This document shows positions 1 through 64,000 of a DNA stretch of 64,000 nt, in pieces. The translations under genes and the position numbers were made by a program. The notes beneath the pieces were generated by a model. That model had not been told where the DNA came from. It was given only the letters and a program-made list of their open reading frames with translations, and searched no databases. The stretch comes from Tridacna crocea (lineage: Eukaryota > Mollusca > Bivalvia > Cardiida > Cardiidae). The stretch is taken from NCBI GenBank assembly GCA_943736015.1, contig OX031065.1:37772427-37836426 (forward strand), read 5' to 3'. Position 1 is the stretch's first letter. Each line of letters begins with the position of its first letter.

Positions 1-1764
1 TTCAACAACTTTTGCAATATTCACTGGGTTGGGCTTCACGCCATTAGCAGAAACAACATGCCCCAGGAAGGTGACTTCTTCCTGTAGCATTTCACATTTT
101 TCGGGTCGAAGCTTAAGGCCTGCAGCTTGAAGGCGGCTGAAGACCTCTCTCACTCTGGTCATATGTTCATCAAAACCTGAACTAAATACAATAATATCGT
201 CAATGTATATCAGGCAAGTTTCCCATTGAAGGCCCTGTAAAACTAATTCCATTGTACGCTGGAAGGTACTTGCGGAGTTATTTAAACCGAATGGCATCCG
301 CAGCATTTCAAATTGGCCAAATTTACATACGAAGGCACTCTTCGGGATGTCACTCTCCTTCAAGGGGATTTGGAAATACCCACTTGTTAAATCAAATGTG
401 CTGAAAAGTGTTGCGCCAGCTACAGCATCTAGACAGTCTTGAATACGAGGAAGTGGGAAACCATCAGGCTTCACGAGGCCATTGACCCGCCGGTAGTCTA
501 CACAAGGTCGTATACTTCCATTCTTTTTACGGACAAGGACAATTGGACTCGCCCAAGGGGATGTACTCTTTCTGATGACACCCTTTTGTAGTAGGTCTTC
601 GATGGCCTGCTTCTCCTCTTTTGCATAAGCCAGTGGTACTCTTCGAGGTCGCTGCTTTATTGGTTCGGCATCTCCTGTATTTATGGGATGCTCCACTAGG
701 TGAGTCAGCCCTATGTCCCATTCATCTTTCGAAAAACTGTCCTGAAATTCAATGAGAAGGTTAGCAAGTTCTCCCTTTTCGCTCACAGTTCTACCAGAAG
801 TTGATCTTTTAAAAAGATCTTTCAAGTGATCTGGGACTACACTGTTTTCTTCCTGTAGCCTTGCCGGGGGTGCTTTGGTCTGGTCTTCTCTGGATCTAGA
901 TGTATCTATTCTCCTAATGGATGTGTTGTCAGACTTCTGCCTGGGACTCTCTTCCTCTACTAGAGTAGTTTTGATCTGATATATTTGCTCTGCCTGGGCT
1001 ATGACTGCCTCTTGGTGAATGGTTACTGCTGTTGGGAAAGGATTCAGGACTCGCACTTTGCTTGTGACACCGTTGTTAATATCCACTAAGACAGATGCCA
1101 TCTGTAATGGGTATGTCTGTTTAAAATGCTCTGTAGGCTCAATGATGAAGTTTGAATTGGTAGCAAGCTCATCAGCTTCATGTCGTTCTATGTACACATC
1201 TATTAGGGTCTCACTTTGAGGGGGTACAACCACACAGTTGGCTGCAGCTACTTTTCTCACACTGTTTTTCTTCCCAATCTGTATGCATGGGATTTCTTGC
1301 CCTCTGAGTACGATCTTACCTTTACTTAGAAGGATATCAGCTGGGCCAAGTTCGTCGTCTTGCAGAATGTCTATGCCAAGCAAACCTTCATCTTCAATAT
1401 CTGCAACTATGAGTTCCTTCTGGAGTGAGATAGATCCTAGCTTTATGCTAAAAACTGCTTTTCCATACTCTTTAAGGGGGGCACCTCCTGCACCGGTCAA
1501 GCAGGTTGTTTTGGTTAATAAAGGTCTTTTACTTTCAGGAATATTTCTATATAACCTTTCAGACAGCACCGTTTTAGTGGCTCCTGTGTCGGTGGTAAAT
1601 ACAAGATTTACACCTTCAACTGTACCTTCAACGTAAACACCATCACTAAAGGGTTTGCGTCTTCTTATAGTGTGCCTCTCCTCATTGTTGACCTCACCGC
1701 TTTGATGGCCGATTGTCTTGCTTACTGGGGCCGTGCCACGGCCATTTGGCTTGGCCCACTTTCG
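1..1764 (-). CDS. pol: Gypsy pol: aspartic protease and reverse transcriptase, partial
   Basis: This encodes the enzymes that mature the particle and copy the element RNA into DNA. It begins by -1 frameshift from gag and stays open to the window edge. Protease comes first, with the active-site triad motif DTGA near bases 1580-1590. After a linker, reverse transcriptase shows a CVDYRRVN block near 490, an FDLTSGYFQI block near 390 and the catalytic YIDD motif at 196-207 (two catalytic aspartates, followed by IIVFS), as in Ty3/gypsy. The C-terminal RT, RNase H and integrase are outside the window. No internal stop was seen in this frame. Assignment to Ty3/gypsy rests on the protease-RT order and RT motifs; the exact clade is not resolved. 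Confidence 0.88.
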
Positions 1765-3263
1765 TTTAAAGGCTGCTTTCTGTCCTCCTTCTTGGTTTCG
1801 TTTATTTGCATACCCCTCCATTGGCTGTGATTTTTCTTCTTCAAGGGACAATTCCTGATGAAATGCCCCTCCTGATGGCAGTTGTAACAACTTCTGTCTC
1901 TTGGTTTTGGTTGTTTGTGCTTAGCTAAGTCCTCAATCTTTTCTAGCACCTGCTTAAGCAAATCTTGAACTCCCTTTTCATGAGCTGTACCATCCTTAGG
2001 TTGCTTATGGTCATTAGTACTGTCTTGGCTTACGCTGTTGGTAGTTTTCTTTTGACCTTTGCTCCCAGGTTTAATCTGACATACATACTCTTCATCACTG
2101 TTATCGCTCTCATCTCGGCTGGATTCGGAGCTTCGAGTACTTCGCACAAATTTTCTCATCTTTTTGTCATTATATGGGCTTGATGTATGCTTTTGCCTTG
2201 TCTGAATTAAATTCACAACATGAAAAACTGCTTCGTCAATGTCGCTTGGATCTTTAACATACTCTACTTCGCATCTGATTTCATCGTCTCTAAGCCCATC
2301 AAGGAAGCGTCGCACTAAGTCTTCCCTCCTTGTCTGGTAATCCCTGCCTCTGTGTGCTTTGTCATACAGACACTTTAACTCAGCCGCATACTCCTCAACA
2401 GTTTCATTTGGCTTCTGGTTCCTCCTACTGAATTTGGCAGCAAAGGTTTTCGTAGTTTCTATCACTCTAAACCTGCAATCTAACTCTTCGACTAAGCTGC
2501 GGTAGTCCTGTAAGGCTTCTGGCCTAAGCTGTGAGAAGACGAAATCACCTGCACTACCCTGTAACTTTGGGAGAAGTTCATCGAGCCTGTCCTCTAAGGA
2601 CCATCCCTGTCTGTCTGCAACGGCTTCGAAGCGGTTGATCCACACTCTCCAATCTTCTTTCCCATTGAATGCAGGTATTTTGACTGTACTATGGGGTTGT
2701 CTACTCTGTCTTCTTAGTCTATGAGCAGGACTATGTCTATATCTGTTCTTGTTTCTATCTTCTGAGCTGTTATAAGGATCATGGTTCCGGTGGCTATGTT
2801 CGTAACCGACCGCTTGTCTTCTGCAAGTAGGATTAGTTGCACCTCCTATCGGTCTTGACTGTTGCTGGTGTTGAACTGCATTATGCGACCTATCCCTATT
2901 TGCTTCTCGTGGCACGTGATAAGTGACATTTTCATCATCATCTTGTGCACTTGTGTGTGACCAGCTGGCCTGTATGTGGTTTGGTCCATTTTCAATCTGA
3001 GCATTCAAGTTTGCTAACACATGGGCAAGTCCATGTACTAATTCTGTAAGCTCATTCTGCTTTATCATCATTTTCTTAACTTCCTCAGCCATACTTGGAC
3101 TATTTTCTTGCCTGTCCTGAATGTCTTCATCTTGGTCTTCACTGCATAGCGTTGTATACAGTTGGCTATCTTCATTTTCCTCAGGTCGTTGCTGATGTAG
3201 ACTGGCATCTGCCCTTGTCTTGAAAAAGACCTCAGTTTCTCTATCAGAGTCTGTTCCTGACAT
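1722..3263 (-). CDS. gag: Gypsy gag polyprotein with CCHC zinc knuckle
   Basis: This is the capsid/nucleocapsid protein that forms the virus-like particle and binds element RNA. It is 513 residues. The N-terminal ~180 residues are acidic and polar, then rich in Arg, Gln and His. A retrotransposon-gag capsid domain follows at about 190-330, starting near KIPAFNGKEDWRVWINRFEA and containing RRFLDGLRDDEIR. The basic C-terminus carries one CCHC knuckle at 459-472 (CYNCHQEGHFIRNC, spacing C-X2-C-X4-H-X4-C). The Met at 3263 is the first in the frame after the leader. It overlaps pol by 43 bases in the -1 frame. It is complete, with no damage visible. Confidence 0.9.
   Translation of the reverse strand: MSGTDSDRETEVFFKTRADASLHQQRPEENEDSQLYTTLCSEDQDEDIQDRQENSPSMAEEVKKMMIKQNELTELVHGLAHVLANLNAQIENGPNHIQASWSHTSAQDDDENVTYHVPREANRDRSHNAVQHQQQSRPIGGATNPTCRRQAVGYEHSHRNHDPYNSSEDRNKNRYRHSPAHRLRRQSRQPHSTVKIPAFNGKEDWRVWINRFEAVADRQGWSLEDRLDELLPKLQGSAGDFVFSQLRPEALQDYRSLVEELDCRFRVIETTKTFAAKFSRRNQKPNETVEEYAAELKCLYDKAHRGRDYQTRREDLVRRFLDGLRDDEIRCEVEYVKDPSDIDEAVFHVVNLIQTRQKHTSSPYNDKKMRKFVRSTRSSESSRDESDNSDEEYVCQIKPGSKGQKKTTNSVSQDSTNDHKQPKDGTAHEKGVQDLLKQVLEKIEDLAKHKQPKPRDRSCYNCHQEGHFIRNCPLKKKNHSQWRGMQINETKKEDRKQPLNESGPSQMAVARPQ
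1764..1770 (-). promoter_or_regulatory. Canonical -1 ribosomal frameshift heptamer (TTTAAAC)
   Basis: On the minus strand the heptamer is read in the gag frame as T TTA AAC, the X-XXY-YYZ phase required for simultaneous slippage. It lies 13 codons before the gag stop. The -1 frame is open from here straight into protease. The downstream stimulatory structure was not modelled. Confidence 0.65.
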
Positions 3264-3318
3264 CTGGGTTTTTATCTCGAGGGATATTTAATCCCACACC
3301 TCTGCACACCATAAAATA

Positions 3319-3700
3319 TGTAACGACCCAGTCAAACGGTAGAGTGGAAACTCCTCTTAGTATTATCCTGTGATGGTATCGGTGGTCTCCCTAGGGTAGG
3401 TTGAGAATGATCTTATTTAGTCGCCTTTTTGCCAAAAATGAGCTCAGACTAGTTGGGATATAATAGTTCCAGGAAATAAAGATATGAAGTCGGAAATAAA
3501 GACATGAAGTCGTAAGTTTTGTTTAAACAAAACGTGTAATCTTCTGAGAATATTCTGTGGCGAGCTATTAATTTCTTTTTACAAAACCCAATGTAATTTC
3601 TAATTTATTTCAAAGAGATGAGCGACGGCTGTTCCTTACCATATTGTGATCGATCTGAGCTCACGACCAAAGTTTCTCAGCCTTTTTATAGTGCCGGGTT
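3319..3700 (-). repeat. Candidate 5' LTR of the gypsy element
   Basis: On the plus strand the segment starts TGTAACGACCC, so on the element's strand the LTR would end in CA, as expected. It lies about 55 bases upstream of the gag start. The outer boundary is not determined because the partner LTR lies outside the window. Confidence 0.45.
3681..3690 (-). promoter_or_regulatory. TATA box of the LTR promoter
   Basis: The minus strand reads TATAAAAAGG upstream of the leader and gag, in the position expected for the U3 core promoter of the gypsy element. Confidence 0.5.
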
Positions 3701-4440
3701 GGCCGCTACCCAAAACTTTGGTCGAACTTGGTCACGGCCAGATTGATATGGCAAAAATCGGGTCGCGACCACGTTAAAACTGGTCGGAAGATTTGGGTCG
3801 TTCTAACTTCGACCAACAATTGATTTTCTGTAAGACAACTAGCCATCATTGAAAGTCTAAAAACATTGTAGGCGAAGGAAAAAACCCAAAACTTACTGTG
3901 CTGAAAATAGTACAAAATGACCTAGATGCATAAATATGTAAACATCTCCAAGGACGCTTTACGGACTACTAAGACTCTGGTAACAATAACACATCCGGTT
4001 TAAACTGTCAGCTAAGGAGATCGACTTTCGACGAAAAATGCATCAAATCGTGTACAATGGACAATGACAACTATTTCTCAGCCCAGTAAGACATAAATAA
4101 GTTTAAATGCAATCGTAATTTTGACCTTTAGCTAGCATAGAACATTCCCGAAGCGAGGAATTGGCTGACAAATCTAGACTCGCTCAAAACACATGGTTCC
4201 GTCATGTTGACCTGTTTCGAGACGGTTTAAACGAAGCATAGAAAAGATTATCAAGCCTATAAAGACACCCAAAACTGGCGGCATGGGGTGTTTTCATGTG
4301 CATGACGATCTTCAGGCATATCTGAATAGGGACTGAGAATGGGAGACATTCTTCAATACCTAGACAGGCTGACCACCAAACTAGATTGGAGTTACATAAT
4401 ACAAGAATTTTAGATGTCAGACTGCTAACTTAGGGATTTG
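3701..4440. other. No recognisable gene
   Basis: This stretch is between the gypsy LTR and the mariner relic. It may include the outer part of the LTR (GGTCG/CGACC-rich motifs at 3715-3815). No open reading frame with family resemblance was found. Confidence 0.5.
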
Positions 4441-4698
4441 CAGTTTCAGAAAGGGTAGGACATATCACCGTATTCCGCGTAACTGTGCCTTGAGCTCCGG
4501 GAACACACGAAAATCCATGGGGGCGAGGTCAGGACTGTATGGTGGGTGCTTCAAGACCTCAAAACCCAGCAGAGTGATCTCTAGCTGTGTAGATTCCGCT
4601 CGGTGTCCCGGTGCATTATCCTGGTGTAGTGTTACTTGGTCATGGTTCAAGTGGGGCCGTTTCTTCCGTATCGCGTTAACGAGATCCCGCCTCAGAAC

Positions 4699-4790
4699 CT
4701 AAAGAAAGAAATGCACGGTTCATTAGGTTTGGGTAAATCAATATCTCATTTTTTGTTATTTATTTGATTTATTTATTTATTCATTTAGAT

Positions 4791-4821
<31 letters not shown>

Positions 4822-4822
4822 C
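4699..4822 (-). other. Intron-like AT-rich insert in the mariner ORF
   Basis: On the minus strand it begins GTAAAT after ...CTAAG and ends TTTCTTTAG before GTTCTGAGG. Removing it restores the transposase reading frame across the junction. It is filled with an (ATTT)n run, so it could be a true intron or a microsatellite-seeded insertion that happens to have GT-AG ends. Confidence 0.45.
4741..4821. repeat. (ATTT)n microsatellite
   Basis: Near-continuous ATTT repeats inside the intron-like insert of the mariner relic. Confidence 0.9.
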
Positions 4823-5594
4823 CTTAGAATAGTATGCTGCTGTGACTGTTTAGCCCTCTGGAATTCGGTGCTGTAATAGCATCCCGTGCCGGTTCATGAA
4901 GTAAACGAACATCTGTTTTCCTGCGCTTTTTTGGACCCGAGCCTTTTTTGGTGGAGGGGTACGCGGGGTTTTCCACACCGATGACATGCGCTTAGTTTCC
5001 GGGTCAAAGTGGTGCAGCCAGGTCTCATCCGTGGTGATAATCTTGTCTAAAAATGCGTCTCCCTCTGTTTCGTAGTGGGTAAGAAACTCCTGTGAACATC
5101 GCACCCGGCATTCTTTTTCACTTTCCTTGAGCAATCGGGGCACCCAACGCGCACTAACTTTAGACATGCCCAGTTCATCTGTTAATATCCCATGCACCGT
5201 GGATACCGAAACATCGAGTTCATCTGCAATCGACCTGACAGTAATTCTCCTATCACAATTTACCATGTCTTTCACTCGATCCCTAACTGAACACACTACG
5301 ACGGCCGGCCAACCAGATCTAGGATCTTCCTCAATAGAATCACGTCCGCTTCTAAAACGCGCATGCCACTTATATACAGTAGCTGGGCTGCATTTTTTAT
5401 ATTTTCCTGTAGATTTGATCATGTTCAGCGCTTCTGTTGGTGATTTTTCCAGCGCGACACAAAATTTCACAACACTTCGCAATTCGACGTCGCCGGTAGA
5501 CGTCATCTCTTCCGGTCAGCAACTTTTTGATATCTCCTTCAAAATCGTGTCGCTCATTTGAAAGAACCGAAAACGTTATGAAATTTGCAGGAAA

Positions 5595-5663
5595 TGACGT
5601 CATGACGTTGTGTTAATGCTTGACGTTTTCGCGCCATTTTGATGCCAATAGAAAGTATAAAAG
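5595..5663 (+). promoter_or_regulatory. Candidate promoter cluster (CRE, CCAT, CCAAT, TATA)
   Basis: A perfect CRE palindrome TGACGTCA lies at 5595-5602. It is followed by GCGCCATTTT (a YY1-like site on the minus strand), CCAAT at 5645-5649 and TATAAAAG at 5656-5663. It would drive the ORF starting at 5856. Its position next to the mariner relic means part could belong to the transposon's own end. Confidence 0.25.
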
Positions 5664-5855
5664 ATACAATGTAAAATCTGTTATACTATGTTATACATTG
5701 TTAAGAAATGGACTGCTCCGGTATCCCGATATTGTGTTGCTAGGGTTACCGCTATTTTCGGTTATTGTTGATATTTTCGAATAATCTTTTGGAAATGTAG
5801 TCACGGTATGTTTAAGTACTTATACCTTGATATTTACCTATAAATTACAAATAAT

Positions 5856-6014
5856 ATGGATTTTAGAGCAAAATTCTACGAACTTCCCGAACAACCCTCG
5901 TATATTGAAGATTTGCAAGACGCAATTTTCAAGTGTCAACTCTCCCTGGTTGAGGAATTATCTCCACTTGAACTTGACACTTTTTTAAATTCAAAACGCT
6001 TGCGGGGGTATTAA
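5856..6014 (+). CDS. Short ORF, possible first exon, product unknown
   Basis: This is a 52-codon ORF starting MDFRAKFYELPEQPSY. Amino-acid use is protein-like and it has an acidic middle. A GT at 6008-6009 could be a splice donor, but it leaves phase 2, whereas the first recognised NSUN2-like exon (9152) needs phase 0. An in-frame weak donor after codon 31 (GTTGAG) would give phase 0. It may be the missing 5' exon of the downstream gene, an exon of a gene broken by the element inserted at 6039, or chance. No homology was recognised. Confidence 0.28.
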   Translation: MDFRAKFYELPEQPSYIEDLQDAIFKCQLSLVEELSPLELDTFLNSKRLRGY

Positions 6015-6427
6015 GCTACATTCAGTGACAGCCCTAGTTAGCTCCACTGGCCAAAGGCCAGCAAGCTATTGTCATGGCGTTGTGTCCATCATGCGTCCGT
6101 CCGTCTGTTCGTCCGTGCGTGCGTGTGTGTGTCTGTAAACTTTTTCTTTAAAAAACTTCTCCTCTGAAACTATTGACTGGATTTTTACCAAATTTCACAG
6201 GAATGTTCCTTAGGTGGTCCTCGTTCAAATTCCTTCAAATAATTGTGTTCCATGAATAATTCTGGTTGCCATGGCAACCAACGTAAAAAACCTTTAAAAA
6301 ATCTTCTCCTCCCAAACCGCTAATTGGATAGCATTATTATTTTGCAGGAATGTTGCTTAGATAGAGGTCTACAGAATTCCTTAAAAAAAAAGATCTGTCA
6401 AAAAACATGGCTTTTATGGGAGACTCA

Positions 6428-7545
6428 TTTTTTTACGCCCGAAGGGTCGTATTATGTTATACCCCCGGTCGTCCATCTGTCCGACCGTCCGTTAGCAATT
6501 TCTTGTGTGTGCAACTCCTACAGTTTTCATCAAAATTATTTGAAACTTGCCACAATGAATCTCCATCATGTCTAGTTGTGCACCTGGGTCTTAGAATTTT
6601 GATAGCTGTTTGCGTTCCAAAATTATCTGCCCTTGATTTCTGAAATAACCAACTTTTCACTTTGAATTTTTGTACAGGCCATATCTTCCATACCATAAAA
6701 GGTATCAAATTGAAACGACATACACTGATAGAACACATTATGGAGAAGTGCAGTGCACATGAAACATAACTCTGCCACTTTTATTTTTTGAGTTATTGCC
6801 CTTTGTTAATTTTCACTTTGAATTTTTGTCCAGGCCATAACTTCCAAACTATAAAAGCTAATAACTTGCAACTTCATACGCTGATAGAACCCATTATGGA
6901 GAAGTGCAGTGCACATGAACCATAACTCTGCCACTTTTATTTTTTGAGTTATTGCCCTTTGTTAATTTTCAGTTTGAATTTTTGTCCAGGCCATAACTTC
7001 CAAACTATAAAAGCTAATATTTTGCAACTTCATACGCTGATAGAACACATTATGGAGAAGTGCAGTGTACATGAACCATAACTCTGCGACTTTTATTTTT
7101 TTAGTTAGTGCCCTTTGTTAATTTTCAGTTTGAATATTTGTCTAGGCCATAACTCCCAAACTTTGAAACCTATCATCTTGAAACTTCAAAGACTAATAGA
7201 ACACATTATGAAGAAGTGCACTGCACAAGAACTATAACTCTGCCATCCTTCTTTTTGAGTTATTGCCCTTTGTTAGTTTTCTCTTTGAATTTTCGTCTGG
7301 GCCATAATTTCTAAAATATAAAAGCTATGATCTTCAACCTTTCAAGACTGATTGAACACCTTGTGGAGAAGAGCAATTCACAAAATTTGTAACTGTGCCA
7401 CCCTTCTTTTTTTAGCTATTGCCCTTTAATATTTTTCACATATCATGGAGATTAAGTACTCTTTATTCATGGCCCTTCCGTCATTTCAACTCATTTCACT
7501 GACAAGCCCTTTTGGGCGTATATGCGCTGCTTTGCGAAGCTCTTG
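6428..7545 (+). mobile_element. HINE-like element, family B, copy 1
   Basis: It starts TTTACGCCCGAAGGG and ends with the near-complement CCCTTTTGGGCGTA, a short spacer, the hairpin GCTTTGCGAAGC and TCTTG. A GTCC/GTCG microsatellite follows the 5' end. About five tandem units of ~155 bases containing GAGAAGTGCAGTGCACATGA make up the body. It is non-coding. Confidence 0.7.
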
Positions 7546-7641
7546 TCCTTTTATGGTATAAAGTAAAATCTTTGAAAAATTTCTTCTCTCAAACTATTTG
7601 TTGGATTTCATTGTTGTATTGCAGGTTAGTTCCTATGGTGG

Positions 7642-7863
7642 TAAGTCTTTACCGTACAGTCCTGACTTTTAACGACCCTAAAGAAGAAGTCCTTGGAAAA
7701 CACTCTTGGAAAAGGAGAAAATGCTGGTAATCAGCATTTTCTCCTTTTCCCACGCTGCTTTCATCAAAGAGAGAAATCATCATTTCATCAATGTTTAATT
7801 TGTTGTCTGCAAATGCTTTCAGTTTGGTCACATCCCAAATTTTGTTGTTTGGTAAAGAGTTAA
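7642..7863 (+). repeat. TTAA MITE, subfamily A
   Basis: Diverged copy. Core reads GGTAATCAGC and the left end is TAAGTCTTTACC. It is inserted in the family-A HINE. Confidence 0.8.
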
Positions 7864-8704
7864 AGATGGTTGCTTTACATGATCTATAATCCTTTTCATA
7901 TAAAACAAGAGAACCTCTGCACTTTTATTAGTTCTGGTAAAGGTTTGTTGACCTACTGGTGAACTAGTACGAAGAGAGATAGGGCTTTACTATTGTGATA
8001 AGGCATTTTGTAATCCAATCAAACTGATCCTGCAACTTCAATAAAACAATTGCCACAATACATATTTTTTTCTATATTTTGATGTTTCCCCACCCAAAAT
8101 GGTTTGTAACAAGACCCTCTTTAACCAGAAGACAAAATTGTTATAACTAGTCATAATTGAAAGATGTTGCAGACAACATAATAAATCTTCAAATTAGTAA
8201 AACTTGTATCAAAAAGGGTGCAAATTATTGTGTAAAACTAAGAAAATGCAGGTTACTATTATTTTCTTCTTTTCTCACAATGTTTTTCATAGCTTGTTTT
8301 CTTTAGTGACCTAAAATGCAGGAATGAATGGTAATTGTTAAAAACTTCTCTTCACCGTTACAGAAAAATCGGGCCTGTGGAGCGATACAGGCGCTCAAGT
8401 GCCTCTAGTTTTGTTATGGAGCTAGAAAATATTTTTTAGCATTCAGAACCTGTCAGTATTTATGAAAAAAAGTATATACCAGTAATACTGAATTATAATG
8501 AGATAAATATGATAGCCAAGTCTTGATTAGATTAATCTTTTAACTTTCCACATTTGAGGTAGTCCTCGACTCATCCATACTGAAAGCGTTTGCTGACAAG
8601 GAATTGACAATGCTTTATAATGTATTCTAACCTTGATCTCAAAAGTGAAACTTTTTCATCTCTATCTGCCGCTTTAAATGTTCATGATTTGTTTCGTTCA
8701 CTCG

Positions 8705-9125
8705 TAACCCATTACTACTTTTGACGCCCCGTGATAGAAGCCTTTGGAAAAAATTGTGGGAAAAGGAGGAAATGCTGGTAACCAGCATTTTCTCCGTTTC
8801 CCACAATGTTTTCTATCCTTTACAAAACAAATTTCAAATTTTCAATCACCTTTATTTTGTCATCTGCAAATGCTTTCGATTTGGAGAAGCCTAAAATTTT
8901 GTCGTTTGGTAACTCTTTACCACTCAATCCGGACTTTTAACGACCCTGAGAAAGAAAGCTTTTGAAAACATTGTAGGAAAAGGAGAAAATGCTGGTAACC
9001 AGCATTTTCTCATTTTCCCACAATATTTTCTACCCTGATTTCAATTTTTGATTCATAATTATTGTCGTCTGCAAATGCTTTCATTTTGGACAAGTCTAAA
9101 ATTTTGTCGTTTGGTAATGGGTTAA
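8705..9125 (+). repeat. Two head-to-tail A-type MITEs sharing one boundary
   Basis: Two full-length bodies, both plus orientation, each with a GGTAACC core. They meet at GGTAACTCTTTACC near 8910 without an intervening complete TTAA terminus. Confidence 0.85.
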
Positions 9126-9151
9126 CTAAGAATACTGCAATCTGTTTACAG

Positions 9152-9310
9152 CCTGGACCCCAAAATAAGAAGAAGCAGATGACAGTTCTTTCCATCACAA
9201 AGCACTTGACAAAGGAAGCCAAAAAGAAAGAAGAAAAGAAAACAGCTCAAAAGCAGAAAGAACCAGATCTAGTTCCGGAAAAACTAAAGAAATTTGCAGA
9301 ATTTTACAAG
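9152..9310 (+). CDS. NSUN2-like exon 1 of model (N-terminal basic segment)
   Basis: Acceptor TTTACAG, donor AAG|GTAAGT, 53 codons, phase 0 to 0. It is Lys/Glu-rich and ends EKLKKFAEFYK, matching the position of the KLFEHYYQ stretch of NSUN2. The acceptor implies an upstream exon; the first internal Met is at 9179. Confidence 0.75.
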
Positions 9311-12300
9311 GTAAGTCGGGCCAGTTCAGACTGGGCCGACTGCACAAACTTCCTTTTCACAGAGTAGGGCATGGCCTATACCTTAACTCTTTATCACACA
9401 AGAAAATTTTAGACTGGTCCAAATTGAAAGCATTTGCAGACGACAAAAATAAAGGTGACTGAAAAATTAAAATTTGGTATGGGAAGGGTAGAAAACACTG
9501 TGGGAAAAGGAGAAAATGCTGGTTACCAGCATTTTCTCCTTTTTCCCACAAAGTTTTCTAAAGGTTTTTTTCTGAGGGTCGTTAATTTAAAGTCGGGATT
9601 GTGTGATTTAGAGTTTAAAAAAAGTTTCTGACCCTTTATCAAACAATCCCTGGTTTTTATGACCCTGAGAAAGAAGCCTTTTGAAAACATTGTGGGAAAA
9701 GGAGAAAATGCTGGTAACCAGCATTTTCTCCTTTTCCCACAATATTTTCTACCCTGCTGGAAATGAAAATCAATTTTTGAGTTTCATTTAATTTGTCCTC
9801 ACCTCTGCAAGTGCTTTTAAATTGGACAAGGCTAAAATTTTGTTGTTTAGTAATGAGGTAAAAATTATAAACATAGTGGGAGTTAACTCCTTGCCAAACA
9901 ACAAATTTATAGACTGAATGTGACTAAAAAAATCGAAATTCGATTTGGAAAGGGTAGAAAACATTGTGGAAAAAGGAGAAAATGCTGGTTACCAGCATTT
10001 TCTCCTTTTTCCACAATGTTTTCTAAAGGCTTCTTTCTCAGGCACGTCAAAAGTAGGGATTGTGTGATAATGGGTTAATCATTGATCTGCAAGGAATTAT
10101 TCATATGGGGGCAGTTGTCCGTCAGTCCCAGCAATCTTGGGCATTATCAAAATCAGGGGAACAGAGTGAGTTGACTTCTTCCAGACTAAGAAAATACAAA
10201 AAAGCAAAGATTATTTTTAACTGTGAAAAGGACTAATTGAATTTAGGAATTACAACAAGCATTTATCACCTATAGACATTATTGGTTGTACGATCAGGTG
10301 GCAGAGGCGACATGATTTGCCACAGCCTTGAACAAGTTTCCAAGTCCCCTGCCACCTGACCAAACAACAAATTTATCATACTGCAAAGTTTTTCCCTTTC
10401 AAAGCGAAATTTTCCTGTATTATAATCTCACAAATCAAGTATGCTGACGTCACTGGAAACTGATGTCACTAAAACGTGGAGTTTGGTGCATAAATGTGCA
10501 GTCTGGTGATCAATCGACACCGCCATTTTGGATGTTGTGTTGCACATGTAGTGATGTTTAAGGGGCACTCAAAAGCGAAACTCGATTTACGAGGTTTTTG
10601 CCAGGGAACATGATTATATGTTCCCAGCATGTTAACCAATCAGATCATGAGAAATTTCGTCGTAAAAAAAACTAGCAATGTCATGTGTTTGCCACTCTTG
10701 TTTTTGCCTGCATTCAAATGTGTTCATGCACTACCTTACCTCGGTGGTCAGTGACTTATATAAGGGTTTTTCAAAGTTGCCTGCAGCAAGTTTGTTTTAG
10801 GACTTAATGGGGTAAGGATCATTTGCTTTGATTTATCCATCTGCCACGATAATATTGAAAAATTGTGGAAAAATTCAATTCAAATCATATTAATCATCTG
10901 GTAAGGCTGAACTTCACAACTATTAATTTTAACCCTTTACCATACAAGCCCTGGTTTTTACTTGTCTGCAGTAAAAGTCTTTTTAAAACACCTTGGGAAA
11001 AGGAGAAATTGCTCGTAACGAGCAATTTCTCCTTTTCCCAAAGTGTTTTCTACCCTTTTTGAGAACTTTCTGCCATTTTCTCCAAATCTAAATAGCCGTC
11101 TGCAAACATTTTCGGTTCGGAAGAGACCAAAATTTGTCGTTTGGGAAAGGGTTAAGCCATGGTCTGACAAAAAGGAATTTAATGCAGCTCCATAATGTAT
11201 TGTACTAAGCAAGTCATCATGTAATTATGGGTCCATAATTTAAATACTTTTTGTCTAACTCTTTACCAAACAACAAATTTTTGGACTGGACCAAACTCAA
11301 AGCATCTGCAGACTAAAAATTAAATCATAGTAATACAATGACTCTCTGACTTTGATACGGTAGGAAATATTGAGGGAAAAGCATTTTCTTCTTTTCCCAC
11401 AGTGTTTTCCATAGGTTTCTTTCTCAGGGTTGTTAAAAGCTAGAATTATGTGGTACTCCATTGTGTAGAAAATATTCTGGGAAAAGGAGAAAATGCTGGT
11501 TACCAGCATTTTCTCCTTTTCCCACAATGTTTTCCATGGGTTTCTTTCTCAGGGTCGTTTAAAGCTAGGATTGTGTGGTAAAGGGTTAAAAACTGTCTGA
11601 ATAAGATTTACAAGTATCAGAAAGTATCAACCCATGCCAGAGTATCTCAAAGTATCAATCCATGCCAGAGTATCAAAAAGTATCAATCCATACCAGAGTA
11701 TCAAAAAGTATCAACCCATGCCAGAGTATCAAAAAGTATCAACCCATGCCAGAGTATCAAAAAGTATCAACCCATGCCAGAGTATCAAAAAGTATCAGCC
11801 CGTGCCAGAGTATCAAAAAGTATCAATCCATGCCAGAGTATCAAAAAGTATCAACCTATGCCAGCCTACATAGACTCGATATGGTTTACTTGGATTAATA
11901 CTTTTTTGCAGATGCATGAAGTCTCCTTTTTGCAGAGCAGTACTCATAATTATGTTTATACATATACTTATATATCACAGGGGATATCATTAGTACCAGA
12001 AGAAGAATGGAGATTATTCATGAAGGAAAATACTGGAAGGGCAGATCTAACATTCCGGTTTATTGCCAGACATTGGAGATGTCCTTCACATTTGGATACA
12101 GTCCCAGGTATCCCAAGGTAAAAACATGCACAATTAAGCCTTTACTCCATAGATACTCGTTTCTATGCATCGCTTGTAGGAACCTTAGGAAAACATTGTG
12201 GCAAAATCACAATGTTTTCTAGGCTATCAAAAGATTCATTCTTGCTGTTATTTAGGGTCAACTAGAGATACCACAGAAATGCCTTATTGGGTAAAGGGTT

Positions 12301-15300
12301 AAGCTATCCCTTCTGTATTTATTCCTTTACCACACAGCAGATTTTCATACTGGTCTTAAATGAGGAAATTCACAGAGGAAAATTGACACGTTTTCAAAAA
12401 ATGCTACTTTGAATAGGTGGAAAACACTTTGGAAAAAGGAGAAAATGATGGTTACCAGCATTTTCTCCTTTTCCCACAATGTTTTCAAAAGCCTTCTCTC
12501 TCAGGGTCATTAAAAGAAGGGATTGTGTGGTAAAGGGTTAAGTTTCTACCAACAACCCAGAGTTTTAATGACTCTCAGTAAGAAGGCTTTTGAGATCATT
12601 TTGGAAAAAGGAATTGCTGGTAACCAGCGTTTTATACTGTTGGGACAAAAAGGCCTCTTTGCCTGTTTCAGCAGATTTCTTTTCCCCCATGAAAGTTTTT
12701 GGTTGGTGTATAAATGGTATATAAGTTAGAGGCTTATTGTTTTCAAGATGTAAGGTGCATGTATCAATTTTTGTTCAATTTAATCCATTACCACACAATC
12801 CCTAATTTTGACGACCCTGAGAAGAAGCATTTAGAAAACATGGTGGGAAAAGAAGAAAATGCTGGTAACCAGCATTTTCTCCTTTTACCACAATGGTTTC
12901 ACTCTTCACAAATCAAATTTCAAATTTGCAGTCACTTTTATTTTGTCGTCTGCAAATGCTTTTGATTTTGACAAGACTAAAATATTATCGTTTGGTTATG
13001 AGCCCTCTGAAACTTTACCTCATAATCACACAAACCTATAGAGTTTATTTCATCAGCTTGTGGTTAATATGGGGAAATATTTGCCGAAAAAGGGAAAGGT
13101 ATGTGAAAAAAACGAGTGCCATAAGGCACAAGTTATTTTTGCTGACCTTTCCCTTTTCAGGCAAATATTTCCCCATATTAACCATAAGCTGATGAAATAA
13201 ATTATGTATCATCTGATTATTTTGTCAACGAATGCCACTTTTAAAACTAGTGATCTCAAGTCAATAAACAAGATTTTCGGTAGGAGGAAATTATTCACTG
13301 TGGCAGGGAAATTAATCCCCCCAGCTTAAATTACGTCATTTCTTTACCCATAAAATTTCTTAAAATAGACACATGAAATATAACATAACTTTTTCCAACA
13401 CTGAGAAAAAGGGAAGAGGAGGAAATGGTGATAACTTTAATGATTTCTACTCTTTCCAAAACAGATTTCAATTTGAGAGTCACATTTACGTTTTCCTCTA
13501 CAAATGCTTCAGTTTTGATATGTCTAAAATTTTGTGGTTTGATGGAGAGTTAGAATGGCTGAGATTGTTTTTGTTTCAGTCAAACAGATGTTATTATAGA
13601 CTACATGAGAAAAAAGTTCGGAGAGACCATAAACAAAATGGTGGCAAATAATGTGCAGTTGTCCCTCTCAGCACTTCCATGGTAAGCTATAATTATGTTA
13701 CTCTGTCCTTTAATTATATTTCTACCACTGAGAAGTCATTGAAAACTGACAGGAGCCTTTGGCAAGTCTTCAGTTGAGCTGAGATCAAGTAACTGTAACC
13801 TATGCAATGTATCTAATGATGATGTGCTGGTATATAAAATAAAAAGATGTGTTAAATAGAGGATAATCACCTGGTTATTTTTGATATGAAAAATATCTCA
13901 CGAGGATGCGTTGTTAGGCGTTGAAAAAACAAGTGCACAGTACAAGTTTTTTTTAACACCTTATGACGCATCCGAGTGAGATATTTTTCATATAAAAAAA
14001 TAACCTTTTGATTATTCTATTTATCATATACCTTATTAACATTATCATTTTTAATTTTCGTTTGAAAGTCAAAATCTGTACTTTGGATAGAGAGAAGAAA
14101 TCAGGGACATAGTGCGGATGAATACATACTTTAAAAGAACGAAACGGCAGGAAGTGAAAGTGAAAGTTGATATCGTCACTAGTGATGATATCAAAATTTA
14201 TTACACTGGGAAATTCCAGGATTTCACTGCTAGGTATACAATAAAACTAACTATCAAACAGTGCCTCTGTACTTATTACATAGTTTAATGATGTAGATGT
14301 GAGACTTGTGTCATCTACAAGGAGTTGACCATGTAAGTGTTCTATATTCCTGAACCTTTCGATAGCTATAAAGATAAAATGTAAACATTCATTAATAGAG
14401 TCATGCTCTGGCAAAAAGAAGCTTAATTCTTTACCAAAGGACAAAATTTTAGACCCTTCCGAATTGAAAGCATTTGCAGACAACAAATGAATAAAAAATT
14501 GGAATTTGACCTTAGAAGAATAGAAAACATAGTGGGAAAAGGAGAAAATGCTGGTTACCAGCATTTTTCTCCTTTTCCCACAATGTTTTCAAAAGTCTCA
14601 TGACCTAGGGTCGTTTAAACTCATGATTGAGTGGTAAAGGGTTAAAGAGGTGATTTTTATGTTCAAAGACTGAGCATATCTTTAGGTTTCAGAAACTTTA
14701 CACAATAGCCCTTAATCCTTTACCAAACAATCCTGACTTTTAACAAAACAGGGAAATGTCCTATTGTAAATATTGTGGGAAAAGGAGAATATGGTTGTCA
14801 CTATTATTTCCTTCTTTTTTCTTGATTTCAACCCTTTTAAATACAATTTAAAGCATTTGAGCCATACCTAATTTGTTGTCTGCAAATGCACTGGATTTGG
14901 ACACATCTAAAGTTTTTTTGTTTGGTAAAGAGTTGAACTTCCGAATAATAAGGTGAACTTCTTTTTCAATGTTGATTTTACCTGAATATGTGATCTGATC
15001 ACATGTCAGACACTGCAGATCTATTGTTAAGGTAGTAGACCCCTAACACCTCTAGTGCTGAATTGCATAAAGTTTTCTTGAAAGTTGATAAATACAGATT
15101 TATACAGGTACAATACTTTTGCACATTTTTTATGGACCAGAAATTTCTTTATGCCTATCTTGAAATTATTTGTAGATACTTTTGTTAGTTATCTTTGTAA
15201 TGAAAATATAGTGGTTTTAGATTTATAAATGATAATTCTAGAAAAGACAGAAAGGGAAAAGTGGCTTGGTTAAAGCAGTACAATAACACTCTTTTTTAAT

Positions 15301-18300
15301 CATAGCTTATTTTGTAGGATGATATTGTGGAAATAGCTTTTTTCTATTAAGGGTCTACTACGTTAAATTGCTGAGTTTCAGACTGCATATTAATAGCAGA
15401 CTGACTTTGGTTTACTATATGGCACAAAATTACGCCACATAGTTCATTTAACTCTTAACCAAATGACAATTTTAAAGACTGGTCCAAATTGAAAGCATTT
15501 GTAGATGAAAAAATGAATGTGACCAGAAAAATCGAAATTTGATTTGGGAATGGTAGAAAACATTGTGGAAAAAGGAGAAAATGCTGGTTACCAGCATTTT
15601 CTCCTTTTCCCACAATGTTTTCAAAAGGATTTTACCTCAGGGTCGTCATAAGTCATCATTGTGTGGAAAAGGGTTAAAGGTCCATCTATATTTTTTTTTC
15701 AGGTACCCAAATGATTATGGTTGGACAATGAACATTGATCATGGTGATATGGGGAAATATCTGGGACTGAAAGATTTCTACTTTTTCTTGAATTCAGAAA
15801 AAACAGAGGTAACCAAATACCACTTACACGTAACAGTGGTAGAGAAGATAATATGTAAATTTTTGAAGAAGAGTCTTCTTTTTTTCTTATCAGGTCACCT
15901 GTTTTAAAATATCTTGGAAAGCAGCAGCAGTGTGTTATTACAAGCATTAGTTCCTTTTCCCACAGTGTTTTCAGAAGGTGTCTGTTGGAGAGACATGTAA
16001 AGCAGCAACAATATATAAATAGCCTATATAACCATTAACTCTTTATCACACAATCCCAAGTAAGGGCAACACAGAAGAAGAGGGCTTTTGAAAACATTGT
16101 GAGAAAAACAATAAATGCTGATAACCAGCATTTTCTCCTTTTTCCAGGGTGTTTTATACCTTTCCAAAGACGAATGTCAGCTTTTGAGTCGCATTTGATT
16201 TGTAGCCTTAACCCTTTCCCAAGCAAGCCCTGGTTTGTACGTGTCTGGAGTAAAAGTCCTTGGAAAACACTGTGGGAAAAGGAGAAATTGCTCGTAATGA
16301 GCAATTTCTCCTTTTCCCACAGTGCTTTTTACCCTTTTTGAGAACTTTCTGCCATTTTCTCATAATATGAAATTGTCATCTACAAACTCTATCAGTTTGG
16401 AAGAGTCCAAAATTTGTTGTTTGGGAAAGGGTTAAATGCCTAAAATCTAGTTAACTCTTTACCACATAAGAAAATTTTAGACTGGTCCAAATTGAAAGCA
16501 TTTGCAGACAACAAAATAAAGGTGACTGAAAAAATGAAATTTGTTCTGGGAAGGGTAGAAAACACTGTGGGAAAAGGAGAAAATGCTGGTTACCAGCATT
16601 TTCTCCTTTTCCCACAGTGTTTTCAAAAGGCTTCTTTCTCAGGGGCATCAAAAGTAGGGATTGTGTGGTAATGGGTTAAGTCTGAAATTTTGTATTTTGG
16701 AGAAGGTTCAATCATTAATCACAGTTTTAAACTTATAAATGTTGATACATTCTAGTCTTATAGGATGTCCTGTTTGATTTTGTTTTTAGTTCAGCTGTTT
16801 TTCCAGGAAAACATAGAGGGACTTCTAGCATGGCTTTGTCATCTGTGTCATCATGCTACAACTGTCATTTATTGATATCTCTGTCATTGCCATAGATATT
16901 TATCCTAGTCTGACTAGGTCTAAACTTTCAGAAGGCATAACAGGACAAACAGGGCATGTAACTATCAATATATTTTTTGACACAGTAAGCCTGGCCTTGT
17001 TACCTCACCACAAGGTTCAAACAATTACCACACAATCCCTACTTTTGACACCCCTGAGAAAGAAGCCTTTAGAAAACATTGTGGGAAAAGGAGAAAATGC
17101 TGGTAACCATCATTTTCTCCTTTTCCCCACAATGTTTTCTACCCTTTATAAAACAAATTTCAAATTTTCAGTCACTTTATTGTGTCGTCTGCAAATGCTT
17201 ACGATTTGGATAAGCCTGAAATATTTTCGTTTGGTAATGAGTTAATATCTGACCAGCTTAACTCTTTACCAAATGACAAAATTTTGGACCTATCCAAATT
17301 GAAAGCATTTGCAGATGACGGAATAAAGATGATTGAAAAATCGAATCTTGACTTAAGAAGAGTAGAAAACATTGTGGGAAAAGAAGAAAGTGCTGGTAAC
17401 CAGCATTTTCTCCTTTTCCCACAATGTTTTCAGAAGGCTTCTTCCTCTGGGTGGTAAAAACCAGGGATTGTTTGGGAAAGGATTAAAAAAACTTGTATTT
17501 GATGTACCTTGTTATCAAATATCTTATGTATAGTTCACAGTTCAGAGGTTAGAAGCCTGGAGCATGCTGCCACCCTTATTACTGAAGATTCAGCCCCATC
17601 ATAAAGTGTTAGATCTGTGTGCCTCCCCAGGGTTTATGGCTGGACAGATTTCTCAGATCATGCATTCTGATCCAAACTCAACCACCGGTAAGCAACCACA
17701 AGCATTTGTAGGCTTCTGTATTTGAAGGCTGTAGAAATCTTTATCCTGCCTATCATTTGGGCAGTTTTGGGCAGCTCTCCCCTACCTCTTTCCCTGCCCC
17801 CCCCCCCCCCCCAAAAAAAAAAACACACACACACAATTAAGTAACATAGAATTATTTTTCACTGTACTCTTACGGACAATTTACGCCAAGATCTTTCATC
17901 TCAGATTTGTTGTCTGGTCTTAGACAAACATTGTCCAGTTTCTTTTCTTAACATTTTTTTAGTTTGACAGCATTGTAAGTATAATATCAGGGCCTTTATA
18001 TACTGATTGAAAATGGCAAATTAAACATTAACTCATTAGCAAACAACAATATCCTAGAATTGTCCAAATTGAAAGCATTTGCATACGACAAAATAAAAGT
18101 AACGGAAAATTTGAAATTTGTTTTGTGAAGGGTAGAAAACATTGTTGGAAAAGTAGAAAATACTGATTACCAGCATTTTCTCCTTTCTTTCTCAGGGTCG
18201 TCAAAAGTAGGGAATGTGTGGTAATGGGTTAACGAAACTTGTATTGGAGAACAGTTACTTTGGAAAGAAAAGTATATTTCAAGATATCATAGAATGTATT

Positions 18301-21300
18301 TTGATCTTAACCAAAATGAAATACCCTTTGCATTTCCCCATCACAAACTGTTTGTTCAACAATCATTCTGTTTCTTTTATTTTAAAGGTGTGCTGGTTCT
18401 GAACAACTTGTGGAAGTTCAATGATAAAATGGAGTATAAATGGTGCCAAGGAACAAAGGCTATTTTCATAAACAATAATGCTAAATCTTTCCCTGACCTG
18501 TTCATCTCAGAAACAGTAGGTTGATACATTTATTTGATTTATTGTCTTACTTTTTTAGAATTTGAATGAGTGAGGTTGACTACCACATAAAGATTCGAGC
18601 ATTGGCCAGTGTCCATATCAGATGGACAAGCCAACAAATTTGGTTTATCTATCCACTTGGCTTGACAAAGCATTGTATAGTTGATATACAGATCAAATAC
18701 TGACTGCTTATTTGCTGATTTATCAGAACCATGGTCTTAGGAAAAGGTTGAAAAAATTGTTTGAAAAAGGAGAAAATACTGGTTACCAGCATTTTCTGTT
18801 TATCCCATTACAACTCAATCCCTACTTTTGACGCCCCTGAGAAAGAAGCCATGAGAAAACATTGTGGGAAAAGGAGAAAATGCTGGTTACCAGCATTTTC
18901 TCCTTTTCCCACAATGTTTTCTACCCTTTCCAAATCTATTTTCAATTTTTTATTCACATTTATTTTGTTGTCTGCAAATGCTTTCAAATTGGACAAGTCC
19001 ACAATTTTGTCAAATGGTAAAGAGTTAACCTGACATATTTTAAAAGATCATGTACATCATGTATTATGAAACTTAGAATGGTGTAGTGAGGATCAACTCT
19101 CTATTTGTTAGAGAAATTTTGCACTTGTCCTTTCTATTAAACAGCTTTTAGCAGATGAAAGATAAAGTTGTAATGATAGAACTTGTTTTTGAAAGTGTAT
19201 TTGTTTTTTATTAGGAAAAAGAGAAAATACTGATCACTGGCTTTTTGTACCACACTATTTTGAGGCTTGACAACCCCTATACAGAATGCTTTTAACATTA
19301 TGAGAAAGGGAGAAAATACTGGTATCGAGCATTTTTCCCTCTCTCACATTGTCTTCGGCTCAGTCAATGACAAGATCCATTTTTGAGCCATTTTTATACG
19401 CCCAAAGGGTCGTATTATGTTATACCCCCGGTCATCCGTCCGTCCGTCCGTTAGCAATTTCTTGTGTGCGCAACTCCTCCTACAGTTTTCATTGGAATTA
19501 TTTGAAACTTGCCACAATGAATTTACATGATGTCTAGTTGTGCACTTGGGTCTTAGAATTTTGATCGCTGTTTCCGTTCCAAAATTATCTGCTCTTGATT
19601 TCTGAAATAACCTACTTTTCACTTTGAATTTTTGTTCAGGCCATAACTTCCATACCATAAAAGGTATTAAATTGAAACTACATACACTGATAGAACACAT
19701 TATGGAGAAGTGCAGTGCACATGAAACATAACTCTGCCACTTTTATTTTTTGAGTTATTGCCCTTTGTTAATTTTCAGTTTGAATTTTTGTCCAAGCCAT
19801 AACTTCATAACTATAAAAGCTAATAACTTTCAACTTCATACACTGATAGAACACATTATGGAGAAGTGCAGTGCACATAAACCATAACTCTGCCACTTTT
19901 AGTTTTTGAGTTACAGCCCTTTCTTAATTTTCAGTTTGAATTTTTGTCCAGGCCATAACTTCTAAACTATAAAAGCTATTAACTGTGAACTTCATACATT
20001 GATAGATAACATTGTGGAGAAGTGCATCGCACATGAACCATAACTCTGCCACTTTTATTTTTTGAGTTATTGCCCTTTGTTAATTTTCAGTTTGAATTTT
20101 TGTCCAGGCCATAACTACCAAACTATAAAAGCTAATACCTTGCAACCTAACATAGTGATAGAACACTTAATGGAGAAGTGCAATGCACATGAACCATAAC
20201 TCTGCGACCTTTATTTTTTTACTTATTGCCTTTTGTTAATTTCCAGTTTGAATTTTTGTCCAGGCCATAACTTCCAAACTATAAAAGCTAATAACTTGCA
20301 ACTTCATACACCGATAGAACACATTATGGAGAAGTGCAGTGCACATGAACCATAACTCTGCGACTTTTATTTTTTTAGTTATTGCCCTTTGTTAATTTTT
20401 TAGTTTGAATTTTTGTCCAGGCCATAATTCCCAAACTTTAAAACCTATCATCTTGAAACTTCAAAGACTTATAGAACACATTATAAAGAAGTGCACTGCA
20501 AAGAACCATAACTCTGCCATCCTTCTTTTTTAGTTATTGCCCTTTGTTAGTTTTCTCTTTGAATTTTCGTCTGGGCCATAATTTCTAAAATATAAAAGCT
20601 ATGATCTTGAACCTTTCAAAACTAATAGAACACCTTGTGGAGAACAGCAATTCACAAAATTTGTAACTGTGCCACCCTTCTTTTTTTAGCTATTGCCCTT
20701 TAATATTTTTCACATATCATGGGGATTAACTACTCTTCATTCATGGCTTTTCCGTCATTTCAACTCATTTCACTGACAAGCCCCTTCGGGCGTATATGTG
20801 CCGCTTTGAGAAGCTCTTGTTTATTTGTAGCCTGCCAATGTTTTTGTCAATTTGTAAAGAGTTTAGTTGTCCTCTTCAGGATCCTAAAGTCACTATATTG
20901 TTTAGTGAAAGTTGATATGACTTAAACTGTCTTGCATTCATTGACTTATGCAGATATTGTGCTTATTATATGGCAAAGAAAGCCAGTATCACAATATAAG
21001 CATGCCCTAATGGGTACAATAGCAGAATAGGAACCAGTGAGAATAGTAATCTTAGGGTGAAAATTGAAGTCGAGATTTCTGAAAATTAAAGCAACAATAT
21101 CTACACAAAACACCTCAATATATCAAGCAGATATTAATTCTTTACCAAACAACCACATTTTAAACTTTTCCAAACTGACATTATTTGCACACCACAGATT
21201 TAATTTAACTGAAATTATGGAAGCATATTTGAAAGGGTTGAAAACACTGTGGAAATGGAGACAGCACTGTTTAATACCAGCATCCCCCCCATAATACTAG

Positions 21301-24300
21301 TATATTCTGAAGGCTGTCCCTAGAACACAAGATTGCATAGATGAAGGTTAATAGAAAAATTTTTAGGAAACATTTAATGTATTTATGGCATATAATTGAA
21401 ACCGTCATAAATGTGGACAAGAATTTGAGCATTTCCATCTTCCACACAAGAGGATAAAGTTACTCTGAAGGGAATATTATTTTTGAAAGGATGGTTCAGT
21501 TGCAAATTGTACTAATTGAAATGTTTTTGTTTCATATTTTAAGTAATACCTATTTTATAATATTTTCTCAACAGAAAGAAGTTTTGAAATATGACAGAGT
21601 TTTATGTGATGTCAAGTGCAGGTAAGCACCATTTTGTGTTTGAATTTTCTTTTTTCATAATGTCATTGTAGAATTTTAAAGATTATTTTATGTTTTCATA
21701 TGTTTGTGTAAATTAACACTTAACAATACAATCTCAAGTTTTAAAGATCCTTTTAACCCATCACCACATAATCCCTACTTTTGACGACCCCGAGAAAGAT
21801 GCCTTTGGAAACCATTGTGGGAAAAGGAGAAAATGCTGGTAACCAGCGTTTTCTTCTTTTCCCAGAAAGTTTTCTACCCTTCACTAAACAAATTTCAAAT
21901 TTTCAGTCACTTATTTTGTCATCTGCAAATGCTTTCAATTCGGACTAACCTAAATTTTAGATGTTTGGTAATGAGTTAAGTCTCTTGGAAAGCCATAGGA
22001 AAAGGTAAAAATGATCGTATCAGCATTTTCTCTATTTCCCAGATGTCTCATACCTTTTCCAAGACAAATTTGATCATTTCAGTTTTTTTTTATTTGTAGT
22101 CTGTGATTGCTTTCAATTATGGCAAGTTTTTAATTTTGTAGTTTGTTAATTAGTTACTAAACAATGTAATTTTGGGCTAGTCCAAATCAAAAGCATTTTC
22201 AGACGACAAAATAAAAATGACTGAAAATTTGAAATTTGTTTTGTGAAGACTGGAAAACACTGTGGGAAAAGGAGAAAATGCCAGTTATCAGTATTTTCTC
22301 CTTTTCCGACAATGTTTTGTTAAAGGCTGCTTTCTCAGGGTCGTCAGAAGTAGAGATTGTGTGGTAATGGGTTAAAGACTTAAACTTTATATTTTCGATG
22401 TAAGGGATAACTGTTTATACATCCAGGGTTAAAAAAATCCACTCGCCACTTGACCTAACTAGTGAAAATTTGGTACAGAAAGTGAGAGAATGTTTGTGAC
22501 CAGCATTTGGTCCTATTCCCAAAATCCTTGCTACCCTTTCAAGTACACATTTCATTTTCTAGTAATGTTTACTATGTTTTGGTAAAACAACATTAATTTT
22601 GAATATTTTAACCCATTACCACACAATCCCTACTTTTGATGACCCTGAGAAAGAAGCCTTTAGAAAGCACTGCGGTAAAAGGAGAAAATGCTGGCAATTA
22701 GCATTTTCTCCTTTTTCCACAATGTTTTCTACCCTTCACAGAACAAATTTCGAATTTTCAGTCACTTTTGTTTTGTCGACCGCAAATGCTTTCGATTTGG
22801 ACAAGCCGAAAATTTTGTCATTTGGTAATGACTTAATAATGCCTTCATAGCTTGTAAAGGTTATTGGTAGTAAGAGCAGTAACTGATATAGTAAGGTTAA
22901 CTCTTACCAGACAACAAAGTTTGACATGAAACCATTACCACACAGTCCCTGCTTTTGACGACCCTGAGAAAGAAGTCTTCAGAAAACATTGCAGGAAAAG
23001 GAGAAAATGCTGGTAACCAGCAAATGAGTTAAACCAAAGTGTTAGCGTATGTAGGTAATGAAAGTTGCTCAATTGATCATTTTTTTTTTTTCTAATTTTT
23101 AAAGGAGTTGAAAACATAGGAAAAGCAGAAAATGCTGGTTGCAAGCATCGTCTCCTTTTCCCACAAAGTTTTCAAATATGTCATCTTTCTTACAGTAGTT
23201 AAAAGTTTGAACTTTGTGGTGAAGGGTCATATGTTATTTGTGGTGCTAGTGTCCCTTTCATTTTGTTTTGCCCAGACCTAGTAGCTCAGTTTGTAACCTA
23301 CAGGATTTCAGAACATAAAATCAGTGTTTTGAGTACCCACCTAGGCCATTTTCTACTCAAGGATTGGTGATAGTCATTGCAACAGAATTCATTTTTCTCT
23401 CACTGCTGAATATAGTTTTAATGATGGTTATGTTGGAATTCAGCCAGAGTCTTTGGAAGAATATTGTGCATATTTTGATATAAAAAAAACTTCTGGAAAG
23501 CATGAATAGGTGCACTAGCCACAGCGATATACATATATCTGAAGTAATGTTGAAAAACAGCGTTTAACACCACACACTCAATCAATAATTCAAATCTTTC
23601 ATCTTTTTAGTTCTGATGGCACAATGAGGAAGCATCCTGGTCTTCAGGATCACTGGAACAGTAATACAGCACTAGAGTATCATGGGTAGGCTTTCTATAG
23701 TGTTAACTTCCTGTAAAGGAAAGGAACTTTGTTTTGATTTTTTTTATGCTATGAAATGTTCCAGTTTCTTTCTTAGATTAAGTAAGACTTGCAGCTACAA
23801 AAGTAAGCGTTTGTAGACAACAAGTTAGATGTTACCCAAACATAAGGTCGGTCTTGTGCTTGTAATAGTTTTAAAGACTAGAAGGGAAGGGGGTGGGGGG
23901 AATGAACCAGCATTTTCTCCCGTTTCAAGAATAATTTCTAAAACCTTTTTCTTCAGGGTCTTTAACCCTTTATTACCAAAGGACCCTGGGGTAGGAAAGC
24001 TTTTGAAAACATTGTGGGCAATGGAGAGTATGTTTGTAGCCTGTGTTTTCTCTGAATGATTTTTACCCTTCTGAAAATCAAGTTTTAATTTATGATTTTG
24101 TTGTCTTCATTTTTTTTTTCAAACTTTGTTAGGAGAAGGGAATCGATTGGACTAGTCTCAACTTGTAGTGCTTGGTAAGGTGCTGAGCAACAGCAAATGT
24201 ACGGAGTATGGTTGATTAAAAAAATATATATATTGTTTGGTTAAGCATGTATGAATGTAAAGAAAAGAATATCAAACTTATATCTACTTTCAGTACAAAA

Positions 24301-27300
24301 ATTGAACATGTACCCATGATTCAACATACTTAACCCTTAACCCATAAGGCATTTCTGTGGTATCTCTACTTGACCCTAAATAGCAGCAAGGATGAAGCTG
24401 TTTCTTATGTGTATATGACACCTTTTGAATAGAAGCATAGAAAACATTGTGGCAAAAGGTGAAATTGCTCGTCACGAGCAATTTCACCTTTTGCCACAAT
24501 GTTTTCCGAACACTCCTACAAGCAATGCTTAGAAATGAGTATCTATGGAGTAAAGGGTTAATACATGGTACAACAAAACTATACTGCCACCACTTGCTTT
24601 ACAGGGATCAGCTAGCTGTACTTAGAAGAGGTATGGAGCTGGTTACACAGGGAGGCATGGTCTTGTACTGTACCACATCCCTAAATCCCATAGAGAATGA
24701 AGCTGTTGTTATGGCAATGCTGAAAGAGGCTAGTGGTCAGTAAAACGCAGGCTTTTGTCAGAGCCCATCTATAAAACAAAATCCCCTAATTGTTTATCCA
24801 TCAAAGACCATGTTTATGGCTTTGTTTGTAAGATCTTCCATTTAGGTCAGGCAGTCGCATCTTCGCGAGCCAAGGTTACGATCACTAAGTGGATCTTACC
24901 TTGGCTGATTGAGCCTGATTTCGAGATTCCTTTGATGCGCCCTCTATTGGATGCTGGTTTATTACCCCACTTTACATCATATTTCTGAAAGCAAATGAGA
25001 TATCGTTTTACAAACCGCTTAGGAAAACACATGAAGCGATACGCAGACATCCATGTGGATTTCCATGTTTACCTTCTATATGAAAGGTAGTTACCTTGTT
25101 CTATTTTTATCAAAGATGAAATACTACGAGCGATTTCATTCATTGCAGTTAGAGCTGGCTGGTTCCAATGAAAAAGCGTATCGGGGGTAATGTTAAAATC
25201 AAGCTTGATCCACCAAAGGTGGGGTAACATAGTGAATCATCAGCCTTGGCTTGCGAAGATGAGGCAGTCGGGAAACTTGCTTTGTTTGTCCTTCAAAATT
25301 GCAGACATACACTGTGCAATAGACTCTTATCCTGCTAAATGACTCAAACTTTCAAACCAATAGTCAGCAACCAGAGTTAGCAGTTTTTATCTTATTTCTC
25401 CTGAGTAAGATATCTCATTGTCTGACAGTGAAGATCCGAGATCAGACTCTACATTCTGTCTATAAAAGGTCAGTGAGTTACGCTAGCAGCCTAAGGGTTA
25501 ACCCATTACCACACAATCCCTACTTTTGACGCCCTTGTAAAAGAAGCCTATAGAAAACATTGTGGGAAAAGGAGAAAATGTTGGTTACCAGCATTTTCTC
25601 CTTTTCCCACAGTGTTTTCTACCCTTCATTAAAAAAAAATCAAATTTTTAGTCACTTTTATTATGTCGTCTGCAAATGCTTTTAATGTGGACCAGTCTAA
25701 AATATTGTCATTTGGTAAAGAGTTAACTCTACTATATCACACAGCAGCAAAAATTTAGACTGCTTCAAATTGAAAGATTGTGTATACAACAAAATCGTGT
25801 GCAAAATAAATTTGCCGGGGTTTGCCTCAGAAAGGGGAGAACACATTTTGGAAAAGGGAGGAAATGTTGGTTATCAGCATTTTGTACTTTTCCCACATTG
25901 CTTTCAAAAGTGTTCTTTTTCATTGTTTAAGCTGAAGACTGTTTGGGAAAAAAGTTAAATATAACTTTGCCATAGGCATTCGTGAATATTGCATCCATAT
26001 GTGTATCCAAAAGGAAGTAATTACCATGTTTACTGCTGATGCAAAGAATCAGATTTTCTACTGTATAAATTTCTTAATGCTTTACCACACAACAAAATTT
26101 TAGGCAGGTCCAAATTGAAAGCATTCGCAGACAACAAAATAAAAAAAAACTGAAATTTTGAAATTTGTTTTGTAAAGGGTAGAAAACATTGTGGGAAAAG
26201 GAGAAAATGCTAGTTACCAGCATTTTCTACTTTTCCCATAATGTTTTCTTAAGGCTTCTTTCTAAGGGTCGTCAAAAGTAGGGATTGTGTGGTAATGGGT
26301 TAACTCTGAACAGAACAACATAATTTTAACTCAGCCAAGTTATAAGCACTTGAGGACAACAAAATAAATGTAGGTTAAATGATGATTTCTGTTTCTGATG
26401 GAATAGATTAAGTTGGGGGAAAAGGAGAAATTGCTGGTGACTAGCATTATTTTGCTTTTCCATAATGTTTTCAAAAGTCGTCTTCTTCAATGTTGTTAGA
26501 ACGTTACATTGCGGAAAGGGGTTAACTCTTAACAGACAATTACATTGTATTACATTCATTACCCTGGTTATGTTTGAAAGAGACAAACACAACAATTGTA
26601 AATTCTGTTGTCTGGGACAGAGTACATGTTATTGAACACTAGGGGCCTTTTGTGTGATAAAGTGAACTGGCAGACTGGATTTAACCCATTACCAGACAAC
26701 AATATTTTAGACTGGACCAAATTGAAAGCATTTGCAGACGACAAAATAAAAGTGAATGAAAATTTTAAATTTGTTTTGTGAAGGGTAGAAAACATTGTGG
26801 GAAAAGGAGAAAATGCTGGTTACCAGCATTTTCTCCTTTTCCCACAATGTTTTTAAAAAGTTTTTCTCTCAGGGGCATCAAAAGTAGGGATTGTGTGGTA
26901 ATGGGTTAACCAGTATACTGTCAAAGAACTGCTTTTTAGCTCCACTGGCCGAAGGCCAGCGGGCTAATGTCATGGCCGGTTGTCCGTCGTGCGTGCGTCC
27001 GTCCGTCCGTCCGTGCGTTAACTTTTTCTTTAAACACCTTCTTCTCTGAAACTACCCATCCAATTTTGATGAAACTTTACAGAAATGATCCTGTCAAGGT
27101 CCTCTTCAGAATTTCTTGAAAGAATTTAAATCCTTCAAAAACTCTGGTTGCCATGGCAACAAAACTGAAAAATTTTAAAAATCTTTGAAAATCTTCTTGT
27201 CTGAAACCGTAAGGCCTAGGGCTACCAAATTTTGCATGTAGCTTTATCTAGTGGACCTCTACCAAGTTTCTTCAAATTATAGCCCTGGGGTCAAAATTGG

Positions 27301-30300
27301 CCCCGCCCCGGGGGTCACAAGTTTTACATGGGCTTATTTAGAGAGAACTTTAAAATTCCTCTTCTACCTAGGCATAGGACCTAGGGCTACCAAATTTGGC
27401 ATGTAGTTTTATCTAGTGGACCTCTACCAACATTGTCCAAATTATAGCCCTGGGGTCAAAATTGGCCCCGCCCCGGGGGTAACAAGTTTTACATGGGCTT
27501 ATATAGGGAGAACTTTAAAATTCTTCTTCCACCTAGCCATAGGGCCTAGGACTACCAAATTTGGCATGTAGCTTTATCTAGTGGACCTCTACCAAGGGTG
27601 TCCAAATTATAGCCCTGGGATCAAATTTGGCCCCGCCCCGGGGGGGAACAAATTTTACATGGGCTTATATAGGGAAACTTTAATAATCTACTCGTACCTA
27701 GCTGTAAGGGCTAGGGCTATCAAATTTTGCATGTAACTTCATCTAGGGTGTCTCTATCAAAGGGTGCCCAAATTATAGCCCCGGGGTCAAATTTAGCCCC
27801 GTCACGGGGGGTCACAAGTTTTACATGGGCTTATATAGGGAAACTTTGATAATCTACTCGTACATAGCCATAAGGCCTAGGGCTACCACATTTTGCGTGT
27901 AGCTTTATCTTATGGGCCTCTACCAAGAGGGCCCAAATTTTAACTTTGGGGGTCAAGTTTGACCCCACCCCAGGGGTCACGAGTTTTACATTGGCTTTTA
28001 CAGTGAAAACTTGATAAACCTGTCTCATGGGTCACATATTTTAGAGGGCCTTTTATTGAGCAAACTTGTTTTACAGGGCTTTTTATTGGGCAAGATTAAA
28101 AAATCTTCTTGTTTATAAACACACATTCTAGTTTCATATTGTAGGTCTGGGGTCAAAATTGCCTCCATTCAGGGATCACAAGTTTAAACATGGGCTTCAA
28201 AATATAGTCACTTCAATTTAAACATTAATCAAGGGAAATAACTCTTTTTATGAAAGATAAAGTTTGGTACTATTTACTTCCCTTGATTATCAAACTACTT
28301 TGATACATGATTGTGCTAGACATTAAGTTTTTTGATAGAAAATATTCTGTTTTCAAGGAGTGTGATTCATTTTGATGCTAATAGTTATGCTCACATGAGG
28401 TGAATAATAAATTCAGAGTAAGGTTTCTATCATTTAGCTTATTTTTCCAAGGATTTTACCTTTCATGCTAATAAATTAATCTGCTTGTATTGCCTGACTG
28501 TGTTCATTGTTGTTGAAGGCCCTCTTTTTCATGGTCATGAACACTTCAATTTGTGTGGTAAAGGGTTAAAAAGCCAGTGGAGCGATACAGGGCCATCATG
28601 GCCCTCTTGTTTAATTAGTCAACCTTTAACCAAACTTTTACCAAGGTTTTTAAAACTGAAGGAAGCTCATTTCTTTGTAGGGACAGTCGATTTGGTGGAT
28701 ATCCGAAGACTGATGACAGATTTTAAATTTAGACCAGGAATGAATACATGGAAGGTACCTGTTCATAAATTACCTTATGATTAAAACACATTTTGTACTG
28801 CCTGTGTCTTTTGGTTTTCTTTTTTTGTGTCAGTATGCAGGCCACTGAAGGTATGCAGTAAATGTTTCTATAACTGGTTACATTGATTTCTTATTCAGTG
28901 ATTTGTTATGTGATTTGTTACTTTGATGTTCACATGCAGTTGCTATGAAAGTAAAATAAAAGTCATAGTTTTAATCCTTTACTACTCAATGAGAACTTTT
29001 AACACCCTGGAGGAAAAAGCCTTTTGAAAACACTGAGGGAAAAGGAAAATGCTGGTTTTTCTCTTTTTCCCACAGTGTTTTCTTCACTATCAGGGTCAAA
29101 TTTCATTATTTAAGTTGCATTTAAATTGTTGTCTTCAAATGTTTTAATTTGGTCAAAGTCAAAATTTTATCATCTGGTATAGAGTTAACATGCTATAATC
29201 CTTTAGCAGAAACTTACCTTTACAATTACAGATCAAATTTTATGTTAAATGAATGACCATACAGCTGGTGAAATAGATTTTCTATCATGTTTGATATGTT
29301 AAGTTCATGATATATAGGATCTTTTATACATTCTACTTTCTTAGTTATTGTGATATCTGAAGGAGGAGGTATTTTTATGATTTTTTTCTATAATTCTATT
29401 CCCAGGCATCATTGTTAGGGGCTTACAGAATCATACACTTGTTTTGTCGTCTTTGTCCAAAATTTTCCTATAAAGTGCCTCTTCGTCCCAAACTTCGTTG
29501 TCCTAGTGTCCTTATCTCCTTTGAAATGGAATGAGTTAAAGCTTACTCAGCACTCTATGAAACAAGAAAAATACTAAGAATGTTTGGTTCCTCAAAGAGT
29601 GAACAGAGCTCAGATTTCTCGCAAGTTTTGTCAGAGGAAAATGTCAGCAAAGTAATGCAGTCAGTAACTTGGAGATAATAATTAAGAAAGTTGTTTCACT
29701 TTCACTATTTCATCATATTATTATATACTGGTTAACTTCCATAGATACCTGTCTTTGTCTTTGTTTTTTACTTTAGCTAATGAAAAACTAAAAAGTACAG
29801 GTAGTTTTTATTGATAGTGGTATACATGTAGTTATTTGTGGAAATACACATTGCCAGTATCAGTTTCATAAATGCTACAAAGTCATATTAATTCTTAAAA
29901 GTTGGTTCACATGCATTACATACTTTTGGTCATCTTGCATGCCAGCTCTTGTTTTATGCAAAAGAGTAAATACTTCAGTTCTTAAAAGAAAAACTGACAT
30001 GGCATATCAAATAGACATAGATATTTGACAAGCTCCTACCTAAGCCCTATGTCCCTTCTTGAAAAATCAGCTGTAATTTTGGAGTGAAGCAGACATAAGA
30101 CCAAAATAAGAGGAATATTTTTGGTAAGATTTGAACAGATTTTATTTCTTTCCCTTTGATATGTTTGATAAATAGATATCTTTGTTAATGAATATTGTAT
30201 GAGATTCAAGTTGTGATTTACCAGGGGAAGGTTACCTTTAATGTTTGACTCATTACCAAACGACAAAATTTTAGGTTTGTCCTAGTCAAAAGCATTTGCA

Positions 30301-33300
30301 GACAACAAAACAAAAGTGACCGAATATTTGAAATTTGTTTTGTGAAGGTTAGAAAACATAGTGGGAAAAGGAGAAAATGCTGGTTACCAGCATTTTCTCC
30401 TTTTCCCACAATGGTATCTAAATGCTTCTTTCACAGGTTTGTCAAAATTAGGGATCGTGTGGTAATGGGTTAAGTACAACTTTATGAGTGAATTACTCAG
30501 TGAGTTCATAAGTGCATTTTTCATCTATTTTACTTACATACTTGTTTTTTGGATTGCCTTTGCATTGACATAGAAAAGACATCTTGACCATTATTTTATG
30601 AGCTAATTATCGATCGGACTGATTGACATCTTAATAAGATCTTTAAAAAATTACTTCAAAAAAGGTATGCATTAAACTCAACCAGATCTACTTTTTCTGT
30701 AGGTAATGTCCCAAGAGGGATTCTTCTACCTTAACTATGCTGAGACATCAGATGAGTTTAAGAAGAATTTCCCAGAATCTGTGTTTCCGCCAAAACCTAA
30801 AGAAGCTCTAGCATTCCGCATGGAAAGATGGTATGTTCTAATGCTATCTATTGCAGGAGAGATTTTAGTTCTGTTTGTTCATTGTTGATAGTCTAGATGA
30901 AGATCAGACTGCACTTTATGTGCTTGAATCTGCAGTTTTCAGGGCTTTGGCCAATATAGCCTTAAATTTCTGAAATTAACCCTTTCCCAAACGACAAATT
31001 TTTGACTCTTCCAAACTCAAAGAGTTTGCAGACGACAATTTCAAATTTGATAAAAATGGCAGAAAGTTCTCCAAATGGGTAGAAAACACTGTGGGAAAAG
31101 GAGAAATTGCTCGTTAAGAGCAATTTCTTCTTTTCCCACAATGTTTTCAAAAGACTTGTACTGCAGACACATGAAAAAAAGGGCTTGTTTGGGAAAGGGT
31201 TAAGATTTATTCTACCAAATTGAGGTTTATTTCATTAAACCAAGATAAAGAAGACTTATTGAACAGATTAAGTCTTTACCCTTCATCTTTAGATCAAGAG
31301 CTGATCCCTCATAGATCAGTCAGTAATGAACAGGACTTGAGAACAGAGGGCCGTTGGTACATTCTCTTTCCAAAGATTGATGGTATTCATTGCAACAGAA
31401 TTAATTCCTCTTTCACTGCTGACCATTGTTTTGACAGTTGTCATGTTGGGAAGCAACCAGTAGCTTGTAATGAATCTTGTGGGGATACTGGTAAAAGAAA
31501 TTCGATCAAAGCATAGATAGGTGCTCTGAAATAATGTTGAAAACAGTGTTAAACACCATAAATCAGGCAATCAAAATCTTTAAATAAGTGACACATAGCT
31601 GACTACAGTATATTTCCAATTCTCTATATATTTTGTCTGTGATTTTTTTTTTTTTTGGCTGAAAAAAAAAAAGACTTTGGCCTAGTTTCAGCAATCATAT
31701 TGTACAATATGATATTATCCAGGTAATCTATTTAAACATGAACAAATTTTACTCAAAGGTATCTGTGAATGCAAACATAAACACAACAGGGGTGATCTGT
31801 TTCAAAAAAAGAAGAGGAAAGCAATTCTTTCTCACATGCTATTTGATGGATTATAGAAATTTTTAATGAAGCAAAATTTCAGTTCTAAAGCAAAATGTTT
31901 TTTGACCCAAGAGTACTTATTTCAGTGAAATTAAAAAGTTGCTGAGTCATTGCTTGTTATTCTTTTTATGAAACTGTCCTTTGGCATTTTCATCCCTTTA
32001 CACTTAATCCCAAGTGTTAATGATCCTGAGGAAAAAGGCTTTTGAGAACATTTGGGATAAAGGAGAAAATGCTGGTACCAACATTTTCCCCACAATGCTT
32101 TCTGTCCTTTCCCAAATAAATCTCCGCGTTTAAACCACATTTAATTTATTGTCTGCAAATGCTTTGAATTTGGACAAGTTTTAATTCTTACTGTCACATA
32201 CAGAGTTAGAGCTGTGCTGTAAATGTTAACAATCATTACTGTAGTGATATTGGAACATCAGGACCCGTATTCACCAACCATTCTTAGGAACGTTCTTAGT
32301 CTTATTCTCCATAATTTTCTACATTTGTATGTAACACAACTTCTGATTGGCTAAACCATTCAGTTTAGCCAATCAGAAGTTGTGTTAGTTACAAATTTAG
32401 AAAACCTTGGAGAATAAGACTAAGAATATTCTCAAGAATGGTTGGTGAATACAGACCCACTGCTATTTCCTATTATGTTTTTGTATTACAGTGCAAGAGT
32501 CTTGCCACATGATAATAGTACTTCTGGATTCTTCTGTGCCCTGCTTACAAAGACAAGGGAACTTCCATGGGTTAAAGGTATAATACAAAAATTTCTCTCG
32601 ATTATGTTGGAGGAAAAGGAGTCACTATCCTGTAAAAGGGACTTTAACAAATAAAAAGTATTAATGTTACGCTGAATAATGGAACATACTTATGCTTGTT
32701 GTGACTAAGTGGCTCTTAACCCATTACCACAAAATCCCTACTTTTGATGCCCCCTGAGAAAGACGCCTTTTGAAAACACTGTGGGAAAAGGAGAAAATGC
32801 TGGTAACCAGCATTTTCTCCTTTTCCCACAGTGTTTTCTACCCTTCCCAGAACAAATTTCTATTTTTCAATCACCTTTATGTTGTTGTCTGCAAATGCTT
32901 TCAATTTGGACCAGTCCAAAATTTTCTCGTGTGGTAATGAGTTAAGAATGTTCCTTAGAAAAATACTTTGTCACAGATGGATTTATGTACCATTTCCTAT
33001 TAGTAAAATTGATGGTCAACACCCTGATTGTTCAAACAATACTCAGAACTGGAGAACATTTAGATATCAGTGATATTTGTGAGGTGAGAAGAAAATGCCA
33101 GTTGAGAAAGATACACCTGAAAATTGATATAGATAGTATAGTAAAATTGTGTTAGTAGAAGAAATGGAGATTAACTCATTACCAAATGACAAAATTTTAG
33201 GTTTGTCCAAACCAAAAGTATTTGCAGATGACAAAATCAAAGTGACTGAAAATTTGAAATATGTTTTGTGGAGGGTAGAAAACATTGTGGGAAAAGGAGA

Positions 33301-36300
33301 AAATGATGGTGCCAGCATTTTCTCCTTTTCCCACAATGTTTTCTAAAGGCTTCTTTCTCAGGGTCATCAAAAGTAGGAATTGTGTGGTATTGGATGAAAA
33401 GAGAAAGCTTGGAAAAACTTAACAGAACACAATATATATTGCAACATGATATTCCATCCCCACTGTCTCTGAAAGTTGATATTTCTTTGTTACGTCAAAG
33501 GACAGAATCGTAAATGATTATAATTTTCTAAGCATTTTCTTGATTTGCCTCATTGTTTCTGATATCCCATGTTTTCTTTAGACTGGTTATACTTTACTGA
33601 AAAAAGAGTAAAATGTAAGCTTTTGTAAATTGGTACATTCATGAGGCAGCAGTTTTAATAGCTGTGTGAAAATGGATAGTTTAAAAATATCACAAGAAAT
33701 AAAGCAGGTTGTGATCACTAGAATTTTCTTTTTTTCCCAAAATGCTTTCTATCCTTTCAGAGACAGATCCCATAAGTTGAGCCACATTCTATTTGGCATC
33801 GATGGAAGTCTTAAATGTGGACAAATCTAGATTGTTGATTTTTGTGGTTTTTGTATCGTGACAGTTCTTTTACTTATGATATTGAACAGCTAAACAGCAG
33901 GAGAAAGCAAAAGCAGCACCTAAACCCAAGGAAGAAGAAAAAAAGAAGTATGGTTACGCTCTTCAATTAATGCCACAAGTGGTGCTGCTGGAAGCTGAGT
34001 GGACCACTGAGGTGACAAACAGGTTTCTACAGACCAGGACCAAAGTAGAAAAACAACTTTTTCCTATACCACCACATGTAGTTGACCCAAGGTATACAAA
34101 AAAAGCACATCTAAATCCATCAACATTTATAAATTGTTGAATTTCTGCTTTTACAGTTATTGTAGAGAGCTTTTAATCTTTACTAAACGACAAAATTTTA
34201 GACTTGTCCAAACTGAAAGCCCTTGCAGGTGACAAAATAGATGTGACTCAAAAATGGAAATTTCTTTTGGGAAGGGTAGAAAACATTGTGGGGAAAAGGA
34301 GAAAATGCTGGTTACCAGCATTTTCTCCTTTTCCCACAATGTTTTCAAAAGGCTTCTTTCTCAGGGTCATTAAAAGTCAGGATTGTGTGGTAAAGACTTA
34401 ACATGCAGTGTCTCTTTTTCCTACTACTGATTAGATACTCTAGTAAATGATGTCTATCATCCTGTAAAATTTTTGTCATCAGTATGTATGTGATGTAATT
34501 TTCTTCTATTGAAAGATTTGTCATCTCTATATTTGCTGTATAACTTCTGCTGCAGATAGCTTATGTAAATTTTCAGTACCCACTCCTGATGATTTAACGC
34601 TATACCAGACGACAGAAGTTAAGGTTAGTCCAAATTGAAAGCATTTGCAGACGACAAAGTAAATGTTAAACAAAAATTGAATTTTGACTTTGGAAGGGTT
34701 GAAAACACTGTGGGAAAAGGAGAAAATGCTGGTTACCAGCATTTTTCTCCTTTTCCCACAGTGTTTTCAAAAGCTTTCCTTCTCATGGTCGTTAAAGTCA
34801 GGATTGTGTGGTAAAGAGTTAACCAAATATAAGTAGAACTTTGTTGAGATTTTGCAAATTTGAAATCTATTTGCTAACTTCTCTGTTCATGTAATTTACT
34901 ACAAATATACCAATAAACATTGAATGTCTTGAATTTGCTGACATTTCCATTTGCTAAATGTACCTAATTGATAATTTGCACATTTTTTTCAACACATATA
35001 TATCCACATATACAGTAAAATCTAAAACCACAAATATAGAACCTTTTTGCATTAGTTTTATTTCACACTGTTTTTACTGTTCCAATAGTTTAAACATATT
35101 TATTTTACATCGATTGAGAAACAGGTTCTTACAACTTAATCCAATCTCTCTCAATTCTGCTTCCTGGTAACTACGCTAGTACTCGCACCGAATGTGTGGG
35201 CCTATGAAAAATCCCAAAGTTGACACCCGTTCCCGGGTATCGAACTCAGGACCTAGCTTTATGGACTCCCCATAAAGTGGTCATCACAATTGCAAGTAAA
35301 AATGCAGGTGTATGCTCAAAATCATGACTTAATGTGTAAGTTATGTTAAAGCTTTTATTCATGCACCAATTTGATGCCTTGGGGAAAAAAAGAGTTCATA
35401 TAGATGTTCTTCTTTAACTCTTTACCAAACGACAAAATTTTAGACTGATCCAAACTGAAGGCACTTGCAGACGACAAATTAAACTTAAATCAAAAATTAA
35501 AATTTGTTTCCAGCAGGGTAGAAAACATTGTGGGAAAAGGAGAAAATGCTGGTTACAGCATTTTCTCCTTTTCCCACAATGTTTTCAAAAGGTTCAGGGT
35601 CGTAAAAACCAGGGATTGTTTGGTAAAGAGTTAATCTCGATAATAAGAAAGAATTGACTGCTCCATTTAAACTTATCCTGACCTTTATGCTGAATATATA
35701 AGTAGGCATAAAAATAGATCTCCAACTAATATTGGCAAAGTTAGATATACATGGCAAGCCTTTATTCAACCTTATCCTGGCCTTTATGCTGAATATATAA
35801 GTAGGCCTAAAAATAGATCTCCAACTATTGTTGGGAAAGTTAGATATACACAGTAAGCCTTCATTTAACCTGATCCCTACCTTTATGCTGAATATATAAG
35901 TAGGCATAAAAATAGATCTCCAACTATTATTGGGAAAATTACATATACATGGTAATCAATTTAACCCTGAGCCTGCAAAGCACGACTCAAGCCGCTTTTG
36001 CGGACAGTGTTTATCCAAGATCAGACTGCACAAAACGTGCAGTCTGATCTTGTATATACACTGTCCAATGAAGAGATATATCTCCCGAAAAGAAGACTTT
36101 GAAATTGCAATATTTGCTTTTTGTTACTTTTGACCGGAAAGTTTCAATTAACCTATCTAGTAAGATAAAGATTGATTGGCATAACCCGCATGAAAAAATG
36201 CCGAGACAGACCATTTGGTACATATGTCGAGAAATGCCGAGGGTCAAAATAGAATATAGATTTATGTAAATGATTTTGACCTGGGTCAGCTTAAATGATG

Positions 36301-39300
36301 CAGATAATGCAGTGTACTGTGTAGCCAGATTTGATGATAGACTAACTATGAGCTTAATTACATGTTAGTTTTGTACATGTACCTCTATCTAAAAATTATA
36401 AAAAAATTTCTATTGTATCGAACTGCTCAATTTTGATGTATTATGTTTATCAGAATACATGTGCATGTATTTGTGTTAACGTTTCACCACACTATTGCGA
36501 ATTTTAAGAACCCTGGGGAAGGGCTCTTTCGAAAACATTGTGAGAAAAGGTGGCAAGCAGTTTTTCCTTTTCGAAGTTTTCTCTCCTAGCAAAAGAAACT
36601 TCTATAATTTGACCCATGTTTATTGTCTGCAATTGCTTTGGGTTTTAACAAAAGTAAAATCTTGTTGTGTGGGAAAGGGTTATAAGTCTTTACCACACAA
36701 TCCTGACTTTTTAAAGACCCTGAGAAAGAAGCCTGTAGAAAACATTGTGGGAAAAGGGGAAAATGCTGGTAACCAGCATTTTCTCCTTTTCCCACAAAAT
36801 TTTCTACCCTAACAGTCAGAAATCATTATATCAACAAGATTTAATTTGTTGTCTACAGATGCTTTGAATTTGGTCCAGTACAAAAATTTGTTGTTTGGTA
36901 AAGGGTTAACCCTTTACTCCATAGATACTCATTTCGACACATTGCTTGTAGGAGCCTTTGGAAAACATTGTGACAAAAGGTGAAATTGCTTGTGACAAGC
37001 AATTTCACCTTTTGTCACAATGTTTTCTATGCTATCAAAAAGAGTCATATATACATAAGAAACGGCTTCATCTTTGCTGTTATTTAGGGTCATTTAGAGA
37101 TACCATAGAAATGCCTTATGGGGTAAAGTGTTAAGCCATGATAATTCATGAAAGAAAACAGATGAAGTACATGTATTTGTGAAATATTAGCCTTGTTTCC
37201 TTTATTGCAGTTGTGTACCAAAGCAGCTAATCAATATTCATAAAACTGAGGTGGACGAGGCATTTGGGTTTTTTTCACCTGATGATGATGAATGGTTCAA
37301 AATCAAGTAAGTAAACACTTGTTAAAATAACTCTTAACCTCAGTGTTACATGGAATATTTTCAATTCAAGTGAGTTTTTTTTTTTTTTTTTTTTGTAAAC
37401 AATAATGGAATGACAATAGATTATGTGCTTAACCTTATGTTCAGGTAAGATTTTGATTTCAAAATTGAAAATAGAGAATAAATAGAGTTTTCTAGCCTAC
37501 CAAAGAAAAACCATTTGATATGAGCCGCATTGAAACTGTCATCTGTAAATGCTTTCAATTTGGACTGATCTAAAAATTTTGCTGTGTGGCAAAGGGTTAA
37601 CACACTAGCTGCCTAAACCAGTATTTTGATATACATGTACGACTTAAAAACAGCTTGTTGTAAGAAGCTTGAATTCACAATATGTAGGAAGAAATAAATT
37701 TTTCATCATGAGAAATTTGTTTGCCAAAATCTTTTCCTATTTGAGTTTGCACAAAATATGATATCCACTTCTTGAGAAATATACTTTTTAATTATAATAA
37801 TGTACACAAGCTTTCGGCAGTACAACGGCTGCCTTCTAGTGTGATCCTGGGATGCAATGCCTGCAATAATGTTAAATGGAACATTACTGCAGGCATTGTA
37901 TTAGAGGATCACACTAGAAGAAGGTGGTTGTACTGCCGAAAGCTCGTGTACATGAGTTTGCACATGTGAAAAGATTTTCTGAAGGGAGTGTTGAGGTAAA
38001 GCTGAGAAAGAGTAAGTAACTATATACTTGCAAAGTTTTCTGACAAGAAAGCAAAATTCACAAAAAGTTGAACCCTTAACCCAACAACAAAATTATACAC
38101 TTGTTCGAACCTAAAGCATAAGTATGTGGGTGACAAATTGAATGTGGCTAAAATTGTGAAAGTTGTCAGATGGGAAAGAAACATTGTGGGCAAAGGAGAA
38201 AATGCTGTTACCGGTATTTTCTCCTTTTCCCTCAATGTTTTTAAAAATCTTGCTTATCAAGGTTGGTAAAAGTTTTGATGACTTAGTATAGGTTTAAAAG
38301 GCTTGAAGCAAGATAACAGCTTCAAGAATCCTTGAACAGATCTCCCAGTCCCCCACTTTCAGTATCATTTCTCAGATAAATTTTATTTGATATTTCCTTG
38401 TAGATTGCAAACCTAGCCTCTCCCCATAGCATATTATGTAAATTGGATAAACTTTTTCACATGAAACATACCTTGTGGCAGTTTTGTGGCTGTTGTACAC
38501 AAAATTGCCGTGCTTTTACAAAATAGGACGGGGGCAAGAATTAAGATCAAGCTGAATACTCCATGCAAATTGATATTGGTCCCATAAGCTAATACAGTCA
38601 CCTTGAGTTGTTCCTGTTTTTTTTTTTCGTTTCTTTGTTATGAATCTTTTTTATTTTTTTGTTCAGGAGTTTCTTCAAGATATCAGACAACTTTGATGCC
38701 AACACACTGATACGCAGAAATGATGGAAAGGAGTGGTTTCTTTCTTCATTGTTTGTCCGCAAACTCATCAAAAACAACCTGAAACATTTACAAACAAATG
38801 TAAGTTTACTACCTGAACGTTTTTGAGTGCTTAGCATGCTAAATATATTTGTTAACACTTTATTGGAAAAAAAAAACAGTATGACAGCTTGTCTTGTCTG
38901 ACTTTTGGTTTTGGGACATCTACTTAACTTTTTTGCAGACGACAAAATAAATGTAACGGAAAATTTGAAATTTGGTTTGAGAAGGATAGAAAACATTGTG
39001 GGAAAAGGAGAAACTGCTGGTTACCAGCATTTTTTTCCTTCTCCCACAATGTTTTCTAAAGGCTTCAGCCTCAGGGTCGTCAAAAGTAGGGATTCTGTGG
39101 TAATGGGTTAAAAAAGAAAATCAGTTAGTTAATATGTGACAGTTCCAAAACTTACGGGCTTTGCTTAACTTAGATTTTATTTAGATGTTATGTAGACTTT
39201 GCGGTACTTAGATTTTACGGTCTTGATACACTAGATGTTAGATTTATCACCGAAGAAACACCTACCTACAAAATTTCAATTTATCATTCAGTATGGTATG

Positions 39301-42300
39301 ATAGATTTAGGCCTAGCAAATAAGAAGAATTAAAGAAAAAAAAGTGTTGCATATGTTATTGTGCTTGATAAAGACAGGTGCTTGCTTAGTACAGGTATAT
39401 ATGAATATCTTTGCCCTCATTGGGAACTCATTGTATGCTTGCTTAGTGTAGGTAAGCACTGATACACTTTTGTAGATGACAAAATAAGTGTTGCTCAAAT
39501 ATTGAAATTTGTTTTGTGAAGGATAGGAAACATTGAGGGAAAAGGAGAAAATGCTGTTTAACAGCATTTTTTCTTTTCCCACAATGTTTTCAAAAGGCTT
39601 CGTTTTCAGGATCCTTAAGCCAAGCCACTGTAGCACAGTCAGTTTTGTACAGGACTCAAGGATAGTGGTCACTGGTTTGATCCCAGCTTTGCCAATTTCT
39701 TTCAGAGGATTGGTGATAAAAATTGTAATAGGATTCATTCTGCTACCATCGCTGATAACTGTTTTAAGATGGTTACTCAGGAAAAAAAACTACTGGCTTT
39801 GATAGGATGTTGTGCAGACTACAGAAACTCCAGGAAAGCATGAATAGTTACTCTTGTTGCCGGGATAAAACTGAAATAGTGCTGAAAATAGCATTTAACC
39901 CCACACAACCGATCTCGGACCCTTTAGAAGGTGGAATTATGTTGTAAGGGGTTAATGTTTTTTTTCCTTATAGATATCACCTAATGCTGGGGTACAGATA
40001 TTACACCTATGCACTGATCTCTGGATTCCTTGTGACACAACATGTCCTTATATGTTTACAGAGGAGGTCAGATATATATTTATCTTTTTTTTTGTACAAA
40101 TATTTATGTTTTTGCATAAAGTACTTATCCTTTTGCTTAAAGTATTTTAAAATACAATATTGTGAACAAACAGTGAATTATACTTATGCATTCTTTTACA
40201 CAGATTATGAAAAATGCAATTCGTGACTGTGAAGCTCATAAAATGGTAATTCTTTACTATAATTCATTTGATAAAATATCACTTTACATTGTTGTCCACA
40301 GACTAGTAATAACTTGAGTCACCACAGACTAGTGAGTTGAACTTGATTACCCTTTAGTTCATATTAGAATACTAGTATGTAATAATGCTTTTGAATTTAA
40401 TAATTTTACATCAGGGTTTTGCTGCAATGTTCCCATACATTGGTAAACAAGTAGTGAATGTAACTGGTGATGATATCCTTGCACTGGCCTACCATGAGAA
40501 GTTAAAGATCAGTCAGCTCAGTGAGAAGGCACAGGCAGACATAAAAGACACAGGTTAGAGCCGAACCCTTTAACAAACAACAAAAGTTTAGACTGGTCCA
40601 GATTGAAAGCACTTGCAGACAACAAAATAAACATTACTCAAACAATGGAATTTGTTTCCAGCAGGGTAGAAAACATTGTGGGAAAAGGAGAAAATGCTGG
40701 TTCCCAGCATTTTCTCCTTTTCCCACTGTGTTTTCAAAAGGCATCTATCTTAGGATCGAAACAACCAGGGATTGTTTGGGAAAGGGTTAGGCTTTGTTGT
40801 CCCTGGGTGTGAAGAAATCGGCCTGGTTGATAATGTGGAATTCGCAATATTTGTAACCCATTACCAAACAACACCTCGTTTTAACCCTATACTGCATAAT
40901 GTCCAGTTTTAACAACCCTGCAGAAGAACCCTTTTGAAAACATTGTGGGAGAAGGAGAAATGCTGGTAACTGTCGAAGACAGGATGTATTATGGGATCAT
41001 CCTTGGCGTACTAACATCTGCCTGGGTTGGTTGGCAGCGTTAAGTCCTTGTATGGAGCATAACTTTGTCATCTCCAGTACAATTGACTTGAAACTTGGCT
41101 TTTATGTTTTTTGCAATAATAGGGAGTGCTGTGCAAAAGAACTGTAACTACCTCATGCTGTCTGAGTTATTATGCCCCCCTTTCGAAGAAATGGGGGTAT
41201 ATTGCTTTGCACTTGTCGGTCGGTCCGTCGGTCCGTCAGTACGTCGGTCCGTCGGTCGGTCGGTCCGTAGACCAAGTTTGTCCGGAGCATAACTCAAAAA
41301 CTATTTAAGGTATCATCTTGAAACTTCATAGGTGGATAGATCTCATTAAGGAGAAGTGCAGTGCACAAGAACCATAACTCTGCCCATCATATTTTTGGAG
41401 TTATTGCCCTTTGTTGATTTTCATACTTAATTTTTGTCCGGAGCATAACTCAAAAACTATTTAAGGTATCATCTTGAAACTACATAGGTGGATAGATCTC
41501 ATTAAGAAGAAGTGCAGTGCACAATAACAACAACTCTGCCCATCATATTTTTGGAGTTATTGCCCTTTGTTGATTTTCATACTTAATTTTTGTCCGGAGC
41601 ATAACTCAAAAAGTATTTCAGGTATCATCTTGAAATTACATAGGTTGATAGATCTCATTAAGGAGAAGTGCAGTGTACAAGAACCATAACTCTGCCCATC
41701 ATATTTTTGGAGTTATTGCCCTTTGTTGATTTTCATACTTAATTTTTGTCCAGAGCATAACTCAAAAAGTATTTTAGGTATCACCTTGAAACTTCATAGG
41801 TGGATAGATCTCATTAAGGAGAAGTGCAGTGCACAAGTACCATAACTCTGCCCATCATATTTTTGGAGTTATTGCCCTTTGTTGATTTTCATATTTAATT
41901 TTTGTCCGTAGCATAACTCTAAAAGTATTTCAGGTATCACCTTGAAACCTTATATGTGAAAAGATCTTATTAAGGAGAAGTGCAGTGCACAAGAACCATA
42001 ACTCTGCCTATCATATTTTTGGAGTTATTGCTCTTTGTTGATTTTCATAGTTAATTTTTGTCCAGAGCATAACTCAAAAAGTATTTCAGGTATCATCTTG
42101 AAACTACATAGGTGGATAGATCTCATTAAGGAGAAGTGCAGTGCACAAGAACAACAACTCTGCCCATCATATTTATGGAGTTATTGCCCTTTGTTGATTT
42201 TCATACTTAATTTTTGTCCGGAGCATAACTCTAAAAGTGTTTCAGGTATTATCCTAAAACCTCATAGGTGGATAGATTATACTAAGGAGAAGTGCAGTGC

Positions 42301-45300
42301 ACAAGTACCATAACTCTGCCCATCATATTTTTGGAGTTATTGCCCTTTGTTGATTTTCATAGTTAATTTTTGTCTGGAGCATAACTCAAAAAGTATTTCA
42401 GGTATCACCTTGAAACCTTATAGGTGGATTAACCTCATTAAGGAGAAGTGCAGTGCACAAGAACCATAACTCTGCCCATTATATTTTTGGAGCTTTTGCC
42501 CTTTGTTGATTTTCATACTTAATTTTTGTCCAGAGCATAACTCAAAAGGTTTTTCAGGTATCATCTTGAAACCATATATGTGGATAGATCTTATTCAGGA
42601 GAAGTGCATTGCACAAGAACCATAACTCTGCCCATTATATTTTTGCAATTACTGCCCTTTGTTGATTTTCATACTTTTTTTTTTTCCGGAGCATAACTCA
42701 AAAAGTATGTGAGGTAAAATCATGAAACTTTAAAAGTTGATAGTTCACTTAAATGGGAAGTACAGTGCCCAAGAATTGTTAATTTATCATTAATAATTTC
42801 TGAGTAATTACCCTTTGTTCGTTTTTACATTTTGAACGTAAGAGTTTATAATCACATTGGATGCCATTAGGGGGGCATACATGTTTTACAAACATCTCTT
42901 GTTTCCCTTTGATTGTCATTTTTACATTTTCTGCTTGTCCAGCATATGACTGTCATCTCTTGTCTGCACATCTTCAAATTTGGTATGCCTGATTGTTGAA
43001 AAATTACAGAGTGTGTTGCATAAGAACCATAACTATGCCTAGCTTAAATTTTGAGTTATTCCCCTTTGATCTTCGTTTTTATAGCATTTCTTCTTTGTCT
43101 GGAGCAGTCTGGAGCATACCGTATAAGTACTTTTTTCTGCGGGGTCCAAATTCTGCGGATTTTGAAAAAAACGGGGTTTAAAATTCTGCGTACCTTTTTT
43201 CTGCGCTTGTGAGTCTGATTAAAAAAAAAATGGATTTTATTATTGTGATTTATTTCGATGATGTACCGGTAACAGCTTCCATTTTGGACAAGTATACTCT
43301 ATAATTAATTTCCGTTGTTATCGTCTTCAATTAAAAGGACAATATTCATGTAGTTAAAAAACACACACACACATTTTTTTTAATGTTAACTAATAACTAT
43401 TTTATTCATTGCAATTCCCTATTTATTTCTGTATCAAATCCAGAGGAACATATTCTTCCAATGATTCCAAGATCCCTGCCGATCTGAATCTGTTAGTTAT
43501 TAATTCATTTTGATTCGTTCTCTTCAAGAGAAATGATATTAGGGTGAGAAGGGTTTAAATGGTTCGACGTGTGAAATTAACAATAGTATAAACTTTGTTT
43601 TCTACCCTTAGGTGATGTCATAACGGCATGCAAATATTGTAAAGCGTGAATAATAGGTCGCACCTACCAAACTGTAAATTAATTGTACAGTAACTTTTAA
43701 CATTAAAACTTAGAATTAAGATCGCTTAGACCCTTCTACTTCCATTGTCCATTCTGACACAGGAACCAAGTTCAAACCTAAATGGTCCCAGTTTATAACC
43801 ATACTTGCGTGTATTTCATGCTCAGACAAAGCTTCCTTTATTCTAACTAGAAATTCAATAGGTAACGGTAAAAAGACAATAATAATATGCCGAGTTTGAT
43901 AATTACACATGTAATTTACACGTGTTCCCCCCCCCCCCCCCCCAAAAACAACAACAGCGAGTAAAAGAACAACAATGACGACGACGATAGAAAAATTCTT
44001 TTTATTTGGACTAAATTTTCGCGTCTTTTAAATCTGCGCTCCTGCATGTCCCCGCAGATAAAGCAGAAATAAAGTCACCGCAGAAAAAGGTGCTTATATG
44101 GTACCTTTGTCATCTTAACTCTTTACCACACAAGATAATTTTAGACTGGTCCAAATTGAGAGCATTTGCAGACGACAAAATAAAGGTGACTAAAAAATGG
44201 AAATTTTTTCTGGGAAGGGTAGAAAACACTGTGGGAAAAGGAGAAAATGCTGGTTACCAGCATTTCCTCCTTTTCCTATAGTGTTTTCAGAAGGCTTCTT
44301 TCTCAGGGGCGTCAAAAGTAGGGATTGTGTGGTAATGGGTTAAGTAGGAATGACTTGAAATATGGTATGGTTATTTTTTGCCATATTTGGAAGTGCAATG
44401 CACAAGAGTTCTAGTTCTGCCTTGTGCTGTCTTTGAGGTATTTCCCTTTGATGGTCATTTTTACAGCATTTAGTGCTTGTCTGGACTATAACTTTCATCT
44501 CAACAACTTCACACCTGGCATGCATATTTATTGCAACATTGCCGAGTACAGTGGGCATGAACAATAACTCAACTTAGAGCGATTTTGAGTAATTCCACTT
44601 TGATCTTCATTATACACAGTATGTCTTGCTTATCCAGAATGGAACTTTACACTGCCATATGGCTGCATAACTACAACATGTGTCCTTTACATTAGAGGAG
44701 ACATTCATGCCTATTTCAATCACTTACGTGATTTCTGCTGTACTACTATTTTCTTCTACCTACCCTTTATGATTAGTATCCCCCTCAACAACTGGCGTGG
44801 GACGGGCATATCTTGCGAATATTTTCCGCTCTTGTCCACAATGTTTTCTACCCTGTCAAAGAAAAATCTCATTATTTGGGTCAATATGAAATGGTTGTCT
44901 GCAAATCCTTTAAATTGGACGGGTCTAAAATATTGACAACTGGTAAAGGATGAAAGACCTTATGAAAGTAGACCTTTGAAAACATTACTAGCATTTTCCT
45001 TATTTCCTATTATAATAATACTACCCTTTCAAAGACAAATCTTATACTTAACCCATTCCCAAACAGTCCGTGGTTTTTACGGGTCTAGTATAGTAGCATT
45101 TTAAAAACATTGTGGGAAAGGAGAAAATGCTGGTAACCAGCATTTTCTCCTTTTCCCACAATGTTTTCTACCCTATCATAGACAGAAATCATCTTTTCTG
45201 CAAGAGTTGAATCGTCATCTGCAAATGCTTTCAGTTTGGTCCAGTCCAAAAGTTTGTTTTTTGGGAAAGGGTTAAGTGATCCTATTACATTTACTACTCA

Positions 45301-48100
45301 TTCACAAATATTAATGTCTCTGCAGTTGGTATCTTTGAAAACATTCAATGAAAGGGAAAATATCTTGTGAAAAGAACTTAACTGTTTTCTTTTTCAAATG
45401 AATTTCATGGAACTTTAAGGTATTTTCCTTGAATTCAAAACTTTCTCCATAGAGCTTTTGTATGTGTGCCTGTATTTAGAGTAAGATTAGCCTTGGTAGT
45501 GATATAGCTGTAATTAGAGTGCTGTTTAATTCTGTGGATATTTGTAATGAAAAGGAAAAAAATCATGTTAAAAGATGAAAAAATTGTAACGACTGTGCTT
45601 TTCAGAACAAGGTTGCATCCTGTTTGTGTATCGACCAGCAGACTTGTAAGTGATTATAATTGTTTGTTTTGCCTATTTTTGCTAATTGAAATCTTAAGAC
45701 AATACATGTGTACATGTATGTTCAGTTCTTTCATAACCTCCCGCCCGGGTGGCTCAGTGGTGAGCGTGTCGGACTCATGACCTGGTGGTTGTGAGTTCGA
45801 TACCCGGTTGAGGCGAACTCTCTTTCCGGCATATTTTCGCCTCTCACCTCTGCTGAAGCATGTGAGAAAAGTAGTCGGTGGCTTTGGAAAGAAAGTAGTG
45901 TTAGTACCGGTATGAGAGAGCCAGGAAACACATGTGCGTCATCGACCGCCATGATATGACCTTAGCTGTTAAAGTGGCGTTAAACCCCAACACAACCAAC
46001 CAACCAATCTTTCATAACCTGAGAATATTTATTGAATAAAACAAAAGTGACATATAGAGAAAAACTAGACATTGCAATTTTGTCTTGTTTTGGCTAGCAT
46101 AGATGGTACAGATATTCCATAGTTTGAGTGTGATCTAGGATATCAGGCTCTTAAAAGTGTGGAATGGTGTCCACTGTGGTGTATATAGGGCAAAGATACA
46201 GTATCAAGCTGTAGTCTCATCTTGATCTATAGTTACTGACTGCAAGATCTGCCAATGTCACCTAAAGGATTTAGCCAATGCATCTCTCCATTTGTTTGCA
46301 AATAATTTTTTTCTAACCATATAGAAAGAGAATTCCTCTTATGTTATTTGATGTTAGGGCATTTGAACAAGCATTTAAATGATTGAACCGTCATCCTGTA
46401 TTACTATCGCATGTGTTAAAATTGTTTTTTTATGATTTTTTTTTTTAGCAAAGTGTATATCTCTTAAACAATTGCAAAAGCTGCAGTAGATTATTCATGT
46501 TTTCAACATTTTAAGCTCTCTTAGTACCTTTGGTAGGATGCCATCTTTTGTCAGCAAAACTTGGAATTTCAGTAAAGATTTTCTTTATAACTTGCAGAGA
46601 AGAGTGTCATAAACACTTTTCCATGATAATTTCAAAAGCCGCCAGTTTGAGGATGGTTAACCCTTTATCACACAGTGATGACTTTTGAATATCCTGTCAT
46701 AGAAGCCTTTTGAAAACATTATTGAAAAAGGAGAAAATGCTGTTAACCAGCATTTTCTCCGTTTCCCACTTTGTTTTCTACCCTTCCCAAATCAAAGTTT
46801 GACTTTTTAGTCACATTTATTTTGTCGTCTACAAGTGCTTTCAATTTTGACCACTCTAAAATTTTAATGAATGGTAAAGATTTAAAACAGGGAATGATTG
46901 TTGGAGGATTTATCTTCTGAAATAAATTACAAATGTGTTGATTTAGAAATAAGAGTCAACCCAAATTATGATAAAGACTCTGCTATCATTTATTTTCATA
47001 GATACTTGAAAAATGGACAACTTTAATTTTGTGTTTTTCAGTAATGCTATTCCAAGGTGTAACCTGACATTTGTTGGTGCCAGGGGAGAGAATTACATCA
47101 TTGATTACAAAGGGGGCAAAACCATTGAGAGGAAAAACACCTTTAGACTGTTTGGAATCGAGATGGAGGATTATCGTATGTCTACAAAGATTTTTTTCTT
47201 TGACAACTTTTGACATCATATTTTTTACAAGCCTGTACGTGATCGGAAATTTTTAAGAAAAACTTTTGAAGTTTGTTGTTAGAGTACAAACCTCATTGTG
47301 TGCATTGTAATTTTTTGTCTATCGATTTATTTTGGATTAATCTTGGATTGAAATGAAAAATGATTTCCTATTTATCACTTTCGGGTTTACTTACAGACTC
47401 CACAGCATAATGAAAAACTTTCTGTAAGTATGTTTTAATGGACATACACAGATGTGGATCTGACAGTAGAAAACTGCTCGATGTCACTGGTTAAATCTTA
47501 ACTACGAGACAAAAATTTTATGCACGATCATTATGAATGTAGTGACATATGACAATAGTTACTGCTGTTCAAATGATTGGATTTGTCCTTTTGGAAACCA
47601 TGGAAAACACTGAAGAAAATGGAGAGAATACTTTTCACACACATTTTTTTCCACTTCCCCTTTGTTTCCAAAAGCCAATTTCTGCAGGATGGTTATAACA
47701 AGGATCTGCTTGGAAAAGTCTTAACTCTTTACCAAACGATAAAATTTTAGACTGATCCAAATTGAAAGCACTTGCAAAGGAGAAATGTAACGTGACTGAA
47801 AAATTAAAATTTGTTTTTGGAAGGGTAGAAAACATTGTGGGAAAAGGAGAAAATGCTTTACCAGCATTTTCTCCTTTTCACACAAGGTTTTCTAAAGGCT
47901 TCTTTCTCGGGGTCGTTAAAAGTCGGGATTGTGTGGTAAGCCAATTTTGGCAGGAATGCCTTGCAAAATATTCAACCTCAATAAATTTAAGGCACTTTAT
48001 CTATTTTACAGGCCGAAAAATACAGGAAGAGAAGCTTGCAAAAGTACTGGAGATGGAAAGACAAAAGGCTGCTGGAGCGGTGGCAATGGATACAAACTGA
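9152..48100 (+). CDS. NSUN2-like RNA cytosine-5 methyltransferase homologue lacking catalytic residues (whole gene, 21 exons)
   Basis: Homologous along its length to NSUN2, which methylates C5 of cytosine in tRNA and mRNA. The 21 exons listed separately join in phase with no stop, giving 760 residues after the first recognised codon; human NSUN2 has 767. Matches include LVPEEEWRLFM, EAWSMLPPLLLKIQPHHK, YDRVLCDV, DGTMRK and SLNPIENEAV. The chemistry is altered. Motif I is DLCASPGFMAGQ at 191-202, where the family has CAAPGSKTTQ. The acidic residues of motifs II and III are Asn222 and Asn246. Motif IV keeps Cys273 but has Lys for Pro. Thr323 sits where the nucleophilic Cys321 of human NSUN2 would be. 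A 5' exon is probably missing from the model. Introns are packed with MITEs. I infer a pseudo-enzyme under constraint. Confidence 0.9.
9383..9618 (-). repeat. TTAA MITE, subfamily A
   Basis: Near-intact, core GGTTACC; right end diverged (GATTTAGAGTTTAA). Confidence 0.85.
9631..9863 (+). repeat. TTAA MITE, subfamily A
   Basis: Left arm carries the B-like CCCTGGTTTTTATG next to A-type GACCCTGAGAAAG. Core GGTAACC is intact; both TTAA ends are mutated. Confidence 0.8.
9883..10078 (-). repeat. TTAA MITE, subfamily A, internally shortened
   Basis: TTAA at both ends. The left arm has lost the GCATTTGCAGACG block; the palindrome is intact. Confidence 0.85.
10079..10928. other. Intronic, no gene recognised
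   Basis: Contains a small inverted pair at about 10296-10365 (CAGGTGGCAGAGG and CCCCTGCCACCTG), otherwise nothing recognisable. Confidence 0.5.
10929..11155 (+). repeat. TTAA MITE, subfamily B
   Basis: Core ATTGCTCGTAACGAGCAAT. Arms CCCTGGTTTTTACTTGTCTG and TTCTGCCATTTTCTCC. TTAA at both ends. Confidence 0.9.
11255..11589 (-). repeat. Compound A-type MITE (partial plus full core)
   Basis: A left copy whose core has collapsed to GGGAAAAGCATTTTC near 11380 is followed by a second right half with an intact GGTTACC core. It ends GGTAAAGGGTTAA. Confidence 0.8.
11613..11864 (+). repeat. 28-bp minisatellite, nine copies
   Basis: Unit GTATCAAAAAGTATCAACCC plus ATGCCAGA, nine times with a few substitutions. 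The period is not a multiple of three, so the frames it opens are not coding. It is intronic. Confidence 0.95.
11981..12117 (+). CDS. NSUN2-like exon 2
   Basis: Acceptor TATCACAG, donor CAAG|GTAAAA, phase 0 to 2. It begins GISLVPEEEWRLFMKEN, aligning with LKIVPEGEWGQFM of NSUN2. An alternative donor at 12108 would create a stop in the next exon, so this one was chosen. Confidence 0.88.
12134..12302 (+). repeat. TTAA MITE, subfamily C, core deleted
   Basis: C-type arms (CTTTACTCCATAGATACTC, GCTGTTATTTAGGGTC). The palindrome is reduced to GTGGCAAAATCACAATG. Confidence 0.8.
12321..12541 (-). repeat. TTAA MITE, subfamily A
   Basis: Diverged left arm; core has one mismatch (GATGGTTACCAGC); right TTAA is shared with the following fragment. 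Confidence 0.8.
12538..12645 (+). repeat. A-type MITE fragment
   Basis: Left arm and a degraded core (GGAATTGCTGGTAACCAGCG). The right half is missing. Confidence 0.6.
12780..13003 (+). repeat. TTAA MITE, subfamily A
   Basis: GGTAACC core; right terminus decayed to GGTTATGAGCC. Confidence 0.85.
13045..13202. repeat. Foldback MITE, unrelated family 1
   Basis: Arms of about 45 bases: TTTATTTCATCAGCTTGTGG at the left returns as its complement ending GCTGATGAAATAAA at the right, around a loop containing AGTGCCATAAGGCAC. Confidence 0.85.
13580..13681 (+). CDS. NSUN2-like exon 3
   Basis: Acceptor TGTTTCAG, donor CATG|GTAAGC, phase 2 to 2. It reads QTDVIIDYMRKKFGETINK and ends SALPW, corresponding to the QPLSWYPEE region of NSUN2. 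Confidence 0.88.
13854..14023. repeat. Foldback MITE, unrelated family 2
   Basis: Inverted arms: AATAGAGGATAATCA and GGTTATTTTTGATATG on the left, CATATAAAAAAATAACC and TGATTATTCTATT on the right, with the GATATTTTTC and GGATGCGT blocks also paired. Confidence 0.8.
14423..14645 (-). repeat. TTAA MITE, subfamily A
   Basis: TTAA at both ends; one extra T in the right arm of the palindrome. Confidence 0.88.
14712..14936 (+). repeat. Old A-type MITE
   Basis: The palindrome is badly eroded (GAATATGGTTGTCACTATTA) and the right end is GAGTTGAAC, but both arms remain recognisable. Confidence 0.65.
14946..15440. other. Intronic, nothing recognised
   Basis: AT-rich, no repeat or gene recognised. Confidence 0.5.
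15448..15677 (-). repeat. TTAA MITE, subfamily A, next to a splice acceptor
   Basis: Full length with GGTTACC core. The right TTAA ends 25 bases before exon 4, so the exon's branch-point region lies in or beside the element. Confidence 0.9.
15703..15808 (+). CDS. NSUN2-like exon 4
   Basis: Acceptor T9CAG, donor AGAG|GTAACC, phase 2 to 0. It reads YPNDYGWTMNIDHGDM then LGLKDFYFFL, aligning with WYPEELAWHTNLSR and LEKFHQFL of NSUN2. Confidence 0.9.
15905..15985 (-). repeat. A-type MITE remnant
   Basis: Only GCATTAGTTCCTTTTCCC and CAGTGTTTTCAGAAGG of the right half are recognisable. Confidence 0.4.
16035..16207 (+). repeat. A-type MITE, right end replaced by a B-type copy
   Basis: Left TTAA and core present (GATAACCAGC). 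It stops where the B-type element at 16208 starts. Confidence 0.8.
16208..16435 (+). repeat. TTAA MITE, subfamily B
   Basis: Core ATTGCTCGTAATGAGCAAT. TTAA at both ends. Confidence 0.9.
16451..16679 (-). repeat. TTAA MITE, subfamily A
   Basis: Full length with perfect core; only 15 bases from the preceding B copy. Confidence 0.92.
17020..17245 (+). repeat. TTAA MITE, subfamily A
   Basis: Left TTAA mutated (ACAATTACC). Core GGTAACC, with C to T in the right arm (ATCATTTTC). Confidence 0.85.
17258..17486 (-). repeat. TTAA MITE, subfamily A, flipped centre
   Basis: Minus-orientation arms but the centre reads GGTAACC, opposite to other minus copies. Confidence 0.9.
17546..17687 (+). CDS. NSUN2-like exon 5, SAM-binding motif I
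   Basis: Acceptor GTTCAG, donor ACCG|GTAAGC, phase 0 to 1. LEAWSMLPPLLLKIQPHHK aligns clearly with NSUN2. It then reads VLDLCASPGFMAGQISQIM; the family loop is D-C-A-A-P-G-S-K-T, so the Ser-Lys-Thr that contacts SAM has become Phe-Met-Ala. Confidence 0.92.
17793..17836 (+). repeat. Poly(C)-poly(A)-(CA)n tract
   Basis: About 17 C, then A, then CA repeats. Confidence 0.95.
18028..18232 (-). repeat. TTAA MITE, subfamily A, deleted right of centre
   Basis: TTAA both ends. About 25 bases after the palindrome are missing (CTCCTTTCTTTCTCAGGG). Confidence 0.85.
18388..18515 (+). CDS. NSUN2-like exon 6, motifs II and III
   Basis: Acceptor TTTAAAG, donor AACA|GTAGGT, phase 1 to 0. VLVLNNLWKFNDKMEYKW aligns with VIANDVDNKRCYLLVH and AIFINNNAKSFPDL with IMVVNHDASSIPRL. 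Both aspartates expected at the cofactor pocket are Asn. It is flanked by MITEs of opposite orientation. Confidence 0.88.
18730..18800 (-). repeat. A-type MITE remnant
   Basis: Core-only fragment (GAAAATACTGGTTACCAGC), directly followed by a full copy. Confidence 0.55.
18801..19028 (+). repeat. TTAA MITE, subfamily A, flipped centre
   Basis: Plus arms but centre GGTTACC. Left TTAA decayed to TATCCC. Confidence 0.9.
19250..19345 (+). repeat. Old A-type MITE fragment
   Basis: Eroded left arm and core (GAAAATACTGGTATCGAGC). Confidence 0.5.
19391..20819 (+). mobile_element. HINE-like element, family B, copy 2
   Basis: Starts TATACGCCCAAAGGG, ends CCCCTTCGGGCGTATA then hairpin GCTTTGAGAAGC and TCTTG. 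GTCC microsatellite at 19435-19452. About seven tandem ~155-base units. A longer sister of the copy at 6428. Confidence 0.75.
21134..21349 (-). repeat. Old A-type MITE
   Basis: Arms recognisable; palindrome largely lost. Confidence 0.5.
21575..21621 (+). CDS. NSUN2-like exon 7, motif IV
   Basis: A 47-base exon, acceptor CTCAACAG, donor GCAG|GTAAGC, phase 0 to 2. It reads KEVLKYDRVLCDVKC. The family has DVPC; the Cys is kept, Pro is Lys. Confidence 0.92.
21753..21979 (+). repeat. TTAA MITE, subfamily A
   Basis: TTAA both ends; core GGTAACCAGCG. Confidence 0.88.
21980..22151 (+). repeat. Old A-type MITE, tandem to the previous copy
   Basis: Core eroded (AAAATGATCGTATCAGCATT). It shares the TTAA at 21976. 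Confidence 0.55.
22152..22375 (-). repeat. TTAA MITE, subfamily A
   Basis: Core with changes (CCAGTTATCAGTATTTTC), right TTAA intact. Confidence 0.8.
22480..22580 (+). repeat. A-type MITE remnant
   Basis: GACCAGCATTTGGTCC and CTACCCTTTCAAG only. Confidence 0.4.
22608..22836 (+). repeat. TTAA MITE, subfamily A
   Basis: TTAA both ends; core decayed to GGCAATTAGC. Confidence 0.88.
22896..23230 (-). repeat. Composite: half MITE nested in an older MITE
   Basis: A plus-orientation A copy (from about 22930) breaks off just after its palindrome centre (GGTAACCAGC at about 23013-23022). The surrounding minus copy resumes at 23100 with GGTTGCAAGC. Confidence 0.65.
23280..23602 (+). repeat. tRNA-derived SINE, old
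   Basis: A-box-like TAGCTCAGTTTG, weak B box (TTTTGAGTACCCACC), conserved core AGTCATTGCAACAGAATTCA and tail ending CACTCAATCAATAA. It ends about eight bases before exon 8. Confidence 0.7.
23611..23685 (+). CDS. NSUN2-like exon 8
   Basis: Acceptor TTTTTAG, donor ATGG|GTAGGC, phase 2 to 2. SDGTMRKHPGLQDHWNS continues motif IV (family SGDGTMRKN). The upstream SINE tail supplies much of its branch-point region. Confidence 0.92.
23960..24183 (+). repeat. Old A-type MITE
   Basis: Left arm and part of core (ACATTGTGGGCAATGGAG); the right arm is weak. Another eroded minus copy lies just before it (23770-23960). Confidence 0.5.
24338..24561 (-). repeat. TTAA MITE, subfamily C
   Basis: Perfect core ATTGCTCGTCACGAGCAAT inside TTGTGGCAAAAGGTGAA. 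It ends 43 bases before exon 9. Confidence 0.92.
24605..24735 (+). CDS. NSUN2-like exon 9, motif VI without the catalytic Cys
   Basis: Acceptor CTTTACAG, donor AGTG|GTCAGT, phase 2 to 1. It reads GMVLYCTTSLNPIENEAVV. NSUN2 has MVYSTCSLNPIEDEAV; the nucleophilic Cys position is ACA (Thr323 of the model) and a Cys appears two residues earlier (Cys321 of the model). Confidence 0.95.
24846..25275. repeat. Foldback MITE, unrelated family 3
   Basis: Arms of about 45 bases: GCATCTTCGCGAGCCAAGG near the left end and CCTTGGCTTGCGAAGATG near the right end, with GGATCTTACC / GGTGGGGTAAC also paired. Confidence 0.65.
25498..25726 (+). repeat. TTAA MITE, subfamily A, flipped centre
   Basis: Centre GGTTACC on plus arms; TTAA both ends. 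Confidence 0.9.
25723..25958 (-). repeat. Old A-type MITE sharing TTAA with the previous copy
   Basis: Core decayed (GTTGGTTATCAGCATTTTG); right end GGGAAAAAAGTTAA. Confidence 0.7.
26074..26303 (-). repeat. TTAA MITE, subfamily A
   Basis: Core TAGTTACCAGC; TTAA both ends, the right one shared with the next copy. Confidence 0.9.
26300..26525 (-). repeat. Old TTAA MITE, A/B intermediate
   Basis: Core GAAATTGCTGGTGACTAGCAT mixes the ATTG of B with the CTGGT of A. Confidence 0.75.
26681..26909 (-). repeat. TTAA MITE, subfamily A
   Basis: Full length with perfect core. Confidence 0.92.
26937..28609 (+). mobile_element. HINE-like element, family A, full length
   Basis: Starts TAGCTCCACTGGCCGAAGG, with (GTCC)n at 26995-27016. 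Five ~160-base units containing GGGCTACCAAATTTGGCATG lie at about 27200-28020. It ends GCCAGTGGAGCGATACAG, hairpin GGGCCATCATGGCCC, TCTTG. The GCCAGTGGAGC near the end complements the start. A MITE end (GGTAAAGGGTTAA) lies just inside the 3' end. Confidence 0.75.
28681..28754 (+). CDS. NSUN2-like exon 10
   Basis: Acceptor TTTGTAG, donor GAAG|GTACCT, phase 1 to 0. GTVDLVDIRRLMTD then PGMNTWK aligns with ALELADVSNELPG and PGITQWK. Confidence 0.9.
28971..29188 (+). repeat. TTAA MITE, subfamily A, core half lost
   Basis: Core shortened to GGAAAATGCTGGTTTTTCTC; TTAA both ends. Confidence 0.8.
29189..30245. other. Intronic, nothing recognised
   Basis: About 1 kb of AT-rich intron with no identifiable element. 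Confidence 0.5.
30246..30473 (-). repeat. TTAA MITE, subfamily A
   Basis: Perfect core; left TTAA mutated (TTTGAC). Confidence 0.9.
30703..30830 (+). CDS. NSUN2-like exon 11
   Basis: Acceptor TCTGTAG, donor GATG|GTATGT, phase 0 to 2. VMSQEGFFYLNYAE then FPPKPKEALAFRMER aligns with VMTKDGQWFTDW and MFPPKDPEKLQAMHLER. Confidence 0.92.
30976..31203 (-). repeat. TTAA MITE, subfamily B
   Basis: Core ATTGCTCGTTAAGAGCAAT (one mismatch); TTAA both ends. Confidence 0.92.
31300..31570 (+). repeat. SINE, core and tail
   Basis: Shares GATGGTATTCATTGCAACAG, CACTGCTGACCATTGTTTT and GTTAAACACCATAAATCAGG with the other core SINEs; the tRNA head is weak. Confidence 0.65.
31639..31671 (+). repeat. Poly(T)-GGCTG-poly(A) inverted tract
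   Basis: A T run followed after five bases by an A run, forming an A/T hairpin. Confidence 0.9.
31992..32209 (+). repeat. Old A-type MITE
   Basis: Core broken (GCTGGTACCAACATTTTCCC); arms recognisable. Confidence 0.65.
32262..32458. repeat. Foldback MITE, unrelated family 4
   Basis: Nearly its whole length folds: GTATTCACCAACCATTCTTA at left, complement ending GGTTGGTGAATACAGACC at right, and TTCTGATTGGCTAAAC / GTTTAGCCAATCAGAA at the centre. It ends 33 bases before exon 12. Confidence 0.9.
32492..32577 (+). CDS. NSUN2-like exon 12
   Basis: Acceptor TATTACAG, donor AAAG|GTATAA, phase 2 to 1. ARVLPHDNSTSGFFCALL aligns with LRILPHHQNTGGFFVAVL. Confidence 0.93.
32716..32945 (+). repeat. TTAA MITE, subfamily A
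   Basis: Full length with perfect core. Confidence 0.92.
33171..33397 (-). repeat. TTAA MITE, subfamily A
   Basis: Core shortened at the centre (GATGGTGCCAGC); right TTAA lost. Confidence 0.88.
33690..33845 (+). repeat. Old A-type MITE, right half
   Basis: AATGCTTTCTATCCTTTC and the TGGACAAATCTAGATTG block remain. Confidence 0.45.
33890..34091 (+). CDS. NSUN2-like exon 13, charged linker
   Basis: Acceptor TGAACAG, donor CAAG|GTATAC, phase 1 to 2. A Lys/Glu/Ala-rich linker (KQQEKAKAAPKPKEEEKKK) is followed by YGYALQLMPQVVLLEAEWT, with no clear counterpart in human NSUN2. Confidence 0.85.
34173..34401 (-). repeat. TTAA MITE, subfamily A
   Basis: Full length; one extra G before the core. Confidence 0.92.
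34594..34822 (-). repeat. TTAA MITE, subfamily A
   Basis: TTAA both ends; core with one extra T. Confidence 0.9.
35150..35300 (-). repeat. tRNA-SINE head fragment
   Basis: The minus strand carries a B box CTGAGTTCGATACCCGGG and an upstream tRNA-like stretch. Confidence 0.55.
35414..35634 (-). repeat. TTAA MITE, subfamily A
   Basis: TTAA both ends; palindrome lacks one base at the centre (GGTTACAGC). Confidence 0.9.
35660..35955 (+). repeat. 99-bp tandem repeat, about three copies
   Basis: Unit contains CTTTATGCTGAATATATAAG and AATAGATCTCCAACTATT. It starts recur at 35672, 35771 and about 35870. The period is a multiple of three and the minus strand is open through it. Confidence 0.9.
35996..36065. 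repeat. Short perfect hairpin
   Basis: AAGATCAGACTGCAC and GTGCAGTCTGATCTT around a six-base loop, extended by GGACAGTGT / ACACTGTCC. Confidence 0.85.
36479..36683 (+). repeat. Old A-type MITE
   Basis: Core lost (GAGAAAAGGTGGCAAGCAG); first of a chain of three elements. Confidence 0.6.
36679..36909 (+). repeat. TTAA MITE, subfamily A
   Basis: Core GGTAACC; right TTAA is also the left TTAA of the next copy. Confidence 0.9.
36906..37134 (+). repeat. TTAA MITE, subfamily C
   Basis: Core AATTGCTTGTGACAAGCAATT, a fully paired variant of the C core. Confidence 0.92.
37211..37306 (+). CDS. NSUN2-like exon 14
   Basis: Acceptor TATTGCAG, donor TCAA|GTAAGT, phase 2 to 2. FGFFSPDDDEWFKIK aligns with FGFKEDPFVFIPEDDPLF. 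Confidence 0.88.
37480..37600 (+). repeat. A-type MITE, right half
   Basis: TGTAAATGCTTTCAATTTGG and GGCAAAGGGTTAA remain. Confidence 0.65.
37801..37952. repeat. Foldback MITE, unrelated family 5
   Basis: TGTACACAAGCTTTCGGCAG at left returns as CTGCCGAAAGCTCGTGTACA at right; TTCTAGTGTGATCCT and AATGCCTGCA are also paired. Confidence 0.92.
38069..38301 (-). repeat. Old A-type MITE
   Basis: Core AATGCTGTTACCGGTATT; arms diverged. Confidence 0.7.
38667..38799 (+). CDS. NSUN2-like exon 15
   Basis: Acceptor TGTTCAG, donor AAAT|GTAAGT, phase 2 to 0. FFKISDNFDANTLIRRNDG then LFVRKLIKNN aligns with [20 protein letters not shown] and ELRNVLLNN. Confidence 0.92.
38920..39111 (-). repeat. A-type MITE, left end missing
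   Basis: Starts inside the left arm (TTTGCAGACGACAAAATAAA); right TTAA intact. Confidence 0.85.
39470..39620 (-). repeat. A-type MITE interrupted by a SINE
   Basis: Core AATGCTGTTTAACAGCATT is a new perfectly paired variant. The right end resumes after the SINE as GTAAGGGGTTAA near 39945-39955. Confidence 0.75.
39617..39905 (+). repeat. tRNA-SINE, core type
   Basis: B box CTGGTTTGATCCCAGC, core GATTGGTGATAAAAATTG and AGGATTCATTCTGCTACC, tail GCATTTAACCCCACACAACC. Inserted in the MITE beside it. Confidence 0.75.
39974..40066 (+). CDS. NSUN2-like exon 16
   Basis: Acceptor CCTTATAG, donor GGAG|GTCAGA, phase 0 to 0. ISPNAGVQILHLCTDLW aligns with VINTGIKVWCRN; Cys-rich end CDTTCPYMFTEE. Confidence 0.88.
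40204..40245 (+). CDS. NSUN2-like exon 17 (42 bases)
   Basis: Acceptor TTACACAG, donor AATG|GTAATT, phase 0 to 0, reading IMKNAIRDCEAHKM. It could be skipped without a frame change. Confidence 0.75.
40415..40553 (+). CDS. NSUN2-like exon 18
   Basis: Acceptor TACATCAG, donor ACAG|GTTAGA, phase 0 to 1. GFAAMFPYIGKQVVNVTGDD aligns with [20 protein letters not shown]. Confidence 0.92.
40564..40789 (-). repeat. TTAA MITE, subfamily A
   Basis: Starts 11 bases after exon 18. Centre GGTTCCCAGC; TTAA ends decayed. Confidence 0.88.
40850..40973 (+). repeat. A-type MITE truncated at palindrome centre
   Basis: Left arm and left half of the core, stopping at CTGGTAACT. Confidence 0.7.
41168..42901 (+). 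mobile_element. HINE-like element, family C
   Basis: Starts TTATTATGCCCCCC, with a GTCGGTCC microsatellite at 41215-41270. About ten ~155-base units contain GGAGAAGTGCAGTGCACAAG. It ends AGGGGGGCATA, hairpin ATGTTTTACAAACAT, CTCTTG. GGGGGGCATA complements the start. Confidence 0.8.
43716..43910 (-). pseudogene. pogo-like DDE transposase fragment
   Basis: The end of this 64-residue frame, VINWDHLGLNLVPVSEWT, resembles the NWDQTGxNxVP-WTM block at the first catalytic Asp of pogo-type transposases. The frame stops soon after, so it is a relic. Confidence 0.55.
43926..43943 (+). repeat. Poly(C) run
   Basis: Eighteen C followed by A-rich sequence, inside the pogo-like element. Confidence 0.95.
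44115..44343 (-). repeat. TTAA MITE, subfamily A
   Basis: Full length; right arm of core CATTTCCTCC. Lies 13 bases from the pogo-like element. Confidence 0.92.
44826..44957 (+). repeat. A-type MITE, right half
   Basis: Begins at CACAATGTTTTCTACCC, immediately after where the palindrome would be. Confidence 0.65.
45048..45275 (+). repeat. TTAA MITE, B-type arms with A-type core
   Basis: Left arm CCCAAACAGTCCGTGG and right terminus GGGAAAGGGTTAA are B-like, yet the core is AATGCTGGTAACCAGCATT. Confidence 0.9.
45606..45645 (+). CDS. NSUN2-like exon 19 (40 bases)
   Basis: Acceptor TTTTCAG, donor CTT|GTAAGT, phase 1 to 2. EQGCILFVYRPAD aligns with KGSIVLKYEPD. Confidence 0.9.
45740..46007 (+). 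repeat. Young tRNA-SINE with perfect target duplication
   Basis: A box TGGCTCAGTGG, B box GTGAGTTCGATACCCGG, tail CAACCAACCAACCAA. It is flanked by identical 13-base repeats TCTTTCATAACCT at 45727-45739 and 46008-46020. Confidence 0.93.
46021..46656. other. Intronic, nothing recognised
   Basis: No repeat or gene recognised. Confidence 0.5.
46657..46885 (+). repeat. TTAA MITE, subfamily A
   Basis: Core CTGTTAACCAGC; TTAA both ends. Confidence 0.88.
47042..47175 (+). CDS. NSUN2-like exon 20
   Basis: Acceptor TTTTTCAG, donor TATC|GTATGT, phase 2 to 1. NLTFVGARGENYIIDY then RLFGIEMEDY aligns with PIVLCGWRGKASIRTF and RMMGLEVLGE. Confidence 0.92.
47721..47940 (-). repeat. TTAA MITE, subfamily A, right end clipped
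   Basis: Ends GTGTGGTAAG without TTAA, about 70 bases before the last exon. Confidence 0.85.
48012..48100 (+). CDS. NSUN2-like exon 21, C-terminus and stop
   Basis: Acceptor TTTTACAG. It reads KIQEEKLAKVLEMERQKAAG and ends VAMDTN at TGA 48098-48100. Charged helical tail, as at the NSUN2 C-terminus. Confidence 0.88.
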
Positions 48101-48656
48101 GTTTATTGTTTACGATTGCACATGGATTAAATGCAAGACTTACAGAAATGTTTACCATGAAAGTATTGTTGTACATGTATTGAAACTGGTAACATTGCAC
48201 ATGGATTCAACCCGAGACTGATGGAAGGTTACTCAGTGAAATGTTAATTATGATCAAGAAAGGAAGAATTTTAATTTTTATCTTGTTAGATTTTGTAATC
48301 ATGGTGTTGAAAAGTGCAAACTTTAGCTGGAGTCTGTCCATGACAAACTATAGATGCTAAGGTAAAATGAAAAAAAAAAAAGATTAGAGCTTGTCTCCAA
48401 TAATAATTCAAAATGTTTGTTTGAATATCTAGATTAGCCATCTGATTGGCCGACATTTAATTTCAGCCAATGAGGAGGCTATTTAGAATTTAGAAATAGA
48501 GCCTAAAATATTTTGTAAATACAGCTCTGGCTGCAAAGAACAGACCTTCATATGTAAGTTCATTCTGGTGAAATAATATGAGGAAATAGCAGTAACTTGA
48601 GTGAGCATGGTATAAATGGACTTCTACCTATATAGGCCATTAACTTTTTTCATCAA

Positions 48657-48662
48657 AATAAA
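48657..48662 (+). terminator. Candidate polyadenylation signal of the NSUN2-like gene
   Basis: AATAAA 557 bases after the stop codon. Confidence 0.5.
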
Positions 48663-48665
48663 GTT

Positions 48666-48858
48666 TTAATCCTTTAATCATTTGATACTCGAAATGGACT
48701 TCCTTATTCTGGATTCAGCCATATGGAGGGGTATTGTGCAAGAATATTTTACATAAAAGAAGTGTAAGACCAAGACCAGATAGAACATTATAATGTTGAC
48801 TGTTCACAAAAGCAACTATGGCTGCTTCAGTGCTTTGAGATTGAAAGAAAGTATGCTC
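48666..48858 (+). repeat. Direct duplication, left copy
   Basis: TTAATCCTTTAATCATTTGA through GTGCTTTGAGATTGAAAG, repeated at 49083-49276 on the other side of a MITE. Confidence 0.9.
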
Positions 48859-49086
48859 TTAACTCATTACCAAACGACAAAATTTTGGGTTCGTCCAAAT
48901 CAAAGGCATTTGCAGATGACAAAAAAAAAGTGACTGAAAATTTGAAATTTGTTTTATGAAGGGTAGAAAACATTATGGGAAAAGGAGAAAATGCTGGTTA
49001 CCAGCATTTTCTCCTTTTCCCACAATGTTTTCTAAAGGCTTCTGTCTCAGAGGTGTCAAAAAAGGGATTGTATGGTAATGGGTTAA
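48859..49086 (-). repeat. TTAA MITE, subfamily A, at a duplication junction
   Basis: Full length, perfect core. Its right TTAA is the first four bases of the right duplicate. Confidence 0.92.
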
Positions 49087-49276
49087 TCCTTTAATCATTT
49101 GATTCTCGGAATGGATTTCCTTATTCTGTATTCAGCCATATGGAGGAGTATTGTGCAAGTGTATTTTAAGTAAAAGAAGTGTAAGAACAAAACCAGATGG
49201 AACATTTTAATGTGTTGACTGTTCATTAAAGCAACCATGGCTGCTTTAGTGCTTTGAGGTTGAAAGAAAATGTGAT
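49083..49276 (+). repeat. Direct duplication, right copy
   Basis: About 90 percent like the left copy by eye. Confidence 0.9.
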
Positions 49277-49301
49277 CTAAAAGGACTATATAGCCTGCAG
49301 T

Positions 49302-49552
49302 ACGCAAAAAGGGACATTCGGACATTTGCATAAAGTGTCATTTCAGATCATCCTGTGCAGTCTGTGCATGCTAATCTGAAATGACACTGTTTTTAGATAA
49401 CTTTCTGTTGTGCGTATGTATACCATTACTGTAGTACAAAATCTAATCTAGTTGTAAAGTGCCATCTTGGAATAGCCTTGCACTGACTGCACAAGCTAAT
49501 TCCATAGGGCACTTTACGCTGATGTTCAAACGCCCCTTTTTGCATGTTGCAA
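49302..49552. repeat. Element with two successive hairpins
   Basis: AGTGTCATTTCAGAT / ATCTGAAATGACACT, then GTAAAGTGCC / GGGCACTTTAC. The outer ends GCAAAAAGGGACATT and AACGCCCCTTTTTGC are also complementary. Confidence 0.8.
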
Positions 49553-50101
49553 GCCTTATGTTGTTGCCATTTTGAAAGTTATTTTCATGTATCTCATTCA
49601 GCAATTATAGCAGAATTTCTCTAAACAGTTGCTTCAAGTATTTACTTTTTGAATTTGAACTCTTTGATGATGAAGTCTTTAGAATGGAGGAAAAAGGTAT
49701 GGACCAATAATACACATGTGCCTGAATGAAAGGATTACAAATAAGAGCATGGAATATGGATATGAAAGTTCAGCATTAAGTGCTTTATTTTCACTGAAAA
49801 ATTTATAGTGGAAAAAGGGGCATTACTGTAAAAGTACCTTATTTGCCCCTGTTGTGGGAGTTGTCCCTTTTTGGTAGTTGACAACTTGTCCAACAAGTTT
49901 GAAGTAAACATCTTCAGTAATAACACAGATATTACATTATGTAAAAGGGTTTCACATGACACCAAAGACGACACAGATAACGGGGCTACCACAATAACTT
50001 GTCATTTTCTACAAAAACAGCAGAGCTAAACATGGCAATGGTGTACGTTAGAGCAACATTTCTCCATCTGACACAGTTTTATTGAATCTGATGAAGACTT
50101 G
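49553..50101. other. Intergenic; fragment of a dispersed repeat
   Basis: 49765-50035 resembles 62160-62660 (AAAAAGGGGCATTA and CTTGTCATTTTCT-CAAAAACAG), an unclassified repeat. Confidence 0.5.
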
Positions 50102-50298
50102 TTAACCCTGTACCTGACAAACATGAGTTTTTAATGACCCTAAAGGAAAAGCCCTTTGAAAACACTGCAGGAAAAGGAGTAAATGCAAATAACCAGTATG
50201 TTTCCCTATTCCAACAATGTTTTCTGTCCTAAAATAGACAAAATCCATCCCTTGTGCCACATATAATGTGATGTCTGAAAATACTTCCAGTTCTTTTC
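50102..50298 (+). repeat. Old A-type MITE
   Basis: Left arm TAATGACCCTAAAGGAAAAG; core eroded. Confidence 0.55.
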
Positions 50299-50474
50299 AT
50301 ATTGTAGAAAGTCTGAAAAAAATGTGTCTTCATCCTGGGAAATAATGAGGTAAATCTTCTCTCTTGAAATAGCAAGCAGTGCCTCTATGAGCTCTTGTGA
50401 GAGAAAAAAATCCCTCAAAAAGATGTCTACTTGTCAAAGTATTGCAAGTTCTACATTTACTCGTATGAAGAGTA

Positions 50475-50692
50475 ATCTCTCTACCACACAAGTTGAAGTT
50501 TTTTCTACCCCAAGTTGTGAGGCTTTTAAAAACATTGGGGGAATTGGTGAAAATGCTGGTATCCAACATTTGTCCTTTTCCCACAATGTTTCTACCCTTT
50601 CAAAGGAAACTTTGCGGTTTTAAGTTGCAATTTGTTAGTTTTCTGCAATTGCTGTCAGTTTGGACGATTTTAAAATTTTGTTTGGTTAAAAT
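50475..50692 (+). repeat. Old A-type MITE
   Basis: Core AAATGCTGGTATCCAACATT. Confidence 0.65.
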
Positions 50693-50781
50693 CTAATAAT
50701 TAATTTTACATAGTTGTGCATTTGAAGATACCTTTTAATCCGAGTTATGTTGATCCTTAGGGGAGGGTCTGTTGAAAACAG

Positions 50782-51010
50782 TTAACCCTTTGCTCCATAG
50801 ATACGCATTTCTGTGCATTTCTTGTAGGCGTCTTTGGAAAACATAGTGGCAAAAGGTGAAATTGCTCGTCACGAGCAATTTCACCGTTTGTCATAATGTT
50901 TTCTATGCTATCATAAGGTGTCATATACACATAAGAAATGGCTTCATCCTTGCTGTTATTTAGGGTCAATTAGAGATACCATAGAAATGCCTTATGGGGT
51001 AAAGTGTTAA
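50782..51010 (+). repeat. TTAA MITE, subfamily C
   Basis: Core ATTGCTCGTCACGAGCAAT; TTAA both ends. Confidence 0.92.
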
Positions 51011-51152
51011 GAAAAAGAAAGAAAGGCCAGTAACCTGCGTTTTCTTCTTTCTCTACAATGTTATCTACCTTGTCAATGATAAATCCTTTCTCATCTGCGA
51101 ATGCCTTCGATATGGAGCAGTCTAAAAGTTGGTTTTTGTTGAAAAGGGTTGA
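51011..51152 (+). repeat. A-type MITE, right two-thirds
   Basis: Starts just before the core (AGGCCAGTAACCTGCG); directly abuts the C copy. Confidence 0.6.
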
Positions 51153-51189
51153 GTAGTATATAGATCTGCCCTTTATTACTGGTTCTCCC

Positions 51190-51415
51190 TTAACCCTTTA
51201 CCACACAATCCCTACTTTTGATGACCCTGAGAAAGAGGCCTATAGAAAACATTGTGGGAAAAGGAGAAAATGCTGGTAACCAGCATTTTCTCCTTTTCCC
51301 ACAATGTTTTCTAACCTTCACAAAACAAAATTTCAAATTTTCAGTCACTTTATTTTGTCCTCTGCAAAGGCTTTCGATTTGGACAAGCCTAAAATGTTGT
51401 TTGGTAACGAGTTAC
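51190..51415 (+). repeat. TTAA MITE, subfamily A
   Basis: Perfect core; right end mutated to GAGTTAC. Confidence 0.92.
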
Positions 51416-52227
51416 AGTAAATCAGACATTTTACCTGTCCTTGCATAGGGGTCTAAATCCTCTTCATACCTAATGCAGTTGTTCACACACCGTGTTTGGA
51501 TGGGTAAGTGTTCATTGGAATGTGTTGAAATGGATTTACTCAAACCATCCATTCTAGACTCCCGAGCAACAGACATATAGTGAAACAAGTGCATTGCATT
51601 TACAGCCATTATCTCCAGCTAGATGGTATTCTGCAAGTACTTGTCTAATTTGGGCATCCTGCATACAGAACCAAACCACTTTTTCACGTGACAAGCGTTA
51701 CTTTAAATTTCAAACTTAAATGTTTACTCAATAAAATGCTAACCTGGTGCAATTCATTCAGCTATGATCAGCAGTTTAGAATAACCTGGAGCTAAAACAG
51801 GCCTGAGTTTTCCTCAAACGTATTGATAAAAGCCACTTTCTCCATTGCTACTTAATAGCACGTAATACTGCATTCTCCCTGATGGCAGGGAGAGGAGTGA
51901 GGTGTCATACATGACGGGTCGAATCTTCAAAGAATATGACATGTGCAGACAACGATTTACAGCTTGTGTACTCTTTGCACCCTCTATTTTCAGTTAGCCT
52001 GGCAGTTTTCAAAGATGTTGAGTTATTGTTGTATCCCTGGTGCTGTCTGCATCATGTAAAAACTTATTTTTCAAAATCTTTGAAATTTTATGATACGTCT
52101 TATAACTGAAGACATTTAATTCAAATTCTGGCAAGTTGTTGACTTTCTAGTGGGGAACCCATACAACATGGGGCAGATAACAGAAGTATTTTTGACTTCC
52201 AATTGTCACCGCAAATCAAGCGACTGA
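51416..52227. other. Intergenic, nothing assigned
   Basis: Contains a CACGTGAC E-box near 51686 and a minus-strand frame at 51412-51609 that was not recognised. Confidence 0.4.
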
Positions 52228-52256
52228 AGCTGATTGATTGATTGATTGTATGGTGT
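52228..52256 (-). repeat. SINE tail split from its body by a MITE
   Basis: TGATTGATTGATTGTATGGT is a reversed AATC tail; the body resumes at 52484. Confidence 0.75.
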
Positions 52257-52483
52257 TTAACCTTTTACCCGATATGCCAATTTGAGGCTCTTCCATTTCA
52301 GCAGCAAATAAAGATATGTCAAAAATATGGATAAATGAGGATACAAATATCTGACTGAGTGAAAAACATTGTGGGAAAAGGAGAAATTGCATGTTACGAG
52401 CAATTTCTCCTTTTCCTACAATGTTTTCAAAAGCCGTCTGTTGTTGATACGTCAAAATGAGTATTTATGGAGTAAAGGGTTAA
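52257..52483 (-). repeat. TTAA MITE, C-type arm with B-like core, inserted in a SINE
   Basis: Core GAAATTGCATGTTACGAGC; right end TATGGAGTAAAGGGTTAA is C-type. Confidence 0.9.
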
Positions 52484-52795
52484 TGCCATTTTCAACACTA
52501 TTTCAGTTATATCATACCACACAGTGCACCAATCCATGCTTTCCTGAAGGCTCTTTGACCAGTACGCCACACAATCTGCTTTCCAAGCCACTGGCTGCTT
52601 TTCTACATAATCAATCATTGACACAAAGGTCAGCGGTGGGAGAGGAATGAATGAATCCTGTTGCAGTGACTATCATCTATCCTTGGTCGGAAATTTGCAA
52701 AGCCAGGGTTCATAGCTAGGGATCAAACCCTCAACACACTGTTCTCTAGTCCTTAACATCACCGACAGACCTACGGGGGATTGGCCGAACTGCAG
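52484..52795 (-). repeat. tRNA-SINE body
   Basis: Minus strand: A-box-like TAGGTCTGTCGGTGATG, B box GAGGGTTTGATCCC, core TAGTCACTGCAACAGGATTC. Confidence 0.8.
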
Positions 52796-52971
52796 CAGAG
52801 TGCTGGCACCTGCAAGCAGCACTGATAACCATTAATATCAACAGATGCACAAAGAATTTAACTTTTTTTAGATCTCTTGAATTTTCTAAAACAATATAGA
52901 CCATAATATCTTAACCTATGAACAAATAATGTTTGCATCAGCGAGCCAACAGGGACAGCCCTCCTTTTTGC

Positions 52972-53108
52972 TTAACTCATTATTAAACAACAAAATTTTA
53001 GGGTTTGTCCAAATCGAAAGCATTTGCAGACGACAAAATAAAAGTGGCTGAAAATTTGAAAGACTTCTCAGGGTCGTCAAAAGTAGGAAATGTGTGGTAA
53101 TGGGTTAA
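52972..53108 (-). repeat. TTAA MITE, subfamily A, core cleanly missing
   Basis: Left arm to GAAAATTTGAAA joins directly to GACTTCTCAGGGTCGTC; the whole palindrome is gone but both TTAA ends remain. Confidence 0.9.
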
Positions 53109-53416
53109 ACCATTTTGCTACATAATCCTCATCTTCCCAAGGACAACTATCACAGCTTTACTCTATTCATCCTTGCCTGATCAAGCCCAATTGTAGTCCT
53201 GGAAATACACTTAATTATTCATTGTGGCCTGTTGAAAAGTACCATTCCAATAATGTGTTACATATTTTCATATACATATTCTCCTCTTCCCAGAATGTTT
53301 TTAGAGCAACATTTTACTTGTCTGTAAACTCTTAATACTTCATCTTCTTGTAGAGAGAGCATATCGTTGGGAATCCATAGAAAAGAAGAACAAAAATTTG
53401 TGAGACTGTTATCATT

Positions 53417-53645
53417 TATCCCATTACCACTCAATCCCTACTTTTGACGCCCCTGAGAAAGAAACATTTAGAAAACATGGTGGGAAAAGGAGAAAATGCT
53501 GGTAACCAGCATTTTCTCCTTTTCCCACAATGTTTTCTGCCCTTCACAAAACAAATTTCAAATTTTCAGTCACTTTTATTTTGTCGTCTGCAAATGCTTT
53601 CAATCTAGACAAGTCTATAATATTGCTGTTTGGTAATGAGTCAAT
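53417..53645 (+). repeat. TTAA MITE, subfamily A
   Basis: Perfect core; termini decayed (TTTATCCC, GAGTCAA). Confidence 0.9.
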
Positions 53646-53841
53646 AACTTGGATGAGAGATGGATCAGTAACAATATGACATGAATAAAAACATTTTTTT
53701 ACAAACTTACAATAATTCATGGCATAAAAGCTGTAGAAAATTTACAGAGTACAATGAACTACTTTGGTCTTTGTCTACATGTTTTACCAGAGCTCCACAT
53801 CAGAGGGAGTGATGGTATTCTTATTTCATTATTTCTCATCC

Positions 53842-53906
53842 AAACCCTAATTTGAGGGTACTCATTAGAATTGCCCTGACACCACAATTCTAATGAGTAA
53901 CCAAAT
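53842..53906. repeat. Short inverted pair
   Basis: ACTCATTAGAATTG and CAATTCTAATGAGT around an eleven-base spacer. Confidence 0.8.
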
Positions 53907-53941
53907 CATACATGGTGATTCATAATATCTGATACAGTTTC

Positions 53942-54181
53942 AACTCTTTTTGATTACCAAACAACAAATTTTTAGGTCAAAATTTAGTCCGAATCGAAAG
54001 CATATGCAGATGACAAAGTAAAAGTGACTGAAAATTTGAAATTTGTCTGGTGAAGAGTAGAAAACATTGTGGGAAAAGGAGAAAATGCCGGTCAACAACA
54101 TTTTCTCCTTTTCCCACAATGTTTTCTAAATACTTCTTTCTCAGGGTCGTCAAAAGTAGGGATTGTGTGGTAATGGGTTAA
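53942..54181 (-). repeat. TTAA MITE, subfamily A
   Basis: Core GCCGGTCAACAAC; short insertion in the left arm. Confidence 0.85.
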
Positions 54182-54806
54182 TATTATTTTTCTGCCTGCA
54201 CATTTTCCGTAAAGGTGGCAAAAACTTGTTCTTCAGCAATGTCAATTAACTTAATACTGTTAAAGTCTCAAAACCAATTTCACAAAAGAAAGGTCCAATC
54301 ACACCACTGTAACTTTAAGCTGCCCATGTGGTAAATTTTCATAATGCAGAAGGCTTCCATAATATCCAATACAGCACCTTCATTATTGTTGTGGTGCATT
54401 AAATTTGCGGAAAAACATTAAAAATATCGGGACTGTGTAGTATGTGAATTTCTTGTAGGGACACTTGAAAGACGTATACACCTAACCCAAACACTGTTGG
54501 AGAGTTGAAAAAAGCTGTTTGTCGAAAGATGTGAAAATAAGCCTAGAAATGTATTCACCAGTGATTGAAAACTTTCAGAACATACTTGAAGTCACAAAAG
54601 CCAAAAATGAACGTCATATAGAGTGTATCATATAAATGTAGTTGAAACTATATCAGATATTATGAATCACCCTATACCTTTAGTTGAATATATTTTCAAT
54701 TTTGAAATCAAATCACTCCATCTATCTGAAGCTCTGTATTTATCTTTGATCCACACTTTAATAAACCCATTACAGTATGTGTTACTTTAGATGCAACATT
54801 TATTAC

Positions 54807-55013
54807 TTATTACTACATAGCAAAATTTTAGACATATCCAAACTGAAGTATTTGCAGACAACAAATTCATCCTGGTTCTACCGTCGGAATTTGTCTTGGA
54901 AAGAGTACAAAATATTGTAGAAAAAGGAGAAACTGCTAATTACCAGCATTTTCTTCTTCCCCCAGATTGATTTAGGGTCACTAAAACACAATACCCTTCG
55001 ATACAGGGTTAAA
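54807..55013 (-). repeat. Old A-type MITE
   Basis: Core CTGCTAATTACCAGC; right arm shortened. Confidence 0.7.
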
Positions 55014-56436
55014 AGCAAACATGACATTGAAAACGATTTACTTCTTTGAAATGTTATCTCCCGCCAAAAAGACTTTTTCTAAATACAGAAACATATAAGA
55101 GGTATCCTGTTTCGCATATACATGTGACCTTTTTGCCACTGTTCCACAGTGAAGTTATACATTAATCCCCATTTTCCATGGCATGGTATTTCATTAATAT
55201 AAAAAAAAATACTGATCATTTCTGGTTCACTGTGGAACTTCAAGTCTGTCAACATAATTATGAAATTTTGTATTGTGGGTAAAAAGAGACACTGATCCAT
55301 AATGGAAATATAAATCAAGCAACCTTTGTCCACGTCACAGCATTGAAAAATAATGAAGAGAATTTATTGGCTGACTATCATAAACACATGAGTGAAGTTT
55401 CATCGACTTTCACCCTCTACTTCACAAGATATGTCAAGAAGCATGAACAGATCAACAGACCAATAGTCAATGCAAAATCTATCACCTTGACATCAGCAGT
55501 GGATAAAAAAAAAACATTCAAAGGAAGATACTTCTATATCCTTTATGACTGATACCAAAAACACTTCGGGAAAAGGTGATACTGCTTGTCACAAGAAACT
55601 TCTCTTTTTCCAAGGACATTTCTAAAATATATACTGCAGGACAATGTCAGTAATTGTACAAGTTAGGCCATGATTGAACCATGCATACTAAATGTACATA
55701 TTATTACAAAATCAGCCAGCAAACATTTAGTCACTATACAAGTCCCATTATGAAATGAAAAATAATCCTCTTAAAGAGATCCACCTTTCACATGATGTCC
55801 CCTTAAAATACCAGGGGAGGGGGTGTATAAAATTTGATGATACACTGAACTTCGGGATTTCAACCAAATTTTAAGGTAATCAGCTTTTCAAATTTTTTGT
55901 TCTAAATTCTACTGATGATCTACTCATCATATTCTAGCTAAACTATGCCCATATTTGATCATACCATAATTCAGTTGTCATAGGAATTCACATTCTTTAA
56001 AACTTTCAACCACTCAATATATCTGAGATTTAACATTGTGTCAAAGACCATATTCGATCTAATTCATGACATCATGAGTGTAACTGAAATATTTAGAACC
56101 TAGGGTAAAAATGCCAACATATCATTTTAAATTGAAAATGAAACCCGAATCGCACAAATAGAGACTATTACAAACGAAAAATTCTTTTACATCCAACACT
56201 GCCCAAAAATTCAAATGCAACAATTCACAGTCCGAAATTTCAACAGTTTCCGAAATTTCAACAGTTTTAGATGAAGCATGCGAGAAGAATTTTGAATTGT
56301 CAGATATGAAATTCTACAGAGATCTCCCCCAGTTTTGTTTAGATCTCTAGGACTTACTTTATCTTTCAGGAATTATGTAACTAGTATCTAACATCTGTTT
56401 GATTGCCTAAGTCCTAAGCCAAATCTGTTTTGAGGT
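55014..56436. other. Intergenic, no gene recognised
   Basis: A degraded C-like MITE core lies at 55556-55625 (GATACTGCTTGTCACAAG). The rest is AT-rich and featureless. Confidence 0.5.
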
Positions 56437-56665
56437 CTAACCCTTCACCAAACAACAAACTTTTAGACTGGTCCAAATTGAAATAATTTGCAGATGACAA
56501 AATAAATGTAAACCAAAAACTGAAATCTGATTGTGAAAGGGTAGAAAACATTGTGGGAAAAGGATAAAATGCCGGTTACCAGCATTTTCTCCTTTTCCCA
56601 CAATGTTTTCAAAGGCTTTCTTTCTCAGGGTCGTTAAAAGTCAGGATTGTATGGTAAAGATTTAA
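56437..56665 (-). repeat. TTAA MITE, subfamily A
   Basis: Core GCCGGTTACCAGC; right TTAA intact. Confidence 0.9.
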
Positions 56666-56967
56666 GTCTGATTGTGAAGAAAATGCATGTTCCTGTGGAT
56701 CAACAGAAGGTGTGTACACCACTTTTAAAAAAAAATATTTACAAAAACAATTGAGATCAAATTGTGCTAAAATATGTATCCTACTAGTACTGGTACCTCA
56801 TACAATTTTCCTGTATCTTATTGCACTATTCCTCAATTAGTATCCTACAGCTATTATTGATACTTGTAATACTTGTCCCAGTTTCTAAGATGGCTGTAAC
56901 ATAACTGTTACAGAAAATGTTTCTAAAACCTAGGACAGTAGGATTATTCAAAGAATGTACTTGTACA

Positions 56968-56973
56968 TTTATT
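56968..56973 (-). terminator. Candidate polyadenylation signal of RBM39
   Basis: AATAAA on the minus strand about 470 bases after the stop; other weak candidates exist. Confidence 0.35.
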
Positions 56974-57442
56974 TACATTATTACTGAAAATGATTTACAA
57001 CAATTCATCAATACTAGTATGATTCTCCCTGAAAAGTCTCACAGTAACAAATTATAAAATGAAGTCTTTAAATCTGTGCATGTTTTATGAAGAAAAACCT
57101 AAGCATCACACTTAACAAATCTACCTACTATGGTAACATGTGTCAACAAAGCATTTTTCTAGTATCGTGGACCGACCCCTCGTAATCAGTGTTACAGCGT
57201 ATTTTCCCTGATAGCTCAATTTGATATCCCATGGGAAAACACAAGCAGCTGTCTTAAGAGTTGTCTCTTTGTTAACCCTTACACTATTACTCTCTCTCTC
57301 TCCTTAACATCAGCTATTGAATTTCTGCAGCAAATGTAGATAAGAGAGCACATTTTCTCACATGTAACAACATGCTTAACTTGAAAGTTACCCACAATGT
57401 CCATGTGTAATACTTTTCAGTCAAAAGTCATAAATAAATCCA

Positions 57443-57609
57443 TTATCTGACCATGCCAGTACCACTGTTCATAAATCCATTTTGTGATGAAAATGCACTC
57501 ATTCCCAGAGTTTGTGTAGAAGGTAATAGTAGCTGATTGGCTCTCTGTGCCTCAGGAAACAAGTTATGGTAGTTTGGTAATGGTACATACGCTGCTGTGA
57601 TTACTTTTC
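57443..57609 (-). CDS. RBM39: RBM39 last coding exon
   Basis: Acceptor TTTTTCAG, phase 1 in, stop at 57443-57445. KVITAAYVPLPNYHNLFPEA is followed by a Ser/Gly/Met-rich tail ending NSGTGMVR. Confidence 0.93.
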
Positions 57610-60600
57610 CTGAAAAATACAAAAAAGCTTTGTACTTTCCCTTTAGAAAGCAAATCATTACCGAAAACAACAAATTAAACTGACTCAAAACATGATACTA
57701 TTCTTTGAAATGGTAGAAAACATGGGAAAAGAGAAAATGCTGGTTACATTTCTCCTCTTCCAAGAATATCATCAAAAGCTCAGTCTCAAATCAGTAAATG
57801 ACAATTCCACAAACTGTGGGGAATTTTTTGCTTCAATTTCGGTGTATGTACACCTGCCCTCCAACAAATTATTTGAACTCTCACATTTAGCCAAAGACTT
57901 CAATAACAAATCAGGTTTGTTTTACAAATTCTTGGTACTATACACAAAGTAAATTTGATAATTCTAACTTCTATACAATTTGCTGGAAAGAATGAAGAGA
58001 ACTTGGTAGTTAATATAAATGAGAAGATGGAACAAAAATGATACTATTGCTTCTTGTTAGATGTAAGAGGCAGATTTAACTTATTTCTCATAACTTCAGA
58101 TTCAAGTCATGCAAGAAGTGTACTATTAACCTTCGATAAGAATCCAGATTTTATGAATATGAAAATTGAAAGCATTTGCAGACAAGCAGACGATAAAGTA
58201 AATGTGACTCAAAATTGAAATTTGTTTTTGGGAAGGGTAGAAAAATTTGTGGGAAAAGTAGAAAATGCTGGTTACCAGCATTTTCTTCTTTTCTCAGTGT
58301 TTTCATAAGGTTTTTTTCTCAGTGTCGTTAAAGTCAGGATTGTGTGGTAAAGGGTTAAGCCACCATTCAATAGTTGCCTGTAAGAGCATGCAATATTGAC
58401 TTTTCTGAAATTTTGTTATCCTTTATAAGCTTAAAAGTATTTCTCTTACCTCCAAAATACCGCCCATGAAGGGAGTTCACTGAAGCTACCGCTGCTGCTA
58501 TTGTTGGACATTTGACGTACACATTGCCCTGTGGTGATGCTTTGTCCACATACAGATGTAACACACCACCATGTTTGCTACATTCTTCAATCACATCATC
58601 TCTGATCTCCTGGTCCCAGTTTGTCTTAGACTCTCTGAAAAACATTCATACTACCATGATCTCCATCACCACAAAATGATTAACTCTTTGCCAAACGACA
58701 ATATTTTAGGCTTGTCCAAATCGAAAGCATTTGCAGATGACAAAATAAAAGTGACTGAAAATTTGAAATTTGTTTAAGGATGGGTGGCAAACATTGTGGG
58801 AAAAGGAGAAAATGCTAGATACCAGCATTTTGTCCTTTTCCCACAATGTTTATTAAAGGCTTCTTTCTCAGGGTCGTCAAAAGTAGGGACTGTGTGGTAA
58901 TGGGTAAAGCAGCTTTATCGAAGTGATGAAATTACAGTTACGTATACTGCATTTTTTTAAGGAGATCAACAAATACATAGAAGCATTTATGGGATGATGC
59001 AGATCAATTAATTATACATTTTTTGGTTTAAAACATTTTAGTATACTTCATTTGACAGACAAGTTATTGCAATGTATTCTCTCCTGATTCTGCTTCCCAA
59101 GAACCACACCAGTGCTTTTTCTCATTTCCCAGACACCACCAAGAATTGCATCTCATTATTTATAGTAACCTTTGCCAAGTTATTTGCCATTAACTCTTTA
59201 CCACTCAATCCCGACTTTTAGCGACCCTGAGGAAGAAATCCCTTGAAAACGTGGGAAAAGGGGAAAATGATGGTAACCAGCATTTTCTCCTTTCCCCGCA
59301 ATGTTTTCTACCCTTTCCAAATCAATTTTCAATTTCTGATTCACATTTGTCGTCTGCAAATGCTTTCAATTTGGACAATTTGGTAAAGAGTTAAGTAATT
59401 CTCTCTAACTGTAAAGATCAAGATAATACCAAACAAAACATGTAGACTGATCTTGAAAAAGACCTTTCCACCATTCTCTAAATTCCAAACACAACCCAGG
59501 AACTCCTATTGTTTGCAATGGTATCACAATTCCAGACCAGGGAAAATTTAATTTTTTTGTTTTGAGAAGGTAAGTTTCAAAATATATCATACAAACTCAA
59601 CATGGACAAAGAAGCCAGGTGTTTGTTACCAGTATATTTTTTTTTGCATTTTCCCAAGTTTTCAATGTATCTTCCTCAGGCTTGAAATTTGGGTTCAGAA
59701 ATCTAGGTGCTGGTAACCAGTACCTTCTGATTCTTCCCAGAATGCTTTCATTGTATTCCGGCTAAAAACTTAGACTTAGGAATGTTCAGTAAAGTGTTAA
59801 CCCTTTCCCAAACAAGCCCTGGTTTTTATGTGTCTGCAGTAAAAGTCTTTTGAAAACACTGTGGGAAAAGGAGAAATTGCTCATAACGAGCAATTTCTCC
59901 TTTTCCCACAGTGTTTTCTTCTCTTTTTGAGAACTTTCTGCCATTTTCTCCAAATCTAAAATTGTCGTCTGCAAACTCTTTTGGTCCAGAAGGGTCCAAA
60001 ATTTGTCATTTGAGAACGTGTTAACTACTGATAGTTTTGAAATTTTTCTACCTGTAAAAGAGTTAACTTACATAGTGGCATCGAACATGTTGGACAACAG
60101 GAAACACTGTGTAGCTATAGGTGGAGCTTGACTGGTGGAAGCTGGGACCTGAGGTTTAGCAACAGGAGCAGTGGTGGCCGATACCCCCTGTAATGCTAGT
60201 GACTTTGCAGCGTAGTCAGGAATTTCAAAACCTGTGCCTGTAAACAGAAAAAATAATTATAGGGTATACATCTGTTTATTGTTTACCTTTTATAGACATG
60301 AAGTAAGGCTGAATAACAAGGTTTTGTGGACAATAAGTAAGGCTAAATAATAAAAGCTTTAACATATAGATCTACACAGTAACAGATATATACTCTCCAA
60401 TACAATCCACTATACCCAACTCTGCAATTGAAATTCAACATTGTCAAACAAATTAAGCAGGTAAAACTTGCCTTTAAACCATAAAACTAAGCTCTCCATT
60501 TAACCCATTACCACACAATCCCAAATTTTGACGACCCTGAGAAAGAAGCCTTTAGAAAACATTGTGGGAAAAGGAGAAAATGCTTGTAACCAGCACTTTC

Positions 60601-63395
60601 TCCTTTTCCCGCAATGTTTTCTAGCCTTCACAAAACAAATTTCAAATTTTCAGTTACTGTTACTTTGTTGTCTGCAAATGCTTTTGATTTGGACAAACCT
60701 AAAATTTTGTCGTTTGGTAATGAGTTAAGACTTAACTTGGTGAGGATCATTTCTACAAAGGTTTGATTCATTAAATATTCAAGGCAGTTGTATAGCAGGC
60801 ACTGAATGTCACACATCAACAAATCCCTCTACATCAAAGATCACCATTGACAGGTAGGGATGAAAACATTACATGTATAAGAACTGTGTCAGCTTTCAGC
60901 ACTATGCTAGTTTTTATCATGGTTTCAAATAGTACGAGAAGCAACTGCTTACCTTCTGCAAGTTTTGCCATAAGCTGTAATCTGCCTGTTGCTCCTAAGT
61001 CTATTCCTGCTCTATCAAGTTCATCTGTATCTAGCTGACCGCCTCCAGACTGTACATTGTCCAATGTTCTCTCTGTTACATGGCCCACTTTCATAGGTCG
61101 TCCAGCTAGTTCAAAACCATTCAACTGTTCAAGAGCCTTCTTTGCATCATCTACATTGTGGTACTGAAAAAAGTAAACATATTTTATTAAAAAACTTCAT
61201 TGAAAAATTGCATACTGAAATAATACAATGTTTAACCCTTTCCCAAACGACAAATTTTAGACTCTTCCAAACTCACAGAGTTTGCAGACAACAATTTAAA
61301 ATTTCATAAAAATGGCAGCAATTTCTCCAAATGAGTGGAAAACACTGTGGGAAAAGGAGAAATTGCTTGTTACGAGCAATTTCTCCTTTTCCCACAGTGT
61401 TTTCAAAGGATTTGTACTGCAGACACTTGAAAACAAGGGCTTGTTTGGGAAAGGGTTAAACAAAAGACTCTCATAAAGCAATAATATGAGTTTTAGGTAT
61501 GTATTAAAGCTTAGTGCTCAACACATTTGGTGGGCCCTTTATGAAATTAGTATGCCACTCAGAAAAATGGCAAATGAAGCGTAGCTAAAAAATTTCTGTC
61601 AAAGTGTTTTCTGCTGTTAAGTTTTTTGATAACTTGCCATAACTTAAATATTTAAAAAAAATGCATGCCAGGCATCTCCAACTCCTATTTTGGTGAAAAC
61701 TGGAAACATAAAATGGTTTTCTTATATGAGTCACAAGTTGAGCAGGTTGCTCTCCAATCCAGCCAAAGCTGATTATTATGGGAACTTAACTGGGATTTAA
61801 CAAAGTAATTAACCTGCCAGTTAAGGCTGCTTATCAAAATGTAACTTACCGTTATAAAACCGTATCCATGAGACTTCCCTGTTTCATGGTCTCGTATCAG
61901 TTTGATATCGTCAATCTGAAATTAGAAAGTTAATGCATTTTATCAAAAAGTATTCCTTTCCTTCCAAGATTAACTGCAATAAATATTACTTAGCCTAAGT
62001 GAGAGACATAACTTAGATCTACATGTAGCTATCAGAGAGATGCCTTAATGAAAAGGAAGTTTTCTTTTGTTAAAAAAAAGTCTTCATCATTGTAATTTTA
62101 AAGCTGTTTAAACCAAAAACAAGAGCATCCCAAACAGGTTCTAATGCTCTGCTGCAAGTGCTTCATTTTCAGTGGAAATTTTAACTCGAAAAAGGGGCAT
62201 TAATCTAAATGAATCCAAAATTCTTTGATAGTTATCTGCTCCTGTTTTATAGGTTCCCACTTTCATAGTTATAAACTTGCCCATGTTTCAATTAACTATC
62301 TACAGTAAAATCAAAGATTCTGCAAAATGTTAAAAGTTTTTGCTATAACCCATTACCAAACGACAATATTTTAGACTGGTCCAAATTGAAAGCATTTGCA
62401 GACGACAAAATAAAAGTGACTGAAAATTTGAAATTTGTTTTGTAAAGGGTAGAAAACATTGTGGGAAAAGTAGAAAATGCTGGTTACCAGCATTTTCTCC
62501 TTTTCCCACAATGTTTTCCAAAGGCTTCTTTCTCAGGGGCGTCAAAAGTAGGGATTGTGTGGTAATGGGTTAAGCCAATGCCAGGATAGTCATAGTAACT
62601 TGTCATTTTCTCCAAAAACAGCTGAGCTAAGAAGATGGTGGAAAGTTTAGATCGTAGTTCTAGCAGCAAATTCTATGTTGTCTGATCTTGACGTGAGAGA
62701 AAAGTGGTTCCCTGATTATTACATAAACTTCAATGTGGAAATTGGACACCATTTAAAATTACAGTTCTCAAACAGGCTAAAAATAGCCAGGACTATATAT
62801 TGATGCAAGAAAGTTATATGATATTACAGATGCAAAATTTGGGTCTGAAGTCTAGCAAAGGCATGAATGCCTGTTTCAAAAAGACACAGTACTGTACTCA
62901 TCCGAAAGTTTCAGGTGTACCATGTAAATAGATATTGACTGCACCAGTTAAGGTGTGATAATTTCCAACAAAAATAGACTAACCTTTCCAAAGGGTTCAA
63001 ATATTCCCTTCAACATATCCTCTGTAATGTTAAAGTGCAACGATCCAACATAAAGTCTCATTGGCCCTGTCTGTTGTCCCTTTGAAATGATGTTTGTAGT
63101 TAATGGTTGTCTGTTCTTCTCTGCTTGTGATGCTTGAACAATAATGGGAACTCCTAGCAGTTTCTGACCAGTCAAGCCTTGTGCCAGTGGAACTGATTCA
63201 ACATCTTTGTACTCTATATAAGCAATACCTTTAGATCTCCTAGTTTTATTGTCCGTAATTAGCCTCACATCTTTCACCTCTCCAACAGATGAGAAAAATT
63301 CCTCCAAGTCCCGAGGTCTAATTCTAGCTGACAGCTGCATACAGAATACAGTCCTAGCATCTCGTTCCTCTGGACTCAAGTCTTGTGGTGGTTCC
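57443..63395 (-). CDS. RBM39: RBM39 (CAPER-alpha) splicing factor, six 3'-terminal coding exons
   Basis: RBM39 is a nuclear SR-like protein that works with U2AF at 3' splice-site recognition. Six exons join in phase (62984-63395, 61850-61915, 60953-61163, 60072-60237, 58450-58634, 57443-57609). RRM1 reads TVFCMQLSARIRPRDLEEFF and RRSKGIAYIEY. RRM2 has RNP2 LYVGSL and RNP1 KSHGYGFI, then ALEQLNGFELAGRPMKVGHV. The C-terminal UHM-type RRM3 has QCFLLSNMF, DVIEECSKHGGV, GNVYVKCP and the RXF motif RYF, ending VITAAYVPLPNYHNLFP. The N-terminal RS domain is off the right edge. It converges on the NSUN2-like gene. The C-terminus runs about 24 residues past the point where the human protein nearly ends. 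Confidence 0.95.
57653..57790 (-). repeat. Old A-type MITE fragment
   Basis: GAGAAAATGCTGGTTACATT, core truncated past its centre. Confidence 0.55.
58126..58358 (-). repeat. TTAA MITE, subfamily A
   Basis: GCAGACAAGCAGACG duplication in the left arm; right arm of the palindrome shortened. Confidence 0.85.
58450..58634 (-). CDS. RBM39: RBM39 exon (UHM domain)
   Basis: Acceptor TTTTTCAG, donor GGAG|GTAAGA, phase 2 to 1. ESKTNWDQEIRDDVIEECSK through NSLHGRYFG. Confidence 0.95.
58680..58907 (-). repeat. TTAA MITE, subfamily A
   Basis: 46 bases upstream of the UHM exon acceptor (minus strand). Core TAGATACCAGC. Confidence 0.88.
59190..59394 (+). repeat. TTAA MITE, subfamily A, shortened arms
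   Basis: Core GATGGTAACCAGC; deletions in both arms; TTAA both ends. Confidence 0.88.
59797..60024 (+). repeat. TTAA MITE, subfamily B
   Basis: Core ATTGCTCATAACGAGCAAT (one mismatch); TTAA both ends. 47 bases from the exon at 60072. Confidence 0.92.
60072..60237 (-). CDS. RBM39: RBM39 exon (linker and start of UHM)
   Basis: Acceptor TGTTTACAG, donor CTAT|GTAAGT, phase 1 to 2. GTGFEIPDYAAKSLALQG, an Ala/Pro/Ser linker, then ATQCFLLSNMFDAT. Confidence 0.93.
60500..60728 (+). repeat. TTAA MITE, subfamily A
   Basis: Core TGCTTGTAACCAGCACTTTC with two mismatches; TTAA both ends. Confidence 0.9.
60953..61163 (-). CDS. RBM39: RBM39 exon (end of RRM2)
   Basis: Acceptor TTTTTTCAG, donor GAAG|GTAAGC, phase 0 to 1. 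AKKALEQLNGFELAGRPMKV, then DTDELDRAGIDLGATGRLQL. Confidence 0.95.
61232..61459 (-). repeat. TTAA MITE, subfamily B
   Basis: Core ATTGCTTGTTACGAGCAAT (one mismatch); TTAA both ends. Confidence 0.92.
61850..61915 (-). CDS. RBM39: RBM39 exon (RRM2 RNP1)
   Basis: 66 bases, acceptor ATTTCAG, donor AACG|GTAAGT, phase 0 to 0. IDDIKLIRDHETGKSHGYGF. Confidence 0.95.
62345..62573 (-). repeat. TTAA MITE, subfamily A
   Basis: Full length, perfect core, one G to T next to it (GGAAAAGTAG); left TTAA changed to CTATAA. Confidence 0.92.
62984..63395 (-). CDS. RBM39: RBM39 exon (RRM1 and start of RRM2)
   Basis: Acceptor CTGTTTCAG, donor AAAG|GTTAGT, one base then phase 0. SPEERDARTVFCMQLSARIR; VPLAQGLTGQKLLGVPIIVQ; RLYVGSLHFNITEDMLKGIF. 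Confidence 0.96.
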
Positions 63396-63720
63396 CTGAA
63401 ACAGACATATAAATAGCTACCTCCTCAACCTTTTTAGGCAATAGAACTTGCATAACCTTGTTAAACCTATATAAATCACCATAGATTAAGATACAATATA
63501 AGCAAAAAATATCTTGTCAAAAGAAGGATTTAAAATTCAAGCGTTTATTCATTTGCAAAAATCTTTTCACATGTGGTCTGCTGCATATTGCGGAAAGTTG
63601 AAAAAGGTAGTTATAACAAATAAATACATGTTTGGGCATCTGCAGAGCCTATTTCTCTCAACACTCCAGCAACTTTTAAACTTTTATGTGAAAAAAAGTA
63701 TGGATATCTATTTTGTGTGA
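63396..63720 (-). other. RBM39 intron
   Basis: No exon recognised; the upstream RS-domain exons are beyond the window. Confidence 0.6.
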
Positions 63721-63725
63721 GGTAA

Positions 63726-63903
63726 TTAACCTATTCCCAAATAATCCCTACTTTTGATGACCCAAAGAAAGAAGACTTTAGAAAACATTGTGGGAAAAGG
63801 AGAAAATGCTGGTAACCAGCATTTTCTCCTTTTTCCAAAATGTTTTATACCCTTCACATAACAAATTTCAAATTTTCAATCAATTGTCATTGGTAATGAG
63901 TTC
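63726..63903 (+). repeat. A-type MITE, right arm deleted
   Basis: Perfect core; the GTCGTCTGCAAATGC block is missing from the right arm; right end GAGTTCG. Confidence 0.85.
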
Positions 63904-64000
63904 GAACTTTTCTCTCTACAAGCCAACTTTATACCAGCAAACATATATTCTAGCATCATATAAACTGTCAAATGTTTGTGCTTATTACACATGTACAACC

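Follow-up and report, generated by a model that had tools for sequence, protein, structure and literature searches.

An intact NSUN2-like gene of Tridacna crocea very probably encodes a pseudoenzyme of a type kept in other heterodont bivalves

The window analysed here, a stretch of 64,000 nucleotides of the Tridacna crocea genome, carries on its plus strand an NSUN2-like gene (9152-48100) that we rebuilt from the raw sequence as 21 in-frame exons. All 20 introns are GT-AG, so the disrupted splice sites of a pseudogene are absent, and the model forms a single reading frame of 760 codons, uninterrupted up to the closing TGA at 48098-48100. Exon A (9152-9310), the first coding exon of the model, has an acceptor, an uncertain start and an in-frame ATG at 9179; an additional exon upstream of it is possible. 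Exons B (11981-12117), C (13580-13681) and D (15703-15808) encode the N-terminal domain, exons E to I the methyltransferase motifs described below, and these are followed by exons J (28681-28754), K (30703-30830) and L (32492-32577, reading PHDNSTSGFF), by a linker in exon M (33890-34091) and by exon N (37211-37306). The pre-PUA domain lies in exon O (38667-38799), followed by exon P (39974-40066); the PUA domain is in exon R (40415-40553), the PUA region continues in exon S (45606-45645) and ends in exon T (47042-47175), and exon U (48012-48100) encodes the C-terminal tail and the stop. Putative exon Q (40204-40245, 14 amino acids) is absent from 13/13 aligned homologues (alignment A1) and is probably not constitutive; for this reason we favour a model of 20 exons and 746 amino acids. 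The original prediction of 21 exons in phase without a stop is thus upheld for the splice signals and the open frame, with exon Q doubtful.

The domain order of the encoded protein is identical to that of NSUN2, a tRNA and mRNA cytosine-C5 methyltransferase (PF01189, PF25376, PF25378). RsmB/F, pre-PUA_NSUN2 (PF25376, 26.2 bits for a cut-off of 24) and PUA_NSUN2 (PF25378, 28 bits for a cut-off of 25) all exceed their Pfam cut-offs. The top PDB match is human NSUN2 (E 4.7e-82), with homology spanning residues 38-733 of the model. In a fold comparison against a library ending April 2026, matches covered mostly residues 42-452, and the human NSUN2 entries found by sequence were missing from the list. 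The protein probably still folds like NSUN2.

The active site is altered. Motif I, in exon E (17546-17687), reads CASPGFMAGQ, the Lys of SKT being replaced by Met. Motifs II and III, in exon F (18388-18515), read LNNLW and NNNAK, and the canonical NKRCYLMVHQ stretch is lost and shortened. Exon G (21575-21621) encodes the first part of motif IV, DVKC, in which the Cys is retained, and exon H (23611-23685) continues with SSDGTMRK. In exon I (24605-24735), motif VI reads YCTTSLNP, with Thr in place of the nucleophile Cys of TCS. All the spellings reported for these exons were recovered on re-reading. We take K190, C271 and C321 of human NSUN2 to be the corresponding residues of motifs I, IV and VI. 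Compared with NSUN2, the window protein therefore lacks the motif VI Cys, the motif I Lys and the stretch after motif II, and it differs at motif IV, where the Pro beside the Cys is Lys and a Gly is Ser. The loss of nucleophile and Lys from an intact gene, as first proposed, is borne out, and the protein is predicted to be unable to form the covalent Cys-cytosine adduct. To look for a hidden exon that could supply TCS or PCSG, all six frames of the window were scanned with eight motif patterns; TCSxNP, PCSGDG, PGSKT and NKRCY were all absent, and the sole match, FSTC, was unrelated.

The same genome holds a canonical-type NSUN2 (L007, C10:23675799) on the same contig, 14.1 Mb away, as had been suggested should be looked for. 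It is known from three exons, motif I and the motif IV Cys codon lying outside these; it reads SGDGTMRK and YSTCSLNPIEDEA, with YSTCSLNP at motif VI. The boundaries of exons H, I and J agree with those of this gene: by reading, the four comparable boundaries have the same positions and phases. A profile search of the genome with PF01189 gave 7 matches; because the window's own dead gene is not among them, the search is silent on other dead copies.

We examined the motifs in a census of 221 proteins and the window protein, isoforms included; as it draws on the best 120 of 404, 400 and 509 search matches, it does not represent all NSUN2s. The motif VI Cys is missing from 21/222 NSUN2-type sequences, and the same 21 also lack the motif I Lys (19 have another residue, 2 a gap), which is present in 201/222. 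Twenty sequences besides the window, five named bivalve genera among them, thus share its losses. The dead sequences that were placed on trees form one bivalve clade with support of 100/100 in two of them, the first with 37 rows (16 dead) and the second with 45 rows (19 dead) after removal of the motif and linker columns, both built without isoforms P0009 and P0134. Loss of the catalytic residues extends, in these alignments, throughout the clade, which argues against recent decay. A long stem, of about one change per site (1.06 in the 37-row tree, 0.99 in the 45-row tree), leads to the dead clade, and the window terminal branch measures 0.58 in the 37-row tree. On the age of the duplication the trees differ: in the 37-row tree the dead clade groups with heteroconch canonical NSUN2 (81/99); in the 45-row tree, with motif columns removed, it is placed deeper (83/91). 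Constraining it with the heteroconch canonicals was not rejected (p-AU 0.42), and long branches may mislead both trees.

Two subfamilies, one of them overlooked in the original prediction, make up the dead clade: alpha (window, Mercenaria, Mya, Mactra) and beta. All 11/11 alpha sequences (one an isoform), that of the window among them, retain the Cys of motif IV, whereas it is lost in 10/10 beta sequences, isoforms included. The NKRCYxxxHQ stretch is gone in every dead row covering that region. The Asn residues at motifs II and III, correctly read, are private to the window, since both Asp are kept in 9/9 other alpha rows; the proposal that SAM binding is lost may therefore not hold for the family. 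The Cys two residues before the lost nucleophile (YCTTS) had been seen as a near-replacement. It occurs in only 2/21 dead sequences, and we reject it as a conserved substitute. Mercenaria, Mya and Mactra each carry an alpha and a beta, probably on one chromosome within each species (contigs of equal size), the Mactra alpha being truncated before the linker box described below; no alpha for Dreissena or Ruditapes was among the matches listed. Nine dead homologues are near-full-length open reading frames on contigs of 2.2-3.2 kb, which look like spliced transcripts. Under public names, Mactra P0010 is a 'tRNA (cytosine(34)-C(5))-methyltransferase' and Mercenaria P0002 an 'RNA cytosine-C(5)-methyltransferase NSUN2-like'; the nucleophile is absent from both.

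The clade also has an element of its own, likewise missing from the first reading. Exon M encodes a clade-specific EWTTEVT box (codons from 33997), and an EWTTE.T-type box is present in 20/20 dead sequences reaching the linker versus 0/201 others. In both proteins that were folded, one alpha and one beta, the box is exactly strand 1 of a predicted beta-hairpin, new relative to NSUN2. Linker identity is 47% between the window and Mercenaria alpha versus 11% for one canonical pair, Ruditapes-Mytilus. In exon L, D417 is found in 17/17 dead rows and N418 in 16/17; Q is the canonical residue in 26/26. The conserved linker element points to a function gained besides the function lost.

It had been argued that structural segments beyond the motifs remain close to NSUN2, but among 138 canonical-invariant columns (compared, like the identities, without P0009, P0134 and P0145) alpha loses 22/58 within motif regions versus 29/80 elsewhere; a concentration of losses in the active site is rejected for alpha (Fisher p 0.86), beta (0.37) and the window (0.60) alike. 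In the PUA region, the window and Mercenaria beta are only 17% identical. Beta has an acidic folded part, with a pI of 5.6-6.6 across 7 rows, six of which fall under the lowest canonical value (5.9), and the folded part of alpha (5.9-7.3) lies within the canonical range of 5.9-8.2; this comparison was made without P0009, P0134, P0145, P0121 and P0019, the last being partial.

When the window branch was simulated under neutrality, 22.9 stops arose on average and 0/500 runs were stop-free; the 746 codons of the window gene contain none. Against the canonical paralogue, dN/dS is about 0.36 (NG86) to 0.43 (LWL85) over three exons including motif VI, a value from 94 codons that is near saturation and averaged over both lineages. 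The coding sequence thus appears to be under evolutionary constraint, and neutral decay, named at the outset as one finding that would overturn the prediction, does not fit.

All together, the gene is very probably a retained NSUN2 pseudoenzyme, and our best reading, from sequence comparison, is that it is the alpha member of an old pseudoenzyme pair kept in heterodont bivalves. Since dead copies of this kind have also been kept by related clams, a non-enzymatic role is probable, and for the pair this would probably be RNA binding or scaffolding. That the window protein acts by binding RNA has, in our judgement, slightly less than an even chance. In the role we favour, alpha would work without catalysis, binding NSUN2-type RNA (tRNA or similar) through its emptied methyltransferase cleft and its PUA domain, and the bound RNA would be shielded or presented, or alpha would assist active NSUN2 or the beta pseudoenzyme as a regulatory subunit. 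The predicted EWTTE hairpin is a candidate contact surface. Because invariant residues are lost equally outside the active site, RNA contacts may be lost too.

The more specific idea that a lone pseudoenzyme guards or competes for NSUN2 sites (tRNA variable loop, mRNA) and so limits methylation or cleavage is tentative, with the chances somewhat against it. Alpha retains the methyltransferase and PUA layout. In one study (PMC6594628), human NSUN2 mutants K190M, C271A and C321A are termed enzymatic dead, yet dead NSUN2 still influences translation independently of methylation: protein synthesis went up with K190M, and the authors propose that unmethylated tRNA was protected by the bound mutant. 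In the same study, protection from tRNA fragment formation in human cells needed methylation; K190M failed to restore the fragment pattern and, in stressed cells, rescued polysomes less well (PMC6594628). Both results argue against a simple guard role, and the acidity of beta makes RNA binding fit that subfamily less well.

Dead members are known to act as subunits: METTL14 with METTL3, and TRMT6 with TRMT61A, are established partnerships whose dead member serves to position RNA. An obligate heteromer of this type, of alpha with beta or of alpha with active NSUN2, is a rather unlikely reading, slightly behind that of a guard. The co-occurrence of alpha and beta in Mercenaria, Mya and Mactra, their probable linkage and the shared derived linker box would suit it; the missing alphas of Dreissena and Ruditapes among the matches listed would not. 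As in the window genome, METTL14 and TRMT6 are dead paralogues beside active ones, though they serve other reactions with other partners, and the bivalve partnership is a proposal.

An altered enzyme, using the motif IV Cys and the Thr or Ser at motif VI for other SAM-dependent or nucleophilic chemistry, is improbable. Some room for different chemistry is left since the motif IV Cys persists in alpha and the pocket Asp in the other alphas, but the motif I Lys and NKRCYxxxHQ are gone in every dead row covering these, beta lacks the motif IV Cys, the window has lost the pocket Asp, and human K190M, C271A and C321A are called enzymatic dead (PMC6594628). That the gene is a pseudogene in decay or a relaxed duplicate that merely happens to be intact, or that the motif codons were misassembled, is extremely unlikely: the fast evolution of stem and end branch, and the window being the sole alpha row without the motif II and III Asp, would suit it, but the stop-free frame, the dN/dS, identical losses in 20 other sequences and the newly conserved linker all speak against it.

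The retained pseudoenzyme has partial parallels among human proteins. NOP2/NSUN1, likewise an NSUN protein, has a rescue function that needs no catalysis (PMC9561284); it is enzymatically active and has this role in addition, whereas the window protein has naturally lost its catalytic residues. The engineered K190M and C321A mutants of NSUN2 alter the motif I Lys and the motif VI Cys, as in natural alpha; they and C271A (PMC6594628) are laboratory point mutants, whereas in alpha the motif IV Cys is still present and many other changes have accumulated. A literature search found no NSUN2 paralogues or dead NSUN2 in bivalves among the titles and abstracts listed, weak evidence of absence with subscription journals mostly outside its coverage. 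At its boldest, the pseudoenzyme pair might be a dedicated two-part pseudo-methyltransferase of heterodont bivalves, alpha and beta joined by the new beta-hairpin, that binds NSUN2-type RNA unmodified as an m5C antagonist or reader unknown in other animals; we judge this unlikely.

For annotation, the clade carries a warning, as several named dead members bear methyltransferase names publicly and the nucleophile is absent in all. NSUN2 is mostly interpreted by way of the m5C it deposits, although in human cells its dead mutants retain some effects. A natural, long-retained dead NSUN2 clade alongside a canonical copy would mean that evolution has uncoupled binding from catalysis, and would show which surfaces matter without methylation.

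We rebuilt the window gene from the raw sequence as 21 plus-strand exons spanning 9152-48100. All 20 introns are GT-AG, and the model reads in a single frame whose lone stop is the terminal TGA. An in-frame ATG lies at 9179, and a small extra exon may precede the first one. The exon at 40204-40245 (14 residues) was found in none of 13 aligned homologues, thus the product is likely encoded by 20 exons and 746 amino acids long. Pfam detected the NSUN2 set of domains, Methyltr_RsmB-F, Pre-PUA_NSUN2 and PUA_NSUN2, each above cut-off, and human NSUN2 was the top relative of solved structure (E 4.7e-82). The motifs read as the original prediction gave them, without the motif VI nucleophile Cys and the motif I Lys, and a six-frame search for eight motif patterns detected no canonical version anywhere else in the 64 kb.

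The nine closest proteins among the matches listed (40-49% identity), the named ones being bivalve "NSUN2-like" proteins from Mercenaria and Mya, all lack the motif VI Cys (0/9). Two profile searches enlarged the set, one adding a Mactra sequence of the window type (alpha) and the other more sequences of a second type (beta). In the resulting census of 222 sequences (221 retrieved from the matches listed plus the window, isoforms counted), the nucleophile column holds Cys in 201 and lacks it in 21, referred to here as dead; the motif I Lys likewise occurs in 201 sequences, none of which is among these 21. The dead sequences come from Mercenaria, Mya, Mactra, Dreissena, Ruditapes, further contigs and the window; Dreissena, Mya and Mactra, whose lineages were looked up, are all Neoheterodontei. 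The canonical set includes Sinanodonta, Mytilus, three scallops and Solemya, and no dead copy from these appeared among the matches listed. Loss of the catalytic residues is not confined to the T. crocea genome. Two canonical proteins, P0017 (Ruditapes) and P0018 (Mactra), carry a C2H2-type zinc finger pattern in the linker (2/222).

The dead rows formed a single clade with 100/100 support (16 of 37 rows), and did so again when motif and linker columns were removed (19 of 45 rows). The position of this clade, which bears on the date of the duplication, differs between the two trees, and an AU test did not decide between them (p 0.42). Alpha comprises the window, Mercenaria, Mya, Mactra and rows from other contigs, and retains the Cys of motif IV, within [KR]C; beta comprises Mercenaria, Mactra, Mya, Dreissena, Ruditapes and rows from other contigs, with Ser, Thr or Ala at that position. 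Since alpha and beta lie on equal-sized contigs within each of Mercenaria, Mya and Mactra, they probably share one chromosome in each. Four close alpha proteins (P0005-P0008) form a deep branch with distinct motifs I (MCAPGFMASH) and IV (KCCADGT). Mya arenaria has a second, more divergent beta-type sequence, P0145 (YHRVFLCGTAS, YITRSMNP), thus duplication within the dead clade seems to have continued. Two predicted details were of narrower reach. The Asn residues at motifs II and III are present but private to the window, both Asp being kept in 9/9 other alpha rows, and the Cys that stands two positions ahead of the missing nucleophile, proposed as a near-replacement, occurs in only 2 of the 21 dead sequences.

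A second, canonical-type NSUN2 in the same genome, a possibility raised by the original prediction, was found. In the assembly (1.05 Gb, 31 contigs), a PF01189 search detected a canonical-type exon at C10:23675799, on the contig of the window (C10:37772427-37836426) and ~14.1 Mb away. Its locus reads SGDGTMRKNPDIW and YSTCSLNPIEDEA over three exons, a stretch that spans neither motif I nor the codon for the motif IV Cys, and matches P0016, from a 3.9 kb contig, at 95% identity across 44 residues; P0016 is without the zinc finger pattern in its linker. By reading, the acceptor of window exon 23611-23685, the introns separating it from 24605-24735 and the latter from 28681-28754, and the donor of the last exon match the canonical gene in position and phase, consistent with duplication at the DNA level rather than retrocopying. 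Other matches resembled NOP2 (L001-L003) and NSUN5 (L005-L006), their motifs read by eye; the search missed the window's own dead gene and so is uninformative on further dead copies.

The open frame is not what neutral decay would leave: simulating the 432 changes of the window end branch (0.58 per site) gave a mean of 22.9 stop codons, and 186 changes gave 11.7, with no stop-free run in 500 in either case. dN/dS against the canonical paralogue was 0.36 (NG86) or 0.43 (LWL85) over 94 codons including motif VI, an average over both lineages with dS near saturation. Identity between the window and Mercenaria alpha was 45% in the N-terminal region, 57% in the MTase, 47% in the linker and 47% in the PUA region, against 50%, 64%, 11% and 41% between canonical Ruditapes and Mytilus; on these alignments the linker is conserved in the dead clade and variable in the canonical pair. 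The contrast drawn with structural segments outside the motifs, which were said to stay close to NSUN2, did not hold, alpha having lost 22 of 58 canonical-invariant residues in motif regions and 29 of 80 elsewhere (p 0.86).

Upstream of the gene, long retroelement ORFs and a mariner-like transposase fragment, named by reading, lie on the minus strand at 1-3263 and 4850-5506; the ORFs are gag-like, with a zinc knuckle, and protease/reverse transcriptase-like. Downstream and in opposite orientation, translations revealed exons of an RRM splicing-factor gene (58452-63397, minus strand), presumably resembling RBM39. A palindromic MITE-like hairpin, GGGAAAAGGAGAAAATGCTGGTnACCAGCATTTTCTCCTTTTCCC, occurs window-wide in 54 paired-arm copies, ~1 per 1.2 kb (for example 17083-17127, 26799-26843 and 53482-53526), and its core had no match in any of 20 mononucleotide shuffles; by eye, many copies seem flanked by inverted TTAACYCATTACCA-like ends.

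Dead RNA methyltransferase paralogues are a known phenomenon (METTL14, TRMT6); among the literature matches listed, we found nothing on dead NSUN2 paralogues in bivalves. The folded part of beta is acidic, which counts against the first reading or our own. In one study, human NSUN2 K190M, C271A and C321A are termed enzymatic dead, and protein synthesis still rose in cells given back K190M; the authors suggest that unmethylated tRNA is protected by binding (PMC6594628). Also counting against the first reading or our own, dead human NSUN2 in that study failed to bring back the pattern of tRNA fragment formation, or the heavy polysomes, following stress. For human NOP2/NSUN1, a second study reports a rescue function that a catalytically inactive form supports (PMC9561284). 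Loss of the NSUN nucleophile with retention of the gene is well supported. Together with the anatomy of the protein, the human precedents suggest that alpha may be a non-catalytic RNA-binding or scaffold protein, with beta or active NSUN2 as a possible partner.
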